A stretch of 64,000 nt of DNA from NCBI RefSeq assembly GCF_003112435.1, contig NZ_BDOQ01000007.1:124001-188000 (forward strand), read 5' to 3'. The translations under genes and the position numbers were made by a program. Positions 1-64,000 of this stretch are shown here, one piece after another (positions within the stretch are counted from its first letter, which is position 1; every line of letters starts with the position of its first letter). The DNA comes from Novimethylophilus kurashikiensis. GTDB lineage: Bacteria; Pseudomonadota; Gammaproteobacteria; Burkholderiales; Methylophilaceae. The notes beneath the pieces are model-generated. The model saw nothing but the letters and a program-made list of their open reading frames with translations, had not been told where the DNA came from and did not search any database.

Positions 1-64
1 CTGGCAAACCGTGGGAGCAACGCTGCTGTTCTCTCCGTGGATTCCAATTAAGGAACATGGATTG

Positions 65-316
65 ATGCGTCGCTACTGGTCGGATGAAGTCGAAGCTATC
101 ATCAGTGAAGAGCTGGACCTCAACCAGACTGTCCTCGCGGCATGGGAGGCGGTAAAAGCTCGTTGTGAGGCATTGGGCCTGAGTTCGGAGCAATACCCGA
201 AACTCATCTCCCTGCATAAGCGTATCGAAAAGGAACGTACTCGTGCTGAAACATTCGGGGTAGACCTGAATGACATGATTGCGGCATCTGTCGAGGCGTA
301 TTCGCAACATCATTAA
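65..316 (+). CDS. Small hypothetical protein, possibly 5'-truncated by the window edge
   Basis: About 83 residues if started at the ATG at 65, which has AAGGAA about nine bases upstream. The frame stays open to the left edge with a GTG at 11, so the true start could lie outside the window. The product is soluble, acidic to neutral and probably helical, with no signal peptide or membrane segment. I do not recognise a family. It ends 55 bases before the recJ-like gene on the same strand and could be co-transcribed with it. Function unknown. Confidence 0.5.
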   Translation: MRRYWSDEVEAIISEELDLNQTVLAAWEAVKARCEALGLSSEQYPKLISLHKRIEKERTRAETFGVDLNDMIAASVEAYSQHH

Positions 317-371
317 CCAACCTTTAAGGGCTACCAACTCTCTGGTAGCCCGATGGAAACAGCAACCAGCA

Positions 372-2069
372 ATGTCCGTCGTCTGCAGTCTCCAAAGGCG
401 CCCGGTAATCGACCACCGGGCGCTTTCACAACTGATTATCGAAACCGGTCTGTCTCCCCTTGAAGCGCAGCTTTTAAGCTCGCGTGGGGACCTGGGAGCA
501 CACTCGCCGGCGCTCCCAATCCTGCTCACCACCCCAATGCGCGACATGGCCAGCGCAGCGATGCGCTTGCATGAGGCCATTGAGGCTCAGGAGCAGGTGG
601 TGGTGATTGCGGACTATGATTGCGACGGCGCAACCTCCTGCGCAGTGGCCGTCGCCGGCCTGACTGAATTGGGCGCTAAAATCGGCTATGTCGTTCCAGA
701 CCGCATGGTTCACGGTTACGGCATTTCGCCCTCCGTCGTCGACCTGGCCTTGGACCATTACCCAAATGCGCGCGTCATTCTTACCGTAGACAATGGCATT
801 CTGGGTCATGCCGGAATCTCCTACGCGGCAGGGAAGGGGTTGGCAGTAATTGTGACTGACCATCACCTGCCCGGGGATACCTTGCCTTCTGAGGCCCTTG
901 CTGTCATTGACCCCGCGCGGGAGGACTGCCCGAGCGGCCTGCAGAAGCTCGCTGGTGTGGGTGTGGCATTGTGGATGGTTGCCGCTGTAAAGCGTCTACG
1001 CACAGCATTTGGGATGCAGACCCCCTCGCTCAATTTCTTGCTGCCTTATGTGGCGGTAGGCACTGTCGCCGACATGGTTGGACTTGACGTTGCGAATCGG
1101 AAGCTCGTCTCAGCAGGGCTGGACGCCATGCGCCGCGGTAACGTTCCAGTCGGGATTCAGGCGCTCATTAATGAGGCAGGCTGCGTTCCTGCCTACATCA
1201 CCACCCAGGACATTGGGTTTGGCCTAGGCCCGCGCATCAATGCGGCCGGACGTCTGGATACCATGGATTCCGGCATCGAACTTTTGCTTACCCGCGATGA
1301 AAAGAAAGCGCGGCAGCTAGCCAAGCTCCTGACGGAAACCAACGATGAACGTAAGCGCCTGCAAAAGGAGGCCGTTGATGATGCCTCGCTGGTGCTCGAC
1401 TTCACCTTCACCGAGGATACCCTGGCCATTGTGAAGGGTAGCCCTAACTGGCACCCTGGCATCGTTGGCCTAGTCGCTTCCCGCATCAAGGAAAAGCATC
1501 ATCGGCCAACCTTCGTCTTTTCGCTGCATGACGGCGTCGCCAAGGGCTCTGGGAGGTCCATCCCGGGCTTCCACCTTAAGGACGCCCTCGAAGAAGTCGC
1601 GCGTCGTGCACCTGGCGTTCTATCCAAGTTCGGCGGCCATGCCATGGCTGCAGGAGCGACGCTTGAAAATGTGGGCGCATTAGAGGCCTTTGAGCGTGCA
1701 TTTATCGATGTCGCCAAGGAGCGCGTGACTCCAGAGATGCTTGAGAACACGCTTTGGAGTGATGGCCCAATGCCAAACCTTTCTGTGGAGGACGCTGCGC
1801 GCGTGTTGCGCCATCCATGGGGGCAAGGCTTCGAGGCGCCAGCTTTTGATGATGCCGCAGTCATCAAGGAAGTGCAGCCGTTGGGGTCGAGCGGCCTGCA
1901 CTGGAAGATTCGGGCAAAAATCGGGGATAACGACGTGCCGGAAACGGTGGTCATGTTCAACCAGCCGGAGCCGACCGTTGGCCAGGAAGTCCAGATGTAT
2001 CTGGCTCCCAGCCTGAATACTTGGAAGGGAAAGACCTCCCTGCAGTGGCAGGGAAGGGTGTTGAACTAG
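372..2069 (+). CDS. recJ: RecJ-type single-strand-specific 5'-3' exonuclease
   Basis: A 565-residue DHH-superfamily protein that lines up with E. coli RecJ (577 residues) over its whole length. Motif I is ADYDCDGATS (about residues 80-89), followed by TVDNG and the signature VTDHHLPGD (about 161-169). The downstream motifs GLGPRINAAGRLD and KFGGHAMAAG, which belong to the DHHA1 part, are also intact. RecJ degrades single-stranded DNA 5' to 3' in recombination and mismatch repair. I chose the ATG at 372 because the protein then begins where chromosomal RecJ does; the only upstream candidate in frame is a TTG at 279 inside the previous gene. It ends in a CTAG that is also the stop of the convergent gene, a 4-bp tail overlap. 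A plasmid-borne copy suggests the element carries its own recombination nuclease. Confidence 0.93.
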   Translation: MSVVCSLQRRPVIDHRALSQLIIETGLSPLEAQLLSSRGDLGAHSPALPILLTTPMRDMASAAMRLHEAIEAQEQVVVIADYDCDGATSCAVAVAGLTELGAKIGYVVPDRMVHGYGISPSVVDLALDHYPNARVILTVDNGILGHAGISYAAGKGLAVIVTDHHLPGDTLPSEALAVIDPAREDCPSGLQKLAGVGVALWMVAAVKRLRTAFGMQTPSLNFLLPYVAVGTVADMVGLDVANRKLVSAGLDAMRRGNVPVGIQALINEAGCVPAYITTQDIGFGLGPRINAAGRLDTMDSGIELLLTRDEKKARQLAKLLTETNDERKRLQKEAVDDASLVLDFTFTEDTLAIVKGSPNWHPGIVGLVASRIKEKHHRPTFVFSLHDGVAKGSGRSIPGFHLKDALEEVARRAPGVLSKFGGHAMAAGATLENVGALEAFERAFIDVAKERVTPEMLENTLWSDGPMPNLSVEDAARVLRHPWGQGFEAPAFDDAAVIKEVQPLGSSGLHWKIRAKIGDNDVPETVVMFNQPEPTVGQEVQMYLAPSLNTWKGKTSLQWQGRVLN

Positions 2070-2644
2070 GCGGCGTCCACCAGCACGGTCTTTTTGAGTT
2101 CCGCGACCTGGATGGCTGTGCCAGCGCCGAATACGGCATCAATCTGCTCAGCATAGCGCAAAATCAACGCTTTCGTTAAACGCGTATCCTTGGTTCCTGG
2201 CTCACGATGATTATTGGTGAGGTCCCGATGATTGCGGTGGCGTTGTTCCGGATTTTCACCATGTACTTCCAGTTCGCCAGGAGTGTACACGCTGGGCTCT
2301 AACTGGCTCGCCCAAAACTTGCTGCCATATCGCCAAATCAAACGAAGTGCACCTTTTCGCGCAAGGACGATACCCTCAGCGCTAAAATCGGTTCCATTTT
2401 CATACCTTGGCGCAACTTCAAATAACCCGGAGTTCTTCCGTCCGCCGTTCTTTCGCTTATCGCGGGCGGTTTCGGCTTTATTATGCTCGATGGCGAGTAT
2501 CTCCTCGCGCTCCCTCAAATTCGAAAGAAACTTATGAATTTCAGGCACCGCCGAATCATCCCCCTCGTTCACACGCGTAAGCAAGTCAACAGCAGTTTCA
2601 AATTTTGAGGAGCGTTCGAGGATGGAGAGATGTTTGAATGCCAT
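2066..2644 (-). CDS. Hypothetical protein with charged coiled-coil-like segment
   Basis: 192 residues from the ATG at 2644, which follows GGAA and sits just downstream of a near-consensus promoter (2676-2704). A longer reading frame extends upstream but overlaps that promoter, so it is not used. The N-terminal half is helical and charged (LREREEILAIEHNKAETARD), consistent with a short coiled coil. The middle is rich in Arg/Lys/Gly and could contact nucleic acid. No catalytic motif, signal peptide or membrane segment is visible. It is a single-gene unit, convergent with recJ. Family not recognised. Confidence 0.6.
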   Translation of the reverse strand: MAFKHLSILERSSKFETAVDLLTRVNEGDDSAVPEIHKFLSNLREREEILAIEHNKAETARDKRKNGGRKNSGLFEVAPRYENGTDFSAEGIVLARKGALRLIWRYGSKFWASQLEPSVYTPGELEVHGENPEQRHRNHRDLTNNHREPGTKDTRLTKALILRYAEQIDAVFGAGTAIQVAELKKTVLVDAA

Positions 2645-2675
2645 GATGGATTCCGACTGTAAGGAATACCTTCTG

Positions 2676-2704
2676 AATATAGCATTATTTGCTATAATAG
2701 TCAA
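2676..2704 (-). promoter_or_regulatory. Sigma70-type promoter for the 192-residue gene
   Basis: Reading the minus strand, TTGACT (2704-2699) is followed by a 17-base spacer and TATATT (2681-2676). Transcription would start near 2669, about 25 bases before the ATG at 2644. Confidence 0.75.
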
Positions 2705-2772
2705 TCAGTTAATGTGCAACTTTGTTTCCAGTTTCGAGTTTTGTGCGTTAATCTGTTTCCGCTCCCTATACT

Positions 2773-3034
2773 GGTACATGGAAATATGGTTCCGTTTGTG
2801 TGAACCCGACGGGTAGGTAGAGTGCCCCTGTGGACGAAGCTTGAGCATTTGCTCGCTGTTGACGACGGTCGACATCCTCAAAAAGAAGTTTTACCGCAGT
2901 GACGCCTTTAACTATCCGCCAAAACACGGACGTCCGTCAGCGACATTGAGCGTAAGCTCTGTTGTGACGATGAAAGGCCATTCTCGGTAACTTCTCTCTC
3001 CCACACCAGTTCTCTGAACTGGTGTTTGTTTTTA
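2773..3034 (+). ncRNA. Candidate untranslated transcript in a 400-bp gene gap
   Basis: The gap between the leftward genes at 2644 and 3051 holds no good rightward coding frame. It does hold a TATACT element (2767-2772) and, about 235 bases on, a clear rightward intrinsic terminator (3003-3034). Short hairpin-forming sequences lie between them: GAGC-GTAA-GCTC near 2949, the palindrome ACGGACGTCCGT near 2926, and GAGC-ATTT-GCTC near 2854. A 12-codon frame begins at the ATG at 2778. The terminator serves no annotated rightward gene, which is the main reason to suspect a small RNA or leader transcript. No known RNA family is recognised. Confidence 0.3.
3003..3034 (+). terminator. Intrinsic terminator, rightward
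   Basis: Perfect 10-bp stem ACACCAGTTC/GAACTGGTGT with a three-base loop, followed by TTGTTTTTATT. On the opposite strand there is no T-run, so it works rightward only. Confidence 0.8.
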
Positions 3035-3050
3035 TTAGAGCCTTTGAGGC

Positions 3051-3605
3051 TTAAACCCTGGCTGAGCTCATTCGCCGGTCTTTATTGGCTTTTGTATACC
3101 GAGATTTATATTCATTCTTAGGGGTACGCTTAGCTTCATAAGGTTGTCCGGCTCTGCGAGCCGCCAGATATGGCTCAAGCCCTTTGTGAAATGTGGCCCC
3201 TTGGCAAGATTTGCACAAAATCGAGCTGTGCTCGATTGCTTCCATCAACGACTCCCTAGCCATGCCGTTATGCAAAATGGCGGAAACACACGGCCCGTCA
3301 AAGTCACGATTCAAATGATAGGTTAGCTGATTAGCTGTTCCACATTTCTCACACTTAGCTGCCGCCAGACCTTCCTTCACAATTTTTTCTAAGGAAACCC
3401 GTCTTGCGGCTGCATTAATTGCTGACCGCTCGATGATTTTTTCTTTATTCGCTAAATAATGTTCTCGACTCACGATTGCTTGGCACGGCTTGCATCGAGA
3501 CTGACGTTTGCCCGTTACCTTGTTCTTCAAATTGAAATCCGTAACAGGTTTTTCAACATGGCAATGACAACATTCCTTAACTTCAATGGCCTCGAGAATT
3601 TCCAT
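3051..3605 (-). CDS. Zinc-finger protein, HNH-like layout (hypothetical)
   Basis: About 184 residues from the ATG at 3605; a GTG at 3614 is an alternative and neither has a strong ribosome site. The N-terminus carries a zinc-ribbon pattern, CCHCHVEKPVTDF then RCKPCQ, like the small zinc modules in phage and plasmid HNH-type proteins. A second set, CEKCG, later CKSCQ, brackets a segment with several His and Asp residues (LTYHLNRDFDGPC and a downstream IEHSS). This looks like a diverged HNH fold, but I cannot point to an intact ββα-metal catalytic triad. The C-terminus is strongly basic, as in nucleic-acid-binding proteins. Nuclease activity is inference only. Confidence 0.55.
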   Translation of the reverse strand: MEILEAIEVKECCHCHVEKPVTDFNLKNKVTGKRQSRCKPCQAIVSREHYLANKEKIIERSAINAAARRVSLEKIVKEGLAAAKCEKCGTANQLTYHLNRDFDGPCVSAILHNGMARESLMEAIEHSSILCKSCQGATFHKGLEPYLAARRAGQPYEAKRTPKNEYKSRYTKANKDRRMSSARV

Positions 3606-3649
3606 ACAGTTCACTTAATTTCGTTTAGCAAGTAGGTAAGCTACCAAGT

Positions 3650-3673
3650 AAAACTGGCCGGATGGCCAGTTTT
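3650..3673. terminator. Intrinsic terminator downstream of the Nuc gene
   Basis: Symmetric hairpin AAAACTGGCC-GGAT-GGCCAGTTTT, with T-rich ends in both orientations. It lies 27 bases after the stop of the leftward nuclease gene and upstream of the zinc-finger gene, insulating the two. Confidence 0.75.
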
Positions 3674-3699
3674 AGAGTAACTAGTTGAAATTCTTAAAG

Positions 3700-4344
3700 C
3701 TAGTATTGTGTTTCAAATGGTGTTGACTGGCTGTAGTTGCGGTTGAAGTGCTTGACGTAGGCATCAGCCAATTTTGGGTTGTTCCAGTTCACCAGCACAT
3801 TCTCGGAGTTCTTGTGAGCGGCGGCGGCCGAATAGTTGAACGAGCCAAGTTCGACCGTATCCCGGTTCACGATGAGGACCTTATCATGGTGAATAGGATA
3901 CACCTTGATGACGCGCACATCGGCGCCAGCGGTCTTCAACGCAGAGAGCGCGGCACGCGCCTTGCCGGAGCGGTCTTCAGAGATGTTGTTCTTGTAGTCA
4001 GCCACCAGCTTGATGGAAACGCCGTTATGCGCCGCCTTCACCAGCGCCTCGGTCACTGGCGCCGAGGTGAAGCTGTAGGACAGCATCAAAATTTCGCCAC
4101 CCTTTTTCTCGGACGCGGAGTTGATAACCTTGATGACCAGATTTTCGCTGCCTTCGTCAGGGGAGAAGGCAACCTCTAGTGTGCCCGCCGCCGGCACGAC
4201 AGTGCTGCCCTGGTTGGAAATTGCTTTACTGACATCATGGAAGCCTTTGGTGACGTCTTTGAATGAGAATGCGTTGGCCACACCGCCAACCGCAACCATT
4301 GCCAGGGTTAACAATGCGGATACTGCAACACGAGAGCGCGTCAT
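3700..4344 (-). CDS. nuc: Nuc-type phospholipase-D-family endonuclease, exported
   Basis: 214 residues with a Sec signal peptide (about residues 1-25, cleavage near ANA-FS). A single PLD half follows: helical region, then HHDKVLIVN (152-160) and ELGSFNYSAAA. These match the HKD and GSFNYS signatures of Nuc, the periplasmic endonuclease of pKM101 and Salmonella, which works as a homodimer on DNA. One oddity: the Asp of HxKxxxxD is Asn160 here. Lys155 and His153 are present. It is a one-gene unit with its own consensus promoter (4378-4406) and a terminator. Nuc-like genes are common beside type IV transfer systems, though not needed for transfer in known cases. Confidence 0.88.
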   Translation of the reverse strand: MTRSRVAVSALLTLAMVAVGGVANAFSFKDVTKGFHDVSKAISNQGSTVVPAAGTLEVAFSPDEGSENLVIKVINSASEKKGGEILMLSYSFTSAPVTEALVKAAHNGVSIKLVADYKNNISEDRSGKARAALSALKTAGADVRVIKVYPIHHDKVLIVNRDTVELGSFNYSAAAAHKNSENVLVNWNNPKLADAYVKHFNRNYSQSTPFETQY

Positions 4345-4377
4345 TTCTTGCCTTTTGTTATCTAATATGGAACATGA

Positions 4378-4406
4378 AATATACTATATTAGGCACTTAT
4401 TGTCAA
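4378..4406 (-). promoter_or_regulatory. Consensus sigma70 promoter for nuc
   Basis: On the minus strand, TTGACA (4406-4401), 17-base spacer, TATATT (4383-4378). Both hexamers are at or near consensus, 34 bases from the nuc start codon. Confidence 0.8.
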
Positions 4407-4446
4407 CTTAGGCATTTGTTAATCAGCCAAGGCATCAGGAGAAATT

Positions 4447-4695
4447 ATGGCAGAACCTTGCAGAAAACGTGCGTGGAAAAATTCCCTTGCCCAAGGCCAT
4501 CTTGAGGTTTGCCCGTGGGACTCGTCCGAAGCCGTCAGTTTTGAGTTGTATTATGCTGGCATGGAAAGTTCTAGCGCCACGCTCACCTTTACCTCCAGGC
4601 TACTGGCAGACCAGGTTTGCTACGCCCTAATGAAACAATTCGAGGCAGGCAAGCGTGCGGCTAAAGTGGAACTTAAGCATTGGCTCGACAGCTAA
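4447..4695 (+). CDS. Small hypothetical protein
   Basis: 82 residues, with AGGAG seven bases before the ATG and an intrinsic terminator right after the stop, so it is a genuine single-gene unit. The sequence is soluble, with an aromatic and basic N-terminus and an amphipathic C-terminal helix ending in HWLDS. The middle, SSSATLTFTSRLLADQVCYA, has a beta-strand then helix look. It is divergent from nuc. I recognise no family and infer no function. Confidence 0.65.
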   Translation: MAEPCRKRAWKNSLAQGHLEVCPWDSSEAVSFELYYAGMESSSATLTFTSRLLADQVCYALMKQFEAGKRAAKVELKHWLDS

Positions 4696-4705
4696 TGCAG
4701 ACTCA

Positions 4706-4733
4706 AAGCCCCGATATTCGGGGCTTTTCGTTT
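4706..4733 (+). terminator. Intrinsic terminator
   Basis: Stem AAGCCCCGA/TCGGGGCTT with a short loop, then TTCGTTT, starting ten bases after the stop of the 82-residue gene. Confidence 0.85.
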
Positions 4734-4740
4734 GGACACA

Positions 4741-4767
4741 GAAAAGCCGCAAGAAAAATCTTGCGGC
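4741..4767 (-). terminator. Intrinsic terminator, leftward
   Basis: Read on the minus strand: GCCGCAAGA, five-base loop, TCTTGCGGC, then TTTTC. It ends the leftward operon whose last gene is at 4778. Confidence 0.85.
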
Positions 4768-4777
4768 CTTGTGAGAG

Positions 4778-4975
4778 TTACATCAGGTTGTATTTCGACA
4801 AAAGGTGCTCAATCGCTTGATAGTGCTCCTGCATTGCATCTACCAGGTCGGCCCCAGAGATACTGGCTTCTGCATCACCAAACCCGAGTGATTCCAGGCT
4901 TGCGCGAATGTTCGTCAGAATGACGATACCCAGTTCCTTGTCATCATTAGTCACTTGAGACAGTTTGCTTGCCAT
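4778..4975 (-). CDS. Small hypothetical protein
   Basis: 65 residues with a strong GGAGG site seven bases before the ATG. It is acidic, soluble and probably all-helical, with no metal or catalytic motif. It is the last gene of the leftward run that begins with the family-A polymerase, 11 bases after the 244-residue gene, and is followed by a terminator. Function unknown. Confidence 0.65.
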   Translation of the reverse strand: MASKLSQVTNDDKELGIVILTNIRASLESLGFGDAEASISGADLVDAMQEHYQAIEHLLSKYNLM

Positions 4976-4986
4976 GATTCCTCCGC

Positions 4987-5721
4987 TTAGGGTTGAGTAA
5001 AGCTGTCACCGGACATAAATGCCATCCAGTTGCATGCTTTACCGTAGGACTTGAAGTTCGCGTGATTCAATAACAAACCATTCTGGTTTTTTACCCAAAC
5101 CCCATGCGAGTAGCCTAGAGCCGCAAGAGAGACATACTTACCCTTGCTATCGGTATACCCATCTTCGTCGGAAATCGAACGAAGTTCCATCTCCGGCAAG
5201 TGGTACTGCGGGTGCCGATACACATCTTTACGGGTTGTGACGTCAACGATACGGACAATGCAGCTGGTCAGAAGTGCAGGTCCCCCATCCTCATCATCAG
5301 AAATCAGGAGAGGGCTCTTCATTGGCCCCATGCTGCGACCAATTCTTCCCATCATATCGTGTTCGTCCATCCAGTCACGGCCTGTGGATTCGTCGCCCAG
5401 GAAAATCCGGACACGATTTCCACTTTTACGATAGGCCTCGAGCACCTTGCGTACCTGTTCAGGCGTGCGCGCATCAAACCAAGTTTCCTTGTCTTCGATG
5501 GCGCGATACTCCTGAAGCAGCGAAAGGTAGTCCTCGTACTGCTTGAGGGTACCGATTTCAGCGCTTTGCGGCGTTACTGAAATCGCGCGGCCGGCTTTTG
5601 CAATCCGGCTCGCAAACTCAGTGATGTAGTTATAGACTACATCAAACCCCAGGCAGCTATATCCACCGCCACTCGGGATTACAAACAAACGTTGGTCTTG
5701 ATTCAGGCTGACAGCAGTCAT
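4987..5721 (-). CDS. Hypothetical protein, 244 residues
   Basis: Soluble protein with a GAGGAAA ribosome site just before the ATG. Notable stretches are a Gly-rich N-terminal loop (PSGGGYSCLGFDVVYNYI), a charged middle (VRIFLGDESTGRDWMDEHD) and a C-terminal part alternating strands and Gly turns. I do not recognise a family; the layout looks like a compact alpha/beta protein. A leftward CTATACC element (5753-5759) just upstream could give it a promoter of its own in addition to read-through from the polymerase operon. Confidence 0.65.
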   Translation of the reverse strand: MTAVSLNQDQRLFVIPSGGGYSCLGFDVVYNYITEFASRIAKAGRAISVTPQSAEIGTLKQYEDYLSLLQEYRAIEDKETWFDARTPEQVRKVLEAYRKSGNRVRIFLGDESTGRDWMDEHDMMGRIGRSMGPMKSPLLISDDEDGGPALLTSCIVRIVDVTTRKDVYRHPQYHLPEMELRSISDEDGYTDSKGKYVSLAALGYSHGVWVKNQNGLLLNHANFKSYGKACNWMAFMSGDSFTQP

Positions 5722-5770
5722 GATATTTCCTCATTTTGGTTAGTAACAATGAGGTATAGCGCTAAGTCGG

Positions 5771-6115
5771 CTAGAGCCGGATGATGCCCGTTTCGATGGA
5801 ATCGATGGATTTCTCCAGGAAGGTCACCGAACACTTCTTGTCGTCGCCGGCAATCTCCTGAGCCATGCCCAAGGTGCTGGCAAATGTGCGCTGCAAGGTG
5901 CTGTGACGCGCCTGGACTAGCGCCGTGGTGACAGCGCCACACTCACATTTCTTTGCCCAGGCCGCGCCGGCCGGGGTGTGCTTGATGAGCGTGAATCCAT
6001 TCAGGACTTCGCCGCAGGTCTTGCACTTGATGTTAATCGGGGATTCGTCTTCCTGGATGGCTTGTGCCTGCGCAATGCGTTCTGCGAGGGAACCACGTTT
6101 TCTTGCTTGACCCAT
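5771..6115 (-). CDS. Small zinc-ribbon protein (hypothetical)
   Basis: 114 residues from the ATG at 6115, which has AAGGA eight bases upstream; the longer in-frame reading overlaps the preceding gene and lacks a ribosome site. A CKTCG...KKCECG pair about 30 residues apart fits a small zinc ribbon. The N-terminus is basic (MGQARKRGSLAERI) and the C-terminus contains a helical segment and an acidic end. Position between unknown genes and the cREC gene suggests co-transcription. DNA or RNA contact is plausible but unproven. Confidence 0.6.
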   Translation of the reverse strand: MGQARKRGSLAERIAQAQAIQEDESPINIKCKTCGEVLNGFTLIKHTPAGAAWAKKCECGAVTTALVQARHSTLQRTFASTLGMAQEIAGDDKKCSVTFLEKSIDSIETGIIRL

Positions 6116-6150
6116 TTTGTTTCCTTGATGGTTGGCCCAGAGGGCTGAGG

Positions 6151-6537
6151 TTAGAGGTACCGCTGACTTCCGACACGTCCCGGCTTTAATGCCACAACGA
6201 TGCCGCGGCAAGAGGGGGTGTTTCGACGCTTGGGGTCGTTAGGGTTACTCATGGCATATCGGCGTTCTGCCGATAGCATGGTTGACCGGATGTTTCTGGC
6301 TACAACAGGGTTGCTGCGGTCGTGAATACACCAGTGCGGCACGGTTTTTCCGTAGATGCCTGAGGACTTGAGTATTTCTGCTGCCACCTCGTAAGGGGAG
6401 CCGCCGTCACCGAGGTCCGAGTCAAATGAAATTTGGCGGACGTGCTCAGTTGCTAGTAGCTTAATGGCCTCCTTTGCGGAGCGGCACACTGTGGCGCCGA
6501 CAGGAGCGGGTCGACTATCATCGAGGAATAGGAACAT
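6151..6537 (-). CDS. cREC-type receiver-fold protein (cyclic-phosphate processing family)
   Basis: 128 residues. It starts with MFLFLDDSRPAPVG, then ISFDSDLGDGGSPYEVAAEIL and PHWCIHDRSNPVVARNI. This order (LDD at strand 1, D-x-DLG at strand 3, H and NP after strand 4) matches the cREC lineage of receiver domains, predicted from gene neighbourhoods to process 2',3'-cyclic phosphate ends in RNA repair, rather than classical CheY-like phosphoreceivers. There is no DNA-binding output domain. The gene starts directly at the stop of the GNAT-like gene, so the two are translationally coupled. Enzymatic activity is a family prediction, not shown here. Confidence 0.65.
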   Translation of the reverse strand: MFLFLDDSRPAPVGATVCRSAKEAIKLLATEHVRQISFDSDLGDGGSPYEVAAEILKSSGIYGKTVPHWCIHDRSNPVVARNIRSTMLSAERRYAMSNPNDPKRRNTPSCRGIVVALKPGRVGSQRYL

Positions 6538-7182
6538 TTACGGCTCCATCCAGAATGCGGGCAAGTGGTAGTTCAAGGAGGCGCCCATATACCCCGTTCG
6601 ACCTATGGACACAAAGTTGAGTCTCTTGTAGTGCCTGCGCAATTTCGTCGATATCTTTTTGCGCTCTGCATCGGAAACTGGAGCGGCCTTCCCATCTTGA
6701 ATTGGTGCTGCTTGCAGAAGCGCCAATTCGCAGCCAAGCGCCTTGTTCTTAAGCAGGGTGTAAATTGCCTGCAAGCCGATGTCGCGTCCACGATAAGCCG
6801 GCTGCAGTTCAACGCGGTTAAGGTAGAGGATGCCACCAAATCCTGTGAGCAAGTCATCCCCGACCGCATCCATCAGCACCTGCTTCAGTTCAGTTTGCTC
6901 GTCATAAATTGTGCCAAACAGGTCCGCCAGAGTATCGCTGTGGGCATCCAGCGCATCCCCCAACCAGACACGGTTGTCATGCGCGAGAGCTGTATCAATC
7001 ACAAAATAGTCAAGCACCCCTACGTCAACAAAATCTTCAGTTTCATCGTCATAGATACAAATTTTGGCGAGGTAGTCAGTAACTATGTTTTCATCTGGCT
7101 CCCTGGCCTTAAATCGCGTCAGAGAGCTTTGGCTGATTTCCAGTACGAGGTTTTCTTCAGGGGGAACGCCTAAAAAGGCCAT
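6538..7182 (-). CDS. GNAT-like N-acetyltransferase
   Basis: 214 residues. The core segment LYLNRVELQPAYRGRDIGLQ followed by AIYTLLKNKALGCELALLQAAP fits GNAT motif A: strand, RGxxIG pyrophosphate loop, helix, strand. The N-terminal third (LEISQSSLTRFKAREPDEN) and the acidic middle are not typical and may bind the acceptor. The acceptor substrate cannot be guessed. It follows the polymerase gene by 20 bases and precedes the cREC gene with no gap, so all three are probably one transcript. Confidence 0.7.
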   Translation of the reverse strand: MAFLGVPPEENLVLEISQSSLTRFKAREPDENIVTDYLAKICIYDDETEDFVDVGVLDYFVIDTALAHDNRVWLGDALDAHSDTLADLFGTIYDEQTELKQVLMDAVGDDLLTGFGGILYLNRVELQPAYRGRDIGLQAIYTLLKNKALGCELALLQAAPIQDGKAAPVSDAERKKISTKLRRHYKRLNFVSIGRTGYMGASLNYHLPAFWMEP

Positions 7183-7202
7183 ATCAAAATCTCACGTTTC
7201 CG

Positions 7203-10043
7203 TTAGTCTTTAATCCAAAGCACACCGGTCGCCGGGCTTACCGCGCAAGGAACACCGTAGGGCATCGTGAGCTTGTTGGCTTCTTCCACCATGACCATTT
7301 CGATAATTTCCAGATGTGCTTTGAACTTGTCTTCGTCCAGGCAGAACACCACTTCGTCATGCACCTGATTGATAGCGCAATCGAAGATATCGGGGTATTC
7401 CACGTTAAGGCGGTGCATAATCATGCCGAGGATGTCGGCGCCTGATGACTGGTCCTGGTAGGACAGTGCAGCATTGAGGCCAAAGGCCACAATCTCACGT
7501 TCAGCCAGCGTGCGTGCCATCCACCAGCCGGTACGAACCGGCTTTTCCTTCGTGCCATCGGGCAGATACACAATCCCGGCTTGCAGACACTCGGTCCAGA
7601 GGTGCCACAATTCAACTTCAGGGTAGGCATCCATCCACAAGTCGCGGATATCGCCGGCCTCATCCAAGGTCCAGTGTTCGTCGTAGCCACGTGCAGCCGC
7701 CTCCTGGAAGCCTGCATCGGCCATCCCATAGAGTAGGGACAAGTTAGCAATCTTGCCTTGCTGGCGCTTAGGCCCAAGTTCTTTCTTGAGCTTCTTCTCG
7801 TAGTTCTTGCGGTCCGAGGGAGTAAGGCCCTCGAACTCTTTCATGGGGTCGCGGCCTGCGAGCTTCATACCGGTGAAGGTGTGAATATCGATGTCGGCTA
7901 CGAAAGCGTCGCGAAGGGCGGAATAATCAGTTTCACCGCGTGCAACGGCGTACGACATACACTGCGCCAGACGGTAACCTAAGCGAGCTGCCAGCAGCTC
8001 ATCTTTAACTTCGCCGCGCAGTTTGTAATACTTGTTGCGCTGGATGCCGCCATCATCGAGCTGGCGCTTGAGGTTCTCCATCCGCTCATCCAGACGCGTA
8101 ACTTCCTTCTTGAACCTTGCGGCTTCTGACTTCAGCGCCGCTTCCGCATCAGGGAGGCCCAGTAATCTTGCAATGGTGGTGATAGCGGCCAGCACATTCT
8201 CTGGTGGTTGCGTGCCACCAGGAACCACATGCCCACGTGCTGCTGCCAGCATGTCCCGCTGAGCACGTACGCACAATGCAGCCCCCACGCGTACATCCAG
8301 TGCCCCAAAGTCGGAGGCAACAATGCGATGCGTGAATTGCGCCTCAATGGCCGCGCCAAACTCCTTACGTTCAGCAGATGCTTTATGCGCACCAGCAAAG
8401 GAACTGAATTCGGTGGAAACCAGCGCGCCAACCTTGACCGTCTTACCGGTGGCGGCCGCAAGCACAGCCTGGTTTTCCTCGGTCGCTAAAACAGTAATCT
8501 TGTCTGTGGCGTACAGCCCGGCAAGCCACGCCGATTCAACGCGAACCACTTCACCAATTGAAACGTCACGGTCGGCGGCTTTAGCAATGAGTGGTTGATT
8601 CCAGACCGTCACCAGCACGTCCATGAATTCGCAACCGGGCTTCGTGTAGGCCATACACATCGCGCGGAACAACTGGTCCCGCGGCCACTGTTGAACGTTG
8701 GGTTCGGACGCTGCCAATCGCCCTGTGACCGGACCATGCGAGAGCAGGGCGCGCACACGGCCGTCGGCACTACGTTCGGCGAAGCCGACCACTTCAAGGG
8801 CCATGTTCGAGGTTTTCTTTGCTCTGCAAACGGCCACCCATGCATTGAACAATGGCCTGGACTCTTCAATCTGGATTGCGCGACAAGCCCGGAGGTCCTT
8901 TTCCCCGACTTGCGGGGCGCCGGTAGCCGCGGTACGACGTAAAACGACGCCACGCTTCTCAAAGGCAGCCGCAAGACACTTCTTAAGGTCGTCGTCCAAC
9001 CCGGCATCCGGGTCAGATAGCGCTTCGCGATAGGTCTCTAACGTGGGCTCTAGGGCGATGAGCTCACTAACCTTCATGCTGAGCTCGATACGCTTGGTTC
9101 TAACGTACTTGTTGCCGACGCTGGTATTGAGCGGCATGCCGTGTTCGCGCAACAGCACCAGTTCGGGCACTTGGGGCTCTACCAATCGAACCGTCGCCTT
9201 TCGAGCGCGTTGACCTAGATAAGCCTGATAGAGGTCGCCTTCGGCATCCAGCCCAAGCAATTCGCATAGGATGCGGTCCGCCCACACCACGTCATCAATG
9301 GCGTAATCGTAGTGGCCAAAGCTCAGCAACCCGGTCCAATTAGTCGGTTTCTGGAAGGATTTATCGACCACCACCCCAAACATCGCCAACACGACGTCCG
9401 CCAAGCTGCCGCCAGATGCCCCGGTGATAAGGGACTTCCATGCGGCCTGCTCAACTTCGGTAGCGGTAACAATCTCGGTGTTGTGCTTGATGCTCGACAC
9501 CAGCTCGGCTCGCTTCAGCACCAGCTTGGGGTTCAAAAGGCGAACCATCAACATGGTGTCGACCACGATGGCCGGCATCACGGTACGGCCTTGCGCCAGT
9601 CGCAGCCAATACAAGTCGAAGCCTGCGTTGTGCGCTATGAAAATGCGGCGGGAAAGGATGCATTGCGCAACTTCCTGTGTGAGCGCAGGCCCCATCTTGT
9701 CGCAGTCAAAGGCAAACTCAATACGAGGACCCTTACGACCGCGCACCGTCGGTACACGCACTTGAATGGTACGCATGCGCACGCGAGAGGAAGCGCCTTG
9801 CTTCCAGTTCTGCATATCAATGACGACAGGGGAGGATGCGTCGGTGAGCCCGGTGGTTTCAACGTCGACGGAGGCCCATTGAGCTTGGCCAATCAGGTCC
9901 AGCGCGGCATAAACCTCATCCTTGTCGGATAGGAATTCCGGGCGATTGCCCTGGGCGTCGCACACTTCAAACCCGAATCCTAGCTGGTCGGGTAGCGCCA
10001 ACGGTTTATGTTTTGCTTTTGCTGCCAATCTCGTCTCCACCAT
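7203..10043 (-). CDS. Family-A DNA polymerase with 3'-5' exonuclease, no 5' nuclease
   Basis: 946 residues from the ATG at 10043. The DEDD proofreading domain comes first: SVDVETTGL (about residue 60), then IFIAHNAGFDLYWL. Polymerase motifs follow: TGRLAASEPNVQQWP, motif A VASDFGALDVRV (about 575), motif B KIANLSLLYGM, motif C QVHDEVVF (about 895). The Pol I 5' nuclease domain is absent. Compared with E. coli Pol I, the motif A Glu is Asp and the motif B Phe762 position is Leu. There are two insertions of roughly 100 residues each: one before motif A and one, Lys/Glu-rich and coiled-coil-like, after it. An ATG at 10100 lies inside the promoter's -10 element, so it is not the start. This is the first gene of a leftward operon. 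A plasmid-encoded replicative or repair polymerase is the likely role. Confidence 0.88.
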   Translation of the reverse strand: MVETRLAAKAKHKPLALPDQLGFGFEVCDAQGNRPEFLSDKDEVYAALDLIGQAQWASVDVETTGLTDASSPVVIDMQNWKQGASSRVRMRTIQVRVPTVRGRKGPRIEFAFDCDKMGPALTQEVAQCILSRRIFIAHNAGFDLYWLRLAQGRTVMPAIVVDTMLMVRLLNPKLVLKRAELVSSIKHNTEIVTATEVEQAAWKSLITGASGGSLADVVLAMFGVVVDKSFQKPTNWTGLLSFGHYDYAIDDVVWADRILCELLGLDAEGDLYQAYLGQRARKATVRLVEPQVPELVLLREHGMPLNTSVGNKYVRTKRIELSMKVSELIALEPTLETYREALSDPDAGLDDDLKKCLAAAFEKRGVVLRRTAATGAPQVGEKDLRACRAIQIEESRPLFNAWVAVCRAKKTSNMALEVVGFAERSADGRVRALLSHGPVTGRLAASEPNVQQWPRDQLFRAMCMAYTKPGCEFMDVLVTVWNQPLIAKAADRDVSIGEVVRVESAWLAGLYATDKITVLATEENQAVLAAATGKTVKVGALVSTEFSSFAGAHKASAERKEFGAAIEAQFTHRIVASDFGALDVRVGAALCVRAQRDMLAAARGHVVPGGTQPPENVLAAITTIARLLGLPDAEAALKSEAARFKKEVTRLDERMENLKRQLDDGGIQRNKYYKLRGEVKDELLAARLGYRLAQCMSYAVARGETDYSALRDAFVADIDIHTFTGMKLAGRDPMKEFEGLTPSDRKNYEKKLKKELGPKRQQGKIANLSLLYGMADAGFQEAAARGYDEHWTLDEAGDIRDLWMDAYPEVELWHLWTECLQAGIVYLPDGTKEKPVRTGWWMARTLAEREIVAFGLNAALSYQDQSSGADILGMIMHRLNVEYPDIFDCAINQVHDEVVFCLDEDKFKAHLEIIEMVMVEEANKLTMPYGVPCAVSPATGVLWIKD

Positions 10044-10090
10044 GGGGCTGGGTGCAATGGACTTACTTGAGCACCCATGTATTTCTAAGT

Positions 10091-10119
10091 ATAATACCAT
10101 TAAATACTATATTTCGCAA
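10091..10119 (-). promoter_or_regulatory. Sigma70-type promoter of the polymerase operon
   Basis: On the minus strand, TTGCGA (10119-10114), 17-base spacer, TATTAT (10096-10091). It lies about 48 bases before the chosen start codon at 10043. The same TTGCGA-N17-TATACT-like layout recurs elsewhere in the window. Confidence 0.75.
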
Positions 10120-10214
10120 GGAGAGAGTCGGCTCTTGATTCTTATCTGAAGCGAAATCATGTTAACAAATGTTGCTATACGTGACATGGACAATAATTTA
10201 TCGGAGGCAACAAA

Positions 10215-11333
10215 ATGAGTACGAAAACCTATAAGAAGCGGGTCGAGGCCGACAAGGTCCGCGACCAGGCGCACGGCAAATGGCTGGATATCCTGCCGTC
10301 GCTGGTGCCGGGATACTTCAATAATGCGTTACAGAAGATTGGAACGCACGTGACGTGTCCTTTTCATGGGGGTAAGGAAGATTTTCGATTCATTAAGCAA
10401 GCCAAGCCAGGTAAGGGAAATACGCGTGAAGTAGGGGTCGCAATGTGCTCCTGCGGGGTCTATCCTGATGGGTTCGCTGTGTTGATGAAGGCCACTGGCT
10501 GGACATTCAATGAAACCCTGATTCGGGTGGATGAGTGGCTCAACGGGTCCTCCTACCAGGAAACGGTAACGCCAGCTCCTATCAAGGTGTATTCGGATGA
10601 AGACGACGAAGAACAGAACAAAAAGATTCTGGCCAATCTTCTCAATTTATGGGAAGCGGGCAAGCCGTTGGACATCAAGCAAGTGCCTTATTACCTGGGC
10701 CGGGGATTGCATGCTCGCGTGTTGGTGGATATGCAGGATGAGCGTTTTATTGCGAGTCTGGGCTATTACGAATACGTGAAAAAGAATCCGGCTGACCCAA
10801 ATAGTGAGGAGATACTGGTTAAAACTGGTAGCTACCCCGCAATTCTGGCTATGATGCGAGATGCTCAAGGCAACCCGGTGGCGGTTCATCGCACCTGGTT
10901 ATCCAAGGATAAGAAAGAGAAGGCTCCGGTCCGCAAGGCCAAGAAGCTCTCCCGCACGATAGGCGCGGCAGGTGCAGCAATGCGCTTGTACGACGCTACC
11001 GGCGCAGACACACTTGGATTGGCTGAAGGCAAGGAAACTGCGCATTCGGTTCGTCAGCTGGCGATGGGGCGGTATTGGCCTGAGCTGGGGAAAATTCCAG
11101 TATGGGCAACCTACTCTGAGCGCAACATTCGTAACTTTGTGATTCCAGATTCAATGTTGGGTACCCTGCGTAAAATCGTTATCTTCGCGGATAACGACCC
11201 AAACGGTACCGGGTTTTCGGCTGCTGCTGAATTCAAGGAACGTATGGCGCTTGAGCATCCTGAAATCGAAGTCGATATCAAGATGCCTGAGGTTGAAGGC
11301 ATGGACTGGAACGACGTTCTGGTCAATCTGTAA
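10215..11333 (+). CDS. Zinc-finger plus Toprim primase-like protein
   Basis: 372 residues, with GGAGG nine bases before the ATG. An N-terminal zinc-binding set, TCPFHGGKEDFRF (about residue 48) then CSCG, resembles the CHC2-type finger of DnaG and phage primases. The C-terminal half has a Toprim layout: LGLAEGKETA (about 270) and VIFADNDPNGTG (about 324), giving the conserved Glu and DxD. This combination is seen in plasmid and phage primase-like proteins without a helicase domain. It would make RNA primers or otherwise handle replication-fork DNA. It is divergent from the polymerase, sharing a 114-base intergenic region that also holds a rightward GCTATACG element (10175-10181). Confidence 0.78.
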   Translation: MSTKTYKKRVEADKVRDQAHGKWLDILPSLVPGYFNNALQKIGTHVTCPFHGGKEDFRFIKQAKPGKGNTREVGVAMCSCGVYPDGFAVLMKATGWTFNETLIRVDEWLNGSSYQETVTPAPIKVYSDEDDEEQNKKILANLLNLWEAGKPLDIKQVPYYLGRGLHARVLVDMQDERFIASLGYYEYVKKNPADPNSEEILVKTGSYPAILAMMRDAQGNPVAVHRTWLSKDKKEKAPVRKAKKLSRTIGAAGAAMRLYDATGADTLGLAEGKETAHSVRQLAMGRYWPELGKIPVWATYSERNIRNFVIPDSMLGTLRKIVIFADNDPNGTGFSAAAEFKERMALEHPEIEVDIKMPEVEGMDWNDVLVNL

Positions 11334-11342
11334 TACTCACTA

Positions 11343-11372
11343 GCTCCAGCCATCCGGTTGGAGCTTTTTATT
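11343..11372 (+). terminator. Intrinsic terminator
   Basis: Stem GCTCCAGCC/GGTTGGAGC with loop ATCC, then TTTTTATT, ten bases after the primase-like gene. Confidence 0.85.
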
Positions 11373-11384
11373 GGTCTACAAAAC

Positions 11385-11420
11385 AAAAAAGCCGAGGAAT
11401 AATCCCCGGCTTTTATTTTT
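11385..11420. terminator. Bidirectional terminator between convergent units
   Basis: Stem GCCGaGGA/TCCcCGGC flanked by A-runs on the left and T-runs on the right, so it can act in both directions. It lies just beyond the stop of the leftward TraN-like gene. Confidence 0.8.
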
Positions 11421-11431
11421 TCAGAAATTTA

Positions 11432-13369
11432 CTACTTAGCAGCTTCGTATGGAGCGCAAGCGTCATTGACGGTGTAGTTGCACGCCATCGTCCAGGCAGA
11501 GACTTGGAAGTACGCCCACATTTCACCGCCGCCACCCACACCAGTATCGATACGCAGGTAGTTCCGGCCATTCACGAGATAAGGCACGAAGTTGATGTTG
11601 GTAGAGGCACGCCAGCTCACGTTACGCTCCCAGTAAGACTGCCATGAGGTGACTGGGCTGCAGGTAAGGCCGCTCATTTGCCAGGAACACACATTTTGAG
11701 TCATCCACTGGCCCCAGGTGTCATAGGTCGGGTTGTAGGAGCCGCCTCCGTAATCCGCCCACAACCAATGACCATTAATGGACACCGCCATCAGGTCATC
11801 GTACCCAACGTAATACATCAGGAATTGCTTTACCGTCGCCACATCCTGGATGTCAATCGTAAACTCACGATGGTAGTACCCGGTGCTCCAATAGTTGTCA
11901 CCGATAGCCCCCACTCTGAATTGGACCGTATAGGGGTCTGGCTGACCAATCACAGAAATACTAGTGTCGCCAGAAGTAACGTTTAGGTCCAGACCACCCT
12001 GATTAATGATGGCTTTCTGCTGACACAACTGCGGCACGGCCGTTGTCGCGCAAGAATAGGTTGCGGTCGTACGCTGCTCAGTACAGATTTCCGTCGGCTT
12101 GGTGCGCGCGGACGTAATGTCATTCAGCGTGTAGTCCGTCTTGGTGGTGCAATTACGCATCGACAGTGGGACGTCCGAGCTGCAAGTCTGCGTCCAGGTG
12201 TTGGTGTTAACCACCTTCTGCACGCAAACCTCTGTCGTGCCGCAATCTTGGCCTTCTGCAGCGACCTGGGCGGTCTTGGCCAACGGATGGATGCCGCTCT
12301 CATTGCTGTATGTCTGGTCACACACCGTAATCTTGCCGTCGGTCGCAATGCCGTGGCCAATTTGCTGCAAACATTCGCTGCCGTTCGCACCATACTTGGC
12401 TTGATACTGAGGAATCAGCGGATTGGCTTGCAGCTTCTGAATTGAAGCCCACTGGTTCGTGTGGTCTTGCGGATTCGGCACTGAACCGGCACCAGCGGTC
12501 ATCATGTCCTTCGTGACCGTGGTCTTGTGGCGATAGGCAATACGGAAGCCGACCGCAGTCTTGTGCGTGTTGTTGTTGACGAAGCTCTGAACAATCTTAA
12601 GCGCCGTCATATTGTCCGAATCCGCCTTGAAATCAGGCGTAATGCCGCCAGACAGCGAGGGGTAGAACACCATTGCCAGGCCGTTACGTGCTTTTTGGTC
12701 CGCCGTCGCATTGCTTGGCATGCTGGCTTGCCAGCTCACCGTGGTTTCCGTGCTCCAGCCGTTCAAGCTGTTTTCAGGTTCCGAATCACACGCTGCAACA
12801 CGGCAGACCTTGCCTGCGGGCGGCTTGTAGTTCGAGGCCGTGGGGTCGCTTGAACAATCAACTGCGTTATCCGGCTGGCTTACCGGCAGGCCGCGGGCAG
12901 GGGCCGTGCAAACCTTGAAGGTGATTTGCGCGTCACCGGTATCCGACACCTGACAATTTGAGACCTTGACCGCTACGCCGGCGATTACCTGGCTACGCGT
13001 GTTGCCGCAGGCCACGGCCAGGATACCCGTCTGCGCCGAGTAGCTGGAGGAGTTACCATCCTTATCGAGGAAGTTGAAGCTCTGAGTGCCCGCGGCCGTC
13101 TGGGCTTGAACTTGCAGCCCGTTGTAGTCCGGCATATCGTTGGCGCCGAACGCGCTGTGGCAGTTCTTGCCATTGGCGTCGCACTCCTCCGCACCCTTAC
13201 TCATGAAGGATGTGATAGCGCCTACGGCCTGAGCCTTAGCCACCGCTTGATTGGCGTTCAACGTCGGGTTGGAAATCACCCCGTTGGACACTGGCGGACG
13301 GTCGGCAAGGGCTTGTGCTGAAAGCCCCATCAACGCCAAAGCAACAATTGAAAATCCGAACTTCATCAC
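11432..13369 (-). CDS. TraN-like cysteine-rich secreted protein
   Basis: 645 residues with a clear Sec signal peptide (cleavage after ALA, about residue 22). The mature protein is rich in Cys pairs spread over the whole length, as in F-type TraN mating-pair-stabilisation adhesins. The C-terminal part carries a lectin- or jelly-roll-like stretch (VGYDDLMAVSINGHWLW) also typical of large TraN proteins. It is shorter than the second TraN candidate at 47491 and shares no obvious long identity with it. It is the last gene of the leftward envelope cluster that includes ExbB, ExbD and TonB-like proteins, and is followed by a terminator. An outer-membrane adhesin role is inference; it could be a general surface protein. 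Confidence 0.6.
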   Translation of the reverse strand: MMKFGFSIVALALMGLSAQALADRPPVSNGVISNPTLNANQAVAKAQAVGAITSFMSKGAEECDANGKNCHSAFGANDMPDYNGLQVQAQTAAGTQSFNFLDKDGNSSSYSAQTGILAVACGNTRSQVIAGVAVKVSNCQVSDTGDAQITFKVCTAPARGLPVSQPDNAVDCSSDPTASNYKPPAGKVCRVAACDSEPENSLNGWSTETTVSWQASMPSNATADQKARNGLAMVFYPSLSGGITPDFKADSDNMTALKIVQSFVNNNTHKTAVGFRIAYRHKTTVTKDMMTAGAGSVPNPQDHTNQWASIQKLQANPLIPQYQAKYGANGSECLQQIGHGIATDGKITVCDQTYSNESGIHPLAKTAQVAAEGQDCGTTEVCVQKVVNTNTWTQTCSSDVPLSMRNCTTKTDYTLNDITSARTKPTEICTEQRTTATYSCATTAVPQLCQQKAIINQGGLDLNVTSGDTSISVIGQPDPYTVQFRVGAIGDNYWSTGYYHREFTIDIQDVATVKQFLMYYVGYDDLMAVSINGHWLWADYGGGSYNPTYDTWGQWMTQNVCSWQMSGLTCSPVTSWQSYWERNVSWRASTNINFVPYLVNGRNYLRIDTGVGGGGEMWAYFQVSAWTMACNYTVNDACAPYEAAK

Positions 13370-13378
13370 TTTCTCCGG

Positions 13379-13930
13379 TTAATCTTTTTTCTGGTTGGCA
13401 ACCTGGCGCTCGGTTTTTTCCTGCGCCAAGCGTTCGCAGGTCTTCTGGGTGCTTGAAGGCAGCTTCTCGATAACTTCCAGCCCCTTCTTGGGGTTGACCA
13501 GGTCGGTGTCAGCGACTTCCTTCATCATGCAATCACAGTAGTTCGCCGACTTAAGGTAGCCCGGGCCAAACAGGGCTTCCATTTCATAGGAAGACATCTT
13601 CCAGATGCGCTGACTATCCGATAGATTCTTAGCGGCGTCCTTCTGAACCTGCGTGTACTTACCCTGGCGGTCCAGCTTCACCATGGTCACAGCCTTGGTG
13701 AGCGTTCCCCGTGCGCAAGCTTCGGAGTAGGTGGCGCGCAAAAAGCGCAGCATGTCCGGCTCATTCAGGTACTTCTGCTGCACAAGCGGGTCCGTGAGCT
13801 TGAGATTCTTCAGCATCGGAGGCTCTTTAGCCGAATCCTGGCCCAGCCCGACAGGTTTGGCAGCATCATCCGCCAGAACAGTGCCAGAAAGCGACGCCAG
13901 AAGAAGGGCAGCAAGAAGGTGTTTCATCAT
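13379..13930 (-). CDS. Hypothetical periplasmic protein
   Basis: 183 residues with a Sec signal peptide (cleavage after VLA, about residue 20). The mature part is hydrophilic and helical, with three Cys residues near the C-terminal third (ANYCDCMMKEV and a later KTCERLAQ) that could form disulfides. No family recognised. It overlaps the stop of the upstream 183-residue gene by one base (TAATG), so the two are translationally coupled. Confidence 0.65.
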   Translation of the reverse strand: MMKHLLAALLLASLSGTVLADDAAKPVGLGQDSAKEPPMLKNLKLTDPLVQQKYLNEPDMLRFLRATYSEACARGTLTKAVTMVKLDRQGKYTQVQKDAAKNLSDSQRIWKMSSYEMEALFGPGYLKSANYCDCMMKEVADTDLVNPKKGLEVIEKLPSSTQKTCERLAQEKTERQVANQKKD

Positions 13931-14481
13931 TAATCCTGTTTTTGAGTCAAAATGGTTTGCAGCGCGTTCTCGAACAAGTGCCCGACCTGATAAATTGCGG
14001 TCTCCATCGTGAGCGCAGAGTCGTACAAGTCAGGAACATCAAAATTCCAGTCAAACAGCACCTCGCCGGTCGACATTTGCATCTGAATTGGTTGCTGGCC
14101 GGGGAAGGTTGAAGAAATACGGGCGCCCACCTGGCTCTGCATCAGCGCCAGCGTCTTTGGGACGCGAACGCCCACACGCAGGACCTTACCCATCTGCAGA
14201 ATGGACAGCCGGAATGACCGGCCGCTAGCCAGGTTCTCGCGAATTGTCAGGTAACCACGGGCAGGATTGGCAATCCAGTCTTCATCCGCAATTTTGCGCG
14301 CCGGAGAATCCCACAGCGGGTCGGAAAGATTCTTGGCGTCGGAACGCTCGTCTGGGCGCAAATGCGCACGAATTGCAAAAAAGAATCCTTCACGAGCTTC
14401 AATAATGAAGTTTCGCGCAGATAGATAGTCTCCGAACTTACGGAGACTTGGGTTGAATGCTTGTTTATCGGTAGCCTGCAT
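13930..14481 (-). CDS. Hypothetical cytoplasmic protein
   Basis: 183 residues with no signal peptide or membrane segment. The sequence looks mixed alpha/beta with many aromatic and charged residues (FIIEAREGFFFAIRAHLRPDE). It starts two bases after the ExbD-like stop and overlaps the next gene by one base. Fixed position right after ExbB/ExbD suggests it belongs to the same complex or pathway, but I see no recognisable domain. Confidence 0.6.
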   Translation of the reverse strand: MQATDKQAFNPSLRKFGDYLSARNFIIEAREGFFFAIRAHLRPDERSDAKNLSDPLWDSPARKIADEDWIANPARGYLTIRENLASGRSFRLSILQMGKVLRVGVRVPKTLALMQSQVGARISSTFPGQQPIQMQMSTGEVLFDWNFDVPDLYDSALTMETAIYQVGHLFENALQTILTQKQD

Positions 14482-14483
14482 TG

Positions 14484-14867
14484 TTAGTCCTTGACGGCGA
14501 ATTGAATGTTGTGGATGTCGTTTGACGCCAACTTATCCATGACACCGGCAACAGCCGCGAACGTTGCTGCCTTGTCCGCAAACACTTTTGCCGTAGTGGC
14601 GCCCCTCATCTTTGCGTATAGCTTCGTCCAATCGACTACGCGCAGACCGTCGGACCACACCGACCCATCAGAATGAATTTCGAGCGTCACCGAGGTGTCC
14701 TGGGTCATGACCGCGCCTGCCGAGGTTGCCGGCAAATCCACTCCAATCGACTTCGCCATGAACGGCGTGAGCAGCAGTAGCACGGCTACCAGCACCAGCA
14801 GCACATCGAGAAGCGGGATAATATTGATTTCAGCCGCAGCGCGGCGCTGTTGAGCCTTGGTCATCAC
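14484..14867 (-). CDS. exbD: ExbD/TolR-family proton-channel subunit
   Basis: 127 residues. A short cytoplasmic N-terminus is followed by one membrane helix, INIIPLLDVLLVLVAVLLLL. It carries the conserved membrane Asp (D21) that forms the proton path with ExbB in the ExbB-ExbD, TolQ-TolR and MotA-MotB type motors. The periplasmic domain has the expected size and ends HNIQFAVKD. It follows the ExbB-like gene with no gap. Whether it serves TonB-, Tol- or gliding-like work cannot be told from the protein alone; the neighbouring TonB-like gene favours ExbD. Confidence 0.85.
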   Translation of the reverse strand: MMTKAQQRRAAAEINIIPLLDVLLVLVAVLLLLTPFMAKSIGVDLPATSAGAVMTQDTSVTLEIHSDGSVWSDGLRVVDWTKLYAKMRGATTAKVFADKAATFAAVAGVMDKLASNDIHNIQFAVKD

Positions 14868-15269
14868 TTACTCCTGGGTGGACGAAGCGGCTTCTTCCGG
14901 GGCCACGGCTACAGGCTCCTCAGGCAAGACCATCAGAATGACGCGATGAGCAATCAATGCCGGGATAGCACAGCCCAGGCCCCATAAAGTGGCATATAAG
15001 GCTTCCCCAATCGGGTGCGCAATTGCGGCCACATTTAAATTGCCAGAACCAATCCCGGACAATGCCTGGATGATGTGCCATACGGTGCCGAACAGGCCCA
15101 CATAGGGGGAAGTGGCTGCAATCAAGGCCAGACCGGCCAACCAGGGGTCAACAATGGCCGGATTGCGCGCCTTGCGTGCCGCTGCAGCAATGAAGCCGCC
15201 ACCAACTGCCAGTGTCACGGTGAGCCAGAAAATTGCGTAAAGGGTGTACTGAATGATATTGCCAATCAT
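14868..15269 (-). CDS. exbB: ExbB/TolQ-family proton-channel subunit, short form
   Basis: 133 residues, shorter than classical ExbB (about 240), with three predicted membrane helices (about 5-28, 44-66 and 93-115). The core YVGLFGTVWHIIQALSGIG and EALYATLWGLGCAIPALIAH are the hallmarks of the MotA/TolQ/ExbB channel domain. The small form keeps just the channel and lacks the long cytoplasmic part. With ExbD it would turn proton flow into movement passed to a TonB-like arm. It sits between the TonB-like and ExbD genes on one leftward transcript. Confidence 0.85.
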   Translation of the reverse strand: MIGNIIQYTLYAIFWLTVTLAVGGGFIAAAARKARNPAIVDPWLAGLALIAATSPYVGLFGTVWHIIQALSGIGSGNLNVAAIAHPIGEALYATLWGLGCAIPALIAHRVILMVLPEEPVAVAPEEAASSTQE

Positions 15270-15290
15270 ATGAACTCCAGTGTCAGTGAA

Positions 15291-15980
15291 TCAGGGTAGA
15301 AATTCGTTAGTGCCATAGTCGATAACCAGGTCGAGTTGCCACATCTGCTCTTCGCCCGGCGCCTTCATGAGCTTGTCGATGCTGTAGCTGCGGGACATCA
15401 TGGCCTTCAGGATGAGGGCGTCACGCATGGGCTCGGCACCTTGGCGAACAATCCCGCCACGCTTTGCATTGCCATTGGCATCAACATAAATTCGGATGTA
15501 CACCTGTCGCGGGCCAACGGCGAAGGGGTCGGGCTGTTCGCCTACGGAAGCATCCTGTGCCATCAGCTTGCCTCCCGGCATGGAGACTTGAGCTGGAGGA
15601 ATAACTTCATCCGGCTTGGCGGCCTCGGGTCCTACAGTCGTGTCCTGGGCAGCGGCAACCGCTTTTGGCAAACTGGTCTCACGCTCTGCGGAGACTACTT
15701 TGTTCACGCGCTCCTTCGGGGGCTCAGCCACCACATCAGGCGCGGTTTTGTCGACGTTGGCAGGAGCCTCCTGGGCTGCCTGCTTTGGACCTTGGAGCAC
15801 TGCAACGGAGAATCGCATGGTGCTCAGGCTGGGCGGAGCTTGCTCCCCTGTCGACTTGAAGGTGTGCAATAAAGCATAGAGAAGCAGGGATGCAGCCAAG
15901 CCGCCCGCCAAGAACGCTCTGGCGCGCGGGGAAGGGCAATTCAGGTTGAGCTTTCCAAGCATCAAGTCGGATGATTCCAT
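15291..15980 (-). CDS. tonB: TonB-like energy transducer
   Basis: 229 residues from the ATG at 15980 (GGGGGA upstream; a GTG at 15998 overlaps the preceding gene further). It has a cytoplasmic N-terminus, one membrane helix (ARAFLAGGLAASLLLYALL, about residues 20-40), and a Pro/Ala/Glu/Lys-rich periplasmic stalk. The C-terminal domain reads PRQVYIRIYVDANGNAKRGG, ending in a strand. This is TonB/TolA architecture. The C-terminal fold match is by layout, so it could also be a TolA-like arm. Directly next to ExbB and ExbD, it should form the moving arm of that motor, reaching an outer-membrane partner. Confidence 0.72.
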   Translation of the reverse strand: MESSDLMLGKLNLNCPSPRARAFLAGGLAASLLLYALLHTFKSTGEQAPPSLSTMRFSVAVLQGPKQAAQEAPANVDKTAPDVVAEPPKERVNKVVSAERETSLPKAVAAAQDTTVGPEAAKPDEVIPPAQVSMPGGKLMAQDASVGEQPDPFAVGPRQVYIRIYVDANGNAKRGGIVRQGAEPMRDALILKAMMSRSYSIDKLMKAPGEEQMWQLDLVIDYGTNEFLP

Positions 15981-16399
15981 TTCTCGTAAATCCCCCACCA
16001 GTGGTGCATCACCTTGCTGGCGTATCTGAAGCCTGCGTCACGCCGCTGAGGCGTGTTTAGCGAGCCGACGTTGTACCGCGCAATGGCTCGATACCAGTCA
16101 GGCTCACGAGCCTTGTAATAAGCCAGCACATAGGCGCCTGCAACCGCATTCGCACAAGCATCATGCTGAAGCTTAGAAGATGAGATACCCCACTTTTGGA
16201 AGTGCCCAGTCCACGTGTCTGAAATCTGGAATGGACCGAAGTAGGTCCCCGTGCTTCGGACATACGCCTTACCAACCTCACCACCCTCCTGCTTCAGAAT
16301 GGATAGCAGCGCAGCTACGGGCACTGAATAATGCTGTGCCGCACGCATGACGCAAGTGGTCGGAATTTCAGGGGGGAGTTCAGCAGATACCCAAAACAC
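15962..16399 (-). CDS. VirB1-like lytic transglycosylase (SLT fold)
   Basis: 145 residues. SILKQEGGEVG holds the catalytic Glu (E38); YFGPFQISDTW matches the SLT GxxQI motif, and ARYNVGSLNT the ARYNxG motif. Such enzymes cut peptidoglycan to let envelope machines assemble. The start is a GTG at 16399, 20 bases downstream of the predicted transcription start, and no clear Sec signal is visible. Either export uses an unusual N-terminus or the true start is different. It overlaps the TonB-like gene by 19 bases and is the first gene of that transcript. Confidence 0.8.
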   Translation of the reverse strand: MFWVSAELPPEIPTTCVMRAAQHYSVPVAALLSILKQEGGEVGKAYVRSTGTYFGPFQISDTWTGHFQKWGISSSKLQHDACANAVAGAYVLAYYKAREPDWYRAIARYNVGSLNTPQRRDAGFRYASKVMHHWWGIYEKWNHPT

Positions 16400-16425
16400 A
16401 GCTGTTATCTCATAAATTTAAGGAC

Positions 16426-16454
16426 AGTATACCGATTTATAGTTGTTTTGTCAA
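16426..16454 (-). promoter_or_regulatory. Consensus promoter of the SLT-TonB-ExbBD-TraN-like operon
   Basis: On the minus strand, TTGACA (16454-16449), 17-base spacer, TATACT (16431-16426). This is one of the strongest promoters in the window and could drive all genes down to 11432. Confidence 0.82.
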
Positions 16455-16481
16455 TTTTAAGCAGCTTGCGTTCCATAAAAC

Positions 16482-16514
16482 AAAAAGCCCATGCCATTTG
16501 GCACTGGGCTTTTT
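16482..16514. terminator. Bidirectional-looking terminator after the SSB-like gene
   Basis: Stem AAAAAGCCCA.GCC/GGC.TGGGCTTTTT, with A- and T-runs at the ends. It lies 20 bases after the leftward stop at 16534 and just before the promoter of the SLT operon. Confidence 0.85.
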
Positions 16515-16533
16515 GCGTCAAGCTGGCCGACGG

Positions 16534-16899
16534 TTATTCGTCGATGCCGAGGCCAGACGGTTGTTCTTCTTCCAGTTCGTCAGCATCAACCACCTGGAAA
16601 CGGTCAGCAACCAGTTCGTTGGTGACAAACCCTTCGGTAACGATATGCTTGAGCACGCCCTGGACGTGGCCGGTAACGTCGGCAAGGCAGCCGACCTTCA
16701 GGTGGTCCTTGCACTTCTCATACACATAAGGGGGAATGCGAACCAGCGCCACGTTCACGAACTGGACCGATTGCTCGGTACGTTGACGGGACGGGCCGTA
16801 TTGAATCCATGCTACCGCAGCCGGGCCTTTCTTGGCGGGCTTGTTATTGACGTCGATACGCTTAACTTCACCGGACAACACAAAGGTGTTAATAGTCAT
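16534..16899 (-). CDS. Putative OB-fold, single-strand-DNA-binding-like protein
   Basis: 121 residues with the strand pattern of an OB fold (TFVLSGEVKRIDV, then VQFVNVALVRIP, then CLADVTGHVQGVL). The acidic tail EEEQPSGLGIDE resembles SSB tails but does not end in the usual Pro-Phe. This suggests a plasmid SSB-like protein; the family match is by layout only. It is the last gene of the transcript starting at 18526 and has its own terminator. Confidence 0.45.
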   Translation of the reverse strand: MTINTFVLSGEVKRIDVNNKPAKKGPAAVAWIQYGPSRQRTEQSVQFVNVALVRIPPYVYEKCKDHLKVGCLADVTGHVQGVLKHIVTEGFVTNELVADRFQVVDADELEEEQPSGLGIDE

Positions 16900-16947
16900 T
16901 TTCTACACTCCATTAATTTAACAAAACCCGAATCGAACATTCAGGGA

Positions 16948-17463
16948 TTAATCACAGTTATTTCGCTTCCCGTTTTTAGTACCTGGGCTGCGCTCGGACG
17001 CCTTGTGGGCAACCTTGTGCTTGCTTCCGCGGTGATGCTTCTTAATCGCGTGGGGACCCTTATTGGGGGTCGGCACGGTTGTCACTACGACGGTCGTCTC
17101 GTGGTATAGGGCAGAACACGTAATTTCGGTATGAAATTTGTTAGCTAATTGTGTAGCGTTATCGCACTGCTTCGAAATTTCAGCGCATTCCTTGCGATGC
17201 GCTTTATCAGTTGGCTTGATACACCCTGGCGCACGGACCTCGAGAACATGCCAGTTGGGACCGGCCGTTGACTTTAGCAACTCTTCAGCGGCCGATGGAG
17301 ATACTTCTCGCACTTCTGAGTGAGCATAGGTGTCCGCCGACAAGCGCACCGCCGCGGCATCAAGCGGGTTTTGTGGTGGGACAGGTTGCGGCGTCAGGGC
17401 CGCCAGCGCGCATTGGCTGAATCCAACCAAGGCAAGGGTGCTAAGCAGGGTAGAGAATCGCAT
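16948..17463 (-). CDS. Hypothetical periplasmic protein with basic C-terminus
   Basis: 171 residues from the ATG at 17463 (AGGAG seven bases upstream). Sec signal MRFSTLLSTLALVGFSQCALA, then a domain with four Cys residues (APGCIKP, KECAEISKQC, ITCSALYH) and a very Lys/His/Arg-rich tail (KKHHRGSKHKVAHKASER). No known family. It begins 11 bases after the DsbA-like gene, which may form its disulfides. The basic tail might bind peptidoglycan, lipopolysaccharide or DNA; this is a guess from charge alone. Confidence 0.6.
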   Translation of the reverse strand: MRFSTLLSTLALVGFSQCALAALTPQPVPPQNPLDAAAVRLSADTYAHSEVREVSPSAAEELLKSTAGPNWHVLEVRAPGCIKPTDKAHRKECAEISKQCDNATQLANKFHTEITCSALYHETTVVVTTVPTPNKGPHAIKKHHRGSKHKVAHKASERSPGTKNGKRNNCD

Positions 17464-17474
17464 GGGGACTCCTG

Positions 17475-18119
17475 TTATTTGGTTGATTCGTTGAGTTTGT
17501 GCAGAACTTTTTGCACTAGCGGACCGGGTTCGGAAGCATCTGCGGGGGAAATCAGTTGCTTGATTTTTCCGTCGTGTACCCAAGCGAATACAGGAACTTC
17601 AGTCGCGCCGGACATATCAACCAGACGGCCTACCTTGACCTCAGAAACCAGGGTGATATCGGATGCCGCGCGGTCGGCGACGGCCAGCAAGTCAAACTTG
17701 GGTACCGTCTGCTTAATGCGTTGCGGGAGCTGGCGGCGCTCCAGGAAGGAGATAATCTGCGGGAGCTCTTCAAAATTCTGCCCCTCGCGCTGGATGCCAT
17801 CAAACAAGGCATCACGCACGATATTTTCGGCGCCAGGGAAGAGGTCACGAACGGCGTAGTAGAACCGGTCCGGCCATAAGGATTGGCCCTCCCATGCGGC
17901 CGGGGCCACACGTAAAGGAATCTTGGCCTCTTTGGCGGCCTGAGCAATCGTGTCGAACTGGTCATTCACGGCATGGCAGCGCGGGCAGTGGAAGTTAATG
18001 ATTTCCACCAGCACCGTATCTGTTGGGCCAGCTGCGACTCCGGGCGTAGGCATGTCCGCCATTGCAGTCAGGGGCAGCAGTGCCAGTCCAACCAAGGATG
18101 AAATCAGCTTGATTCGCAT
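17475..18119 (-). CDS. DsbA-like thiol-disulfide oxidoreductase
   Basis: 214 residues with a Sec signal (cleavage near AMA-DM, residue 21). The active site INFHCPRCH (C45, C48) is in the thioredoxin-fold position, and the cis-Pro loop is TEVPVFAW near residue 170. An inserted helical domain between them is as in DsbA. It would form disulfides in exported proteins. Two cysteine-rich TraN-like proteins and other Cys-containing exported products are encoded nearby, a likely reason for a plasmid copy. It is in the leftward transcript from the promoter at 18564. Confidence 0.85.
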   Translation of the reverse strand: MRIKLISSLVGLALLPLTAMADMPTPGVAAGPTDTVLVEIINFHCPRCHAVNDQFDTIAQAAKEAKIPLRVAPAAWEGQSLWPDRFYYAVRDLFPGAENIVRDALFDGIQREGQNFEELPQIISFLERRQLPQRIKQTVPKFDLLAVADRAASDITLVSEVKVGRLVDMSGATEVPVFAWVHDGKIKQLISPADASEPGPLVQKVLHKLNESTK

Positions 18120-18127
18120 GCGGCCTC

Positions 18128-18526
18128 CTATTGCTTAACAGGCAGCGGCTGAGCGAGTGAGCCAGGATTGCCGGGGTGGTTATGTTCGTCCGCGGGCGCG
18201 GCTTGCTCTACAGGCTTATAGATTGCGATGGATTGCATTGACGGCGCAGGCTTGATGAGGCCGGCGGCAATAGCCTTGTTGTAATCGGCCTGGTAGAAGA
18301 GGCGCCAGATAAGGAATTGGCAGCTGTAATCGAGCTTGTCACTCCAGCGAGCAGTGGTGGCTGTATGGCTCTCAGCGGACAGCGCCGTGGTGGAGGTGGC
18401 TACGTTGCCGACCCAGTTAATCGGCTCACAGGCGCGAGAAATGCGGTCTTGGGGTACCGGTGCCGCAAAAATCCAGATGATGAAAAACAAAATGGGAACA
18501 CCGAATAAAAGTTCCTTGATTTGCAT
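18128..18526 (-). CDS. Hypothetical inner-membrane-anchored protein
   Basis: 132 residues from the ATG at 18526. One membrane helix at the N-terminus (ELLFGVPILFFIIWIFAA) and a periplasmic domain with two Cys (ISRACEPINWVG, DYSCQFLIWRLFYQ). The C-terminus is Pro/His-rich. It is the first gene of the transcript with the DsbA-like protein, eight bases away. Layout resembles small transfer-apparatus membrane proteins, but no family is recognised. Confidence 0.6.
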   Translation of the reverse strand: MQIKELLFGVPILFFIIWIFAAPVPQDRISRACEPINWVGNVATSTTALSAESHTATTARWSDKLDYSCQFLIWRLFYQADYNKAIAAGLIKPAPSMQSIAIYKPVEQAAPADEHNHPGNPGSLAQPLPVKQ

Positions 18527-18563
18527 ATATTTCCAGTCAGAACTTGAGGAATGATTATTGCAT

Positions 18564-18592
18564 AGTATATCGTAGAATGATATATTTCGCAA
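18564..18592 (-). promoter_or_regulatory. Promoter of the DsbA-like / SSB-like operon
   Basis: On the minus strand, TTGCGA (18592-18587), 17-base spacer, TATACT (18569-18564), 38 bases before the ATG at 18526. Confidence 0.78.
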
Positions 18593-18717
18593 CATCACCG
18601 GCATTCAGTTGTTAACAAATATTACAAGTTAACTATGCAAGCGCGAGCTATACGGACTTAGGTCCATATCTCGCCTGAAGCTGGGCATAAATATTTATAA
18701 CGGAAGGAAATCAAATC

Positions 18718-21069
18718 ATGACAGCAACAACAACGAAGGAAGAGCTGGTTTTCCAGCTGGCTGATATCCGGTTTTCCAAAGACGGGTTTCACATTGCACG
18801 CACGACCAAGGGTGACAGTGTCGCCGGCAAGTTCAATGCGCAGGTTGGCCATTGCTATAAGGCTGCTGGCGAATGGGACCGGACCTCGGATAAGGCGTTG
18901 ACCTACGGGCCGACGTTTAAGATTGAGTCCGCTGTCTCCATCCGCATGCCGTCCCCTGAAGCGCTTGGCCGCTATCTGGTGTTTGCCCTCCGTGGCAAGG
19001 GCTCGGGTACCGCGGCTGTTGGTGAAATCGTGGTGAGCATGCTGGTGCAAGGCGTCAAGGAAGAAGGCCTCGACCTCGAGGAGCTTCTCGACCATTGCAA
19101 ACGGGATACGCTCATCGACCTGGTGGGGACGCGTAACACGCCTAAGGTGGATACCATCCTGGCGTGGTGGCCCAAAATCAAGCCGGCTGCTGACTTGATG
19201 TCGCCGTTGCTGGGTTATGGGTTGTCCGAAGCGATGGCGGAAACGCTCATCAACATCTATGGTAGTCGTGTTATCGAGGAGGTGGAGAAGCGTCCGTATG
19301 ACCTCATTCTTGAGGTTGACGGTGTTTCTTTCCTGACCGCTGACAAGATTGCCATGAAGGTTGGCCTCATTTCCAAGACTGACCCGTTGCGCCTGCGTGC
19401 AGCATTGGCTACAGGCATGCGCGATGCGACGTCGAACGGTGATGTAGGTGTGCGCCGCAAGCTGTTGGTTGACCGCACGATGCCGTTGGTCAATGAATCA
19501 GTCATCGAAAATGGCCGTCGCAAGCTGGCCCCTGGCGTTCCTCCTGCTGTTCCGGCCAACGTGCTGGAAAACATCCTCGACGACATGATTAAAGGGTCGT
19601 TCGTGGATGCTCAGGGTAAAGACTGTGAGTTCTCCAAGGAATTGGTTGAGTTCGCAGACGACAAGGGTGAAGTGGTAGTCTGGTATGCCCCGTTGGTTGA
19701 GGCAGAACGGACGATTGCTCGCCGGCTTGCGCAGTTCAACGCCAAGCCTCGTCCTGACCTGGCAGCACGTGTGGAGGAGTTCGCTACCAAGCTGGGCGCC
19801 ACCCTGGCTCCTGAGCAACATGCAGCCGTAGGCATGGTTTTGTCGAACCCGGTTTCCGTCATTACAGGCGGCCCTGGTTGCGGCAAAAGCTTTGTCCTGA
19901 AAGTCGTTCTTGCTGCGTTGGATGCTGCCGGGTACAAGGGCACGTTGATTGCGCCGACGGGTAAAGCCGCTAAGCGTATTACCGAGTCCACTGGTCGTCT
20001 TGCGCAGACTGCGCATTCAGCGATTGGATTTGGTGGTAAGCAGCGTGCAGCCTTCAATGAGGATTGCCCTTTGGCATCGCATTACCTGGTCATCGATGAG
20101 GCATCCATGATGGATACCGAATTGACGGCCGCGGTACTGTGTGCAGCAGCTAATCACTGCCGCATCATCATTGTGGGCGACGTCGACCAGCTTCCGAGCG
20201 TCGGCCCTGGCCAAGTGCTGCGAGACATCATTCTGGCGGACATCGTGCCGGTCACCCGACTGACGCGCGTGTTTCGACAGGGTGCTGGCTCCGGTATTGT
20301 GACGGCAGCAAAAGTCATCAACACTGGGCATATGCCGGAAACAACCGATGACGGGCAGTTTGTCATGGTTGAGACCGAAACGCCGGCGCAGGACTTGCTG
20401 GAGGCTATGCGTGAGCTGATTGCTTCTGGCGTGAATCCGGATGATATTCAGGTACTGGCGCCCACCCATAAGGGTGACGCTGGCTGCACCGCGCTTAATA
20501 AGGCAGTGCAGGCGTTACTGAATCCGGAAACACCTGGGTCGATGCAGAAGTTGCGTCGAGACTCCGGCGACATCCGTGTCAATGACCGCGTTATTCAGGG
20601 TAAGAATAACCGCGAGCTTGGCATCGTCAATGGGGACATCGGCTGGATTGATGACATTTCGTCCGACAAGGGGAGCGTCCTACTCTCGCTGGCCGACCGA
20701 CCGGAGCCGTTGAAAATGACGGCACAGGAGTCGACCAACCTGAAGCTCGCGTATGCCATTACGGTACACAAGAGCCAAGGAGCAGAAGCGCCTTACGTCC
20801 TGATTGCTTTAGACCGTGCAGCGAGCTTCATGCTTCGCCGCAATCTGGTTTATACCGCAGTAACACGCGGAAGCAAGAAGGTGATGTTGTTCGGTTCACT
20901 GAACACCGTCTCCGGCGCAGTGCGTCGTGGTGAGCCGCCTGAAGGTAGCCGCCGCACGTCTCTGGTGAGTAAGTTGAAGGCCAGCTTCCCCTCCATTGGA
21001 GCGAAGCCAACGGACCGTATCGCAGCAGCAATGCTGTCCGATACATTCGATGAATCGCTACCGTTTTAA
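18718..21069 (+). CDS. recD2: RecD2-like superfamily 1B DNA helicase
   Basis: 783 residues with AAGGAAA before the ATG. The N-terminal third includes helix-hairpin-helix-like repeats (LLGYGLSEAMAETLINIYG; VDGVSFLTADKIAMKVG), as in RecD2. The helicase core has Walker A TGGPGCGKSF (about residue 382), motif II VIDEASMMD, motif III GDVDQLPSVGPG and motif VI YTAVTRGSKK. The Q-rich 2B-type AYAITVHKSQG motif is also present. RecD2 proteins unwind DNA 5' to 3' without RecBC and act in repair and replication restart. It is transcribed alone, with a GCTATACG element upstream (18648-18654) and a terminator after it. Confidence 0.88.
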   Translation: MTATTTKEELVFQLADIRFSKDGFHIARTTKGDSVAGKFNAQVGHCYKAAGEWDRTSDKALTYGPTFKIESAVSIRMPSPEALGRYLVFALRGKGSGTAAVGEIVVSMLVQGVKEEGLDLEELLDHCKRDTLIDLVGTRNTPKVDTILAWWPKIKPAADLMSPLLGYGLSEAMAETLINIYGSRVIEEVEKRPYDLILEVDGVSFLTADKIAMKVGLISKTDPLRLRAALATGMRDATSNGDVGVRRKLLVDRTMPLVNESVIENGRRKLAPGVPPAVPANVLENILDDMIKGSFVDAQGKDCEFSKELVEFADDKGEVVVWYAPLVEAERTIARRLAQFNAKPRPDLAARVEEFATKLGATLAPEQHAAVGMVLSNPVSVITGGPGCGKSFVLKVVLAALDAAGYKGTLIAPTGKAAKRITESTGRLAQTAHSAIGFGGKQRAAFNEDCPLASHYLVIDEASMMDTELTAAVLCAAANHCRIIIVGDVDQLPSVGPGQVLRDIILADIVPVTRLTRVFRQGAGSGIVTAAKVINTGHMPETTDDGQFVMVETETPAQDLLEAMRELIASGVNPDDIQVLAPTHKGDAGCTALNKAVQALLNPETPGSMQKLRRDSGDIRVNDRVIQGKNNRELGIVNGDIGWIDDISSDKGSVLLSLADRPEPLKMTAQESTNLKLAYAITVHKSQGAEAPYVLIALDRAASFMLRRNLVYTAVTRGSKKVMLFGSLNTVSGAVRRGEPPEGSRRTSLVSKLKASFPSIGAKPTDRIAAAMLSDTFDESLPF

Positions 21070-21083
21070 CCCGCTGTAATACC

Positions 21084-21120
21084 AAGCACCAGGAATTCCT
21101 CCCTGGTGCTTGTTCTTTTG
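21084..21120 (+). terminator. Intrinsic terminator after the RecD2-like gene
   Basis: Ten-bp stem AAGCACCAGG/CCTGGTGCTT, followed by GTTCTTTTG. Confidence 0.85.
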
Positions 21121-21167
21121 TTGGCGCACGACTCGCAATTTGCCTGGTGTTGCGCTAGGCTCACAGC

Positions 21168-21827
21168 ATGTGCTCCCACTACGACCCGGTGCTTGACCAT
21201 ACAGTACTCCGCGAATACTTCGGCGTTGAGGAGTCGCTTGCGCCTGGCATGAAGCCTAGTCTTTGGCCTGGGTATGTCGGCCCATTCATCCGCCGCCATG
21301 AACATGCGGATGTCGGGGATGAGGCGGTGCCACCTCGCGAGTTGATGCAAGGGAGCTTTGGGCTCATCCCGCATTGGAGCAAGGACGCGACCATTGCGCG
21401 GAGAACCTATAACGCCAGGTCGGAGACGGTTGCCGAGAAACCAAGCTTTCGCGATGCCTGGCGTCTTGGCCGGCACTGCATCATTCCTGCAACCGGCTTC
21501 TTTGAGCCTGACTGGCGCAGTGGCAAAGCGGTGCCCACCAGGATTACGCGCAAGGATGGTGCGCCTATCGGGATAGCTGGTTTGTGGGCGATGTGGAAGC
21601 AACCGGATGGCGCGACATTGCATAGCTTTACCATGCTTACCGTCAACGCAGATGACCACCCGTTCATGCGCAACTTCCATAAGCCCGGCGATGAAAAACG
21701 CATGATTGTTATCTTGCCTGAAAACCAGTACGACGCCTGGCTGACCGCCCCGGCAGATGAAAGCAGGGCATTCCTTCAGCAGTACCCATCAGACCTGCTT
21801 GAAGCCGTCGCGTCCCCGGCCAGATAA
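21168..21827 (+). CDS. yedK: SRAP-family abasic-site-processing protein (YedK/HMCES)
   Basis: 219 residues, beginning MCSHY so that Cys2 becomes the N-terminal nucleophile after Met removal. Other SRAP signatures are NARSETVAEKPSF, the GFFEPDW strand with the catalytic Glu, and TVNADDHPFMRNFHK with the conserved His. SRAP proteins make a thiazolidine crosslink to abasic sites in single-stranded DNA and so protect them at forks. For a plasmid that moves as single strands this is a sensible function. It converges on umuC with a one-base gap. I see no LexA box of its own. Confidence 0.93.
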   Translation: MCSHYDPVLDHTVLREYFGVEESLAPGMKPSLWPGYVGPFIRRHEHADVGDEAVPPRELMQGSFGLIPHWSKDATIARRTYNARSETVAEKPSFRDAWRLGRHCIIPATGFFEPDWRSGKAVPTRITRKDGAPIGIAGLWAMWKQPDGATLHSFTMLTVNADDHPFMRNFHKPGDEKRMIVILPENQYDAWLTAPADESRAFLQQYPSDLLEAVASPAR

Positions 21828-21828
21828 C

Positions 21829-23118
21829 TCACCGGGCCTTAGGCAACTCATCCCATTGCGTCGTGTACGCCGGGGACTTGTTGGATTGCCGCATGGTCCA
21901 CGCGCCAGGAGCGCCACAGGCAGCTCCAGTCGCAATTGAGCCTTTCCCGAACTTTGAATTCACGCTATCCAGCACTCGCATGAGTTCCTGGGATTTTGAG
22001 CCATCGACCATTTCAAACAAATCGACAGGCACCTTATCCCGGGCGATGAGCGCGTCCAGCATGACGCCTGCCTTGGAGAATGCATACCCTGGTTGGTAGA
22101 TGTGCTTGAGGCCAGCAAGAGAGGCGCCCGTTATGCGCAGGGTGTCATCACAGGCGGCATGAAAGGGGAGCGTCACGCTCTTCCCATATTGCGGCTCTTG
22201 CGTTCGAAAGGGGCTGGTATGGATAAACACCCGGACAGCGCCTGCTGCCAGAGACTGCCCGCGCAACTTCTCGGCGGCACGTGCAGCAAAGGTGCCCACC
22301 GCCTGTTCGAGGTCGGGGAGGTCATAGACCGGGGCGCCAAAGCTTCTTGATACTACGATTTGTTGCCGGGGAGGCACCACTTCCTCCAGCGCAAGACAAG
22401 AAATGCCGCGCAATTCGAGGACCGTGCGCTCGAGCACGACGCTAAAGCGGCTCCGGATTTGCTTTGGGTTAGCATCTCGAAGCTGCCTTACGGTGGTGAT
22501 GCGCATGTCATGAAGTGCCGAAGCCAATCGCCTGCCGACGCCCCATACCTCCGCAACATCCAGTCCACCCACCAGCGCGTCCTGGTCTGAGGCTGAAAGT
22601 GCCGTTAAATCGCAAACGCCATTCCAGTCAGGTTGCTTCTTTGCCACATGGTTGGCGAGCTTGGAAAGGGTTTTAGTGGGGGCGAAGCCTACGCAAACCG
22701 GTAACCCGGTGGCAGTTAAGATGCGACTCCGTATGGCTAGGCCGATGGAGGTCAGCTCACGATGCCCTTCCATGCCGAGGAAGCACTCATCGATGCTATA
22801 AACTTCTTGCCTCGCGCTGAACTCGCTCAGGAGGGACATCACGCGATTGGACATATCAGCGTACAAGGCGAAGTTAGAAGATAACGCTACTCCTCCGGCC
22901 TTTCGAAACTCCTTCTCAATTTTGAAGTAAGGGTCTCCCATCTTGATACCGAGCGCCTTCGCCTCGGCAGACCGGGCAATAGCGCAGCCATCGTTATTGC
23001 TCAAGACAATGACCGGCCGGCCTCGCAGCTTTGGGTTGAAGACGGTTTCGCAGGAGGCGTAGAAATTATTGGCGTCCACCAGCGCAAAAACTGGGGGCAG
23101 GGCAGAGGATTCAGACAT
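21829..23118 (-). CDS. umuC: UmuC-type Y-family translesion DNA polymerase
   Basis: 429 residues, full length for UmuC/MucB/RumB. ALVDANNFYASCE (about 12-24) and SIDECFLGM carry the catalytic acids; VGFAPTKTLSKLANHVAKK and the little-finger region are intact. Its partner umuD, normally just upstream, is absent: the upstream neighbour is an unrelated secreted protein. A LexA operator lies 13 bases before the start (23131-23150), so the gene should be induced by DNA damage. It would need UmuD' supplied by the host or another part of the plasmid. Confidence 0.93.
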   Translation of the reverse strand: MSESSALPPVFALVDANNFYASCETVFNPKLRGRPVIVLSNNDGCAIARSAEAKALGIKMGDPYFKIEKEFRKAGGVALSSNFALYADMSNRVMSLLSEFSARQEVYSIDECFLGMEGHRELTSIGLAIRSRILTATGLPVCVGFAPTKTLSKLANHVAKKQPDWNGVCDLTALSASDQDALVGGLDVAEVWGVGRRLASALHDMRITTVRQLRDANPKQIRSRFSVVLERTVLELRGISCLALEEVVPPRQQIVVSRSFGAPVYDLPDLEQAVGTFAARAAEKLRGQSLAAGAVRVFIHTSPFRTQEPQYGKSVTLPFHAACDDTLRITGASLAGLKHIYQPGYAFSKAGVMLDALIARDKVPVDLFEMVDGSKSQELMRVLDSVNSKFGKGSIATGAACGAPGAWTMRQSNKSPAYTTQWDELPKAR

Positions 23119-23130
23119 AACTCTAACTTG

Positions 23131-23150
23131 GACTGTACGAGCGTACAGTA
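23131..23150 (-). promoter_or_regulatory. LexA (SOS) box overlapping the umuC promoter
   Basis: Perfect palindrome ACTGTACG-AG-CGTACAGT (CTGT-N8-ACAG at 23133-23148), matching the beta/gamma-proteobacterial LexA consensus. It overlaps a leftward CATACT -10-like element, so LexA would block transcription of umuC. Confidence 0.9.
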
Positions 23151-23170
23151 TGCCTGAAATCGATTGGATG

Positions 23171-23197
23171 AAAAAGAAACGGCTGCCGAAGCAGCCG
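23171..23197 (-). terminator. Intrinsic terminator with UUCG loop
   Basis: Minus-strand CGGCTGC-TTCG-GCAGCCG followed by TTTCTTTTTC. It ends the 143-residue gene and protects the LexA-controlled umuC from read-through. Confidence 0.9.
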
Positions 23198-23207
23198 CAG
23201 TTGCGGG

Positions 23208-23639
23208 TTAACGTCGCATTGGCATGCCGTTAGGTCCCATGGGGCCACCCTGGGTATTAAAACCCTGGCCAACCATCGGTTGTTGCGGTGGAACAATTCC
23301 AACAGGACCGCCGAGCCGCTCGCGCTGTTCACGCTGCATTTCCAGCAGTTGATAGATTTGCTCGTTACCTTGTCGCTCTTGCTCGCGACATTGTTTCAAT
23401 TGTGCCGGCGTGTAGGCTGCCGAGATGCAGGCAGAGGTTTTTTGCAAGACCGTAATCTTGGCCTGATTCACTTGCAACAGAATCGGCTTCACCAGCGCAA
23501 GTCGTTGGTCTTGCGCCAATGGGGCTTCTTGACTAGGTGGCGCCATGCCGAATTGTCCCGCATTTGGGAAAGGTTCTTGGGCGCTGGCAACCCCTGCCAA
23601 CAACAGCAGTAGGGTGCCAGCCATCAGGTTAAGCTTCAA
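23208..23639 (-). CDS. Hypothetical secreted Gln/Pro-rich protein
   Basis: 143 residues with a Sec signal (cleavage after ASA, residue 20). A central helical, charged stretch follows (LLQVNQAKITVLQKTSACIS; QCREQERQGNEQIYQLLEMQ) with two Cys, then a Gly/Pro/Met-rich tail ending GPNGMPMRR. The ribosome site is AGGAGG. A leftward GCCTATACA element (23675-23680) sits in the short gap after the dinG-like gene, and a strong terminator follows. Family unknown. Confidence 0.62.
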   Translation of the reverse strand: MKLNLMAGTLLLLLAGVASAQEPFPNAGQFGMAPPSQEAPLAQDQRLALVKPILLQVNQAKITVLQKTSACISAAYTPAQLKQCREQERQGNEQIYQLLEMQREQRERLGGPVGIVPPQQPMVGQGFNTQGGPMGPNGMPMRR

Positions 23640-23686
23640 ATTGAGCCTCCTATGAAATGCCGAAAGTGGCGTTTTGTATAGGCGGG

Positions 23687-26554
23687 CTAACGGACTTTAC
23701 TCGGTTTCTTCCATTTGAGCGCAAGCTGAACAGCCGCATCAGGCATCGCATTAAGCAAATCCTTTCGAGGCAGCTTGTAGCCGGCCGATAAAATGTCCCA
23801 TGCTTCAGCCTCAATGGCTTCCAGTTCGGCCAAGAGCACCTCTGTATTCATGTCGCCCAGCCGTACAATGGATTTCTTGAGGTGCTTGACGCAGGCCTCT
23901 TCGCTAACCAATGCCTTCCGAGAATCCTCCCGGCCATCCAGATGGCTCCGCAGGATTTCAGCAAATTGCAGTACATCCGGACGCAAACGCAACACTTGTT
24001 TCCAGGGTAGTGCGGCGGTATTGAAGGGCTGGTTGCTAAACAAAAGTCCAAGAACAATAGCCTCTGGCATCATGCGGTCGACCCATACATGGGCAGGTAC
24101 ATCGAGGCCCAATGCCGGCTTATCACAGGCCAAATAGGCCGGGTCATGGTCAGCAAACGGGCCTTTTACCGGAGGCATGATGGCGGCAATCAGGTCATAC
24201 ACCGAGGAATAGCTATCATCATTGACCGGCCATCCCATTTCACTCGGCTGTTGAGCCAGTTCTATCAGGGCCTTCAACGGGTCCACGTCCTGCACGACGG
24301 GTGCCGGCGTAATGGCCGCAGCGGGCTGGTCCGATACCAGCTTCAAAACGGGCGCTGGCTTTTCATGCTGCACTGGCTTCTCCGCAGCCTGTTTGGCCGC
24401 TAGATAAGCTGCTTGCCCATGAGTCTTGTCGAGCTTACGAGCCTCCACCATATCATGGTAGGTCTGGAGGCTTGCGGCCTTGGTAAAGGCCGGCAAGGCT
24501 GAAATTGCAGTGGTTGAGTACTTCTTGCCGTGTAAGCGCTTATCCAGCACCGTGATGACCCCGTGGTCAGACTCGCGTCGAATCAATCGGCCTGTCGCTT
24601 GAATTAGGGAGGTCAACATATCCGCGAGATAGGCCTGTTCAAACCAAGCCGCGCCGAGATATTCCCGCCGGGCTTCCTCGACCGGGTCGCCGGGGACCGC
24701 GAAAGGCAGCCGCGTAATCACAACATGGCCGCAGTACATCCCCGGCAAATCCAACCCCTCCGCCATCGTATCCAATCCGACCAGAATCGAGCGCTCACCG
24801 TTATTGATACGTGATTTATGCAGTGCCACCAGCTCAGGGATAGCCATATGGTCCGGAGTCAGGCAGCGTTCACGCACTTCCGAAGGCAGAGCACGTACAA
24901 CCCGGCGCATGGATTCACGGGAAGTGAACAAAATAAGCATGCCCGGCGCCACGTTGGCGCGATAAAGCCTTGGAATCTTCTCGACGAGCTCTGACTCGAA
25001 GCCTTCCTCGCCCGGCATCAGGTCCATCTTAGGCTGGTGCAGGACGCCTCGACTGTAGTCGAACACTGGCGGCAGCGCCTCGGTGATGGCGTGGCCAGGC
25101 AACCCGCATTTATTCTTGAAGCGGTCGAAAGAGCCTGCGATTTGCAGCGTTGCCGATACCATGGCAACAGGGAACTCCAGAGGCCAAAGCAACTGGTCCA
25201 GCACCTCCCGGCCCTCGAGTGGCTGTGTATGCAGGGAGAGGCTGTTCGATTTCGTCCGGGTCACCCAACGAACCAAGCGCTCACCGGTAAAAAACAGCAT
25301 CAGGCCGTTATGAAGTTCTTTCGCCTTGCGATGATACTTGTGGGTTTCACCGAGCATCCGCACAGCAAACGTCTTCTCGTGGCCCACAGCTTCTTCAGCC
25401 GTATCTGCGAGTACCTTGGACATGGTTTTGAGCGCGGCAAGGAGGCTAAACGCCTGGCCGCTCATGATGCGGACGCCGCCAAGCAAATCGGTTTCCGGTT
25501 CCTTGAGTCCCCAGCTGTAATCGCCACTCAGGCTGAATTTCACGGAATCGGTGATGTGCTTAACCCAGCGCTCCATATCGGCGAGCAAGGTGGCTGCCCC
25601 GACCGTGAAGATGTCGGCAGGAAACTCGGTCCCTTTCTTCATCGCCTTGGCGGTTGTCGGTAGCGAATAGATACGGTCGCTGTAGCTTTCCAGTTCACGC
25701 AGCCAGTCGGTATCCGAGATATTGGCGGTGGCGCGCTTGGTATTCACAGCCTTCTCGGGAAGGTTGTGCGCTTCATCGAAAATCAAGGCGTATTTTTTCG
25801 GGGGGAGGGCAGTCGTCGTCTGTTCTTCCGCCCGTTGCGCCAGGTCCGCCAGCACCATGTCGTGGTTTGCGATGATGAGTTGCGCCTTACCCAGTCTAGC
25901 GCGTGACTCCATGTAAGGGCAGTTGGAGAAGTATTCGCAAGCGCGATTGACGCAGGTATCGCTGCTGGCGGCACAGGAAGACGCCCAGCACTTCGGCAGC
26001 TCACCTTCCCATGTGTCCTGGTCGCCATCCCAGCTCTTTTCGCGCCAGGACTTCAGCATATCCAGCGCGATGACGGTGCCCCCGTCGGACACATGCTTGT
26101 CCGGCTGGAACATATCTTCCTGCCCATCCTGCATTTTCTTGTCTTCGAGCGCCTGAGCATTACGCGGGCAGAAATACCGGCCCCGGCCCTTGGCGATGGC
26201 AACACGATTGGGGTCAATCGCCCCTATGGCAGCCAGGCGTGGAATGTCGTCGCGAATAATCTGTTCTTGCAGTCCAACAGTAGCCGTCGCCACCACAACA
26301 GGAAACTGTTCACCGGCATGCGCGTACTGGTCGAGCGCACCAGCAAGGTAGCCAAGCGTCTTACCGGTTCCAGTCGGCGCTTCAACACAGCAAATCCCGC
26401 CCGTGGCCAGTGTGGACCGAACAATCTCGGCCAGGCGCAACTGAGAGCTTCGAGGCGACAGTCCATGAACCCCCTGGAGGGCATGGAATATCTTTGCCAC
26501 CGTGGGGAGCGGCATGGAAACGGGAGAGTATTCGGGTTTGGCTAGTGCGCTCAT
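23687..26554 (-). CDS. dinG: DinG/XPD-type iron-sulfur DNA helicase, extended
   Basis: 955 residues from the ATG at 26554, downstream of a consensus promoter. Walker A EAPTGTGKT (about 58-66) and motif II FDEAHNLPE are intact. Between them the pattern RYFCPRN ... SCAASSDTCVNRACEYFSNC provides the four Cys of a [4Fe-4S] cluster, as in DinG and XPD. GLDTMAEGLDLPG and QATGRLIRRESD are motifs V and VI. It is over 200 residues longer than E. coli DinG (716). The extra C-terminal domain (from about residue 730) starts with a Pro/Ala/Lys-rich linker and has no recognised fold. Likely role: 5'-3' unwinding of forks, R-loops or transfer intermediates. Confidence 0.88.
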   Translation of the reverse strand: MSALAKPEYSPVSMPLPTVAKIFHALQGVHGLSPRSSQLRLAEIVRSTLATGGICCVEAPTGTGKTLGYLAGALDQYAHAGEQFPVVVATATVGLQEQIIRDDIPRLAAIGAIDPNRVAIAKGRGRYFCPRNAQALEDKKMQDGQEDMFQPDKHVSDGGTVIALDMLKSWREKSWDGDQDTWEGELPKCWASSCAASSDTCVNRACEYFSNCPYMESRARLGKAQLIIANHDMVLADLAQRAEEQTTTALPPKKYALIFDEAHNLPEKAVNTKRATANISDTDWLRELESYSDRIYSLPTTAKAMKKGTEFPADIFTVGAATLLADMERWVKHITDSVKFSLSGDYSWGLKEPETDLLGGVRIMSGQAFSLLAALKTMSKVLADTAEEAVGHEKTFAVRMLGETHKYHRKAKELHNGLMLFFTGERLVRWVTRTKSNSLSLHTQPLEGREVLDQLLWPLEFPVAMVSATLQIAGSFDRFKNKCGLPGHAITEALPPVFDYSRGVLHQPKMDLMPGEEGFESELVEKIPRLYRANVAPGMLILFTSRESMRRVVRALPSEVRERCLTPDHMAIPELVALHKSRINNGERSILVGLDTMAEGLDLPGMYCGHVVITRLPFAVPGDPVEEARREYLGAAWFEQAYLADMLTSLIQATGRLIRRESDHGVITVLDKRLHGKKYSTTAISALPAFTKAASLQTYHDMVEARKLDKTHGQAAYLAAKQAAEKPVQHEKPAPVLKLVSDQPAAAITPAPVVQDVDPLKALIELAQQPSEMGWPVNDDSYSSVYDLIAAIMPPVKGPFADHDPAYLACDKPALGLDVPAHVWVDRMMPEAIVLGLLFSNQPFNTAALPWKQVLRLRPDVLQFAEILRSHLDGREDSRKALVSEEACVKHLKKSIVRLGDMNTEVLLAELEAIEAEAWDILSAGYKLPRKDLLNAMPDAAVQLALKWKKPSKVR

Positions 26555-26579
26555 GACAGGCTTTCTCGTAAGTCCGGCT

Positions 26580-26608
26580 AATATGCCATTAAATGCATGT
26601 TTTGTCAA
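26580..26608 (-). promoter_or_regulatory. Promoter of the dinG-like gene
   Basis: On the minus strand, TTGACA (26608-26603), 17-base spacer, CATATT (26585-26580). No CTGT-N8-ACAG LexA box is visible here, unlike chromosomal dinG. Confidence 0.7.
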
Positions 26609-26879
26609 TCTGCACAATGCCACTCGGGACGCCACGCGCCCGCGTTAAAACTCTTTTTTAAACCAATATAACTCTACAAATATACATTGTTTTGTTAATA
26701 AAAATAGCAGCATGATTTAGCTGCGTCAAGTCCTCTTAGCCGGTTTTTTGTATAGCAAATTTGAGAGGCTTAACGCACTCCAAAGCTCCTCAATCGAACC
26801 TCGTTTACCGTCTTTTAAATTTGTGAACTATACGTTCGGCTTACTTAGCAATACCCATCAACTTAACAGACAGGTAAAC

Positions 26880-28031
26880 ATGATGTTGAAGCGAGACATT
26901 CAATTGTCCATCCAAGAGTTGGTATGTTCGCCCGCGCGCAAGGTTGCCATGCCGCTGCTTGCCGCTGGGCTATTCATTCCCGCCATCAGCTTCGGTCAAG
27001 ATGTCGCGCCGACTCCGGCCCCGTCCGCACCAGCGCCTTTTGTCACTGCGCCGACCATCCATCCAAACCCGTTGCTGACCGCGCCAACCACCCAGGAAGC
27101 CAACCAGGCTGCATCGGGAGCGGCGCCAACTGCAACTCAGCCTACCGCCATGCCTGCTGCGGGCGCTGCAAGCACTGCCGACAGTGAGGATACTGGAGCG
27201 CCGTGGGTGCTAGGTGCAGATATGCATCCATACCCATTGCGATTCAGGGATTCGTTGCCGTTTTCTGCGCTTTACCTCGACCTTCCGAGTGAGCAGGAAT
27301 CCCGACTGCTGTTGCCGGGCAAGTCGGCCGATATGGCGGACCATGCCCGCGCCGTCATCAGCAAGTATTTCACGGACGCCATCGGCGTGGCGGCGCAAGC
27401 TCGTGGGCGTCAGCAGGACGCTTTGGATAATTGGCTCGCCCAGACGGATAAGCAGCAACACCTGCTTTCAACCGACCCTTGGCAGCAGTATCAGTTTTAC
27501 CTTGAGTCGACGCGGGAAATCAAGCAATTCCGCGAGGAGGTTGCGGCGCAAGCCAAGCCCAATATCAACCGCATGGTGGAGGAAGTAAAGCTTGCGATTT
27601 CCAAAATCGGCCCAGTTGTTAATTTCATGCCGACCTACGAGTTACGCACCTCCTGGTACAACCTCATGGTGCAGCTCAAAGAAGGGCTCACTCTGTATCA
27701 AACCCAAGTGACGGCTTCGGATACGGCGCTGGTGACGCGCATCGACGACTATCTCGCGAAACATCCTGCGGTAACGCGGCCAACAGGGAATCCTCCACCG
27801 GCCAATGCGCCAAAGAAGGTGGCTGAACCCAAGCAAACTGTGGCACCTATGACTCCAGTCATGGCCGTGCAACAACCACTAAAGGATGCGCCGACGGTCC
27901 AGCAAAAGGATTCCGGCGGGTTCTCTGGCGGATTGCTGGTTGTAGGGGGAATTTTCGCCCTGGCCTTTGTGTTGTTCCGCAAGTTGAGAGGTGGGAAAGG
28001 CCCCGCCGCAGCACCAGCTGAAAAATCTTAA
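26880..28031 (+). CDS. Hypothetical membrane protein at the head of the transfer region
   Basis: 383 residues from the ATG at 26880 (CAGG upstream, ATGATG start). A hydrophobic segment near residues 23-38 (MPLLAAGLFIPAISFGQ) acts as signal or anchor after a long N-terminus. Then comes a Pro/Ala/Thr-rich linker, a helical domain (about 110-300) and a C-terminal membrane helix (GGLLVVGGIFALAFVLFRKL) with a basic end. Not recognised as any Tra protein. Position just before the pilin genes suggests a role in pilus biogenesis. The 244 bases upstream are AT-rich and contain no other gene. Confidence 0.6.
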   Translation: MMLKRDIQLSIQELVCSPARKVAMPLLAAGLFIPAISFGQDVAPTPAPSAPAPFVTAPTIHPNPLLTAPTTQEANQAASGAAPTATQPTAMPAAGAASTADSEDTGAPWVLGADMHPYPLRFRDSLPFSALYLDLPSEQESRLLLPGKSADMADHARAVISKYFTDAIGVAAQARGRQQDALDNWLAQTDKQQHLLSTDPWQQYQFYLESTREIKQFREEVAAQAKPNINRMVEEVKLAISKIGPVVNFMPTYELRTSWYNLMVQLKEGLTLYQTQVTASDTALVTRIDDYLAKHPAVTRPTGNPPPANAPKKVAEPKQTVAPMTPVMAVQQPLKDAPTVQQKDSGGFSGGLLVVGGIFALAFVLFRKLRGGKGPAAAPAEKS

Positions 28032-28073
28032 CTTGACAATTCGAAATTTTGTGTGAAATGAGAGGCGCTTCCT

Positions 28074-28079
28074 ATACTA
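28074..28079 (+). promoter_or_regulatory. Putative -10 element for the pilin genes
   Basis: CCTATACT 69 bases before the first pilin ATG. A weak -35-like TTGTGT lies 18 bases upstream (28050-28055). The CGCTTCCTATACT context recurs at 2761 and 54533. Confidence 0.5.
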
Positions 28080-28147
28080 ACCCAGGCGCTGCCGCGAACT
28101 TCCGCACAGACCAACTTGTTAACTAACCTGAACTTAAGGATTTACAT

Positions 28148-28447
28148 ATGAAGAACATTTTTGCTCGCGCCGGCGTCGCCCTGGCCTCCATGTCCATGTC
28201 GGCTGTTGCCATGGCAAATACGACTGGCACTGTTGACCCAACTTTCCAAAACTTCCGCGACACCGTGGTGGGCTGGGCTAAGGGTCCGCTGGGCACTGGT
28301 CTCGCAATCACAATGATGTTGATGGGTGCCGGTATGGGCGTGGCCCGTAATAGCCCGATGCCTGCGCTGTCTGGCGTCGCCGGTGCTGCATTCCTTAACT
28401 GGGGCCCCGGCATCATCACCCAACTCACTGAAGGCGCGCTGATTTAA
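28148..28447 (+). CDS. traA: TraA-type conjugative pilin, copy 1
   Basis: 99-residue prepilin with AAGGA before the ATG. Signal peptide cut after AMA (residue 23) would give a 76-residue mature pilin starting NTTGTVDP. It has two hydrophobic helices (GTGLAITMMLMGAGMGVA and ALSGVAGAAFLNWGPGI) joined by a short basic loop, and an end of TEGALI. This size and layout fit TraA/VirB2/TrhA pilins. The mature protein differs from copy 2 by a single Arg/Lys change in the loop. It is the first of two tandem copies ahead of traL. Confidence 0.85.
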   Translation: MKNIFARAGVALASMSMSAVAMANTTGTVDPTFQNFRDTVVGWAKGPLGTGLAITMMLMGAGMGVARNSPMPALSGVAGAAFLNWGPGIITQLTEGALI

Positions 28448-28472
28448 GCGGCAGTTTGCTCTAGGAGAACCC

Positions 28473-28775
28473 ATGAATAAGAAAATTCTTGCACGTGCCA
28501 GCGTTGCGCTGTCGACCATGCTGGCATCTGTCGGCGCGATGGCCAATACGACCGGCACTGTTGACCCTACTTTCCAAAACTTCCGTGACACCGTGGTGGG
28601 CTGGGCAAAAGGTCCGTTGGGCACTGGTCTTGCCATCACCATGATGTTGATGGGTGCTGGCATGGGTGTTGCCAAAAACAGCCCTATGCCTGCGCTGTCG
28701 GGTGTTGCTGGCGCCGCGTTCCTCAACTGGGGCCCCGGCATCATCACCCAGCTCACCGAGGGTGCTCTGATTTAG
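28473..28775 (+). CDS. traA: TraA-type conjugative pilin, copy 2
   Basis: 100-residue prepilin, 25 bases after copy 1 with its own AGGAG site. The signal peptide is diverged from copy 1, but the predicted mature 76 residues are identical except Lys for Arg in the loop between helices (GVAKNSP). By hand count, 28 of 76 mature codons differ silently between copies, so the protein is conserved while the DNA has drifted. A terminator follows, so both pilins can be made in excess over downstream Tra proteins. Confidence 0.85.
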   Translation: MNKKILARASVALSTMLASVGAMANTTGTVDPTFQNFRDTVVGWAKGPLGTGLAITMMLMGAGMGVAKNSPMPALSGVAGAAFLNWGPGIITQLTEGALI

Positions 28776-28811
28776 TCAGAGACGTCCAAGGGGCTAGCCC
28801 TGCACAAATAG

Positions 28812-28837
28812 CGCCGCCTTTGTGGCGGCGTTTTTGT
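28812..28837 (+). terminator. Intrinsic terminator between the pilins and traL
   Basis: Stem CGCCGCC/GGCGGCG with loop TTTGT, then TTTTTGTT. It probably acts partially and sets a high pilin to low TraL ratio. Confidence 0.85.
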
Positions 28838-28866
28838 TTACTAAGTGAATCCTATTGAGGTGACAG

Positions 28867-29175
28867 ATGAGCGGTCAACGTAATGAAAATTCTCTCCGAA
28901 AAATTCCACTGATGGCGGATAACCCGGTTCCTATCATGTTCTGGGAACCCGTGGATTTCATTGCGGGGATGTCTGTGTTCGGCATGGGCGTGGCCTTGCA
29001 TATGTTCGCATTCGGCGCTATCGGCGGCGCGGTTACCTTAATGATTGCAACGAAATTGCGTCAAGGCGCAAAACGAGGCGCTGCCCAGCATTGGCTGTGG
29101 TATATGGGCGTCAACATCGACCGCGCGCTTGCTCGAATGAAGCTACGTTCCTGGGATAACGAGTTTATCGAGTAG
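28867..29175 (+). CDS. traL: TraL-type pilus assembly protein
   Basis: 102 residues with GAGGTGA before the ATG. The NPVPIMFWEPVDF motif followed by two closely spaced membrane segments (about 32-66) and a basic C-terminus are characteristic of TraL/VirB3 proteins. These sit in the inner membrane with the VirB4-type ATPase TraC. Gene order pilin-L-E-K-B-V-C is the standard type-F order. Confidence 0.85.
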   Translation: MSGQRNENSLRKIPLMADNPVPIMFWEPVDFIAGMSVFGMGVALHMFAFGAIGGAVTLMIATKLRQGAKRGAAQHWLWYMGVNIDRALARMKLRSWDNEFIE

Positions 29176-29182
29176 CTCTTGC

Positions 29183-29211
29183 TTGCGATTTCTATTATTT
29201 AATGATATACT
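29183..29211 (+). promoter_or_regulatory. Promoter upstream of traE
   Basis: TTGCGA (29183-29188), 17-base spacer, TATACT (29206-29211). It lies 58 bases before the traE ATG, giving traE-B expression independent of the pilin transcript. Confidence 0.75.
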
Positions 29212-29268
29212 AGTCGTTAGTTAATCTTGAGTGGCCTGCGTCTGCGGGCATTTTACCGGATTTTACCT

Positions 29269-29868
29269 ATGAGCTTTAAGACTCCTTACCCTGACGTTAT
29301 TCTTAACGCCTTCAAAAGCGTTCAAGCCTGGAAATCGCTGTCGCTGGTTTTGATGGGAATGCTCCTGTTCGCCGTCTTTGCCCTCGGCTGGATGGCAAGC
29401 CACCAATCGGTGATTCTCATCCCACAGGGGCTTTCGAACGCCAAAAAGCCTATCACTCTCAGCCTAGGTGAACCCTTTTCACCTGACTACCTGACCAGCG
29501 TAGCCAAGGGCGACCTGTTCTCCCTGCTGAACTGGACCCCAGACAATATTGACGAGCAATACGGTCAGTTCATTGTTCGGCTGGAGCCATCCCTGGTTGA
29601 CGGCCAGCGTCAAAGCCTGCTCAACGAAGCTAAGCAACATCGCGAGGAAGGGTTAACACAATCCTTTTTCATCACCCGTACCTTTGTTAAGGGCCCTTCG
29701 GTCGTTGCACATGGAATTTTGGTGCGTTCAGCGGGTGGTCGTGAAGTATTCCGTGGCCCGGCAATTTACCAGCTGGACTACACCAATAGTGGTAATGGCC
29801 TGCTGCTAGTCGCTGGCGTTTCTCAGCCTAACGCCAATGCAGCACCTGCGCCTGCGTCGAAAAATTAA
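29269..29868 (+). CDS. traE: TraE-type transfer channel protein
   Basis: 199 residues from the ATG at 29269, matching the usual TraE length. One N-terminal membrane helix (SLSLVLMGMLLFAVFALGWM, about 24-43) is followed by a periplasmic domain with the TraE-like pattern of alternating strands (SFFITRTFVKGPSVVAHG). TraE is the type-F equivalent of VirB8, an inner-membrane scaffold of the transfer channel. The longer frame starting at 29227 would begin close after the promoter and has no ribosome site. Confidence 0.83.
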   Translation: MSFKTPYPDVILNAFKSVQAWKSLSLVLMGMLLFAVFALGWMASHQSVILIPQGLSNAKKPITLSLGEPFSPDYLTSVAKGDLFSLLNWTPDNIDEQYGQFIVRLEPSLVDGQRQSLLNEAKQHREEGLTQSFFITRTFVKGPSVVAHGILVRSAGGREVFRGPAIYQLDYTNSGNGLLLVAGVSQPNANAAPAPASKN

Positions 29869-29880
29869 TAGGTGATACAC

Positions 29881-31014
29881 ATGCGAACCAAGCCATCCCA
29901 TCTTTTGCTTGCCCTTTTGACGGTCATTCCGACGCTCGCTGCGGCTGACGCCGGCAATATTGTATTGCCTCCTGCGCCGCCCCCGGGCGTTGCCGCCGCC
30001 CCGGTCTCCGCTGCTAAGGCACCGGCTCCCCAAATGGTTGCGCCTACGCCGGTGCAAAGTGCACCGCAAAACGCTCAAACGAACGTTATGCCGCCGGACT
30101 CCGTGTCGTCCGCAAAGCCTGCCGCGACCTTAACGCCGCAGCAAGACCTTATTGACGTAGTCCTGCCTGCCGCCCCGGAGAAACCTCCGGTTTCCGATTT
30201 GAAGCCGTCCGCACCCAAAGTTGTTGGTGCTGTAAAGGCGAAGACCAAAAAGCCCACCAAGCATGTCCTGGATGGCGAGGAGGTTGAGACTAAGAAGGCT
30301 GTAACTGTTGATGACCCGTTCGCAGGTGTTGTTGGTACGCCGGTTTCGGACTCCCAACTGAATCGCTTTGTGTTTCCGGAGCCTGTGGAAGGTGTTTATT
30401 TCCAGGAAGGCGCGCCTTTGCCTGACTGTGGCAAGGATGTAGGTCCTCAGGACCCGTGCAAGCCGGTATTCCTGAATGGTCGCAAGATGATGCTTCTCCA
30501 GCTGCGCGCTGGTGCCCAAGGTTTGGTCCAGATGCTCGTCCACCTGCATTCCGGCCGCATGGTAACGCTCAACCTCGCTCCGTCGCGTGGCCCCGGCGCT
30601 GTGGTTCGCATCGAAGGCGCTGAAGATGGTGTGTCTGATAGCCGACTGGCAGAAGCTAAGGCTCAGGCCAAGACTGCGGCAACCGGTGGCATGGAAGCCA
30701 CTGAGCAGGATGTTGCATTGCTGGCCCGCTTCGCACGTGGCGATATTCCCGGCGGCTATGAAGCAGAGCCCGTGGGTAGCCCGGTGCGTTATGACCTCTT
30801 CGATGTGGTGCCCATGGCAACCTGGTCGAATGGTGGCCCGCTCCGTGCTCACCTGATGCAGGTGCGCCCGCATGGCGATGCTCCGGTGGCCATCAATCCT
30901 GGCCTGTTCCGTAGTGCCAACGTACGCGCTCTTGCACTGGACCGCGACACCATCACGGCTAAGGCTCCGGCCATCCTCTACATCCTCGAACAAACGCCGA
31001 CGGAGGCCCAATAA
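29881..31014 (+). CDS. traK: TraK-type outer-membrane-associated channel protein
   Basis: 377 residues from the ATG at 29881 (AGGTGA upstream), with a signal peptide cut after AAA/ADA. Longer than F TraK (about 240): an N-terminal Pro/Ala/Lys-rich stretch of about 120 residues precedes the conserved secretin-like or VirB9-like domain. That domain has the pair of Cys in PDCGKDVGPQDPCKPVF. TraK forms the outer-membrane core complex with TraB and TraV. The stop overlaps the traB start (TAATG). Confidence 0.82.
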   Translation: MRTKPSHLLLALLTVIPTLAAADAGNIVLPPAPPPGVAAAPVSAAKAPAPQMVAPTPVQSAPQNAQTNVMPPDSVSSAKPAATLTPQQDLIDVVLPAAPEKPPVSDLKPSAPKVVGAVKAKTKKPTKHVLDGEEVETKKAVTVDDPFAGVVGTPVSDSQLNRFVFPEPVEGVYFQEGAPLPDCGKDVGPQDPCKPVFLNGRKMMLLQLRAGAQGLVQMLVHLHSGRMVTLNLAPSRGPGAVVRIEGAEDGVSDSRLAEAKAQAKTAATGGMEATEQDVALLARFARGDIPGGYEAEPVGSPVRYDLFDVVPMATWSNGGPLRAHLMQVRPHGDAPVAINPGLFRSANVRALALDRDTITAKAPAILYILEQTPTEAQ

Positions 31015-32369
31015 TGGCCGACCAAAACTACTCCTCGGCCGACAAGCAGATTTCAATCTCTGGCGGGAAGGCACCTAAGGCTATTAACGCCAAGGCCATG
31101 CTGGATGGCATGACCAAGGATGTCCGTAAGCGTTGGATGATTGTCCTGGGTGTCGGTGCGATTTCAATTTCAGTACTCGGTGGCTGGATGTCGTCATCCA
31201 ATCAGCCGGTGAAGCCCAAAAAGCTTGCCGATGATTCCGTCTCCATCGACACCACGCCCAAGGGTTTGTCGGCTCAAAAAGACTGGAAGGCTCAGACCGG
31301 CGCTGAAATGCAGGCGCTGAAGCAAAGCCTGGCCGACTCCACTGCGGCGCAGAAGGAGCTGTTGGCTCGAATGGAAGCTTTGCGTCAAGAAGTGCAGCAA
31401 GTAAAGGCTGCCCCTTCCACGCAACAGAGCAGTGCGCCGTCCAAGGTTGAATTCAACCTGCCTCCGCCGCCTGAGCCGCCGAAAAGCATTCAGCCTGCTC
31501 AAGCAGCCCAGCCCTCACAAGCGGCTGGAGCCACCTTCAGTAATGGCCCGTTCGACGCTCCTCGCGTAACCACGCCCGCCGTGATGCCGGCGCGTTCCTT
31601 CATTCCCGGTCCTACCGTGGAAGAGCAGGCTGCTGCTGCTGCGGAAAAGGACAAGGTGCAGGAAGACATGGTGCCCAATGACCGGATGGGGTTCCTGCCC
31701 GCCGGTAGCTTTTCGTCCGCGACCATGATTTCGGGTGTTGAAGCCTTTACCGGGGGTACGGCGCAATCGCAACCGCAACCTGTCGTTGTTCGCATCGACG
31801 AAAACGCGGTGCTGCCTAACGCTGCGAAGTACCAGATTAAGGGTTGTCACGTGTTGGCTTCTGTGTGGGGCGACATGAGCTCTGAACGCGTGTACGGTCG
31901 CCTCGCGACGCTGACTTGCGTAGACGCTAACAACAAGCTGGTTCTCTCGGAAGAAGTCGAGGGGAATCTGATTGACTCCGACGGCAAGAACGGTATTCGC
32001 GGCACCCTGCAAGACCGCCAGGGCGCGAAACTCGCTCGCTCATTGCTGGCCGGTTTCGCCCAAGGTATGGCTTCGGCATTCGGTACGGCGCAGGGCGTAG
32101 TTACCAACTCCGTATTTGGTGCGACCCAGACCATTTCTGGTGGCGATGCGATGGCTTCTGCCGGCTACAAGGGCGCCAACACGGCGGCCAACACGCTGGC
32201 TCAGTTTTACCTGAAGCAGGCTGAAGCCACTATGCCGGTGATTGCGGTCGATGCCGGTCGCAAGATTTCCGTGCTGTTCACGAAGTCCAAGGCGCTCAAG
32301 TTTGAGACTACGGGCAACTACAAGAACAAGCCGAGCAAGACCATTCGCGTCGAGCGGGAGGTTAACTAA
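31014..32369 (+). CDS. traB: TraB-type channel core protein (VirB10-like)
   Basis: 451 residues. A membrane helix at about 40-60 (WMIVLGVGAISISVLGG) is followed by a coiled-coil and Pro-rich spacer (VKAAPSTQQSSAPSKVEF...PPPPEPP). The conserved C-terminal beta-barrel domain has AKYQIKGCHVLASVWGDMSSERVYGRL and a C-terminal half ending in KTIRVEREVN. TraB spans the envelope and links the inner-membrane ATPases to TraK and TraV. Its start overlaps the traK stop, so expression is coupled. Confidence 0.9.
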   Translation: MADQNYSSADKQISISGGKAPKAINAKAMLDGMTKDVRKRWMIVLGVGAISISVLGGWMSSSNQPVKPKKLADDSVSIDTTPKGLSAQKDWKAQTGAEMQALKQSLADSTAAQKELLARMEALRQEVQQVKAAPSTQQSSAPSKVEFNLPPPPEPPKSIQPAQAAQPSQAAGATFSNGPFDAPRVTTPAVMPARSFIPGPTVEEQAAAAAEKDKVQEDMVPNDRMGFLPAGSFSSATMISGVEAFTGGTAQSQPQPVVVRIDENAVLPNAAKYQIKGCHVLASVWGDMSSERVYGRLATLTCVDANNKLVLSEEVEGNLIDSDGKNGIRGTLQDRQGAKLARSLLAGFAQGMASAFGTAQGVVTNSVFGATQTISGGDAMASAGYKGANTAANTLAQFYLKQAEATMPVIAVDAGRKISVLFTKSKALKFETTGNYKNKPSKTIRVEREVN

Positions 32370-32370
32370 G

Positions 32371-32781
32371 ATGCCTGCGGCATTACCTCCCGAGGCACTC
32401 GCTACTCCGCCCGCAATCATGGCGCGGGCGCCTGAGTGCCACATTCTGTCCCCGGAAGAAGCTCAGGTTGCCTTTCACCGCCTGCGCGCTCGTTTGCCGG
32501 GGACCGCTTTCGCCGGCGCAGCGCCGTCACAAGTCTGCGGCATGGTGCGCGTGATGTTGCAGCGAGGCACCGTGGCATACACGGATGCTACCGGCCGGTA
32601 TTTCCTGCTCGCGCTCGCACTTGACACCCATGTGGGGTCACCAGCGGACCTTAGCGAAGATATCGATAGCGCTATTGAAGCTCGCTCTCAATATCCATCC
32701 GAGCCAATTCCAGGAGTAGCGCGCCCATCGGATTACACCCCGCCGCCGCTGCAATCGAAGCCAACTCTGTTTCAAAAATAG
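32371..32781 (+). CDS. Hypothetical protein between traB and traV
   Basis: 136 residues from the ATG at 32371, one base after the traB stop, with GGAGG at the end of traB. Soluble, with a Cys in RAPECHILSP and another in QVCGMVRVML, an alpha/beta-looking middle and a Pro-rich C-terminus. No family recognised. Some transfer regions carry a DsbC-type gene in this position, but no CxxC is seen here. Confidence 0.6.
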   Translation: MPAALPPEALATPPAIMARAPECHILSPEEAQVAFHRLRARLPGTAFAGAAPSQVCGMVRVMLQRGTVAYTDATGRYFLLALALDTHVGSPADLSEDIDSAIEARSQYPSEPIPGVARPSDYTPPPLQSKPTLFQK

Positions 32782-32792
32782 GCTTTCGACGC

Positions 32793-32798
32793 TATACG
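32793..32798 (+). promoter_or_regulatory. Putative -10 element upstream of traV
   Basis: GCTATACG, 29 bases before the traV ATG and just after the preceding stop. The -35 side is weak (TTTCAA, 17 bases upstream). One of several GCTATACG copies before gene starts in this window. Confidence 0.4.
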
Positions 32799-32821
32799 CA
32801 ACTCACTTTAGGAAACGTATT

Positions 32822-33595
32822 ATGAACAAGTCTCACCTGCGCACCCGTCTCTATTCGGTAGCCCTTGCAGTGGCTGCATCCGCCAGCCTTTCCGCCTGCA
32901 CCAGCCTTGGCTATCGCTGCCCGCTGGACCCTAACGAAAAACCTGAGTCCGCCACCGCTTGTGCAAGCATGCAAGAGTCGATGGATGGGGCGAAGCACGG
33001 CGCCGGCGGCAAGATTTCCGTACTTCTCGATGACAAGGGTCGCCTCGTGTCGCCCGCCATGCAGCAGAACAAGCCTGCGGTACCGCTTGCCGGGGCAATG
33101 CCGGGTGCGCCTGAGCCCTATCGGAACAGTTCTGGTGAGCCGGTCTTCGAGCAGCCGCACGTTTATCAGGCATGGGTGCCTGCTTTCGTCGATGCCGAAG
33201 GCAACCTGCATGATGGCCATCACACCTGGTTCTCGACGCCTGGCCGCTGGAGCTATGGCACGACCCGTGATTACAGCGCCAATTCTGGCGGTGAAGCTTT
33301 GATGCGCCCGGCAATGCCGGGTGACCGTCCGGCTGGAAAGATTGTTCAGACCGATGGCAAGGCGCCCGCACAGGCTCAAGCCAAGAAGGATGCCAAGCAA
33401 GCCGCTCAACTGTCCGCCCAGGACAAGGATAAAGCTGCGCTATCGAATTTGTCTGCCGCTGCGTCCTCCATGGGTAAGCCTCAACCGACGAATGCTCAGC
33501 CCGGTGCGGGCGGTCAAGCGCCGCTCCCGGGCTCGGCCGCAACCCCTGCACCCACGGGAACGGTGACTGCTCCTGCAATCAATCTCGCCGACTAA
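32822..33595 (+). CDS. traV: TraV-type outer-membrane lipoprotein
   Basis: 257 residues with a lipoprotein signal, LSAC at residues 23-26, where Cys26 would be lipidated. Two further Cys (GYRCPLDP and SATACASM) sit close to the mature N-terminus, as in TraV. The Pro/Ala-rich C-terminal half is longer than in F TraV (171 residues). TraV anchors the TraK-TraB core complex in the outer membrane. AGGA precedes the start codon. Confidence 0.85.
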   Translation: MNKSHLRTRLYSVALAVAASASLSACTSLGYRCPLDPNEKPESATACASMQESMDGAKHGAGGKISVLLDDKGRLVSPAMQQNKPAVPLAGAMPGAPEPYRNSSGEPVFEQPHVYQAWVPAFVDAEGNLHDGHHTWFSTPGRWSYGTTRDYSANSGGEALMRPAMPGDRPAGKIVQTDGKAPAQAQAKKDAKQAAQLSAQDKDKAALSNLSAAASSMGKPQPTNAQPGAGGQAPLPGSAATPAPTGTVTAPAINLAD

Positions 33596-33617
33596 TTGAT
33601 TCATTCGAGGCAACACA

Positions 33618-36437
33618 ATGTCTGAACATAACCTCAATAACAACCTGAGCCCGGTTCTTGATGGGTCTGCTATCGACCAGGAAGTGCGCCGTATGCGCAT
33701 GTCGACGACTGCGTCGGACTGGGTTGAAGCGGCTCGTGAAGAAGAAACCACGGGTTCTAAGGTTGCACGTGTCCTCGATAGCGCTGTATCCAAGCTGACG
33801 GATTGGCTGCGCCCGACCCCTCCGGGCGAGTTGCCGGTACCCACCCAGTTGGCCAGTGCGCTCACGGACCGAATCTCTTTCCACGACTGGTTGGCCTATC
33901 GTGAGTTTGATGACGAGCGCAAGCTGGTCTACATGACCGCGGCAGACACGTTCCGCGTCGGTTTTGTGCTGGGTTTTGCGCCGTTGCTGGTGGCGGGTAC
34001 CGATATCGAACCGCAATTGGAAGCTGTCTTGACCAATTGTCCGCCGGATACCGTGGTTCAAGTCGGCGTTTTGAGCGGCAGCCAGACGCAGCATATCCTG
34101 GACGCCTGGACGCGTGCCCGCACCGAAAACAATCCTCACCCCATGCTGCAGGAAGTAGCCCTGCGCCGCGCTGAATTCTTCCAGCAGGCTTCCGAAAGTG
34201 GCGGCACGCTGACCTTTGGCGGCACCACTTTCCAGCCGCGCAACGTGTTCTACTACCTCTCCGTCTCGCTGCCTTACAACGGGGCGCCGGATGATGAAAA
34301 TGGCATGGACATTTTCCTGAAGAACATTATTGGCCTTCGTGCGACTATCGAAGGGGGCCTCAAGGGTGCTTCCATTCCAAGCTGGGTGTTGAATCGCGAG
34401 GGATTTGAGTTCCTCGTTAATGAAATCGTCAACCCGCAGCTGACGCCGCAAGAACGCCGTGAGCGCCTGGGCTCCAATATGCCGATGCCGGCGTCCCTGG
34501 TGGACCGCCAATCGCGGATTACAGTGAAAGCTGACGGCACCATTGGTTTCATGAATGGCGCGGACCCGGACCCCGACAAGGAAATTCTGGCGTCGGTGCT
34601 GACGATGGACTCGCCGCCGGTGGAAGGCTGGCTGCCAAATACTGCGAAGTTGTTGGGCCATCCCTTGTCTCGCGACGACCGCATTAACTGCCCGTTCTGG
34701 ATGCACACCACCATTCTGGTTCAGCATCCGGATAAGGCGAAAGACCGCATCACCATGAAGTTGGGCTCGCTCAACAAGCAGATGATGTCGGATTCGCCGT
34801 GGTATCGCTCCATGATGGGCCACCTGTACACGCAGAAGGACGAGCTCGACACGCTGCTCGAATCCTCGCGCCACGGCCATGCACCGGTTCGTGTCTGGTC
34901 AGGCGTCGTGCTCTACAACACCCGCGACCGGGTGAAGCGTGAAACGGAGTATGTGGCCAATATCTGGCGTAAGGCCGGATTCCGCTGCTCTCCTGAGCGC
35001 TACATTTCGCTGCCGGTGTTCCTGGCCAGCTTGCCGCTGATGTACGACCCGGCAATGGACCCTCCCAGCCGAGGCTTGCAGCGCGCTAACACCGTGAACA
35101 GCTTTAACGCGGCTACCCTCATGCATGTGCAAGGGGACTGGGCCGGTAGCGCGCCAAATCGTGGCGGCCCGCTGATGGTATCTCGCCGTGGGCAATTAGC
35201 CACCATCGACCTGTTCGACACCTCCTCGAACTACAACTTCGTTGTTATTGCGCAATCGGGTTCCGGTAAATCGTTCTTCTCGAACGAACTCGCCGTGGAC
35301 TTCCTGTCGCGCAACGGGGTGGTGCGTATTTTCGACGTGGGCCGCTCCTATAAGCGTTTCGCATCCGTCATGGGCGGGGTCATTCTGGAGTTCACCCCGG
35401 ATAACCCGGTATCGCTCAATCCGTTCTCGGGTATTGCGACGCACGGCGACCTGTGGGAACTGATGCCGATGCTGAAATCACTCATCCGGCAGATGGCGTT
35501 CCCGCTGTCGACCGACGAGTCGATGGAGACGCAGTTCAACTGGGAATACCAGGCGATTGAACAAGCGATTACGTCTGCCTGGGAAATCAACCAGGAAGCA
35601 ACCGGCCTCGAGCACGTGTACTACTGGATGGCGGAACAGGAAGACCAGCGCTATAAGGACTTGGCCTTCCAGCTGCACTCCTTCGCAGTGGGCCGCTATG
35701 CCGCATGGTTCAATGGCCCGCGCCAGATTGAGCTGACCAACGACCTCATTATCGTTGAGTTGGAAGACCTGGAAGTCGACCCTGACCTGCAGGCTGTGGT
35801 GATGACGCTGATGATTCACCAGATTGCCAAGGAAATGTACCTGTCCGACCCGGAGCGTAAGCGGCCTAAGCTCCTGCTGGTGGACGAAGGTTGGCGCCTG
35901 TTGGGTGACAAGCAGTCCGGTGGCTTCATTTCCAAGGCATTCCGTACGGTGCGTAAGTACCGTGGGGCGGCCGGAGCCATTACCCAATCCTACGGTGACT
36001 TCGCGAACTCGGCGGCAGCACGCGCCGCGCTGGAAAACTCGGCTTGGCAGTTTGTGTTGAAGCAGAAGGGCGATTCCATTGACTTCGCCGTAAGCCAGAA
36101 ATGGATTGCCGACGATGAGCTGTTGACCGGCATGCTGAAGACGGTGAACTCGGACACGAATGCTGGCTTCTCCGAAATTTTCGTACGCGGTGAGCACGGC
36201 CAAGGTATCTATCGGTTCATTACCGATAAGCACAGCTACTGGCTGTATACCACCAATCCGAGAGACCTGGCGAAGCTGGCCGAAGTGCAGCAACAAGGGT
36301 TGACCTTGCTCGAGGCAGTCGATTACCTCGCCCGCGAGGACTATCTGCAACGCGGTCATCCTTGCAAGCCCAAGGCCGGCAGCCTGCGGGAAGCGGTGCT
36401 TCGCGAGCAGCGAAACGCTGAACACGCTTACGCGTAA
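33618..36437 (+). CDS. traC: TraC-type VirB4 ATPase of pilus assembly
   Basis: 939 residues. Walker A AQSGSGKSFFSN at about 544-555 and Walker B LLLVDEGWRLLGD at about 750-762, with the long N-terminal domain of TraC. The neighbouring motif ITQSYGDF is the sensor-type stretch of VirB4 ATPases. TraC powers pilin extraction and channel assembly at the inner membrane, with TraL. It follows traV by 22 bases with a GAGG ribosome site. Confidence 0.93.
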   Translation: MSEHNLNNNLSPVLDGSAIDQEVRRMRMSTTASDWVEAAREEETTGSKVARVLDSAVSKLTDWLRPTPPGELPVPTQLASALTDRISFHDWLAYREFDDERKLVYMTAADTFRVGFVLGFAPLLVAGTDIEPQLEAVLTNCPPDTVVQVGVLSGSQTQHILDAWTRARTENNPHPMLQEVALRRAEFFQQASESGGTLTFGGTTFQPRNVFYYLSVSLPYNGAPDDENGMDIFLKNIIGLRATIEGGLKGASIPSWVLNREGFEFLVNEIVNPQLTPQERRERLGSNMPMPASLVDRQSRITVKADGTIGFMNGADPDPDKEILASVLTMDSPPVEGWLPNTAKLLGHPLSRDDRINCPFWMHTTILVQHPDKAKDRITMKLGSLNKQMMSDSPWYRSMMGHLYTQKDELDTLLESSRHGHAPVRVWSGVVLYNTRDRVKRETEYVANIWRKAGFRCSPERYISLPVFLASLPLMYDPAMDPPSRGLQRANTVNSFNAATLMHVQGDWAGSAPNRGGPLMVSRRGQLATIDLFDTSSNYNFVVIAQSGSGKSFFSNELAVDFLSRNGVVRIFDVGRSYKRFASVMGGVILEFTPDNPVSLNPFSGIATHGDLWELMPMLKSLIRQMAFPLSTDESMETQFNWEYQAIEQAITSAWEINQEATGLEHVYYWMAEQEDQRYKDLAFQLHSFAVGRYAAWFNGPRQIELTNDLIIVELEDLEVDPDLQAVVMTLMIHQIAKEMYLSDPERKRPKLLLVDEGWRLLGDKQSGGFISKAFRTVRKYRGAAGAITQSYGDFANSAAARAALENSAWQFVLKQKGDSIDFAVSQKWIADDELLTGMLKTVNSDTNAGFSEIFVRGEHGQGIYRFITDKHSYWLYTTNPRDLAKLAEVQQQGLTLLEAVDYLAREDYLQRGHPCKPKAGSLREAVLREQRNAEHAYA

Positions 36438-36464
36438 GTCAGCAAGCCAAAAGCGTAACGAAAG

Positions 36465-36493
36465 TTGCGCTTTTGGCTATTTATCGGTATACT
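36465..36493 (+). promoter_or_regulatory. Promoter of trbI with predicted leaderless start
   Basis: TTGCGC (36465-36470), 17-base spacer, TATACT (36488-36493). The trbI ATG is at 36500, where transcription should begin, and there is no ribosome site upstream. Confidence 0.72.
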
Positions 36494-36499
36494 TTAATC

Positions 36500-37135
36500 A
36501 TGTCCACTGAAATCAATGACGGCAGCGCCTCTCAAGAGGACGTTGCTGAGACCCCTCAGTCAGTCGTCCAAGAGCCGGTATTGACCTTGAAAGACCGTGT
36601 TTTTGGCCTATTCTCTCATCCTAAAGCGCCGTTGGTGGTAGGTGTAGCCATGGTGGTCGGGCTTGCTGGGTTTGTCATGCATCGGATGCATGTCTCCCTG
36701 CCGATAGGCCGACCAGCAATTGTCGTGTTCGACCCGGTGCGGTTTGTTAACGCACAGCGCGCTGCGGCAAGCATCCTGGCCAGCAATCCGTCCGCGGATA
36801 TGACGTTGACTCTCACCCAGGTGGCCAAGCAGTCTGAAGCGGTCATCCGTGAAGAAGCTCATGGCGCGGTGGTGCTGGTAAAACAAGCCGTCGTCGTTCC
36901 GGATGATGTGCCGGATATTACCGATGCGGTTCTCGAACGATTCGGCCTCCCCACTAGCGTTCCTACTGTTTCGACGCAACCCAGCAAAATCATGCTGGAG
37001 AATGTTGCGCCTACGGATAGTTCGTTGTCTGTGGGCAAGCTACGCGAAGATTATCGCCTCGAACTGCAGCAGCGTTCCCAGCAGCTGCTGGCAGACGACA
37101 ACAAACGCAACAAGCAAGAGCAGGCTCTACCTTAA
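36500..37135 (+). CDS. trbI: TrbI-type (F-type) transfer protein
   Basis: 211 residues from the ATG at 36500. One membrane helix at about 44-61 (APLVVGVAMVVGLAGFVM), then the F-type TrbI pattern: IVVFDPVRFVNAQRAAASIL followed by GAVVLVKQAVVVPDDVPDIT. In F, the equivalent stretches are VAFNMKQTVDAF and AVILVSPAVVQGAPDIS. The C-terminus is extended and charged. TrbI affects pilus outgrowth and retraction in F. It comes directly after traC as in F. The mRNA may be leaderless. Confidence 0.75.
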   Translation: MSTEINDGSASQEDVAETPQSVVQEPVLTLKDRVFGLFSHPKAPLVVGVAMVVGLAGFVMHRMHVSLPIGRPAIVVFDPVRFVNAQRAAASILASNPSADMTLTLTQVAKQSEAVIREEAHGAVVLVKQAVVVPDDVPDITDAVLERFGLPTSVPTVSTQPSKIMLENVAPTDSSLSVGKLREDYRLELQQRSQQLLADDNKRNKQEQALP

Positions 37136-37136
37136 G

Positions 37137-37802
37137 ATGACCGATACTGCGAAGACCACTGCCGCCTCGACTGAGGCGGTATCTAATTCAGCTGCACCGA
37201 GTGAGTCCGCCAGTGACTTCTTTCGCCGTCTGCGGGACCCGCTTCGCTGGAAGAGCGCTGTCAGCGACCTTGCACTTTGGTTCATGTTTGGTGTCCTGAT
37301 TACGCAGATGATTTCGCGATATGCGCCCGGCTATCCAATCGTCGTAGGGACACCTTCTGTGCCTACCGGAATCTACTGGGTGGACAAAACTGCACCAGCC
37401 CATCGTAATAACCTTGTGACGTTCCCCTTCGAGCCTAAAGCCGCTTGGTTGCGGGAGCGGTATGGCGACGAGCATGTGCACACCAAACTGCTGAAAGGCC
37501 TACCGGGTGACACCATACATGCGGACAACGCCAACAACCTAACCCTCTGCCATCATCTACAAGATGAAGTTGGGCCGCCAGACTGTGAACCGGTAGGCAA
37601 GGTGCAGGAAAAGGATAGCAAGGGACGACCCCTCTTTAGCTGGGTCCCGGCGAACCAGGGGTATGTGCTAAAAGCAGGTGAATACTGGGTATATTCTCCC
37701 CATCCCAAGAGCCTGGACTCCCGGTACCACGGCCCCATTGAGAGCGCGAGCGTAACCGGAGTCGCAACCCCGATTTGGCTCTTCAGAATCGGCTCAAACT
37801 AA
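37137..37802 (+). CDS. TraF/TrhF-type S26 signal peptidase for pilin processing
   Basis: 221 residues, starting one base after the trbI stop. One membrane helix (about 43-60), then the serine motif GTPSVPTGIYWV (Ser74) and the lysine motif KLLKGLPGDTI (Lys117), the Ser/Lys dyad of S26 peptidases. The late motif with KSLDSRYHGPI is also typical. These plasmid peptidases mature, and in RP4 and some H-type systems cyclise, the pilin. Here that makes the two TraA-like proteins its likely substrates. In RP4 and R27 the corresponding genes are called traF and trhF. Confidence 0.88.
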   Translation: MTDTAKTTAASTEAVSNSAAPSESASDFFRRLRDPLRWKSAVSDLALWFMFGVLITQMISRYAPGYPIVVGTPSVPTGIYWVDKTAPAHRNNLVTFPFEPKAAWLRERYGDEHVHTKLLKGLPGDTIHADNANNLTLCHHLQDEVGPPDCEPVGKVQEKDSKGRPLFSWVPANQGYVLKAGEYWVYSPHPKSLDSRYHGPIESASVTGVATPIWLFRIGSN

Positions 37803-37830
37803 TACTGGTGCGGAATACAGGCATATTGGC

Positions 37831-37836
37831 TATACG
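37831..37836 (+). promoter_or_regulatory. Putative -10 element before the 93-residue gene
   Basis: GGCTATACG at 84 bases before the ATG at 37915, in a 112-base gap. No good -35 is visible. It shares the CTATACG core with 10175, 18648, 32792 and 62787. Confidence 0.4.
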
Positions 37837-37914
37837 CTGATATGCCGCTTTGAATGTGGCACGCGGTATGCCAACAGGGGTTGGCGTCGCAGCCCAACAG
37901 GAGATTGATTAAAC

Positions 37915-38196
37915 ATGGCCGAAGAAACCCAAACCGAACGCAAACGCGGTGGTCCGACCGAGAAAATGGTCGAGTCTGCGAAAAAGGCAGCCGAGCGCCA
38001 CGGGGTTGCCCTCCCTAAAGGATTCGACACCGACTTTGACACCTGCAAAGGGTTCCTGGATGTTTACCTGTCGAAGCCGACGCCTAAAGCGCTTTCATTC
38101 GCAGAAAGCATTGCGAAAGACAAGGGCCTCGAGCTGCCTGAAGTGGCTCGCAACAGTGCCAAGGACCTGAGTGCCTGGATTGACGCGAACAAGTAA
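37915..38196 (+). CDS. Small basic protein resembling topoisomerase-III-type C-terminal repeats
   Basis: 93 residues. Two similar units are visible: TEKMVESAKKAAERHGVALP then KALSFAESIAKDKGLELP, each followed by a segment with a conserved Cys or Trp context. Such short repeats occur at the C-termini of some plasmid-type topoisomerases III and related DNA-binding proteins. As a free-standing protein it may be a small DNA- or partner-binding factor. The match is by pattern memory only. It is transcribed alone, with a terminator at 38220. Confidence 0.45.
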   Translation: MAEETQTERKRGGPTEKMVESAKKAAERHGVALPKGFDTDFDTCKGFLDVYLSKPTPKALSFAESIAKDKGLELPEVARNSAKDLSAWIDANK

Positions 38197-38219
38197 CCCG
38201 TCCTCGGCAAAACCCGACA

Positions 38220-38248
38220 CGCCTCGCACCAGCGGGGCGTTTTATTTT
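38220..38248 (+). terminator. Intrinsic terminator
   Basis: Stem CGCCTCGC/GCGGGGCG with loop ACCA, followed by TTTTATTTT. Confidence 0.78.
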
Positions 38249-38250
38249 GC

Positions 38251-38279
38251 TCGACGTATTTGGTATTTAACGATATACT
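38251..38279 (+). promoter_or_regulatory. Promoter upstream of the thioredoxin-like traF
   Basis: TCGACG (38251-38256), 17-base spacer, TATACT (38274-38279), 38 bases before the ATG at 38317. It starts right after the previous terminator. Confidence 0.65.
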
Positions 38280-38316
38280 AGCATTACCTTCTAACCACCT
38301 ACGTCTTGGTGTGCCC

Positions 38317-39405
38317 ATGAAATTCATTGTATACGCATTGTCGGTTGCGGCAATGCTTATTGGCTCGTCGTTGAGCCATGCAGATAATACTCAGCCCGGT
38401 TCTGGCTCGGATGACATCAACCGTGCGCCTGCGCGCCAAGGCTGGCACTGGTACGTCGACCCTAAACCGGAAGAGAAGCCGGAAGAGGACCCTGAGCCTC
38501 CAAAACCGGAGGCGCCTAAGGCTGAGGAAAAGGAAAAACAGCCTATCGTCGTCATTTCAGGGGCTGTTAAGCCGGAAGATAAGTGCAAGACCAAGGATAC
38601 TTGGGATGCAAACTGTGGCTTCGTCGACCCGGGTGATGATTTCGACTTTCAGGCCAAGGAGCGAGACAGCCTGCTGCAGATGATGAGCTTGCGCCCGGAC
38701 AAGCCAGAGGCGGTTGAGGCGGCGCAGCGCTACATGAAGTGGGTGGTAGGCAAAGCCTCGCAGGCGGCCAATATGTGGTACTTCAACATGGTGCAGAAGC
38801 CTGACCTCGACCCAACGGTCAAGAATCCTATCTCCGAGGTTGGCATTGCCTTGGCCTCTCGCGCGACGCAAGCAAACCAATACGAGTATTTCCGCATCAT
38901 CCGGGAGGAGGGCGGCATCCTGTTCTTCTTCTCCCGCAGTGATTGCCAGTTCTGCCACGACCAAGCCCCGTATACCCGCCGCGTTGCCCGCACGATGGGC
39001 CTACGCGTGATTAACATTCCTCTGGATGGCAAATGCCTACCAGGGTTCGAGGGTGATGATTGCGGTGACAATATCAAGCCTGAACAGGTCGCGGTTCTGC
39101 AGGTTCAGGTCGTACCGTCTCTGTTCCTGTTCGTGCCGTCTAACACATGGATTCGCTTGGGTACCGGCATGGTCTCGGACTCTACCATCCTGAGCAATAC
39201 CGTTAACTTCTTCTCGGCATATCGTGCCGCGATGCTTGCCGGTCTGGACAACAGCAGTGGCGCTCGTCCGGCCGTTACGTTCGACCCTGAATTGAATGCG
39301 CGGCCGACGGGCACCGTCGCTGCCGACGGCTCGAAGCCCATCGCAGCCCCTGACCGCGAGCGCATGCTCGAGCTAATGGGCTATAACAAGAAGAAGACGA
39401 AATGA
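38317..39405 (+). CDS. traF: TraF-type (F-type) thioredoxin-fold periplasmic protein
   Basis: 362 residues from the ATG at 38317, with a Sec signal cut after SHA. After a Pro/Glu/Lys-rich segment comes the TraF domain. It includes YFRIIREEGGILFFFSRSDC then QFCHDQAP, giving a CQFC redox site (about 210-213), and VVPSLFLFVP with the cis-Pro. F TraF lacks one of these Cys, whereas R27-like TraF proteins keep CxxC. It is needed for pilus assembly and probably helps fold the Cys-rich TraN and TraH. It overlaps the next gene by four bases (ATGA). Confidence 0.88.
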   Translation: MKFIVYALSVAAMLIGSSLSHADNTQPGSGSDDINRAPARQGWHWYVDPKPEEKPEEDPEPPKPEAPKAEEKEKQPIVVISGAVKPEDKCKTKDTWDANCGFVDPGDDFDFQAKERDSLLQMMSLRPDKPEAVEAAQRYMKWVVGKASQAANMWYFNMVQKPDLDPTVKNPISEVGIALASRATQANQYEYFRIIREEGGILFFFSRSDCQFCHDQAPYTRRVARTMGLRVINIPLDGKCLPGFEGDDCGDNIKPEQVAVLQVQVVPSLFLFVPSNTWIRLGTGMVSDSTILSNTVNFFSAYRAAMLAGLDNSSGARPAVTFDPELNARPTGTVAADGSKPIAAPDRERMLELMGYNKKKTK

Positions 39406-39596
39406 CGGCTCCTGTGCGCTGCCGAGGCTGTGGCCATATCTACAGGGGTGTGGACTATAGCCCCAACTCTGTACCGAATGAAAACGGCTATTGCGGCTGG
39501 TGTTGCAAGGAAGGCGTCACCTCTGACGCAGAAATGGCCAAGATGGAAGCGCTTAATACCCAGCGTCACCAAGAAGATGAGGTCTATGACCATTAG
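39402..39596 (+). CDS. Small zinc-ribbon protein in the transfer operon
   Basis: 64 residues overlapping the traF stop (ATGA), so translation is coupled. CRGCG ... YCGWCC gives a four-Cys zinc-ribbon arrangement, followed by an acidic C-terminus. Cytoplasmic, with no signal. I recognise no named transfer protein; a regulator or nucleic-acid-binding role would be a guess. Confidence 0.6.
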   Translation: MTAPVRCRGCGHIYRGVDYSPNSVPNENGYCGWCCKEGVTSDAEMAKMEALNTQRHQEDEVYDH

Positions 39597-39623
39597 GAAT
39601 TCTTAATGGGGCAGGGGCGTTTC

Positions 39624-39629
39624 TATACT
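39624..39629 (+). promoter_or_regulatory. Putative -10 element before traH
   Basis: TTCTATACT in the 66-base gap before traH, 34 bases before the ATG. The upstream GGGGCAGGGGCG stretch lacks a -35 hexamer. Confidence 0.4.
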
Positions 39630-39662
39630 CAGAAATATTAAGCATTGCAAGCGGAAGTCATC

Positions 39663-41564
39663 ATGCACAAAGCAAAATCATTTTTATTCGCCATGTTCAT
39701 CGCTCTGGTCGGGGTGACCTTCAGCGCGAACGCTGAATCGCCGACGGCGAGCGGCATTTTTTCGACGATTGGTGGCTCTACGACTATCGATAAGGGTGGC
39801 GCAATTGAAAGCCAGGCTCGAAGCATCTATAGCTTGGGTGGGGGCATGAGTTCGTTCCACGGTAAGAAGGTGTCCCTGATTGCAGCGGACCCCCCGAGTT
39901 TTTCGGCAGGGTGTTCTGGCATTTCTTGGCACTTTGGCGGGTTCGCGTTTATCTCCGTGGACGAGATTCGCCAACTGGTCGAAGCGGTCGCACAGGCATC
40001 CTTGGGTGTGGCGGTCGACCTTGCGATGCAGACGCTTTGCCCGCAGTGCTATGCGGTGATGGCTAAGTTGCGTGAAATCGCCAATATGATGCGTAATGCT
40101 GCGGCCGATTCATGCAAGATTGCCAAAAACTTTGGCTCAATTCTGCAAGCTCAAATGCCCGGACTATTCCAGCCAAGTGCTGCTGTGGAGGAGTGTGGTG
40201 TGGATTCGTCCGCGAATAATAGCTCCGACAGCTCAATGGGCGCCCAACTTAGCAATGGCCTTTGCTCAAGCCTCTCCAAAGCAGAATCCTTCCTGAATAC
40301 AGCGGGAACGGATGTCATGAACTTTCTAAATGGGCAGCCCACTAGTGATGGGAAGACTCCCAGCAAAGAAGAGCTGGAGAAGTATGGTAATACCACGTAT
40401 GCGGCGTTAACAGCCCTCGGCTACAAGGATGGCTTTGTCAAAGATGTCCTGCTGTCCTACTTGGGCATGCGCATCATTTTCCCGAATGCTGATAGCACCT
40501 GTGCTTCCGCATTCCAGAACTTCTCCGGCACGCCTAGTGGTGACCAACCGCAGAGCATGATTTTTGAAAATAATAGTTGGTCCCCGGCCCCTGGAACTAG
40601 TACTTCTGCAAATGGCAATCACGACATCGAAGTGACTGGCAGTTCTTCGTCAGATGCGCCACGTGTTACCGCCTCGACCGTAAACGAACCAGATGCAGAA
40701 CCATCAGGAGCAACTAAAGCGGTAGGTACCGCCTGCGATGCCCCGCCTGTGCTAACGAGCACCCAAGAACTGGCGACTCTTATTGTTTGTGGTGCAGATG
40801 TAAATAAGGATAAGGAACGATTAAAGCAGCGTTTCCCAAATGCACGTATCGAGGACTCTTCCTTGGATGCGATGTGCGGCAATGCGACTACGCAGGCATC
40901 TTCGTCTAGCAGCACTGGATGGCAAGCACTTGATTGGACGGGTGAAGCGAAGAACACAATGATTTATCACTGTGGGCAGGACTCGGCTGATTGCATGGAG
41001 CCTCAAATGATGAAGCTTGAAGATGCGCTTAATCAGGACACAAGCAATGACACCAGCCCTTACACCGGATTGGCATGGATGGTTATGGATGCGCTTTACT
41101 CAGGCGTTCAAGCAGTCATTGATAACAAGCCCATGCCAGATAACACCGTGGCGATGCTGAACGGTGCGGGCTATCCACTGTATCGTCTGATTAACATGGC
41201 TGCCGTATATCCAGGCATGACGGATGAATTACTGTCCGCGTATGGCGCTTCTATTTCGGTGCAGTTTGCAATTCAGTCCATCAGCAAGATTACGCTTCCA
41301 GGTGCGAATCCTGCAATTTCGTACCTGCCTTCCAATGGGGTGTCGCAAGAGAAGTTGCTGCAATTCCGTGCTGACATCATGAATATCACGCGTCAGAACG
41401 ACAAGATGGCTGACGACGTGCTGAAGCGTTTGAGTGAGAAGCGTGCGCTAGTGGATGCGATTGTTCAAGTTAACAAGGCATTGCAAGCTGAGGTTATATC
41501 TCAAGGCCTAGGCGGTAATGCTGACCTTGCTGTAAGCCTGAAAAAGCAACTTAACACGAAGTAA
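39663..41564 (+). CDS. traH: TraH-type pilus assembly protein
   Basis: 633 residues from the ATG at 39663 (GGAAG nine bases upstream), with a Sec signal cut after ANA. The mature region has SFSAGCSGISWHFGGFAFIS and LCPQCYAVMAKLREIANMM, conserved TraH landmarks with paired Cys. It is longer than F TraH (458) because of a Ser/Thr-rich insert around residues 300-420. A C-terminal coiled-coil-like end is also present. TraH is a periplasmic or outer-membrane-associated protein of the F pilus machine. It is followed directly by traG. Confidence 0.88.
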   Translation: MHKAKSFLFAMFIALVGVTFSANAESPTASGIFSTIGGSTTIDKGGAIESQARSIYSLGGGMSSFHGKKVSLIAADPPSFSAGCSGISWHFGGFAFISVDEIRQLVEAVAQASLGVAVDLAMQTLCPQCYAVMAKLREIANMMRNAAADSCKIAKNFGSILQAQMPGLFQPSAAVEECGVDSSANNSSDSSMGAQLSNGLCSSLSKAESFLNTAGTDVMNFLNGQPTSDGKTPSKEELEKYGNTTYAALTALGYKDGFVKDVLLSYLGMRIIFPNADSTCASAFQNFSGTPSGDQPQSMIFENNSWSPAPGTSTSANGNHDIEVTGSSSSDAPRVTASTVNEPDAEPSGATKAVGTACDAPPVLTSTQELATLIVCGADVNKDKERLKQRFPNARIEDSSLDAMCGNATTQASSSSSTGWQALDWTGEAKNTMIYHCGQDSADCMEPQMMKLEDALNQDTSNDTSPYTGLAWMVMDALYSGVQAVIDNKPMPDNTVAMLNGAGYPLYRLINMAAVYPGMTDELLSAYGASISVQFAIQSISKITLPGANPAISYLPSNGVSQEKLLQFRADIMNITRQNDKMADDVLKRLSEKRALVDAIVQVNKALQAEVISQGLGGNADLAVSLKKQLNTK

Positions 41565-41580
41565 ACCTGAAAGATTTACG

Positions 41581-44574
41581 ATGAATGCTATAAACACTCG
41601 CCTGTGGGTTGTGCTCCTCGGCATCATGCTATGTGGCTTGATGCCAGGCCACGCCTTTGCCGAAAACATTATTGCGGCGCCAGGTGTAAATGGTAACGGG
41701 GACTCTGCTTGGACGGTTTATGCTTTTGGTAATGCTCAGGCAGTGGCAGACACGTTTCGCTCACTCAATAACTTCGCGACGTCTTCGCTGTTCCAGGGAA
41801 TCGTTGGCTTTATAGCTGTCCTTGGAGCGCTTACGGTAGGCCTTGCAAGTGGATTCTCCTCGGCGATTGCAAAGAAGTTCATTGGCTATATCGTTTCGGT
41901 ATACCTGATTTGTTACGTTTTCTTTGGGGTTGGCAGTGGCGGCCCGGTGTCGGTGCTTGTTGAGGTTGAGGATACCGTCGACATGACCTGGAAAGCACCG
42001 GTAACTGTCCCGGCGGTCGTCGGCATTCCCGCGTCTGTAATCTCGACAGCTGGGTTTTTGATTACTCAACAGATTGAGGCAAGCTTTGCCATCCCTGACG
42101 AGTTGAAAATGAGTAATGGGGCGCCATTCAATTTGGCGAGCTCGCTGCTCTCGGATGCCTCTCAAGCGCGTATTTCAGACCCTAACCTGTCCAGCTCTCT
42201 CGCTTACTACGTGCAGGATTGCTTCATGCCGGCCGTGGCTCGAGGGGATTTGGTGGCAACGACTTTGACTCAGTCCACCAACTTCCTTCAAGATATCCGA
42301 TGGGATTCACAATCTGTTATGGTTATGACCACGCTTGGCGGTACGTTTACTGATGCAAGCGGCAACACCACTACCAATACAGCAGGAACGCCTTCATTGG
42401 TGACCTGCCAGGTGGCCTGGAACCTTATCAACGACAACGTGAACGCCAGCGCAGGTGCCGCGGACTTTCTGAAGAATGCCAGCGCATGGGCTAAGACGCC
42501 AGCTTTGTCGGTGGTTAATTCTGCGGCAGACAGTGTAGCGCAATGGGCCTCCAACAACGGGATTACCGACGGTGGAGCATTGGTGAAGCAAACGGCTGTG
42601 TTGGCCTCATTCACTGGTGCCTTTAAGCAAGCAGCAGCTGCTACCGGAAACTCTGACTTTTTGACTGGGTTGAACGTAGCGCAGGCTCAACAACAGCAGA
42701 CGGATGGCTGGATTATGGGCGCTGAGGTATTTAACCGCTCAATGGGGTACGTGTACGCCATCCTGCAGGTGTTCGTCTATGCCGCGACTCCTTTGGTGCT
42801 GGCCGCTGCGTTGGTCCCGGGCCTAGGCTTCGCGCTGTTGAAGAACTTCGGCCAGATTCTGCTCTGGATGGCTATTTGGCAGCCAATGCTTTCCATCGTG
42901 AACTTCATCGTGATTTCGATGCAGCAGTCAGACCTTGGCGGCGCGCTGTCTAACGGTGCTGGCCAATATGGGTTTACGTTATCCAATATGGGCGTCATTT
43001 CGCAGAAAACAGCGAACATGCGTGCAGCTGCATTATTCATTGGCACCATGGTCCCGGCGTTGTCCTGGGGGCTGGTGAAGGGCTCTGTAGATTTCTCCCG
43101 GTTTGTGGGGGAGGCTGTGGGGGAGAAATTTGCTCACTCCGCAGCCCAGTCGTTGACCACGGGTAACTACAGCCTGAACCAAGCCTCGATGGATAGCTTT
43201 ACAGCTAACAAGCACTCCATCGGCACGACCGGGGATTGGGGTAACGGGTTTACCAATGCGGGTAGTGTTGGGGCCATCAATAATGCCAATACAATGGGCG
43301 GGAATATTGATGCAGGTTTTAAGCAAAATCCCAATAGAGGCCTTTCGCGTGCAGATGGGGAAAATGAAGGTGGCTCCGCTGGGGACCAGTCTGCCAAGAC
43401 AAGTGGCGCTCTGCATGCTGTGTCCGGCGGAAGCTCAGATGCATTGGCTAAATCAGGAGGGACATCAGAAAGCGGCGGCAATGCTCAAACATCCAGTGGC
43501 AACAGCAATGTTAGCGTTGGCGCGGGAGTTGGCGGCAACCTAGGTGCATTGATTCCTGGGGGCGGAAGTAACCGAGGGGGACCAGCTGGCGCGAACACAG
43601 GTATGCCCAATGTGCCAGGCGCCGTTCCTCAGGTAGCGCCACAGAATGGGTTGGTACAAGGTGCAAAAGCCGCGGCTAGAGGGGCTCTTGGCGCTATTAA
43701 TGTGAATGGGGGTGTTTCTGCTGGCACAAGCCAGAACAACTCGAACACACATGGTACAAATGACAATACAGGCACGACAGGAACTAAGACCATTACAGGC
43801 TCAGTAACGGATACCGAGACGAATGGTGTTAGCAACAATAAGTCAGCTGGAACTACACACGGATACCAAAAGTCTGAGACCGTTACCACTACGGGTGTAA
43901 CGTCTCTTGGCGACCGGGTAGCTGCTCTTGCTGCCGTCCGAGGTGAACGTAGCCATATGGGCAACTATGATAGCGGGCCTGCCATGGCGGGATGGCGTGA
44001 GACATCTGCTCCTGCTTTAAAATCACATGCAGGCCAACAAATGACCGAGCTAAACTCCCCTGGGGCTGTAGAAAATAAGGTTGCTGAAGAAAAGACGTCC
44101 ATCGATAAGGAACACGACCAATACTCAAAAGAAGCCGAGGATAAAGCAAAGGTTGCTGATAAGAAGAAGGCTGAAGCCACGCAGGCCGCTGATGCTGAAC
44201 GCGCTCACGCGGCAAAGGCTTTGAAATCGGAAAAGGGTGCAGCACAGGAAGGTGCGCTTCATCGCGCTGGTCGTGAACCGCATGTGGCTAAAGTAGTCGC
44301 GGGCGCAAAACATGTTGCAGAGTCAGTAACCAATGCCACGGACAAACTTGAGCAAAAGTTCGCTGATGGAAAAGACGCCGCTAAGGAAATGGGCGCAAAT
44401 GCAGCAACTAAGGCAGCCAATGTAGCATCTACCGTCAAGGAAAAGTACAAGGAGGGTAATGACAGTATGCGGGATGCTGCCGTCTCAGGCTTGGATAAAG
44501 TGAAGAACATACTCCATCACCAGTCCACGCCGGCAGCCGCCCCTGACCACAGTCAGACGCAGACGCCGCGATAA
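41581..44574 (+). CDS. traG: TraG-type mating-pair protein
   Basis: 997 residues. A Sec signal or first helix (1-27), then several membrane helices in the first 520 residues (e.g. LFQGIVGFIAVLGALTVGLA; AILQVFVYAATPLVLAAALV), matching TraG_N. A long low-complexity periplasmic region follows, rich in Gly, Ser, Thr and Asn, then a Lys/Ala/Glu coiled coil (about 820-990). F TraG acts in pilus assembly through its N-terminus and in mating-pair stabilisation and entry exclusion through its C-terminus. The C-terminal half here is unlike F and probably specific for this element. A terminator follows. Confidence 0.88.
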   Translation: MNAINTRLWVVLLGIMLCGLMPGHAFAENIIAAPGVNGNGDSAWTVYAFGNAQAVADTFRSLNNFATSSLFQGIVGFIAVLGALTVGLASGFSSAIAKKFIGYIVSVYLICYVFFGVGSGGPVSVLVEVEDTVDMTWKAPVTVPAVVGIPASVISTAGFLITQQIEASFAIPDELKMSNGAPFNLASSLLSDASQARISDPNLSSSLAYYVQDCFMPAVARGDLVATTLTQSTNFLQDIRWDSQSVMVMTTLGGTFTDASGNTTTNTAGTPSLVTCQVAWNLINDNVNASAGAADFLKNASAWAKTPALSVVNSAADSVAQWASNNGITDGGALVKQTAVLASFTGAFKQAAAATGNSDFLTGLNVAQAQQQQTDGWIMGAEVFNRSMGYVYAILQVFVYAATPLVLAAALVPGLGFALLKNFGQILLWMAIWQPMLSIVNFIVISMQQSDLGGALSNGAGQYGFTLSNMGVISQKTANMRAAALFIGTMVPALSWGLVKGSVDFSRFVGEAVGEKFAHSAAQSLTTGNYSLNQASMDSFTANKHSIGTTGDWGNGFTNAGSVGAINNANTMGGNIDAGFKQNPNRGLSRADGENEGGSAGDQSAKTSGALHAVSGGSSDALAKSGGTSESGGNAQTSSGNSNVSVGAGVGGNLGALIPGGGSNRGGPAGANTGMPNVPGAVPQVAPQNGLVQGAKAAARGALGAINVNGGVSAGTSQNNSNTHGTNDNTGTTGTKTITGSVTDTETNGVSNNKSAGTTHGYQKSETVTTTGVTSLGDRVAALAAVRGERSHMGNYDSGPAMAGWRETSAPALKSHAGQQMTELNSPGAVENKVAEEKTSIDKEHDQYSKEAEDKAKVADKKKAEATQAADAERAHAAKALKSEKGAAQEGALHRAGREPHVAKVVAGAKHVAESVTNATDKLEQKFADGKDAAKEMGANAATKAANVASTVKEKYKEGNDSMRDAAVSGLDKVKNILHHQSTPAAAPDHSQTQTPR

Positions 44575-44590
44575 GCTAGGCAAGATAGAC

Positions 44591-44620
44591 AAAAGGCCGG
44601 AAATTCCGGCCTTTTGTTTT
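44591..44620. terminator. Terminator shared by traG and the convergent small gene
   Basis: Stem AAAAGGCCGG/CCGGCCTTTT with loop AAATT and T-run on the right; the A-run on the left makes it work in both directions. Confidence 0.88.
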
Positions 44621-44852
44621 ACATCACAGAGAGGAGTCCCCAGACAACTGCGCCTGCGAGCGCAACCCATAGGGCAAGCTTTGTCATGCCCCAGGAGAAT
44701 CTGATAACTGGCGCCACCATCGCCTTGGCCTTCGCGTACATCACGCGATTCTTAGGCTCCGGCTCGGCGGGAAATTCAGCGCTGGAAAGCTTTTCCATCT
44801 CGTAATGCAGCCCTGGAATTTTGATTTCGTTCTGGGCGGAATTCGTATTCAT
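44619..44852 (-). CDS. Small inner-membrane protein near traG and traI
   Basis: 77 residues. The N-terminal half is soluble and charged (EIKIPGLHYEMEKLSSAEFP), the C-terminal half is a membrane hairpin or single helix (VIRFSWGMTKLALWVALAGAVVWGLL). No known family; size and topology resemble entry-exclusion or accessory transfer proteins. It is transcribed opposite to all nearby transfer genes, from a promoter inside a palindrome-rich region (44915-44965), so it is probably regulated separately. Confidence 0.6.
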   Translation of the reverse strand: MNTNSAQNEIKIPGLHYEMEKLSSAEFPAEPEPKNRVMYAKAKAMVAPVIRFSWGMTKLALWVALAGAVVWGLLSVM

Positions 44853-44914
44853 GATGCTACTTAACGACCTCTAAAGTTGACCACAGTATTTAGTGGCTAG
44901 GTGATGCTTCAGCT

Positions 44915-44951
44915 ACTAAATTTAGTTCATGGTTAAGTTATATCATGAACT
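44915..44951. repeat. Palindromic operator-like region before the 77-residue gene
   Basis: Two overlapping palindromes: ACTAAATTTAGT (44915-44926) and AGTTCATG...CATGAACT (44924-44931 and 44944-44951). The second one brackets the -10 element of the leftward promoter. This arrangement fits a repressor binding site. Confidence 0.6.
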
Positions 44952-44965
44952 GTAAATAATGTCAA
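44937..44965 (-). promoter_or_regulatory. Promoter of the 77-residue membrane-protein gene
   Basis: On the minus strand, TTGACA (44965-44960), 17-base spacer, TATAAC (44942-44937). The -10 lies inside an inverted repeat, so transcription is probably repressible. Confidence 0.75.
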
Positions 44966-45010
44966 GCACTATTTATGATTACGCTTGTCGGCAAAGCATG
45001 TATTTCAGCC

Positions 45011-45040
45011 TATACATGTGGTGGCCGCTAAGCGGCTTTT
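45011..45040 (+). promoter_or_regulatory. Putative -10 and short attenuator-like hairpin before traI
   Basis: CCTATACA (-10-like, 45011-45016) is followed by GCCGC-TAA-GCGGC and TTTT (45024-45040), then the traI ATG at 45062. The hairpin would lie in the leader and could reduce relaxase expression. The stem is short, so this is tentative. Confidence 0.35.
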
Positions 45041-45061
45041 AATATTGGCAAGGTGTTTATC

Positions 45062-47428
45062 ATGATTACCTCACTTACAACATCGCTGATTCGCATCACG
45101 CTGTTCTGGTACATCCTAGGGGTTCTGGTTCTATTTATCGGGGACCCGGCATGGGCCGAGCAGGCGTATACACGGCTAGCCCTCTACCCATGGGTGCCGA
45201 CCGTTAAGTTTCATGGGCTCGGAACGGCAGCGAGTGTTCAGTGGCATCTGCTCGCTTATTGGACGATGCCTATCCTAGTGATGTGGGCGATTTCGATAAG
45301 TGTTAGCTATGGTGTCACTTGGCTCTATCAATCCTCCCATCTCTCTGCCCGTAAAGACCGGCTTGCTCCTCGAGGCAAGTTCTGGGGAGTCACCGTTCCC
45401 GGCTACTCTATCGGCGCTTTGCCGGAAGCTACAACACCCGCCCTTACCGGTGCCCCTGTTACCTTGCCCGGCGGGACCTACAAAAAGGGCGCCGCTACGG
45501 TAACGCTTGGCAACGTATTGAATGAAGCGGTCAATCTGCTCACGCCCGCGGAGCGCTTGTTGTGCGAGGAGTTGCTACAGCTTCTATATGCTGCCCCGGG
45601 ACATTTCGCCGGGCATGGCCACGGGGTAGGCTTGCTCGAGCACACGCTAAACGTCGTGACGGAAGCGGCGGTCAAGTGCAATCCTGAATTCCGCCTTCCG
45701 CTTATTGCGGCCCTGGCCCACGATATCGGCAAACTAGTCACCTTCCAGCCTGACGGGAAGGGTGGTTGGGTCCGCCGCGGGCTGCACTCACGAGAAAGCG
45801 TCCGCATCCTGGCAACACTGTCAGGGTTTGAGGCGCTGCCAGAGCTCCATCGAGATGCGCTGCTTCTCGCAGTGAAGTATGACCATGCACCCAATAAGAT
45901 GCCGCAACTCCGTGGCTCGCGCGAAGCCAGTATGCTGGCCATGCGCATCATCACCGCGCTATCCCATGCCGATAAGGCCGCGACCGCCGGCGAGAAGGAC
46001 CGGAACCTGGTCAAACTCAAGCCGGAAGACTTGCTGTGGCAAGACTTCATCGACTTTCTGCGCGAAGCCCCCGTGGTGCAGCGCGGGAAGAAGGGCGCAG
46101 CCAACCAGGTCAATAATCCTCCCGACAGCCCATACGTTTATATCTACGAAGCCCCTTGGCGTGACGCCGCTATTCCGCGCATGCCGGCCGAGGTGGCTGC
46201 TGCGCTCGACTTGACCCGTCGGGACCCGGGTAAGCTGGCCAAGTACACTCGCATCCTGGCAGAGCGTTTACGCAAGGAAGGCCTTCTGGTCGATGAGCAC
46301 GAGGGTAAGTCTGTATCCGAGGCTAATCCGTTGTGGGATATTCAATCCGGAACCGGCGAGAAGGCGGTGGTTCTCCGCGGTATCCTGGTGTTGCGCGCAG
46401 ACGCGTTGTGGAAGGCGGTGAATTACCGCATCTCCACCAAGTCGCCATTCCCGGTCCAGATTCTGGCGCCTAACGGGGATGCTGATGGCGCAGTCAATGA
46501 AGCGCCGAAGGCGAACCGTGAAGTGCCGAAAACGCCTGATGTCACGGATGTCGTCAAGGTGGACGATGTGAATAGCTCCGACACGATGGCGGCCCTTGGC
46601 CTCACGGCACAGGCGGACGTCACGCCGGCAGCCTCCGAGGCTTCCGCCGAAGCCTCGGCAGAAGATGCTTCTCATCCCACTCATTCCGCACCAGCGGCGC
46701 CCAAGCCTAAAACGCGTGGCCGATTCAAGGGCGCGGCGCCATCACAGGCGCAGGATGATGTCCTCGGGCTGGGGCTTGGTCCGGCTAAGAAGCCGGAAAA
46801 GCCTAAGCGTGAACAGGATGCTGCTCCCACTGCCCCGTCAATCGAGAATGCTCCGCCCGTGCCCGAGGCGGCCATAGCCGCCGAAACTGTTCCGGATGCG
46901 GAGCCCCTGGCCACAGAGGAGCCCGCAGCATTCGATATGTCGTCAATGCTGGAAAGTGCGCTGGGTGCCCTGAAGACCGAGACGCCAACACTCGAGGCGA
47001 CAGAAGACTTCCCTGAAATGATGTGGGAAGAGCCCGTAGACGCTCCTATGGAGCCCGCGCCGCAGCCCGTGGTTGAAGTGGCGCCCGCTCCCGCTGAGAC
47101 AGCCGCAGCCCCGGCGCCTAAGCCTGCACCAGCAAAAGAGCCCAATCCTCAGCCAGCGGCTGTGAAGGAACCAGCCCCAGCGTCGAATGAGGTGACGTCG
47201 CCCGAGCTTAGCCGCGCAGAAAAGCGGGAAGGGTTGGCCATCGCCGATGAGGCGGCCTGTGCCGCCTATCCTGGATTGGACCTTGGGGACAAATATTACA
47301 CCGAGCATTCGCGTGCTGTTCAAGCGGGATTGAAAAAGCCAGGCAGCCGGTACAAAGGGGATGACAAGTCGAAACAAATCGAATTGACAGCTTCCGGCCC
47401 GCGACGCGGAAGGAGAAAACCTAGCTAG
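45062..47428 (+). CDS. traI: MobH-type relaxase with N-terminal membrane helices
   Basis: 788 residues from the ATG at 45062 (AAGG upstream). The MobH/TraI_2 domain shows the three-His motif GHGHGVGLLEHTLNV (about 183-197) and an HD pair, ALAHDIGKL (about 215-223). Unusually, two membrane helices come first: IRITLFWYILGVLVLFIG (about 10-27) and LLAYWTMPILVMWAISISVSYG (about 63-84). The second half is a long Pro/Ala/Glu-rich linker ending in a basic tail. MobH relaxases nick oriT and pilot the strand into the recipient. The gene lies between traG and traN. Confidence 0.87.
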   Translation: MITSLTTSLIRITLFWYILGVLVLFIGDPAWAEQAYTRLALYPWVPTVKFHGLGTAASVQWHLLAYWTMPILVMWAISISVSYGVTWLYQSSHLSARKDRLAPRGKFWGVTVPGYSIGALPEATTPALTGAPVTLPGGTYKKGAATVTLGNVLNEAVNLLTPAERLLCEELLQLLYAAPGHFAGHGHGVGLLEHTLNVVTEAAVKCNPEFRLPLIAALAHDIGKLVTFQPDGKGGWVRRGLHSRESVRILATLSGFEALPELHRDALLLAVKYDHAPNKMPQLRGSREASMLAMRIITALSHADKAATAGEKDRNLVKLKPEDLLWQDFIDFLREAPVVQRGKKGAANQVNNPPDSPYVYIYEAPWRDAAIPRMPAEVAAALDLTRRDPGKLAKYTRILAERLRKEGLLVDEHEGKSVSEANPLWDIQSGTGEKAVVLRGILVLRADALWKAVNYRISTKSPFPVQILAPNGDADGAVNEAPKANREVPKTPDVTDVVKVDDVNSSDTMAALGLTAQADVTPAASEASAEASAEDASHPTHSAPAAPKPKTRGRFKGAAPSQAQDDVLGLGLGPAKKPEKPKREQDAAPTAPSIENAPPVPEAAIAAETVPDAEPLATEEPAAFDMSSMLESALGALKTETPTLEATEDFPEMMWEEPVDAPMEPAPQPVVEVAPAPAETAAAPAPKPAPAKEPNPQPAAVKEPAPASNEVTSPELSRAEKREGLAIADEAACAAYPGLDLGDKYYTEHSRAVQAGLKKPGSRYKGDDKSKQIELTASGPRRGRRKPS

Positions 47429-47433
47429 TCGGG

Positions 47434-47462
47434 TGGAAATATAGGGGGCTTGGTGATATACT
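47434..47462 (+). promoter_or_regulatory. Promoter upstream of traN
   Basis: TGGAAA (47434-47439), 17-base spacer, TATACT (47457-47462), 28 bases before the ATG at 47491. Confidence 0.6.
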
Positions 47463-47490
47463 TTTAAATAGCAATTTTGTCTACTTAGAA

Positions 47491-50400
47491 ATGCTGAGCC
47501 CTACTATGTCTCGCTTTGTAAAAATTCAAAGCATGGCAGCTGCTTTTTATGCGGCCGCCATGCTCATGCTGCTTCCCGGGCAAGCTGATGCCACGCTGAA
47601 GTGTCAGGAAATCGTCTCACAAATGACGTGCTCCGACTCGGCGCCGCACTCGTACGAGTATGCCCCTGGCCAGTCCACGATGATTCCAGCGCCGGTGATT
47701 TCTGGCTTCCCCTCTGCGTGCTGGACGTGGCAGCGAAAATTCCAGTGTGTGGAGCAGGACCCTATCTACACCTGTGACCCGACGGCCGACTTTAGTTATG
47801 TTAAGGCTAACTGCAGCTTGACTGCTGCGGCTATTAACAGCACGGTCACCATCAGTTCGCTCACCTTCATTACCAACGCGACTTACACCTATCGCTGCCC
47901 TTTCAGCGACTTCACCACCTCGCAAACGCTGCCTAATGGCCAAGAATGCGTACTGCTGAACTCTACGACGACGGATACTGCATCGGCGCCTGCTGCACCT
48001 ACGGGAACTGCCCCGTCTACCGGCTCAGGTAATCCGCCGACCACCACATCGCTGTCCACAACTACGGTTACCGACCAGCAGAAGGTGGATAACTACGTTT
48101 GCTACTACCCTCCTCAAACCACCTGCTCTGACACTTGCTACCAGACGGTGACGGACCCGGCTACGGGTAAGGTTACGCAAACACCGGTTGCGTGTACTAA
48201 CCCAGTTTCGAGCTGCGTGGTAACCAACGACCAATGTACTGGCGCGCTTACTACCGCTAGCGATGGTACGACGGTGACCTCCACCAACCAGAATCTGGGC
48301 CCTGATGGTCGATGCATCAATCGTCAAACCACATCACTTTGCCAAGCTGGGGATATTCCGCGGTGCTTGAATAAGGAGAGCTGCACGCTATCCTCCACGA
48401 CACCCTCGGATATACAGGCCAATGGTGTGGCCATGTCGCAGACACAGAAGTACATCTGCTCAAACCAGACGGAGTCATGCGCGCAAACCTCAACCGTCAG
48501 CAATTGCGTTCACGCCAACGCATGGGGCTGGGATAACCTGTCCATCAAGAATCAGGTAGGACAAGGCTTGGGAGAGTTTAACCAGGCGCTCGCCAAGGCC
48601 GATGCCATCCAGAAGGGGATGAATGAGGGTGACCCGTACATTTTCTCTGGCCAAGACCGCCGTTGCCACTATGCGGTAGGTAGCTTCTGGAATACATTCA
48701 TCACGATTGCCGTGATTGCAGCAACGATGGTCGCCACCGGCGGAACTTCGGCTGGCTTGATGTCTACTGCGTTGCAATCCGCAGGCATGACGGCGGCAGC
48801 GGCCAATACTGCGGCAATTAGTATTCAGGTTGGCTATTCCGCGGTTAGTGATGCGGTGGATAGCCAAGCATTTGGCTCAGATTGCTGCAAAAACTACGTC
48901 ATTGAGGGTAGTGACGGCCCCTTCCGCTTCGGCAGTTGCTCTATCGACGAAGTTAAACTGGCGGTATCTCGCCGTAAAGGGCTCTACCACTATCTTGGTA
49001 CATACTGCTCGAAGAAGGGTGGCTTCCCGCTGCGTGAGTGCAAGGAGAAGACGAAGACCTATTGCACCTTCGACGACATGTTGGCCTTGACTGTGAATGA
49101 GCAGGGGCGTGCTCAGCTGGATGCTTTGGCTTCAGCCGACCCGGCAAGCACGCAATCTACGCCGGAAATGAAAGCAAGCCTCTACACAACCGAGCCCGCA
49201 ACGCCGACTCACTACATTGAGCTGGCCAATGCGCACTGGACTAAGCTGACTTCTTTCAACCACTCGCAAATTTGGTTCTGGCAATTCCCTGGTTACTGCC
49301 AAACTCAGGATTTGCAGACAGCGGCATACAACCTGTACGAGGCGGATATAAATGCTGCTCTCAGCACTCAAGGCATCCAGCCAGGAACGATGACCAAGGA
49401 CCAGGCGATTGCGTTCTTGAAGCAGGCTGTCAATCTGCCCTCATTCCAGGAGTGCCCTGAATCGCCAGGCATGGCATCCTTTATGACCTGCAGCCTAAAG
49501 GACGATTCATGCGATGTCACCAAGTTGCCTGAAGGTCCTACAGGCGTAGAAATTGATGCGACCGGAACGGACACCTCCACAGCAGACGTCAACTGGCGTA
49601 TTCAGCAGCTTGATACCTTTGCGATGCCTGGTGACTATGGAGTGACGTCCACGATGCCTACGGATGCCACATTTGCAGCGGTCAGCGCGAGCGTCAACGA
49701 GTATGTGACGAAGACCGGCTCCTGCCATACCGATGGGGCCTGCGACTTCATGTTCGCGGTGACGGATAAGACGGCAAACTCCCTGGGCGCTCACAAGCGC
49801 GTCAAGGACTATGCTCAGTTCCCGCTCTATATGTCGATGCAAAGCGCTGCATGGCCGACGATTAACTATCTGTCTGCCGATGGCACGCTGGATACGGCTG
49901 CGCGCTCGGCTGACCCCAACCTTGGTTTGGGTACGCCATTGACGGTTAGCACGCAACGTTTCCTGTTCCACCCGAACTCGTTGCTCACTGCACCGGCAAG
50001 TGGCATCCATGACAAGGTGTTGCTCGACTGGGGTAACAGCCCGCTCACGAACAATCCGGCCGTGGACTTTGCGCCGATTCTTGTGCCAACGTCATTACCG
50101 CCGGCAACCAAGGGGTTCTACCCGTACGGTGACACGAGCAACAATGGCAAGCACTTCTACTTGTCTGGCGGTTGTGACCCCAACTCGAAGTGGTGCGACT
50201 ACACGGTTGAGGTGGATATTTCGGTACCGCGCCACCCATGGGGTAGTGCTAAACACCCGCGCTGCTGGGGCTTCACCATCGAACAGATGGCTGCGCTGGA
50301 CTTCAACAAGATGGACCTGTCCAAGTGGATTGATTCGCTGAACTTGGATTCGGCCGCAAATGGCTTGACCGGCCAGGCTGCCAAAGCCATGACCGACCAG

Positions 50401-50991
50401 GCTACGAAGTCTGCTCAATCGTTCTACAGCGCATTCAAGACTGGTTCGGCAACCAACAACCCGAACGCAGGTACTGTGGCGCTGGTGGTGAACACCAATG
50501 TTGTGCCGATGATTTCGTCTACGGAAGACAGTTCCTACACGGTGCACATGGCCGTGCCTGCGAACTGGCCGAACTGGTTCGATAACGCGCCCAACAACAA
50601 TCCTGTAACGAATGTTTGGGTGAACTGGGGTGATGGCTCGCAGCTGCAATCCGTGCCGAAGTCTGCGACTGGCCGTGCCTTCGACCTCCGTCACGACTAT
50701 GGCTCTTCGCCTCCGGGTAACTACAAGTTGATGGTGTCCTTGGATACCGCCAATAACGGTACCCAGACGTTGTCGACGACCATCCGTGTTACGCCAGACG
50801 CCGGCGGCGCACCTGCAACGCCTCAGCTGGACTTCAACAATCCGGGCACGAATGGCGCAGCACAAAGCAATTATGTGCCGTCGAACATGCAGAACGGCGT
50901 GAGCGAAGCTCCGGCCAACCTCGAAACGCTGTCGCCCGGTACCACCGACCAGTTCAACAGTCAGGGGGACACGGTAACGGCGCCGAAGTAG
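47491..50991 (+). CDS. traN: Giant TraN-type mating-pair-stabilisation adhesin
   Basis: 1166 residues, about twice the length of F TraN (602). A Sec signal is cut after ADA (about residue 34). Many Cys pairs run through the N-terminal 500 residues (TCSDTCYQTV, CQAGDIPRCLNKESC, CTFDDM), typical of TraN. A mid-protein membrane-like Ala/Gly-rich stretch (WNTFITIAVIAATMVATGGT), and a C-terminal part rich in Asn/Thr with a PKD-like segment (NWGDGSQLQSVPKSA, VNWGDGS pattern), are additions. TraN projects from the outer membrane and contacts recipient receptors. A second start at 47506 is possible. A strong terminator follows. Confidence 0.8.
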   Translation: MLSPTMSRFVKIQSMAAAFYAAAMLMLLPGQADATLKCQEIVSQMTCSDSAPHSYEYAPGQSTMIPAPVISGFPSACWTWQRKFQCVEQDPIYTCDPTADFSYVKANCSLTAAAINSTVTISSLTFITNATYTYRCPFSDFTTSQTLPNGQECVLLNSTTTDTASAPAAPTGTAPSTGSGNPPTTTSLSTTTVTDQQKVDNYVCYYPPQTTCSDTCYQTVTDPATGKVTQTPVACTNPVSSCVVTNDQCTGALTTASDGTTVTSTNQNLGPDGRCINRQTTSLCQAGDIPRCLNKESCTLSSTTPSDIQANGVAMSQTQKYICSNQTESCAQTSTVSNCVHANAWGWDNLSIKNQVGQGLGEFNQALAKADAIQKGMNEGDPYIFSGQDRRCHYAVGSFWNTFITIAVIAATMVATGGTSAGLMSTALQSAGMTAAAANTAAISIQVGYSAVSDAVDSQAFGSDCCKNYVIEGSDGPFRFGSCSIDEVKLAVSRRKGLYHYLGTYCSKKGGFPLRECKEKTKTYCTFDDMLALTVNEQGRAQLDALASADPASTQSTPEMKASLYTTEPATPTHYIELANAHWTKLTSFNHSQIWFWQFPGYCQTQDLQTAAYNLYEADINAALSTQGIQPGTMTKDQAIAFLKQAVNLPSFQECPESPGMASFMTCSLKDDSCDVTKLPEGPTGVEIDATGTDTSTADVNWRIQQLDTFAMPGDYGVTSTMPTDATFAAVSASVNEYVTKTGSCHTDGACDFMFAVTDKTANSLGAHKRVKDYAQFPLYMSMQSAAWPTINYLSADGTLDTAARSADPNLGLGTPLTVSTQRFLFHPNSLLTAPASGIHDKVLLDWGNSPLTNNPAVDFAPILVPTSLPPATKGFYPYGDTSNNGKHFYLSGGCDPNSKWCDYTVEVDISVPRHPWGSAKHPRCWGFTIEQMAALDFNKMDLSKWIDSLNLDSAANGLTGQAAKAMTDQATKSAQSFYSAFKTGSATNNPNAGTVALVVNTNVVPMISSTEDSSYTVHMAVPANWPNWFDNAPNNNPVTNVWVNWGDGSQLQSVPKSATGRAFDLRHDYGSSPPGNYKLMVSLDTANNGTQTLSTTIRVTPDAGGAPATPQLDFNNPGTNGAAQSNYVPSNMQNGVSEAPANLETLSPGTTDQFNSQGDTVTAPK

Positions 50992-51009
50992 CAAGTCCCT
51001 GCGGCACTA

Positions 51010-51048
51010 GGGCTGAGGGGGTTTGCGCCTCCTCAGCCCTTATTTTTT
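51010..51048 (+). terminator. Intrinsic terminator after traN
   Basis: Stem GGGCTGAGG/CCTCAGCCC followed by TTATTTTTT. It isolates traD, which has its own promoter-like element at 51085. Confidence 0.85.
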
Positions 51049-51084
51049 AAGCATTTTTTCATACTTTTTTCGGCAATTCGTTCC

Positions 51085-51090
51085 TATACC
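51085..51090 (+). promoter_or_regulatory. -10 element of traD with predicted leaderless start
   Basis: CCTATACC; the traD ATG begins only five bases later (51096), so transcription would start at the start codon. No ribosome site precedes the ATG. The -35 region is not well defined. Confidence 0.45.
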
Positions 51091-51095
51091 GTCCC

Positions 51096-52817
51096 ATGAG
51101 AAAATTAATCGGACGGGCAGATTTCTGGCGAATCGCCGCACCTGTTGCGGCTGGCATGGCAGCAAGCCATCCGTCGTTCGCAGGCAATCCTATCGCATTG
51201 GCGTTGGCAGCCGGGTCAGGCTTCGGCGGGTACAACTACTTTATCGAAGAAGCGCGTCGGTCATTGCGCACGGTCGATGAAGAAGTTGCCGAAGGCTTCT
51301 CCCTACGTTCTGACGATATCTTCCCTGAGACCATGGGGTTGAAGGGTGTCCGCCTGGGGTTCACCAAGGACCGCGGCATGCCTCTCGACATCGAGAATGA
51401 CAAGCTCATGCGTCACCTGGCCATCATCGGCCAGTCTGGCGTGGGCAAGACCGTTCTCGGGATGAACATCCTATGGCAGCAAACCGCCCGTGGAGGCGGT
51501 TGGTTGTTTATTGACGCCAAGCTCGACAAGGATGTCCGCGACCAGCTCGCTTACATGACCCGGGTGTTCGGCCGGGAGGATGAGTTCTACGTGATGAACG
51601 TGGACGACCCCGATAACTCGAACACCTACAACCCGCTTCTTAACGGCGACCCGGATGAAATTGCTTCCCGGTTGCTGAACCTCCTGCCATCGAGCGACAA
51701 CAACCCCGGCTCAGACTTCTATAAGCAGTCCGCCAACTATGCGTTGACCGTGCTGATTGGCGCCTTGCAGGCCGCGAAGAAGCGATACACCTTCATGGAC
51801 CTTGCCATCATGCTGCAATCGGCTGCGGCCATCAGCAGGGTGGAGACCTTGATTCCGCTCGACAGCCCGGCCTTCATGGTGCTGCAGGTCTTCCTTGACC
51901 AGTTCAAGAAGAAGGACAAGAACGGCGTACAGGTCGACGTCAACAAGATTAAGGACATCCTGGGAGGCATGTCCGGCCGTATTGCCCAGTTTGCACAGGG
52001 TAAGTTTGGCCGGGTGTTCAACACCACCACGCCTGAAATCGACCTGGTCGACATCGTGCAGAACAACAAGATGTGCTACGTCATGTTGCCCACCATGGGC
52101 AAGGATACGGCGGCGCTCAACCTGGGCAAGATGGTGCTCTCCGACCTGCGCACTGCGGTCGCAAAAATGCAGGGGCTCACCAAGGCGGAGCGGCCAAACC
52201 CGCCATTTATTTGCTTCGCGGACGAGATGGGCTCCTACGTTATGCCTGGCATCAGCCGGGTTTTTGAGCAGGCCAGAAGTGCTGGGGTGATGATGATTCC
52301 GGCCTTCCAGACGTTCGCAAACTTGGCTTCCGTGAGCCCGGAATTCGAAGAAATGATTATCGGTAATACCTGGACCAAGTGCTTCTTCAAGTTGGGCTCT
52401 ATCGACTCGGCGACGAAGGCGGCGGACATCATCGGTCAGGTGAAAAACTACCAGTATTCCGTGTCGGCCAGCCAGTCCGAGTCAGCCTCAGCCCAATCCT
52501 TGCGCGTGACCCCTGAGTCGTCCAACTCGGAATCCGGCGGCGTGGGCGAGTCCTGGCGCCAGATGGAGGAATACCGCATTTCCCCGGACAAGCTTTCACG
52601 CATGGGCATCGGTGAATGCGTGGTGTGTTCTGGCTCGCGCACGTTCCATATCTCGACGCAGGCTATCGAATTCCCGCCCGTGCCGGAGTTCAAGAAGAAC
52701 GTTTACCCCACTAGCTTGCCGGCGGGATTCTCCACGCTCGACCTGGAAGGCCAGTACGAGCAATTCCTGATAGGGCTGCGCGACACCATGCCGGTTGCCG
52801 CAGCCGAACCGCTTTAA
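51096..52817 (+). CDS. traD: TraD-type (VirD4) coupling ATPase
   Basis: 573 residues. A hydrophobic N-terminus (about 10-45) suggests a membrane anchor. Walker A IIGQSGVGKTVLG (about 109-121) and Walker B FICFADEMGSY (about 369-379) are intact, followed by EQARSAGVMMIPAFQTF, the typical coupling-protein Q-containing motif. It recruits the relaxase-DNA complex to the channel and pumps DNA. A Ser-rich insert lies near residues 453-480. The next gene is a paralogue with broken motifs. Confidence 0.9.
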   Translation: MRKLIGRADFWRIAAPVAAGMAASHPSFAGNPIALALAAGSGFGGYNYFIEEARRSLRTVDEEVAEGFSLRSDDIFPETMGLKGVRLGFTKDRGMPLDIENDKLMRHLAIIGQSGVGKTVLGMNILWQQTARGGGWLFIDAKLDKDVRDQLAYMTRVFGREDEFYVMNVDDPDNSNTYNPLLNGDPDEIASRLLNLLPSSDNNPGSDFYKQSANYALTVLIGALQAAKKRYTFMDLAIMLQSAAAISRVETLIPLDSPAFMVLQVFLDQFKKKDKNGVQVDVNKIKDILGGMSGRIAQFAQGKFGRVFNTTTPEIDLVDIVQNNKMCYVMLPTMGKDTAALNLGKMVLSDLRTAVAKMQGLTKAERPNPPFICFADEMGSYVMPGISRVFEQARSAGVMMIPAFQTFANLASVSPEFEEMIIGNTWTKCFFKLGSIDSATKAADIIGQVKNYQYSVSASQSESASAQSLRVTPESSNSESGGVGESWRQMEEYRISPDKLSRMGIGECVVCSGSRTFHISTQAIEFPPVPEFKKNVYPTSLPAGFSTLDLEGQYEQFLIGLRDTMPVAAAEPL

Positions 52818-52832
52818 CCCGAGGACTATTCG

Positions 52833-54242
52833 ATGACTTTTATGATGAATTTTTTCAAGAGCCTGTGTACCCATCAAGCAGTACCCGTGGAAACCATTCA
52901 ACTTGGTACTCTGGCTGCACGTCCCCGCAAAAAGGTAGCCATGCCTGCGGATAACCTTGGCCATCATCTTTTGCTGTCCGGCGTTATGGGCAGCGGTTCG
53001 ACCAAGCTCCTCGAATCCGTCCTGGTTCAGCGCACTCAAGGTGGTCACGGCTGGTTCTATGTCGACACGCGCGAGAATTACGACATGCGCGATGTCCTCT
53101 TTGAGGCCGCTCACCATGCAGGGCGCCAGGATGAGTTTCACTTCATCGACCTCTCTAATTATCCGTCATGGGATGTCTTTGACCTGTGGGAAGGGACTCC
53201 TCACGAGCTTGCGGAAGACTTTACCGCCTTGCTGCCGCATTCCGAACCCAGCACCGGCAGCGATTACTACAGACAACTCAACCATCACCGCCTCACCGTT
53301 ATCATCAGCGCGCTGCGTGCGTCCGGGTTGAGCTTCAACCTGTACGACCTGGCTGTCGCGGTGGTTGACTTGGGAGCATTGGAACAACTGGCGATGAAAA
53401 CGCCAGAGTGGACCCCTGCCGCACAAGAACTGAAAGGACTCATTGAGACCTATCGTGATTTCGGCGAGTCCGCCGCAACCCGCTACCGTCAAGACACCGG
53501 ACATTTGGGATATAAGTTAGCCGAATTGGCAAAATTGCTGTTTTCCGATGATGCATCTGCCCCGACCATGCGACGTAAGCGCCAAGTTTCCCTTAAGGAA
53601 ATCTTCCAGCAAAACCAGCTTTGCTACATCATGCTGCCGTTTGGTGCAGATAATTCACTTCCGCCGCAGTTGCGTGAAGCGTTTGGTCGATTCCTGTTAA
53701 GCAAGATTCGGCATGCCGCCGTTTCGCGCGCCCAGGTGCCTGCTCGCGTTCGCAAGCATCCGTTCCTGCTGGGCTTCGATGGCGCAGAACTTTACCCTAC
53801 GTCGAGCCTTAGCGCCCTTCTGGCGGCAACCCCGCAATACGGCGTCGGCGTCGCGCTGCGTGCAGGGCTGGAGTGCTTCCGCCACCTTCCGGGGAGTGTG
53901 GTTGACCATGCGGTTCGCGTTATTTTCAAGCAGGGCAGCTTAGAAGACACGCATCTGGCCGAAGCGATGCTCGCTACTTCTGAGCCGCATCGCATGTCAG
54001 AAAACGTGCAGCTTCGTAAGCGTGCAACCCCGTCAGCCACTCAAGTTGCCGACCTGCAAGCAGGTGAGTTTGTCATAGACACACGAGGCTTGCGCGAAGT
54101 GTGCAAACTTCAACCAACTGAGCGCAAGGGTGTGGCCCCTTCGGCACGGTTCAGCCTGCAAAGCAGTGTCGCCCCGCAAGCCGAACTGCCCGCCTTGGAC
54201 TTGCGCTTTAGCGAACCACAGGCCGAGGTCGCACATGAATGA
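52833..54242 (+). CDS. Degenerate TraD paralogue, probable pseudo-ATPase
   Basis: 469 residues aligned with the preceding TraD: LLSGVMGSGSTKLLES against IIGQSGVGKTVLG, then GGHGWFYVDTRENYDMRDVL against GGGWLFIDAKLDKDVRDQL, and SDYYRQLNHHRLTVIISALR against SDFYKQSANYALTVLIGALQ. In the Walker A loop the catalytic Lys is Ser (GSGSTK), and the Walker B acid is replaced (LLGFDGAELY rather than DEMGSY). It lacks the N-terminal membrane anchor. It therefore probably binds but does not hydrolyse ATP and may act as a partner or adaptor of TraD. It overlaps the next small gene by eight bases. Confidence 0.8.
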   Translation: MTFMMNFFKSLCTHQAVPVETIQLGTLAARPRKKVAMPADNLGHHLLLSGVMGSGSTKLLESVLVQRTQGGHGWFYVDTRENYDMRDVLFEAAHHAGRQDEFHFIDLSNYPSWDVFDLWEGTPHELAEDFTALLPHSEPSTGSDYYRQLNHHRLTVIISALRASGLSFNLYDLAVAVVDLGALEQLAMKTPEWTPAAQELKGLIETYRDFGESAATRYRQDTGHLGYKLAELAKLLFSDDASAPTMRRKRQVSLKEIFQQNQLCYIMLPFGADNSLPPQLREAFGRFLLSKIRHAAVSRAQVPARVRKHPFLLGFDGAELYPTSSLSALLAATPQYGVGVALRAGLECFRHLPGSVVDHAVRVIFKQGSLEDTHLAEAMLATSEPHRMSENVQLRKRATPSATQVADLQAGEFVIDTRGLREVCKLQPTERKGVAPSARFSLQSSVAPQAELPALDLRFSEPQAEVAHE

Positions 54243-54507
54243 GTACCTAACCTATATCGCTATCGGAGTCGGGATACTGTTCCTGTCCCTGCTGGTGCCC
54301 GGCCTCAAGATGGTCGCCGAGGGCATCATCAAGGCGGGGGTGGATTTCATCATCGAAATCATGAAGCACAAAGCGACATTTCTCATTTGGGGCATCAAAA
54401 CCCTGGTTGGGGACCATGCGCGCGTACTTCAGCACGCCTTCCAGTCCCAGGATACGCTGGACCCCACGCAACGTGTGCGACGTGCGGCGGAAGGGTACGA
54501 CGAGTAG
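54235..54507 (+). CDS. Small membrane protein coupled to the TraD paralogue
   Basis: 90 residues. One long membrane helix at the N-terminus (LTYIAIGVGILFLSLLVPGL, about 4-23), a second amphipathic segment (about 43-58), and a charged C-terminus ending GYDE. Its start lies eight bases inside the end of the pseudo-TraD gene, so the two are translationally coupled. That paralogue lacks a membrane anchor, so this protein may supply one. Family not recognised. Confidence 0.65.
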   Translation: MNEYLTYIAIGVGILFLSLLVPGLKMVAEGIIKAGVDFIIEIMKHKATFLIWGIKTLVGDHARVLQHAFQSQDTLDPTQRVRRAAEGYDE

Positions 54508-54538
54508 GAAAATCCCTACCAAACTGGCGCTCGCTCCC

Positions 54539-54588
54539 TATACTCAATCGTTGTTTAATCGCCCCTGGCGCACCGGGGGCTTATTTTT
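54539..54588 (+). promoter_or_regulatory. Promoter element followed at once by a terminator (attenuator-like)
   Basis: CGCTCCCTATACT (TATACT 54539-54544) is followed after 16 bases by the stem GCCCC/GGGGGC (54561-54580) and TTATTTTT. The kinase ATG is at 54610, so a transcript starting here meets a terminator before the gene. Confidence 0.5.
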
Positions 54589-54609
54589 GAAGCTCACCCC
54601 TCGGAGTTA

Positions 54610-56877
54610 ATGTTGAGTAAGCCTAAGTGTCCTGTGGCTACGATTGCTAATCGGCAAGCCCTGAAAGTATTGTCGTTATCCGCAATAGCTCAAGGAGTGG
54701 CCTCCTTGTTTATTCCGGTGGATTGGCTGGGACACGTAGCCTGTGGCGTTGGGGTTTTGGCTACGCACCTCGGATTGTTCGAGCTTTATCGCCGGAAGGT
54801 CATTCCTCCGGTCGTCCCTTGCAATGAACTTCGGGTTGCGGTCGACCGCGGCAATATCCAGCAGGAGAACATCATCAAGCTGGTGGACGAGCGGACCCGT
54901 GAGCTGAGCAATGCCCGCGACGAGGCGCTGGAACTGGCCACACGCAAGTCCGAGTTCCTAGCCAATATGAGCCATGAGCTGCGCACGCCTCTCAATGCCA
55001 TTTCCGGGCTTGTTGAGCTTTGTCTTGATACCGCGCCTTCGCCAAAACAGCGAAATTACCTAGAAAAGATTGAATCCTCAGCCCAGTCGCTGTTGAGGCT
55101 GGTAAGCGATGTGCTGGATTTCTCCAAGGCCGATGCCGGCCGCATTACGTTGGAGCGCATCGCGTTTGACTTACGCGGGGTGCTCAACAACCTGGAGACT
55201 ATGCTGCTGGAGAAAGCCTATTCCCATGGGGTAGAGCTGGTTCTGGAGTGCCCGCTCGATGACACCTCGCATGTGTTTGTCGGAGACCCGATGCGGATTG
55301 AGCAGATTCTCGTGAATCTGGTATCCAATGCCATCAAGTTCTCGCACAAGGGCGGCACGGTCAAAGTGGCCATCCAGGTGTCGACCGAAGCCAATCAGAC
55401 CATGATGGAAATCACCGTAAGTGATAACGGCATTGGCATGTCGCAGTCGCATCAGGAAACCCTCTTTACCCCGTTTACTCAGGCGGACGCGTCAACGACC
55501 CGCAAGTACGGAGGTACGGGGCTTGGACTGGCCATCTGCAAGCATCTGACCGAGTTGATGAGCGGCTCGATTTCCGTCCGCAGTAAGGAGGGGGAGGGAA
55601 GTACCTTCACCGTCCAGATACCGATTGAACTTCGGGATGACGTCAGCACACCGCTCGATGACAAGGTATTTGTGCCCTATGCAGGACATCAAATTTTGGT
55701 CGTCGAAGATAACGAAAGCTCGCGCAAGGCGCTTTCGCGGCAGCTATCCGCGCTGGGGATGGTTTGCATTTCCCATACCTCTGGCGAATCGGCCGTAGCT
55801 GGCTTAGCGGCCTCGGCTACGCCCGGGATGTATCTTGCCGCATTCGTGGATAACACCTTGCCCGGCATCTCAGGCATCGACACCTGCCGTCAACTTCGCG
55901 AAATTGCCCCTGGCCTGCCACTCATCCTCATGTCCTCGACGAATAGTGATGAACGGGTGACGCACGGCGCAAAATCCAACTTCTTCGACGGTACCCTGCT
56001 GAAGCCTGTCCGCGACTGGCGTACGGTTTCCGAGCTATCGATTCAGCTTGGGCTGGCTGAACGCACAGCCACAGGCCTCGCCTTCCACTCAGCGAATACG
56101 CCTGAAAGTATCCGTGGCGCGCACATCCTAGTGGTCGATGATGTCCCCATTAATCAGGAGATTCTCAAGGACCTTCTGGAGAATGTCGGCGCCAAGGTAT
56201 CGTTGGCCAGTAATGGCTATGAGGCGATTGCAGCGGTGGAATACCAGCGTCCTGATTGCATCCTGATGGATTGCCAGATGCCTGTCATGGATGGCTATGA
56301 GGCTTCCCGCAAGCTCATGGATAACGAATCCTTCAAAGATATCCCTATCATCGCCGTTACCGCCCATGCGTCCGAAGCCGACCGGCAGAAGTGTCTGGAA
56401 GCCGGCATGGTGGGCTACCTGCCCAAGCCAACAAAGGCGGCGGACGTTTACCGCATTCTGGCAACCCACATCAAGAAGCGCGTCGAGCCTGTCATCAACC
56501 AGGACGCGATGCCTGCCTACATGCTTCCCGCGCTGCCTCACATCGATGTCTCGGAAGGGCTTCTGAACTGCAATACGCCTGTGCTGTATCTCAAGACCTT
56601 GCGTACTTTCCGGGACAACCATTGCGCCAACTTTGAAGAACAGTTCTCCCTATCGCTCAAGGAGGGGAATTTCAAGGATGCGCTTCGGCATGTGCATACC
56701 TTGAAGGGGTTGGCGCGCACCGTAGGCGCCAAGGCGCTGGCCGATATTGCGTACACGCTTGAAATGACCGTGCGCGATGGCGCAACCGCAAGCGACCTCG
56801 ACCAACAACTTCCTCGGCTCTTGCGCGAACTGGCCATCGTGACACATGGCTTGCATAAAGCAGACCTCGGACAATAA
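54610..56877 (+). CDS. Hybrid sensor histidine kinase with two receivers and Hpt (BarA-like)
   Basis: 755 residues. Two short membrane helices near the N-terminus (about 16-57) with no real periplasmic sensor, then His[16 protein letters not shown] (His120), an HATPase with VSDNGIGM and [13 protein letters not shown], receiver 1 ([11 protein letters not shown], Asp near 412), receiver 2 ([21 protein letters not shown]), and an Hpt [13 protein letters not shown] (His near 695). All phospho-acceptor residues are present, so a four-step relay is possible. No matching response regulator is in the window. It precedes a type I secretion operon. GTTAATG start with GGAG upstream. Confidence 0.88.
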
Positions 56878-56885
56878 GGCATAAG

Positions 56886-56908
56886 GGAGCGGTTCCCCGC
56901 TCCTTTCC
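56886..56908 (+). terminator. Terminator after the hybrid kinase
   Basis: Stem GGAGCGG/CCGCTCC with loop TTCC and a T-rich tail. Its tail runs into the promoter of the following secretion genes. Confidence 0.65.
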
Positions 56909-56937
56909 TTGCGATTTGTGGTATTTGTTGGTATACT
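56909..56937 (+). promoter_or_regulatory. Promoter of the type I secretion operon
   Basis: TTGCGA (56909-56914), 17-base spacer, TATACT (56932-56937), 27 bases before the ATG at 56964. Confidence 0.78.
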
Positions 56938-56963
56938 TTTTATTGCCAACAAATAACAATCTC

Positions 56964-58673
56964 ATGTTTTTACATCCTCCCAAATCCAAGCCGATTGCTG
57001 CCCTACTGGACCAATGCCGCAAGGCATTCTGGCTTGTGGCGGCCGGCACGTTCCTGGCTGAGTTAATTTCCCTCGCGCCTATCCTTTACACCCTCAACAT
57101 GTATGACCGCGTTCTCACGAGCCGCAGCGAGGTCACCCTTATTTCGCTGACCGGGGTTGTCCTGGCCATGTATGCGTTTTGGGGTATGGTTGAGTGGCTT
57201 CGAGGGCGCTTGCTCATTCGCATTTCAATGCGAATCGATTGGGAGCTAGCAACCAAGCTGTTTGACGCCTCCTTCCGCCGGCATGTCACGCGTCGCGAGA
57301 TAAACGTGCATCAGGTGCTGGGCGACCTTGTGCAATTGCGTCAATTCATGACGGGGACCCCTATGCTGGCCTTGATGTCGGCTCCCTTTGCGGTCCTGTT
57401 TATTGTCATTTGCGCATTATTCCATCCTTATCTGGCCATGTTCTGCCTGGCGGCTACACTAGTCCTGTTGTTTACGACCTACCTCACCAGCAAGGCAACT
57501 ACTTCCGTGCTGGCGGAGGCAAATGTCCAGCAGGGACGAGCGAATAAGCTTGCGGCAGCCAGTCTGCAACAGTCAGAAGCCACCTTGGGGCTCGGTATGC
57601 GCGACGCATTGCGCGCAAGGTGGTATCGGGCGCATCAGCAATTCCTAGGGCAACAGGCACAAGCTAGCGAGGCCCAGGGGATACTAGGCGGTTTCTCAGG
57701 CTTTTTATCCCGGGCGCTGCAATCCTTGGCGACCGCCTTGGGCGTGTTTCTTGCCATCAACGGGCTGATTACCGGCGGCATGGTGATGGCCGCCACCTTC
57801 CTTATCACCAAAACGCTGACCCCGTTGCAGCTTGTCATGGGAGCCTGGAAGGACATCACAGCAGCTCGCCAAGCCTATGCGCGTCTCGATGCCTTACTGG
57901 AGGAGGATGTGCTGCCTGAAACTCAGGTCACGTTGCCTGCGCCGAGTGGAAAGCTCGTGGTGGAGGGGATGACGGTCGTTCCGCCCGGAGCCGAAGCCAC
58001 CGTGCTCCAGAATATCCAGTTCTCGCTCGAGCCGGGGGACGCATTAGCGATTGTGGGGCCGTCGGCCTCAGGCAAATCCTCTTTGGTCCGCATGCTCGTG
58101 GGTTTGTGGAAGCCGTCGCAAGGGCATGTCCGGCTGGACGGCGCCGAGCTCTATGACTGGGCTCGAGCCGCCATTCCAGTTGGGCAGCACGTTGGCTATT
58201 TATCCCAGGACATTGGATTCTTTGAGGGTACCGTGGCTGAGAATATCGCTCGCATGGGTGCGCCTGAGTCCGACCAGGTGATTCATGCCGCCAAACTTGC
58301 TGGGGTTCACGAGGCTATTCTTTCCTTCCCGCAAGGATACGAAACTCAGCTGGGTGAGCTGGGCCACATGCTGACCGGTGGTCAGCGTCAACGCATCGCG
58401 TTGGCTCGCGCCATGTACGGGTCGCCTCGCTATCTGGTGCTGGATGAGCCCAATTCGGCCTTGGACGAAGCCGCAGAACGTGCGCTGGTGGCTGTTCTGC
58501 AGGCGTATCGCGCAGCAGGGAACACCATTATCTTCACGACCCATCGCCCAATGCTGATTTCGGCTGCGACCAAGCTCATGGTTCTGGCCGCTGGGCGCCA
58601 GGCCGCGTACGGCCCTATTAAGGATGTGCTGGCCACTATCGCACCACAACCGGTACAAGCTGAAGGTGGCTAA
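56964..58673 (+). CDS. Type I secretion ABC transporter (PrtD-like)
   Basis: 569 residues from the ATG at 56964. A six-helix membrane domain in the first 300 residues (e.g. FLAELISLAPILYTLNMYDRV), then the ATPase with Walker A VGPSASGKSS (about 363-372), signature LTGGQRQRIALARAM and Walker B YLVLDEPNSALDE. No N-terminal C39 peptidase or CLD domain, as in PrtD/AprD types. It energises one-step export through HlyD and TolC. The next gene starts one base after the stop. Confidence 0.9.
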   Translation: MFLHPPKSKPIAALLDQCRKAFWLVAAGTFLAELISLAPILYTLNMYDRVLTSRSEVTLISLTGVVLAMYAFWGMVEWLRGRLLIRISMRIDWELATKLFDASFRRHVTRREINVHQVLGDLVQLRQFMTGTPMLALMSAPFAVLFIVICALFHPYLAMFCLAATLVLLFTTYLTSKATTSVLAEANVQQGRANKLAAASLQQSEATLGLGMRDALRARWYRAHQQFLGQQAQASEAQGILGGFSGFLSRALQSLATALGVFLAINGLITGGMVMAATFLITKTLTPLQLVMGAWKDITAARQAYARLDALLEEDVLPETQVTLPAPSGKLVVEGMTVVPPGAEATVLQNIQFSLEPGDALAIVGPSASGKSSLVRMLVGLWKPSQGHVRLDGAELYDWARAAIPVGQHVGYLSQDIGFFEGTVAENIARMGAPESDQVIHAAKLAGVHEAILSFPQGYETQLGELGHMLTGGQRQRIALARAMYGSPRYLVLDEPNSALDEAAERALVAVLQAYRAAGNTIIFTTHRPMLISAATKLMVLAAGRQAAYGPIKDVLATIAPQPVQAEGG

Positions 58674-58674
58674 T

Positions 58675-60063
58675 ATGAAATCGCCTATCGAGTCTCTGGT
58701 CAGCTGGATAAACAGCTTCAACCCATACTCTCCTGATAAGCTGGCACCGGCTGCCGGCGGCAACCCGCTTCCGCTCACGACAGAGGGCTCAAACTCAAAG
58801 ATGCCTTGGGTGTTCGCCGGGTTTTTCGTTGCATTTGCCGGCTGGGCGGTCATCGCTCCCATTGATTCAGGTGTCGTGCTCAATGGCGTGGTGGTCGTGC
58901 AGGGTAACCGAAAGGTGGTGCAGCATCCCTTGGGTGGAGTTGTTTCATCCATCATGGTGAAGGAGGGGTCGCATGTCCGCGCCGGCGACCTGCTCTTCAA
59001 GCTCAACCCGCTGAACACGGAAGCCAACCTTGCAGGCGCTGAAGTCGACTATATCGAGGCGCTGGTGACGGAGTCCAGGTTGAAATCCGAGCGGGAAGGG
59101 GCCCCAGAGATTCGATGGGACGCGGACCTGGCGCCATACACCAAAGACCCCCGCTTTGAAGCCGCCAAGGCCGTCCAAACCGGCCTGTTTATGGCCAGAA
59201 AGGGAGAGCTCAAGGCTCAGCAGGGCGCCTTGTCGCAACAGATTGCCGGCTTGAAAGCGCAGAATGCCGGGCTGGAGGAGTCTCAAGCTCCGCGCACGCA
59301 GCAGATTGCCCTGCTTTCGGAAGAGGTCCGGAATAACCGCGAGCTTGCGGCCGAGGGACATGTCCCTCGCGCCCGGGTTAGTGAGTTGGAGCGGCAGCTG
59401 GCGGAAGCCAATGTGAGTCTGTCGGAAATGCAGGCGGAAAAGGGAAAAAATCTCACCGCCATCGCCGGACTGGAATTCCAGTTGGCGCAATCGAAGGCGA
59501 CTTGGCTCAAGGAGCTGGAAACCCAGTTGGTGGATGCTGAGAAATCCCATATCTCGCTCAAAGCCAAGGTCGCCTCGTTCAAGAGCGAGCTGGCCCAAAC
59601 GGACGTTCGAGCGCCAGCCGCTGGCATCGTGGTTGGACTCAAGGTGAATACAGTAGGGGGTGTGGTCGCGCCGGGGCAAACGCAGATGGAAATCGTCCCG
59701 GAAGACTCCCCGCTTATCGTTGAGGCCGATGTGCCGACGAACATGATTGATAAGGTACATGCTGGGCTCTTGGCTGATTTGCGGTTCTCAGCCTTCAACA
59801 CCATATCGACGCCCGTCGTAGCTGGCCGCGTGAAGCTCGTTGGCGCCGACCGACAGTTGGCGCAACCTCCCGTCCATCCGAACGACTATTATCTGGCGCA
59901 AGTCGAAACCTCCGCCCAGGGCGTACGCCAGCTTGATGGAAAGGTAATTCAAGCCGGGATGCCCGTGGAAGTCGTCGTCAAGACTGGTGAGCGCAGCTTT
60001 ATGTCGTACCTCCTGAAGCCGCTGCAAGACCGCTTGGCCCGGTCGTTCAAGGAAGGGATGTGA
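58675..60063 (+). CDS. HlyD-type membrane-fusion protein of type I secretion
   Basis: 462 residues from the ATG at 58675 (AAGGTGG upstream). One membrane helix (about 44-61), a biotinyl-lipoyl half with VVVVQGNRKVVQHPLGGVV, a long coiled coil (about 120-315), then the second half with VRAPAAGIVVGLKV and a beta-barrel. This is the typical HlyD or PrtE layout. It links the ABC protein with the outer-membrane TolC-type protein. The final ATGTGATG joins it to the next gene. Confidence 0.9.
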   Translation: MKSPIESLVSWINSFNPYSPDKLAPAAGGNPLPLTTEGSNSKMPWVFAGFFVAFAGWAVIAPIDSGVVLNGVVVVQGNRKVVQHPLGGVVSSIMVKEGSHVRAGDLLFKLNPLNTEANLAGAEVDYIEALVTESRLKSEREGAPEIRWDADLAPYTKDPRFEAAKAVQTGLFMARKGELKAQQGALSQQIAGLKAQNAGLEESQAPRTQQIALLSEEVRNNRELAAEGHVPRARVSELERQLAEANVSLSEMQAEKGKNLTAIAGLEFQLAQSKATWLKELETQLVDAEKSHISLKAKVASFKSELAQTDVRAPAAGIVVGLKVNTVGGVVAPGQTQMEIVPEDSPLIVEADVPTNMIDKVHAGLLADLRFSAFNTISTPVVAGRVKLVGADRQLAQPPVHPNDYYLAQVETSAQGVRQLDGKVIQAGMPVEVVVKTGERSFMSYLLKPLQDRLARSFKEGM

Positions 60064-61325
60064 TGCGTACCACCTATCGCCTGCTTGCCTTGCTGGTGGC
60101 AAGCCTGCTCGGTAGCACAACCGCAAGCGCCGGACCATTCACCGAAGGCTATGCCGCTGCGCGCGGTACCGATAGCCTCTTTCTCTCCGCCGCGCCTGAG
60201 AAGGAGGCGGCTGGGTGGGCGGCCATGACAGCCCGCGCCGCGTACCTGCCGTCGGCCCAGCTTCAGCAACAGCAGCAATACAGTACCTCCTCGCTTACTA
60301 GCCGCACATTCAGTGTGAGCCAGCCCGTGTTCTCCATCGACAAGGCCGCTACCGTGATGGAAAGCACGCCCCGACTCAGGAGCGCGGAAAGCGTGTATGT
60401 CCAACGTGAGAATGACCTCGCTACCCGCTATTTCAAGGCCCTCGCGGACTGGTTGAAGGCGAGTGAAGGTCTCCGCCTCACCAGCGCCAAGAAAACGGCT
60501 TACACGCAGCAATATGAGGCTGCCAAACGCGCGCTCCTCGCGGGGGAGGGGACTGTCTCCGACCGGCAAGATGCCTTGTTGCGACTCGAACAGGCGCAAT
60601 CAGAAGAGGTTTTGCTCGAGGCGCAACAGCAGGCCGCTGCCAACGAGGTGCAAATGATTTCCGGGGTGGCGCCGAATGACACGTGGTCGACCCTGACCGT
60701 CGGAGAACTGCCCAAGCTTCCCGAGCAGGAGGACTGTTTGCGCGAGGCCCTTGCCCACAACCCGCAGCTCCTGCAAGCCCAGTCTGATAAGGAAATGGCA
60801 GACCTTGGTGTTTGGAAAGCTCGCGGCGCCCTGGCTCCGCAGGTGTCCGTGGTAGTGGCGCATACGACGGTAAGCAATTTCACCACCGAGTACACCGGTA
60901 TCCAGGTCAGCATGCCATTGGGCGTCGCCCCGGTAGGCCAGGCGTTAAGCGCCAGCGCCAATGCCGACCGCCAGCGCTGGCTGACGCTGGATGCGGAAAA
61001 CAAGGTAAAACTCGACGTACGGAAGCTTTATGCCCAGTTCAAAGCAGGCGTGGCCGAGGTCAGTATGCGCAAGACCGCAGTGGAAACAGCCAGTCTTGGG
61101 GTGGAGGCCAATATGAAGAGCTACCAGGGCGGCGTTCGCACAAAAACAGATGTGCTCAACGCGATACAGGCCTTGTATCAAGCCAAGCAGGATTTGGTAA
61201 CAGCTCAAATTGCCCTGGCTGAGAGCTACCTCAACCTCGAGCTGACACAAGGCACGCGCCCGGAGGCGATTCTGCAATCCCTGGATGGCTACCTGTTCGC
61301 CAAAATTGACAAAACTAGTATTTAG
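60063..61325 (+). CDS. TolC-family outer-membrane efflux/secretion protein
   Basis: 420 residues with a Sec signal cut after ASA. Long alpha-helical hairpins (about 90-190 and 290-400) with repeats such as ANADRQRWLTLDAENKVKLDVRK and YQAKQDLVTAQIALAESYLNLE are typical of TolC. It overlaps the HlyD stop by one base. With the two upstream genes it makes a complete type I exporter. No obvious substrate with Gly-Asp repeats is in the window. Confidence 0.88.
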   Translation: MRTTYRLLALLVASLLGSTTASAGPFTEGYAAARGTDSLFLSAAPEKEAAGWAAMTARAAYLPSAQLQQQQQYSTSSLTSRTFSVSQPVFSIDKAATVMESTPRLRSAESVYVQRENDLATRYFKALADWLKASEGLRLTSAKKTAYTQQYEAAKRALLAGEGTVSDRQDALLRLEQAQSEEVLLEAQQQAAANEVQMISGVAPNDTWSTLTVGELPKLPEQEDCLREALAHNPQLLQAQSDKEMADLGVWKARGALAPQVSVVVAHTTVSNFTTEYTGIQVSMPLGVAPVGQALSASANADRQRWLTLDAENKVKLDVRKLYAQFKAGVAEVSMRKTAVETASLGVEANMKSYQGGVRTKTDVLNAIQALYQAKQDLVTAQIALAESYLNLELTQGTRPEAILQSLDGYLFAKIDKTSI

Positions 61326-61392
61326 TTGTATATTTATCAGTTGCCGATGTCATTCTAACACGGCTTTTCATGAATTCATTGATAGGTGATGT

Positions 61393-61653
61393 ATGCGTAA
61401 GCGCCCCTCTGGCCGCAAGGTCCCGGCTATTGTCGAGACCTACCTCGGTAAGTCTTCGACCGTAAATTCACACGCCCCTGCTATCCAGCAGCCGGCATCT
61501 ACACCAGTGACCGCCGCGCCTATGCGCGCGATGACGTGGCGTGGCACGACTATCGAGCGTCATGCGGATGGATATGCAGCCCGTCTGAACAGTGGGCGTG
61601 AAATCAAGGCCGGTTCTGCGTTTGGTCTGCTCAAAGCATTGCTCGTCGGTTAA
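61393..61653 (+). CDS. Small hypothetical protein
   Basis: 86 residues, basic N-terminus (MRKRPSGRKVPAIVETYLG), Pro/Ala linker, then a compact C-terminal part (TIERHADGYAARLNSGREIK) with alternating strands. GGTGATG-type ribosome site. No family recognised. It is a free-standing small gene convergent with the next leftward group, with a shared hairpin between them. Confidence 0.6.
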   Translation: MRKRPSGRKVPAIVETYLGKSSTVNSHAPAIQQPASTPVTAAPMRAMTWRGTTIERHADGYAARLNSGREIKAGSAFGLLKALLVG

Positions 61654-61688
61654 GGACTTGTTATGCCGACCGCGGGTCTAAAGTGAAA

Positions 61689-61712
61689 AGCAGCTCCGCA
61701 AAGGGAGCTGCT
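61689..61712 (-). terminator. Intrinsic terminator, leftward
   Basis: Minus strand AGCAGCTCC/GGAGCTGCT with loop CTTTGC, followed by TTTCACTTT. It ends the leftward three-gene group. Confidence 0.8.
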
Positions 61713-61719
61713 TGAGAGG

Positions 61720-61989
61720 TTAGTATCGCAGCTGTTGGCCGTGCCGACCGCGTTGATACCATGGATGATTGGCGCTCGGCGATTCGCGTAAGCTTCCGAT
61801 GTAGTCGAGTGCTCCCAGGTCGTACTCATTACGAGAATGAGTCAGACGCAACAGACCAATCTTGTCTTTGGCCACTGAATCAGGCGACTCAACAACCGCC
61901 ACTGAGGCCATCTGCAAGGCCGCTACTGCGCGAATAGACTGCGCATGCGAAGTAACGACTACCTTTACTTCCTTATCATCACTAGACAT
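61720..61989 (-). CDS. Small hypothetical protein
   Basis: 89 residues from the ATG at 61989, overlapping the previous stop by eight bases; an ATG at 62019 is a longer alternative. N-terminal half VVVTSHAQSIRAVAALQMAS looks like an alternating strand and helix; the C-terminus is rich in Tyr, Arg and Gly (HPWYQRGRHGQQLRY). No family recognised. Third gene of a leftward operon. Confidence 0.55.
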   Translation of the reverse strand: MSSDDKEVKVVVTSHAQSIRAVAALQMASVAVVESPDSVAKDKIGLLRLTHSRNEYDLGALDYIGSLRESPSANHPWYQRGRHGQQLRY

Positions 61990-62308
61990 CCTGGCTTTCC
62001 TTTCCGCAATGTTTTTCATAGATGGAATTGAGAACCTCTTTCTGCTTGGTGGTTAAATCAAGCAAGGCGATACCCTCGACATTGCTCATACCGAAGGATT
62101 CGGCTTTATGCTTCATGTCGCGGATGAACTTGGTTTCCCATTCCGAGAAGTCGCCGCTTTCCAGCACCAGCGCGTGAAGCGCCAAAACCTTCCTGGAAAT
62201 TGGCTCGATGCGAGTTTTCAGGCGCGTAAGATACGCCTGGTATTCAGCTTCCTTCTCTTCCTCAGTCTTAGGCTGTCCCAACTTATCCCAATCAATTTTG
62301 AAGGCCAT
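61982..62308 (-). CDS. Small helical hypothetical protein
   Basis: 108 residues from the ATG at 62308 (AGGAGG site). Mostly charged helices with a conserved-looking KIDWDKLGQPKTEEEKEAEY start and a FIRDMKHKAESFGMSNVEG middle. The pattern fits a small binding or regulatory protein. It overlaps the upstream gene by 17 bases and the downstream gene by eight, typical of tight plasmid operons. Unknown function. Confidence 0.6.
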   Translation of the reverse strand: MAFKIDWDKLGQPKTEEEKEAEYQAYLTRLKTRIEPISRKVLALHALVLESGDFSEWETKFIRDMKHKAESFGMSNVEGIALLDLTTKQKEVLNSIYEKHCGKESQDV

Positions 62309-62717
62309 GAGGCACCTCCTTATGGGTGACGGTGTTCGCCAGATGATGCATGAGCCAGTAAGCGACTTCATGCCCATCGCGGTCCATGTTGTAACCCTGA
62401 CGGCGACACGCTTCGACCAGCTGGTAGCCCGGCATCGCGCCCATGGATGAAAGCGCCTGATGCAGCCTGCCGGCAGCGACACAGAATTCATCGAAATCCC
62501 GCGACTCTACTTGCTCCTCCACTGCGTCATCATCGAGGCCCGCCGTCGGGTCGGCATACAACGGCCCTTCGAAAATGAGGTCGGGGTCATTTTGACGCAC
62601 CAACCCAAACCAGCCTTTCGGCCAATCAGGATTGTCAGCGGTTGATTGCAGCAGGGAATAGCCAGGCAAAACGTCGGCGGCAATGACTCGCGCCTCAGTC
62701 AAACATTGTAAACACAT
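62292..62717 (-). CDS. Hypothetical protein
   Basis: 141 residues with GGAGG before the ATG. CxxC near the start (MCLQCLTEARV), an acidic middle (AGLDDDAVEEQVESRDFDEF) and a C-terminal helical part with His residues (DRDGHEVAYWLMHHLA). No known family. First gene of a leftward operon with its own promoter at 62752. Confidence 0.6.
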   Translation of the reverse strand: MCLQCLTEARVIAADVLPGYSLLQSTADNPDWPKGWFGLVRQNDPDLIFEGPLYADPTAGLDDDAVEEQVESRDFDEFCVAAGRLHQALSSMGAMPGYQLVEACRRQGYNMDRDGHEVAYWLMHHLANTVTHKEVPHGLQN

Positions 62718-62751
62718 TTTTCCTCCTTATAAATTGTATGTTACCAGTTCT

Positions 62752-62780
62752 TGTATAGCATTTAAAGGATATTTTGCCTA
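62752..62780 (-). promoter_or_regulatory. Promoter of the leftward three-gene group
   Basis: On the minus strand, TAGGCA (62780-62775), 17-base spacer, TATACA (62757-62752) in the context GCTATACA, with the ATG at 62717. It faces away from a rightward GCTATACG element. Confidence 0.55.
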
Positions 62781-62787
62781 GTTAAGC

Positions 62788-62793
62788 TATACG
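62788..62793 (+). promoter_or_regulatory. Putative -10 element for the 280-residue gene
   Basis: GCTATACG, 32 bases before the ATG at 62820. No clear -35. Confidence 0.4.
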
Positions 62794-62819
62794 AGGACTG
62801 TGCATAATAAGAGAGTGCC

Positions 62820-63662
62820 ATGGATAAGTTCTTATGCTGGGTAGACTCCGCGATAAAAATTGGTCTTGAACTAGCGCTTCACAATGCCTACGGGCATCCA
62901 TTCAATGAAATCGATGAGGCCTGGGCCGGGCAGGGGTATCGCCTATGTGCCAGTGCAGCTGAAAATGCGGTCGGCGGCGAGCAGGTCGAGATTCACCTTT
63001 CCCCTAACAAGCAATCACTTCAGGTTGTGCTTACCTATCAGGAACGCTGCGAATCCCATGTTGTGGGTTCTTTTTCTGTTTCCGAGGTGGTAAACGCTAC
63101 CAAGCTCGCATGCCGAGTCGTGTCCGGTCATCTTGAGTACGCCGAAGCTATCGAAGTCGCTAAAGCGCGGGGATACTCCGTTTCCTACCAGGAGCCAAGC
63201 GGAGAAGTTGCCGGCATTTATTCCTGCTCATTAGGGGTTCTGCCGCGTGTAGGCCCGTGCAGCTCGGAGCTTGAGGCCTGGCGCCAGGTTGTTGAACGAC
63301 TTGCGTTGGTAAAGCCTGGGGAGACCGTGTGGCGCTCAAGTGAGTTTGGCCGCGTGACTACCACCAATGTGCTGCTTAAAGATGGTGAACTTGGCGCGAT
63401 GACCCGGAAGAAGCGCATCGAGGTCCGCCGGCTTGAGGACCACTACGAACTATTCCTCCTTGAGCGCCGCTATTTGCCAGGGGAATACCCACGCGACACC
63501 CGTCAGGATAGGCTGCCGGTCTACGGCCACCCCTGGCAATTCAGCTCGCTTGATGAGGCCCGGAAGGCCGCTCATATGGATATCTGCGACTACGAAGGGA
63601 GTGAGATGGAGGAGCTCAATTACATCGCGGAATTCCTCAAGGCTGAGGCCGCGGCCCTGTAA
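62820..63662 (+). CDS. Hypothetical protein, 280 residues
   Basis: Soluble protein with no signal. N-terminal segment VDSAIKIGLELALHNAYGHPFNEIDEAW, then alternating strands, a second half with LLKDGELGAMTRKKRIEVRRL and an acidic helical end. Two similar stretches built on long beta-strands and helices suggest a duplicated small domain, but I cannot prove homology. No family recognised. It ends with a bidirectional terminator. Confidence 0.58.
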   Translation: MDKFLCWVDSAIKIGLELALHNAYGHPFNEIDEAWAGQGYRLCASAAENAVGGEQVEIHLSPNKQSLQVVLTYQERCESHVVGSFSVSEVVNATKLACRVVSGHLEYAEAIEVAKARGYSVSYQEPSGEVAGIYSCSLGVLPRVGPCSSELEAWRQVVERLALVKPGETVWRSSEFGRVTTTNVLLKDGELGAMTRKKRIEVRRLEDHYELFLLERRYLPGEYPRDTRQDRLPVYGHPWQFSSLDEARKAAHMDICDYEGSEMEELNYIAEFLKAEAAAL

Positions 63663-63665
63663 ATG

Positions 63666-63694
63666 AAAAAGCCCAGGATTCCTGGGCTTTGTTG
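63666..63694. terminator. Bidirectional terminator
   Basis: Stem AAGCCCAGGA/TCCTGGGCTT, with flanking A and T runs, serving both the 280-residue gene and the leftward ClpP-like gene. Confidence 0.85.
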
Positions 63695-63702
63695 TATCTA
63701 GG

Positions 63703-64000
63703 CTAGTCTTCCTGCGGAGACTCGACGGCTTGCGCCTGACGGAATTCATGCAGGCGATTGAGGCGGGGAATGATTTCGTGCTGGCGCAGCCACAGGTCGC
63801 CACCTTTCAGAACGGAGGTCACCTCATCATCGGTCAGGAAGGGGACGCACACTTCACGCATGATTTGCTCGAACCAGGGCGATACAGCTGCGATTTCCGC
63901 GGCTTGCTCATTCCCCTTACCGTACATGCCACCGGAATAGTTGTGGAACATGAGGATGCCCTTGCTGCTGATGACGTGCTTGTCGCCGGCGACGTAGAGC
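63703..64000 (-). CDS. ClpP-like (S14 family) protease, N-terminal part outside the window
   Basis: The frame is open to the right edge, so only the C-terminal 98 or so residues are seen. SSKGILMFHNYSGGMYGKGNE matches the ClpP stretch with MIHQPLGG, including the catalytic His, and the following helix (EQAAEI) also fits. LTDDEVTSVLKGGDLWL resembles the end of the fold. The Ser lies outside. Phage- and plasmid-type S14 proteases such as TepA-like proteins are short and often unlinked to ClpX. Placement as ClpP is moderately sure. Confidence 0.6.
   Translation of the reverse strand, partial: LYVAGDKHVISSKGILMFHNYSGGMYGKGNEQAAEIAAVSPWFEQIMREVCVPFLTDDEVTSVLKGGDLWLRQHEIIPRLNRLHEFRQAQAVESPQED

Follow-up and report, generated by a model that had tools for sequence, protein, structure and literature searches.

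Immediately downstream of an intact TraD-type coupling protein gene, Novimethylophilus kurashikiensis carries a second TraD-like gene whose product, here called pseudo-TraD, lacks the Walker A lysine and the catalytic glutamate. This arrangement of a dead paralog next to TraD is real and conserved, and it is without a description in the literature searched. The window analyzed here, i.e., the whole stretch of 64,000 nucleotides, comprises bases 124001–188000 of a 225,409-base contig in a genome of 3.69 Mb. The tandem position, the homology, the predicted TraD/TrwB fold, the loss of both residues and the open reading frame throughout the group were established by computation. We regard the chances as about even that pseudo-TraD is a catalytically dead duplicate of TraD, kept within the coupling complex as an adaptor or as a non-hydrolyzing accessory subunit.

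The F-type transfer genes of the window run from 29227 to 44574 on the + strand and encode, according to Pfam, TraE, TraK, TraB/TrbI, a DsbC-like protein, TraV, TraC, TrbI, an S26 peptidase, TraF, TraH, and TraG, with the TraK_C and TrbI_Ftype matches falling below their cut-offs. Upstream of TraD in the same cluster and on the same strand are an HD-domain protein of 791 aa (45053–47428), a candidate relaxase by position with a Pfam HD match (0.00039) below cut-off, and a TraN-like mating-pair stabilization protein of 1166 aa (47491–50991; F_T4SS_TraN, 3.2e-19). The coupling protein itself (573 aa, 51096–52817, + strand) has intact Walker A (GQSGVGKT) and Walker B (FADE) motifs, matches the Pfam families TraG-D_C (2.2e-9) and TrwB_AAD_bind (9.3e-8) and has its closest relatives in Agitococcus (58%) and Variovorax (57%). 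The frame of pseudo-TraD (469 aa, ATG start, 52833–54242, + strand), a tandem TraD paralog by homology, motifs, and predicted fold, begins 15 nt past the TraD stop codon. As the preliminary description had proposed from the sequence, the two proteins align; BLASTP gave 27% identity over 281 residues with an E value of 2e-34, and the likeness is therefore beyond chance. Profile searches gave less: pseudo-TraD matched no Pfam family at E values up to 1, including the TraG/TraD C-terminal domain (PF12696), and only sub-threshold NCBIfam models, the best being SXT_TraD with 31.7 bits at a cut-off of 366.

Other genes of the window were noted as well. Right after the transfer genes, positions 54610–61325 encode a hybrid histidine kinase with an Hpt domain, an ABC transporter, an HlyD-like adaptor, and an outer-membrane efflux protein; the calls for the ABC transporter and the HlyD-like protein rest on translations, those for the kinase and the outer-membrane protein on Pfam matches. 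Genes for replication and repair lie between 7203 and 26635, encoding a family A DNA polymerase, a toprim/primase, a RecD2-like helicase, an ImpB/MucB-type polymerase, and a DEAD helicase.

The alignments place the TraD Walker A motif GQSGVGKT opposite GVMGSGST at residues 50–57 of pseudo-TraD (bases 52980–53003, + strand, computed from the start of the frame), bearing out the reported replacement of the lysine by serine. The claimed loss of the Walker B acid stood in part: in the degenerate region LGFDGA at residues 313–318 (53769–53786, + strand), the catalytic glutamate is a glycine and the preceding aspartate is retained (FADEM vs FDGAE), so that one of the two acids is gone. Residues of the following motifs have disappeared too, namely the glutamine corresponding to TraD Q405 and the arginine of FEQARSA (R394). 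Among 87 positions nearly invariant in 25 TraDs, the window copy retains 31, a related copy from Caballeronia 44 and those from Pseudomonas 29–30. Since the glycine-rich loop, Thr57, and the Walker B aspartate survive in the window copy, an active NTPase with an unorthodox site, with serine in place of lysine and the aspartate kept, could be imagined. However, the loop has been lost in different ways in the relatives described below (GAGSR, STGQE, SEGQG), the glutamate is present in no copy, the glutamine is gone in the relatives as well, and the arginine is gone from the window and Pseudomonas copies, all of which makes residual NTPase activity extremely improbable.

To the extent that it can be predicted, the fold of pseudo-TraD is that of a coupling protein. 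An AlphaFold2 model was computed from 25 aligned sequences, of which 23 came from related loci and the others were the two proteins of the window. Its mean pLDDT was 66.6, with ten-residue means mostly between 70 and 94 in the core (residues ~35–380) and low confidence at 1–34, 241–248, and 381–469, the last stretch comprising about 90 residues. Foldseek returned DotL (6sz9_A, E 1.6e-9) as the top match, and VIA-align 2 aligned the model with DotL 6sz9_A over 312 residues (Z 24.9, rmsd 3.4) and with TrwB 1gl7_F over 331 residues (Z 22.7, rmsd 4.8). VirB4 and HerA proteins ranked next at lower Z, as expected within one superfamily. A Pseudomonas-type second copy (locus L040) was modeled better, with a mean pLDDT of 77.6, and had the same structural neighbors (6sz9_A, Z 27.9; TrwB, Z 25.4). 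Thus, pseudo-TraD is predicted to possess the nucleotide-binding and all-alpha domains of coupling proteins. In predicted fold it resembles TrwB of R388 and DotL of Legionella, and its gene, too, belongs to a transfer cluster (F-type), where it adjoins TraD; compared with TraD, TrwB, and VirD4, it is without the Walker A lysine, the catalytic glutamate, a detected N-terminal transmembrane domain, and a TraG-D_C match.

A search of 72,556 plasmids with pseudo-TraD (tblastn) yielded 38 records, all below 60% identity and many of them ordinary TraDs. Among the plasmids, p2 of Caballeronia grimmiae encodes a 447-aa “hypothetical protein” directly after TraD that has GAGSR in place of GVGKT. With this protein and then a Pseudomonas copy as queries, a second TraD-like gene adjoining TraD was found in 16 plasmid records, and two more second copies came from the genome-contig loci L039 and L040. 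Plasmids of Pseudomonas, Stenotrophomonas, Burkholderia, and Caballeronia thus carry degenerate copies at the same site. Where the plasmid records examined are annotated, genes of this type are labeled “hypothetical protein”. We use the term pseudo-TraD group, a grouping of our own, for the TraD-adjacent dead paralogs of the IncpSTY-type plasmids, pBVIE01 and C. grimmiae p2; its members share a gene right behind TraD that is without the Walker A lysine and the catalytic glutamate. The second copy followed TraD immediately in all eight relatives checked for spacing, with a gap of 28 nt in Caballeronia and Burkholderia and an overlap of 8 nt in six Pseudomonas records.

Eighteen copies were read (the window copy, those of 15 plasmid records, and those of L039 and L040). 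The lysine was present in none of the 18 and the glutamate in none of the 18, and the frame was open in all of them. Many of these copies are near-identical, so they amount to about three sequence types and not to 18 independent cases. In the Pseudomonas copies the Walker B pairing shifts by one position between two alignments, with the glutamate absent in both. The loss that had been noticed in a single protein is hence conserved, as no homolog with intact motifs was found among the copies read. Judged from their sequences, the degenerate second copies next to TraD form a recurring arrangement and are no private accident of the window.

Is the window copy nevertheless a functionless duplicate, decaying in its lineage with a frame that is open by chance? 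It is the single known member of its lineage, it has lost key motifs, and it sits on a long branch, all of which would fit such a reading. Decay in relatives, which the preliminary description had raised, was mostly not seen: besides the open frames, the dN/dS of dead-copy pairs (Nei-Gojobori) was 0.11–0.25 in the eight pairs, out of ten, that gave a usable dS (2.5 in one of the eight). One relative, from Pseudomonas kurunegalensis, is damaged. For TraD of the same plasmids, dN/dS was 0.005–0.04 in nine of ten pairs, so that the dead copies appear to be under purifying selection that is looser than that on TraD. These ratios cover the dead copies of the relatives; the window copy, which is without a close homolog, was addressed by simulating neutral drift. 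When a 445-codon TraD core was allowed to drift to 30% amino acid identity, it accumulated 3–23 stops, 11.9 on average, and none of the 500 runs stayed stop-free, whereas the frame of pseudo-TraD contains none. This argues against long neutral decay of the window copy and is still compatible with a recent loss of function, as is the selection on the parallel dead copies if the loss came after long selection. The core of the model also keeps block-mean pLDDT values mostly of 70–94 in spite of only about 22% identity to TraD, as counted for the fold core. Taken with the open frame, this makes decay of the duplicate very unlikely.

In two of the plasmids TraD does not form one continuous frame. 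The P. kurunegalensis plasmid (L013:6920-13517), the sixteenth record with a second copy, has a TraD broken in two and a divided second copy whose distal portion lies on the other strand; an IS5-like transposase gene and others lie between the pieces. In the plasmid of Stenotrophomonas rhizophila GA1 (L085:748-2508), TraD has 18 stops in frame, through either sequencing error or real loss, and the dead copy that follows keeps an open frame.

The dead copies may not share a single origin. The Pseudomonas and Burkholderia-group copies cluster together with support. One side of a branch with support of 97/100 in a first tree and 94 in a second holds window TraD, pseudo-TraD, Variovorax, and Halomonas, to which the second tree adds Agitococcus and Marinospirillum; the order within that side is not settled in either tree. 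No second copy was found in those window-side relatives where looked for. The branch leading to pseudo-TraD is 7 to 9 changes per site long, and the program warns of long branches meeting. In both trees the window copy stands apart from the other dead copies, requiring 2 changes, of which the starred branches force 2 in the first tree and 1 in the second. A tree constrained to a single clade of dead copies was worse by 8.0 log-likelihood units (AU p 0.11, not rejected). Two separate duplications, one for the window copy and one for the others, are the simplest reading of these sequences, with a single origin not rejected at this AU value. A single orthologous family for all dead copies was not adopted (AU p 0.11).

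No close homolog of pseudo-TraD was present in the genome contigs collection, and neither the viral contigs collection (no relative) nor the phage records (no match) contained one. With pseudo-TraD as query, 5 of 149 genomes of relatives, including its own, matched at E ≤ 1e-3, and the best of the others (L004) was an ordinary TraD with intact motifs; among 369 genomes of the class, the only match at E ≤ 1e-10 was the window's own. A profile of eight dead copies matched 12 of 398 genomes of the phylum, its own included, and the three strong matches outside the own genome (L067–L069) were a single TraD each, at loci of about 4 kb. TraD as query matched 9 of 399 genomes of the order, again including its own, with one TraD-like ORF at each of the other eight loci (2.2–4.7 kb). 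Out of 24 genome-contig loci with relatives of TraD, two had a second copy and 19 had no TraD-like second ORF on either strand, including L049, in which TraD itself is in two pieces; at L041, L047, and L050 the contig stops at or shortly past TraD, which makes them impossible to judge. As 19 of the 24 TraD loci do without it, the function of the second copy is dispensable or replaceable.

Six whole records of plasmids with TraD alone at its locus were also searched for a second copy at some other site. TraD was the single match in Variovorax WDL1, Halomonas THAF12, Cupriavidus metallidurans BS1, and Paraburkholderia fungorum pBIL, and Methylibium RPME01 had one further match, a weak one (E 1.5e-8) that covers 92 residues within a frame of 962. 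A DUF87 protein encoded 8 kb downstream of the Variovorax TraD was rejected as a second copy; its Walker A motif is intact and its matches to the TraD and pseudo-TraD set are weak and short (best E 0.011). A Vreelandella plasmid (L092, AP019515.1 266256-266945) has a partial TraD-like stretch with a stop inside at 266 kb and a fragmented TraD at 19 kb.

Pseudo-TraD had been described as devoid of a membrane anchor, and hydropathy agrees insofar as no transmembrane segment was detected (best 19-residue Kyte-Doolittle mean 1.39, below 1.6). The contrast with TraD is weak, though, because the best value for full-length TraD is likewise 1.39, and within residues 1–90 it does not exceed 1.02; an anchored TraD beside an unanchored paralog is therefore a softer distinction than it seemed. 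An N-terminal transmembrane domain is absent in one known subfamily of coupling proteins. Three Pseudomonas-type copies reach hydropathy values of 1.66–1.76 at residues 29–46, but this stretch is probably no membrane segment since the one copy that was modeled has a helix and a strand of its ATPase core there.

The small ORF that had been seen overlapping the end of pseudo-TraD is present. It encodes a membrane protein of 90 aa (54235–54507, + strand; ATG at 54235, stop at 54505–54507), identified by its frame, hydropathy, and homologs; its start overlaps the stop of pseudo-TraD by 8 nt, and it has one clear hydrophobic segment (2.1, 19-residue Kyte-Doolittle). The further suggestion that it serves as the anchor of pseudo-TraD in particular found no support, because homologs also stand behind TraD in lineages without a second copy, Halomonas and Agitococcus among them. 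With phmmer run on ORFs from the + strand of the retrieved loci, we found relatives adjoining TraD (E < 1e-3) at 16 loci besides that of the window (L052), of which 14 have TraD alone (L016 and L029 being the same strain) and two a dead copy (L011, L017). A tblastn search of all plasmids at E values up to 10 gave eight records, each with a weak match (E 0.001 to 0.1), all on plasmids of Variovorax or Halomonas, the nearest TraD relatives, and just downstream of TraD. The idea that it anchors the dead copy alone was consequently dropped, and the small protein belongs to the TraD module generally; as the N terminus of TraD is weakly hydrophobic, it may tether TraD too.

At some of these loci the small gene is easily overlooked. 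It is unannotated and lies in the +1 frame within the first part of the annotated gene that follows at L020 (7288-7554 within 7245-8150), and the same nesting was seen at L011, L017, L018, L019, L021, L022, L024, and L027, i.e., in plasmids of Pseudomonas, the Burkholderia group, and Cupriavidus. Between L020 and L022 the synonymous rate was 0.03–0.07 in the overlap vs about 0.6 in neighboring genes, as expected of a double-coding stretch. In Variovorax (L016:10736-11071), an open frame of 111 aa lies between TraD and the small protein, of which the record annotates the 3′ part (64 aa).

Small membrane partners of this kind have precedents. Coupling proteins without a transmembrane domain pair with a small membrane protein, as TraJ and TraI of pIP501 do, and one coupling-protein subfamily needs a TraJ membrane protein encoded alongside, according to the accessible part of one account (PMC7434980). 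Both would be models for window TraD together with its small membrane protein; in those cases the partners work with an active coupling protein, and the accessible text makes no mention of a dead paralog (PMC7434980).

What would a dead copy contribute? Conjugation is reported to fail when the Walker A motif of a coupling protein is mutated (PMC7434980), and pseudo-TraD could therefore hardly stand in for TraD. The same failure would suit a brake on transfer, in which the dead copy enters TraD rings, lowers their activity, and so limits the cost of conjugation as a natural dominant-negative; the TraD-like predicted fold, the adjacent position and, judging from that position, a probable co-expression fit as well. 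However, a constant brake right behind TraD would presumably be costly to keep, and we consider this distinctly unlikely.

Alternatively, the dead copy could be a dedicated substrate or relaxosome adaptor outside the ring that brings a particular relaxase or protein substrate to TraD. In the same plasmid pairs, its dN/dS is about 4- to 54-fold that of TraD, a difference that a component conferring specificity would be expected to show. Relaxase types point in the same direction: among 16 records with a second copy, 14 were typed and 14/14 include MOBF (one has MOBF plus MOBP; two were untyped), and among 11 records without a second copy the three typed ones were MOBP, MOBP, and MOBV. Yet the plasmids are near-copies of each other, so that this link represents one or two events, and the whole window genome contains no TrwC (MOBF) or TraI_2 relaxase match at E 0.1; a weak, sub-threshold PF03432 match lies on another contig. 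Relaxase type was dropped as the explanation of the second copy for want of independent events, and we rate the dedicated adaptor as unlikely.

Dead copies would sit in working systems if a group-level statement is followed, since IncpSTY plasmids, to which pSTY, pJ20133-VIM, p716811-VIM, and pHN39-SIM were assigned, are reported to transfer in the accessible part of the source (PMC8905914). pTTS12 was discarded as a test case; in the part of the paper available, it carries a different, P-type system (PMC9537497).

Degenerate ATPase copies or domains occur in other secretion systems. Rickettsia also has a duplicated type IV secretion ATPase with one degenerate copy, VirB4b, which we take to be the same gene as RvhB4-II of later papers. 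For this second VirB4, the available part of the source gives seven altered critical residues in the NTP cleft and suggests pseudogenization or neofunctionalization (PMC2653234). It differs from pseudo-TraD in that VirB4 is not a coupling protein and, as far as the available text indicates, virB4b lies away from the other vir genes, whereas the pairs described here are tandem ones on plasmids. In the type VII ATPases EccC/EssC, Walker motifs are degenerate in the D2, D3, and DUF domains, with regulatory or hexamerization roles proposed in the text available (PMC11154593). The likeness lies in degenerate Walker motifs within an FtsK-like secretion ATPase; as described there, these domains are part of one chain with an active ATPase, unlike pseudo-TraD, which is a separate protein. 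IncA/C plasmids with two proteins of the TrwB/TraD group are on record, many of them with extra relaxase or T4SS types, and a dead site goes unmentioned in the accessible part of that study (PMC9709138). The accessible parts of two further papers (PMC11077975, PMC12857230) hold nothing more on dead coupling proteins. We found no description of a catalytically dead coupling-protein paralog in the literature searched, which is weak evidence as subscription papers were mostly outside reach.

For a duplicate kept as a non-hydrolyzing accessory subunit or adaptor, the following course may be envisaged. A duplication beside TraD would have been followed by loss of the lysine and glutamate needed for ATP hydrolysis. 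The dead copy might then use surfaces inherited from the TraD ring to bind TraD or the base of the type IV channel, and act without hydrolysis, either as a dead position in or on that ring or as a platform at which the relaxosome or some other substrate docks. As a general partner on the TraD side, the small membrane protein would tether the complex. A bolder version, in which F-type systems of plasmids at least twice made an obligate non-hydrolyzing subunit out of a tandem duplicate, so that live and dead TraD form a hetero-oligomer that the separate small protein holds at the membrane, strikes us as speculative and unlikely. In either form, a natural dead paralog beside a live TraD, on plasmids whose group is reported to transfer, would offer a genetic handle on substrate choice by coupling proteins and on the working of their ring, and it would bring the conjugative DNA pump into the pattern of dead ATPase partners of which VirB4b and the EccC domains are examples.
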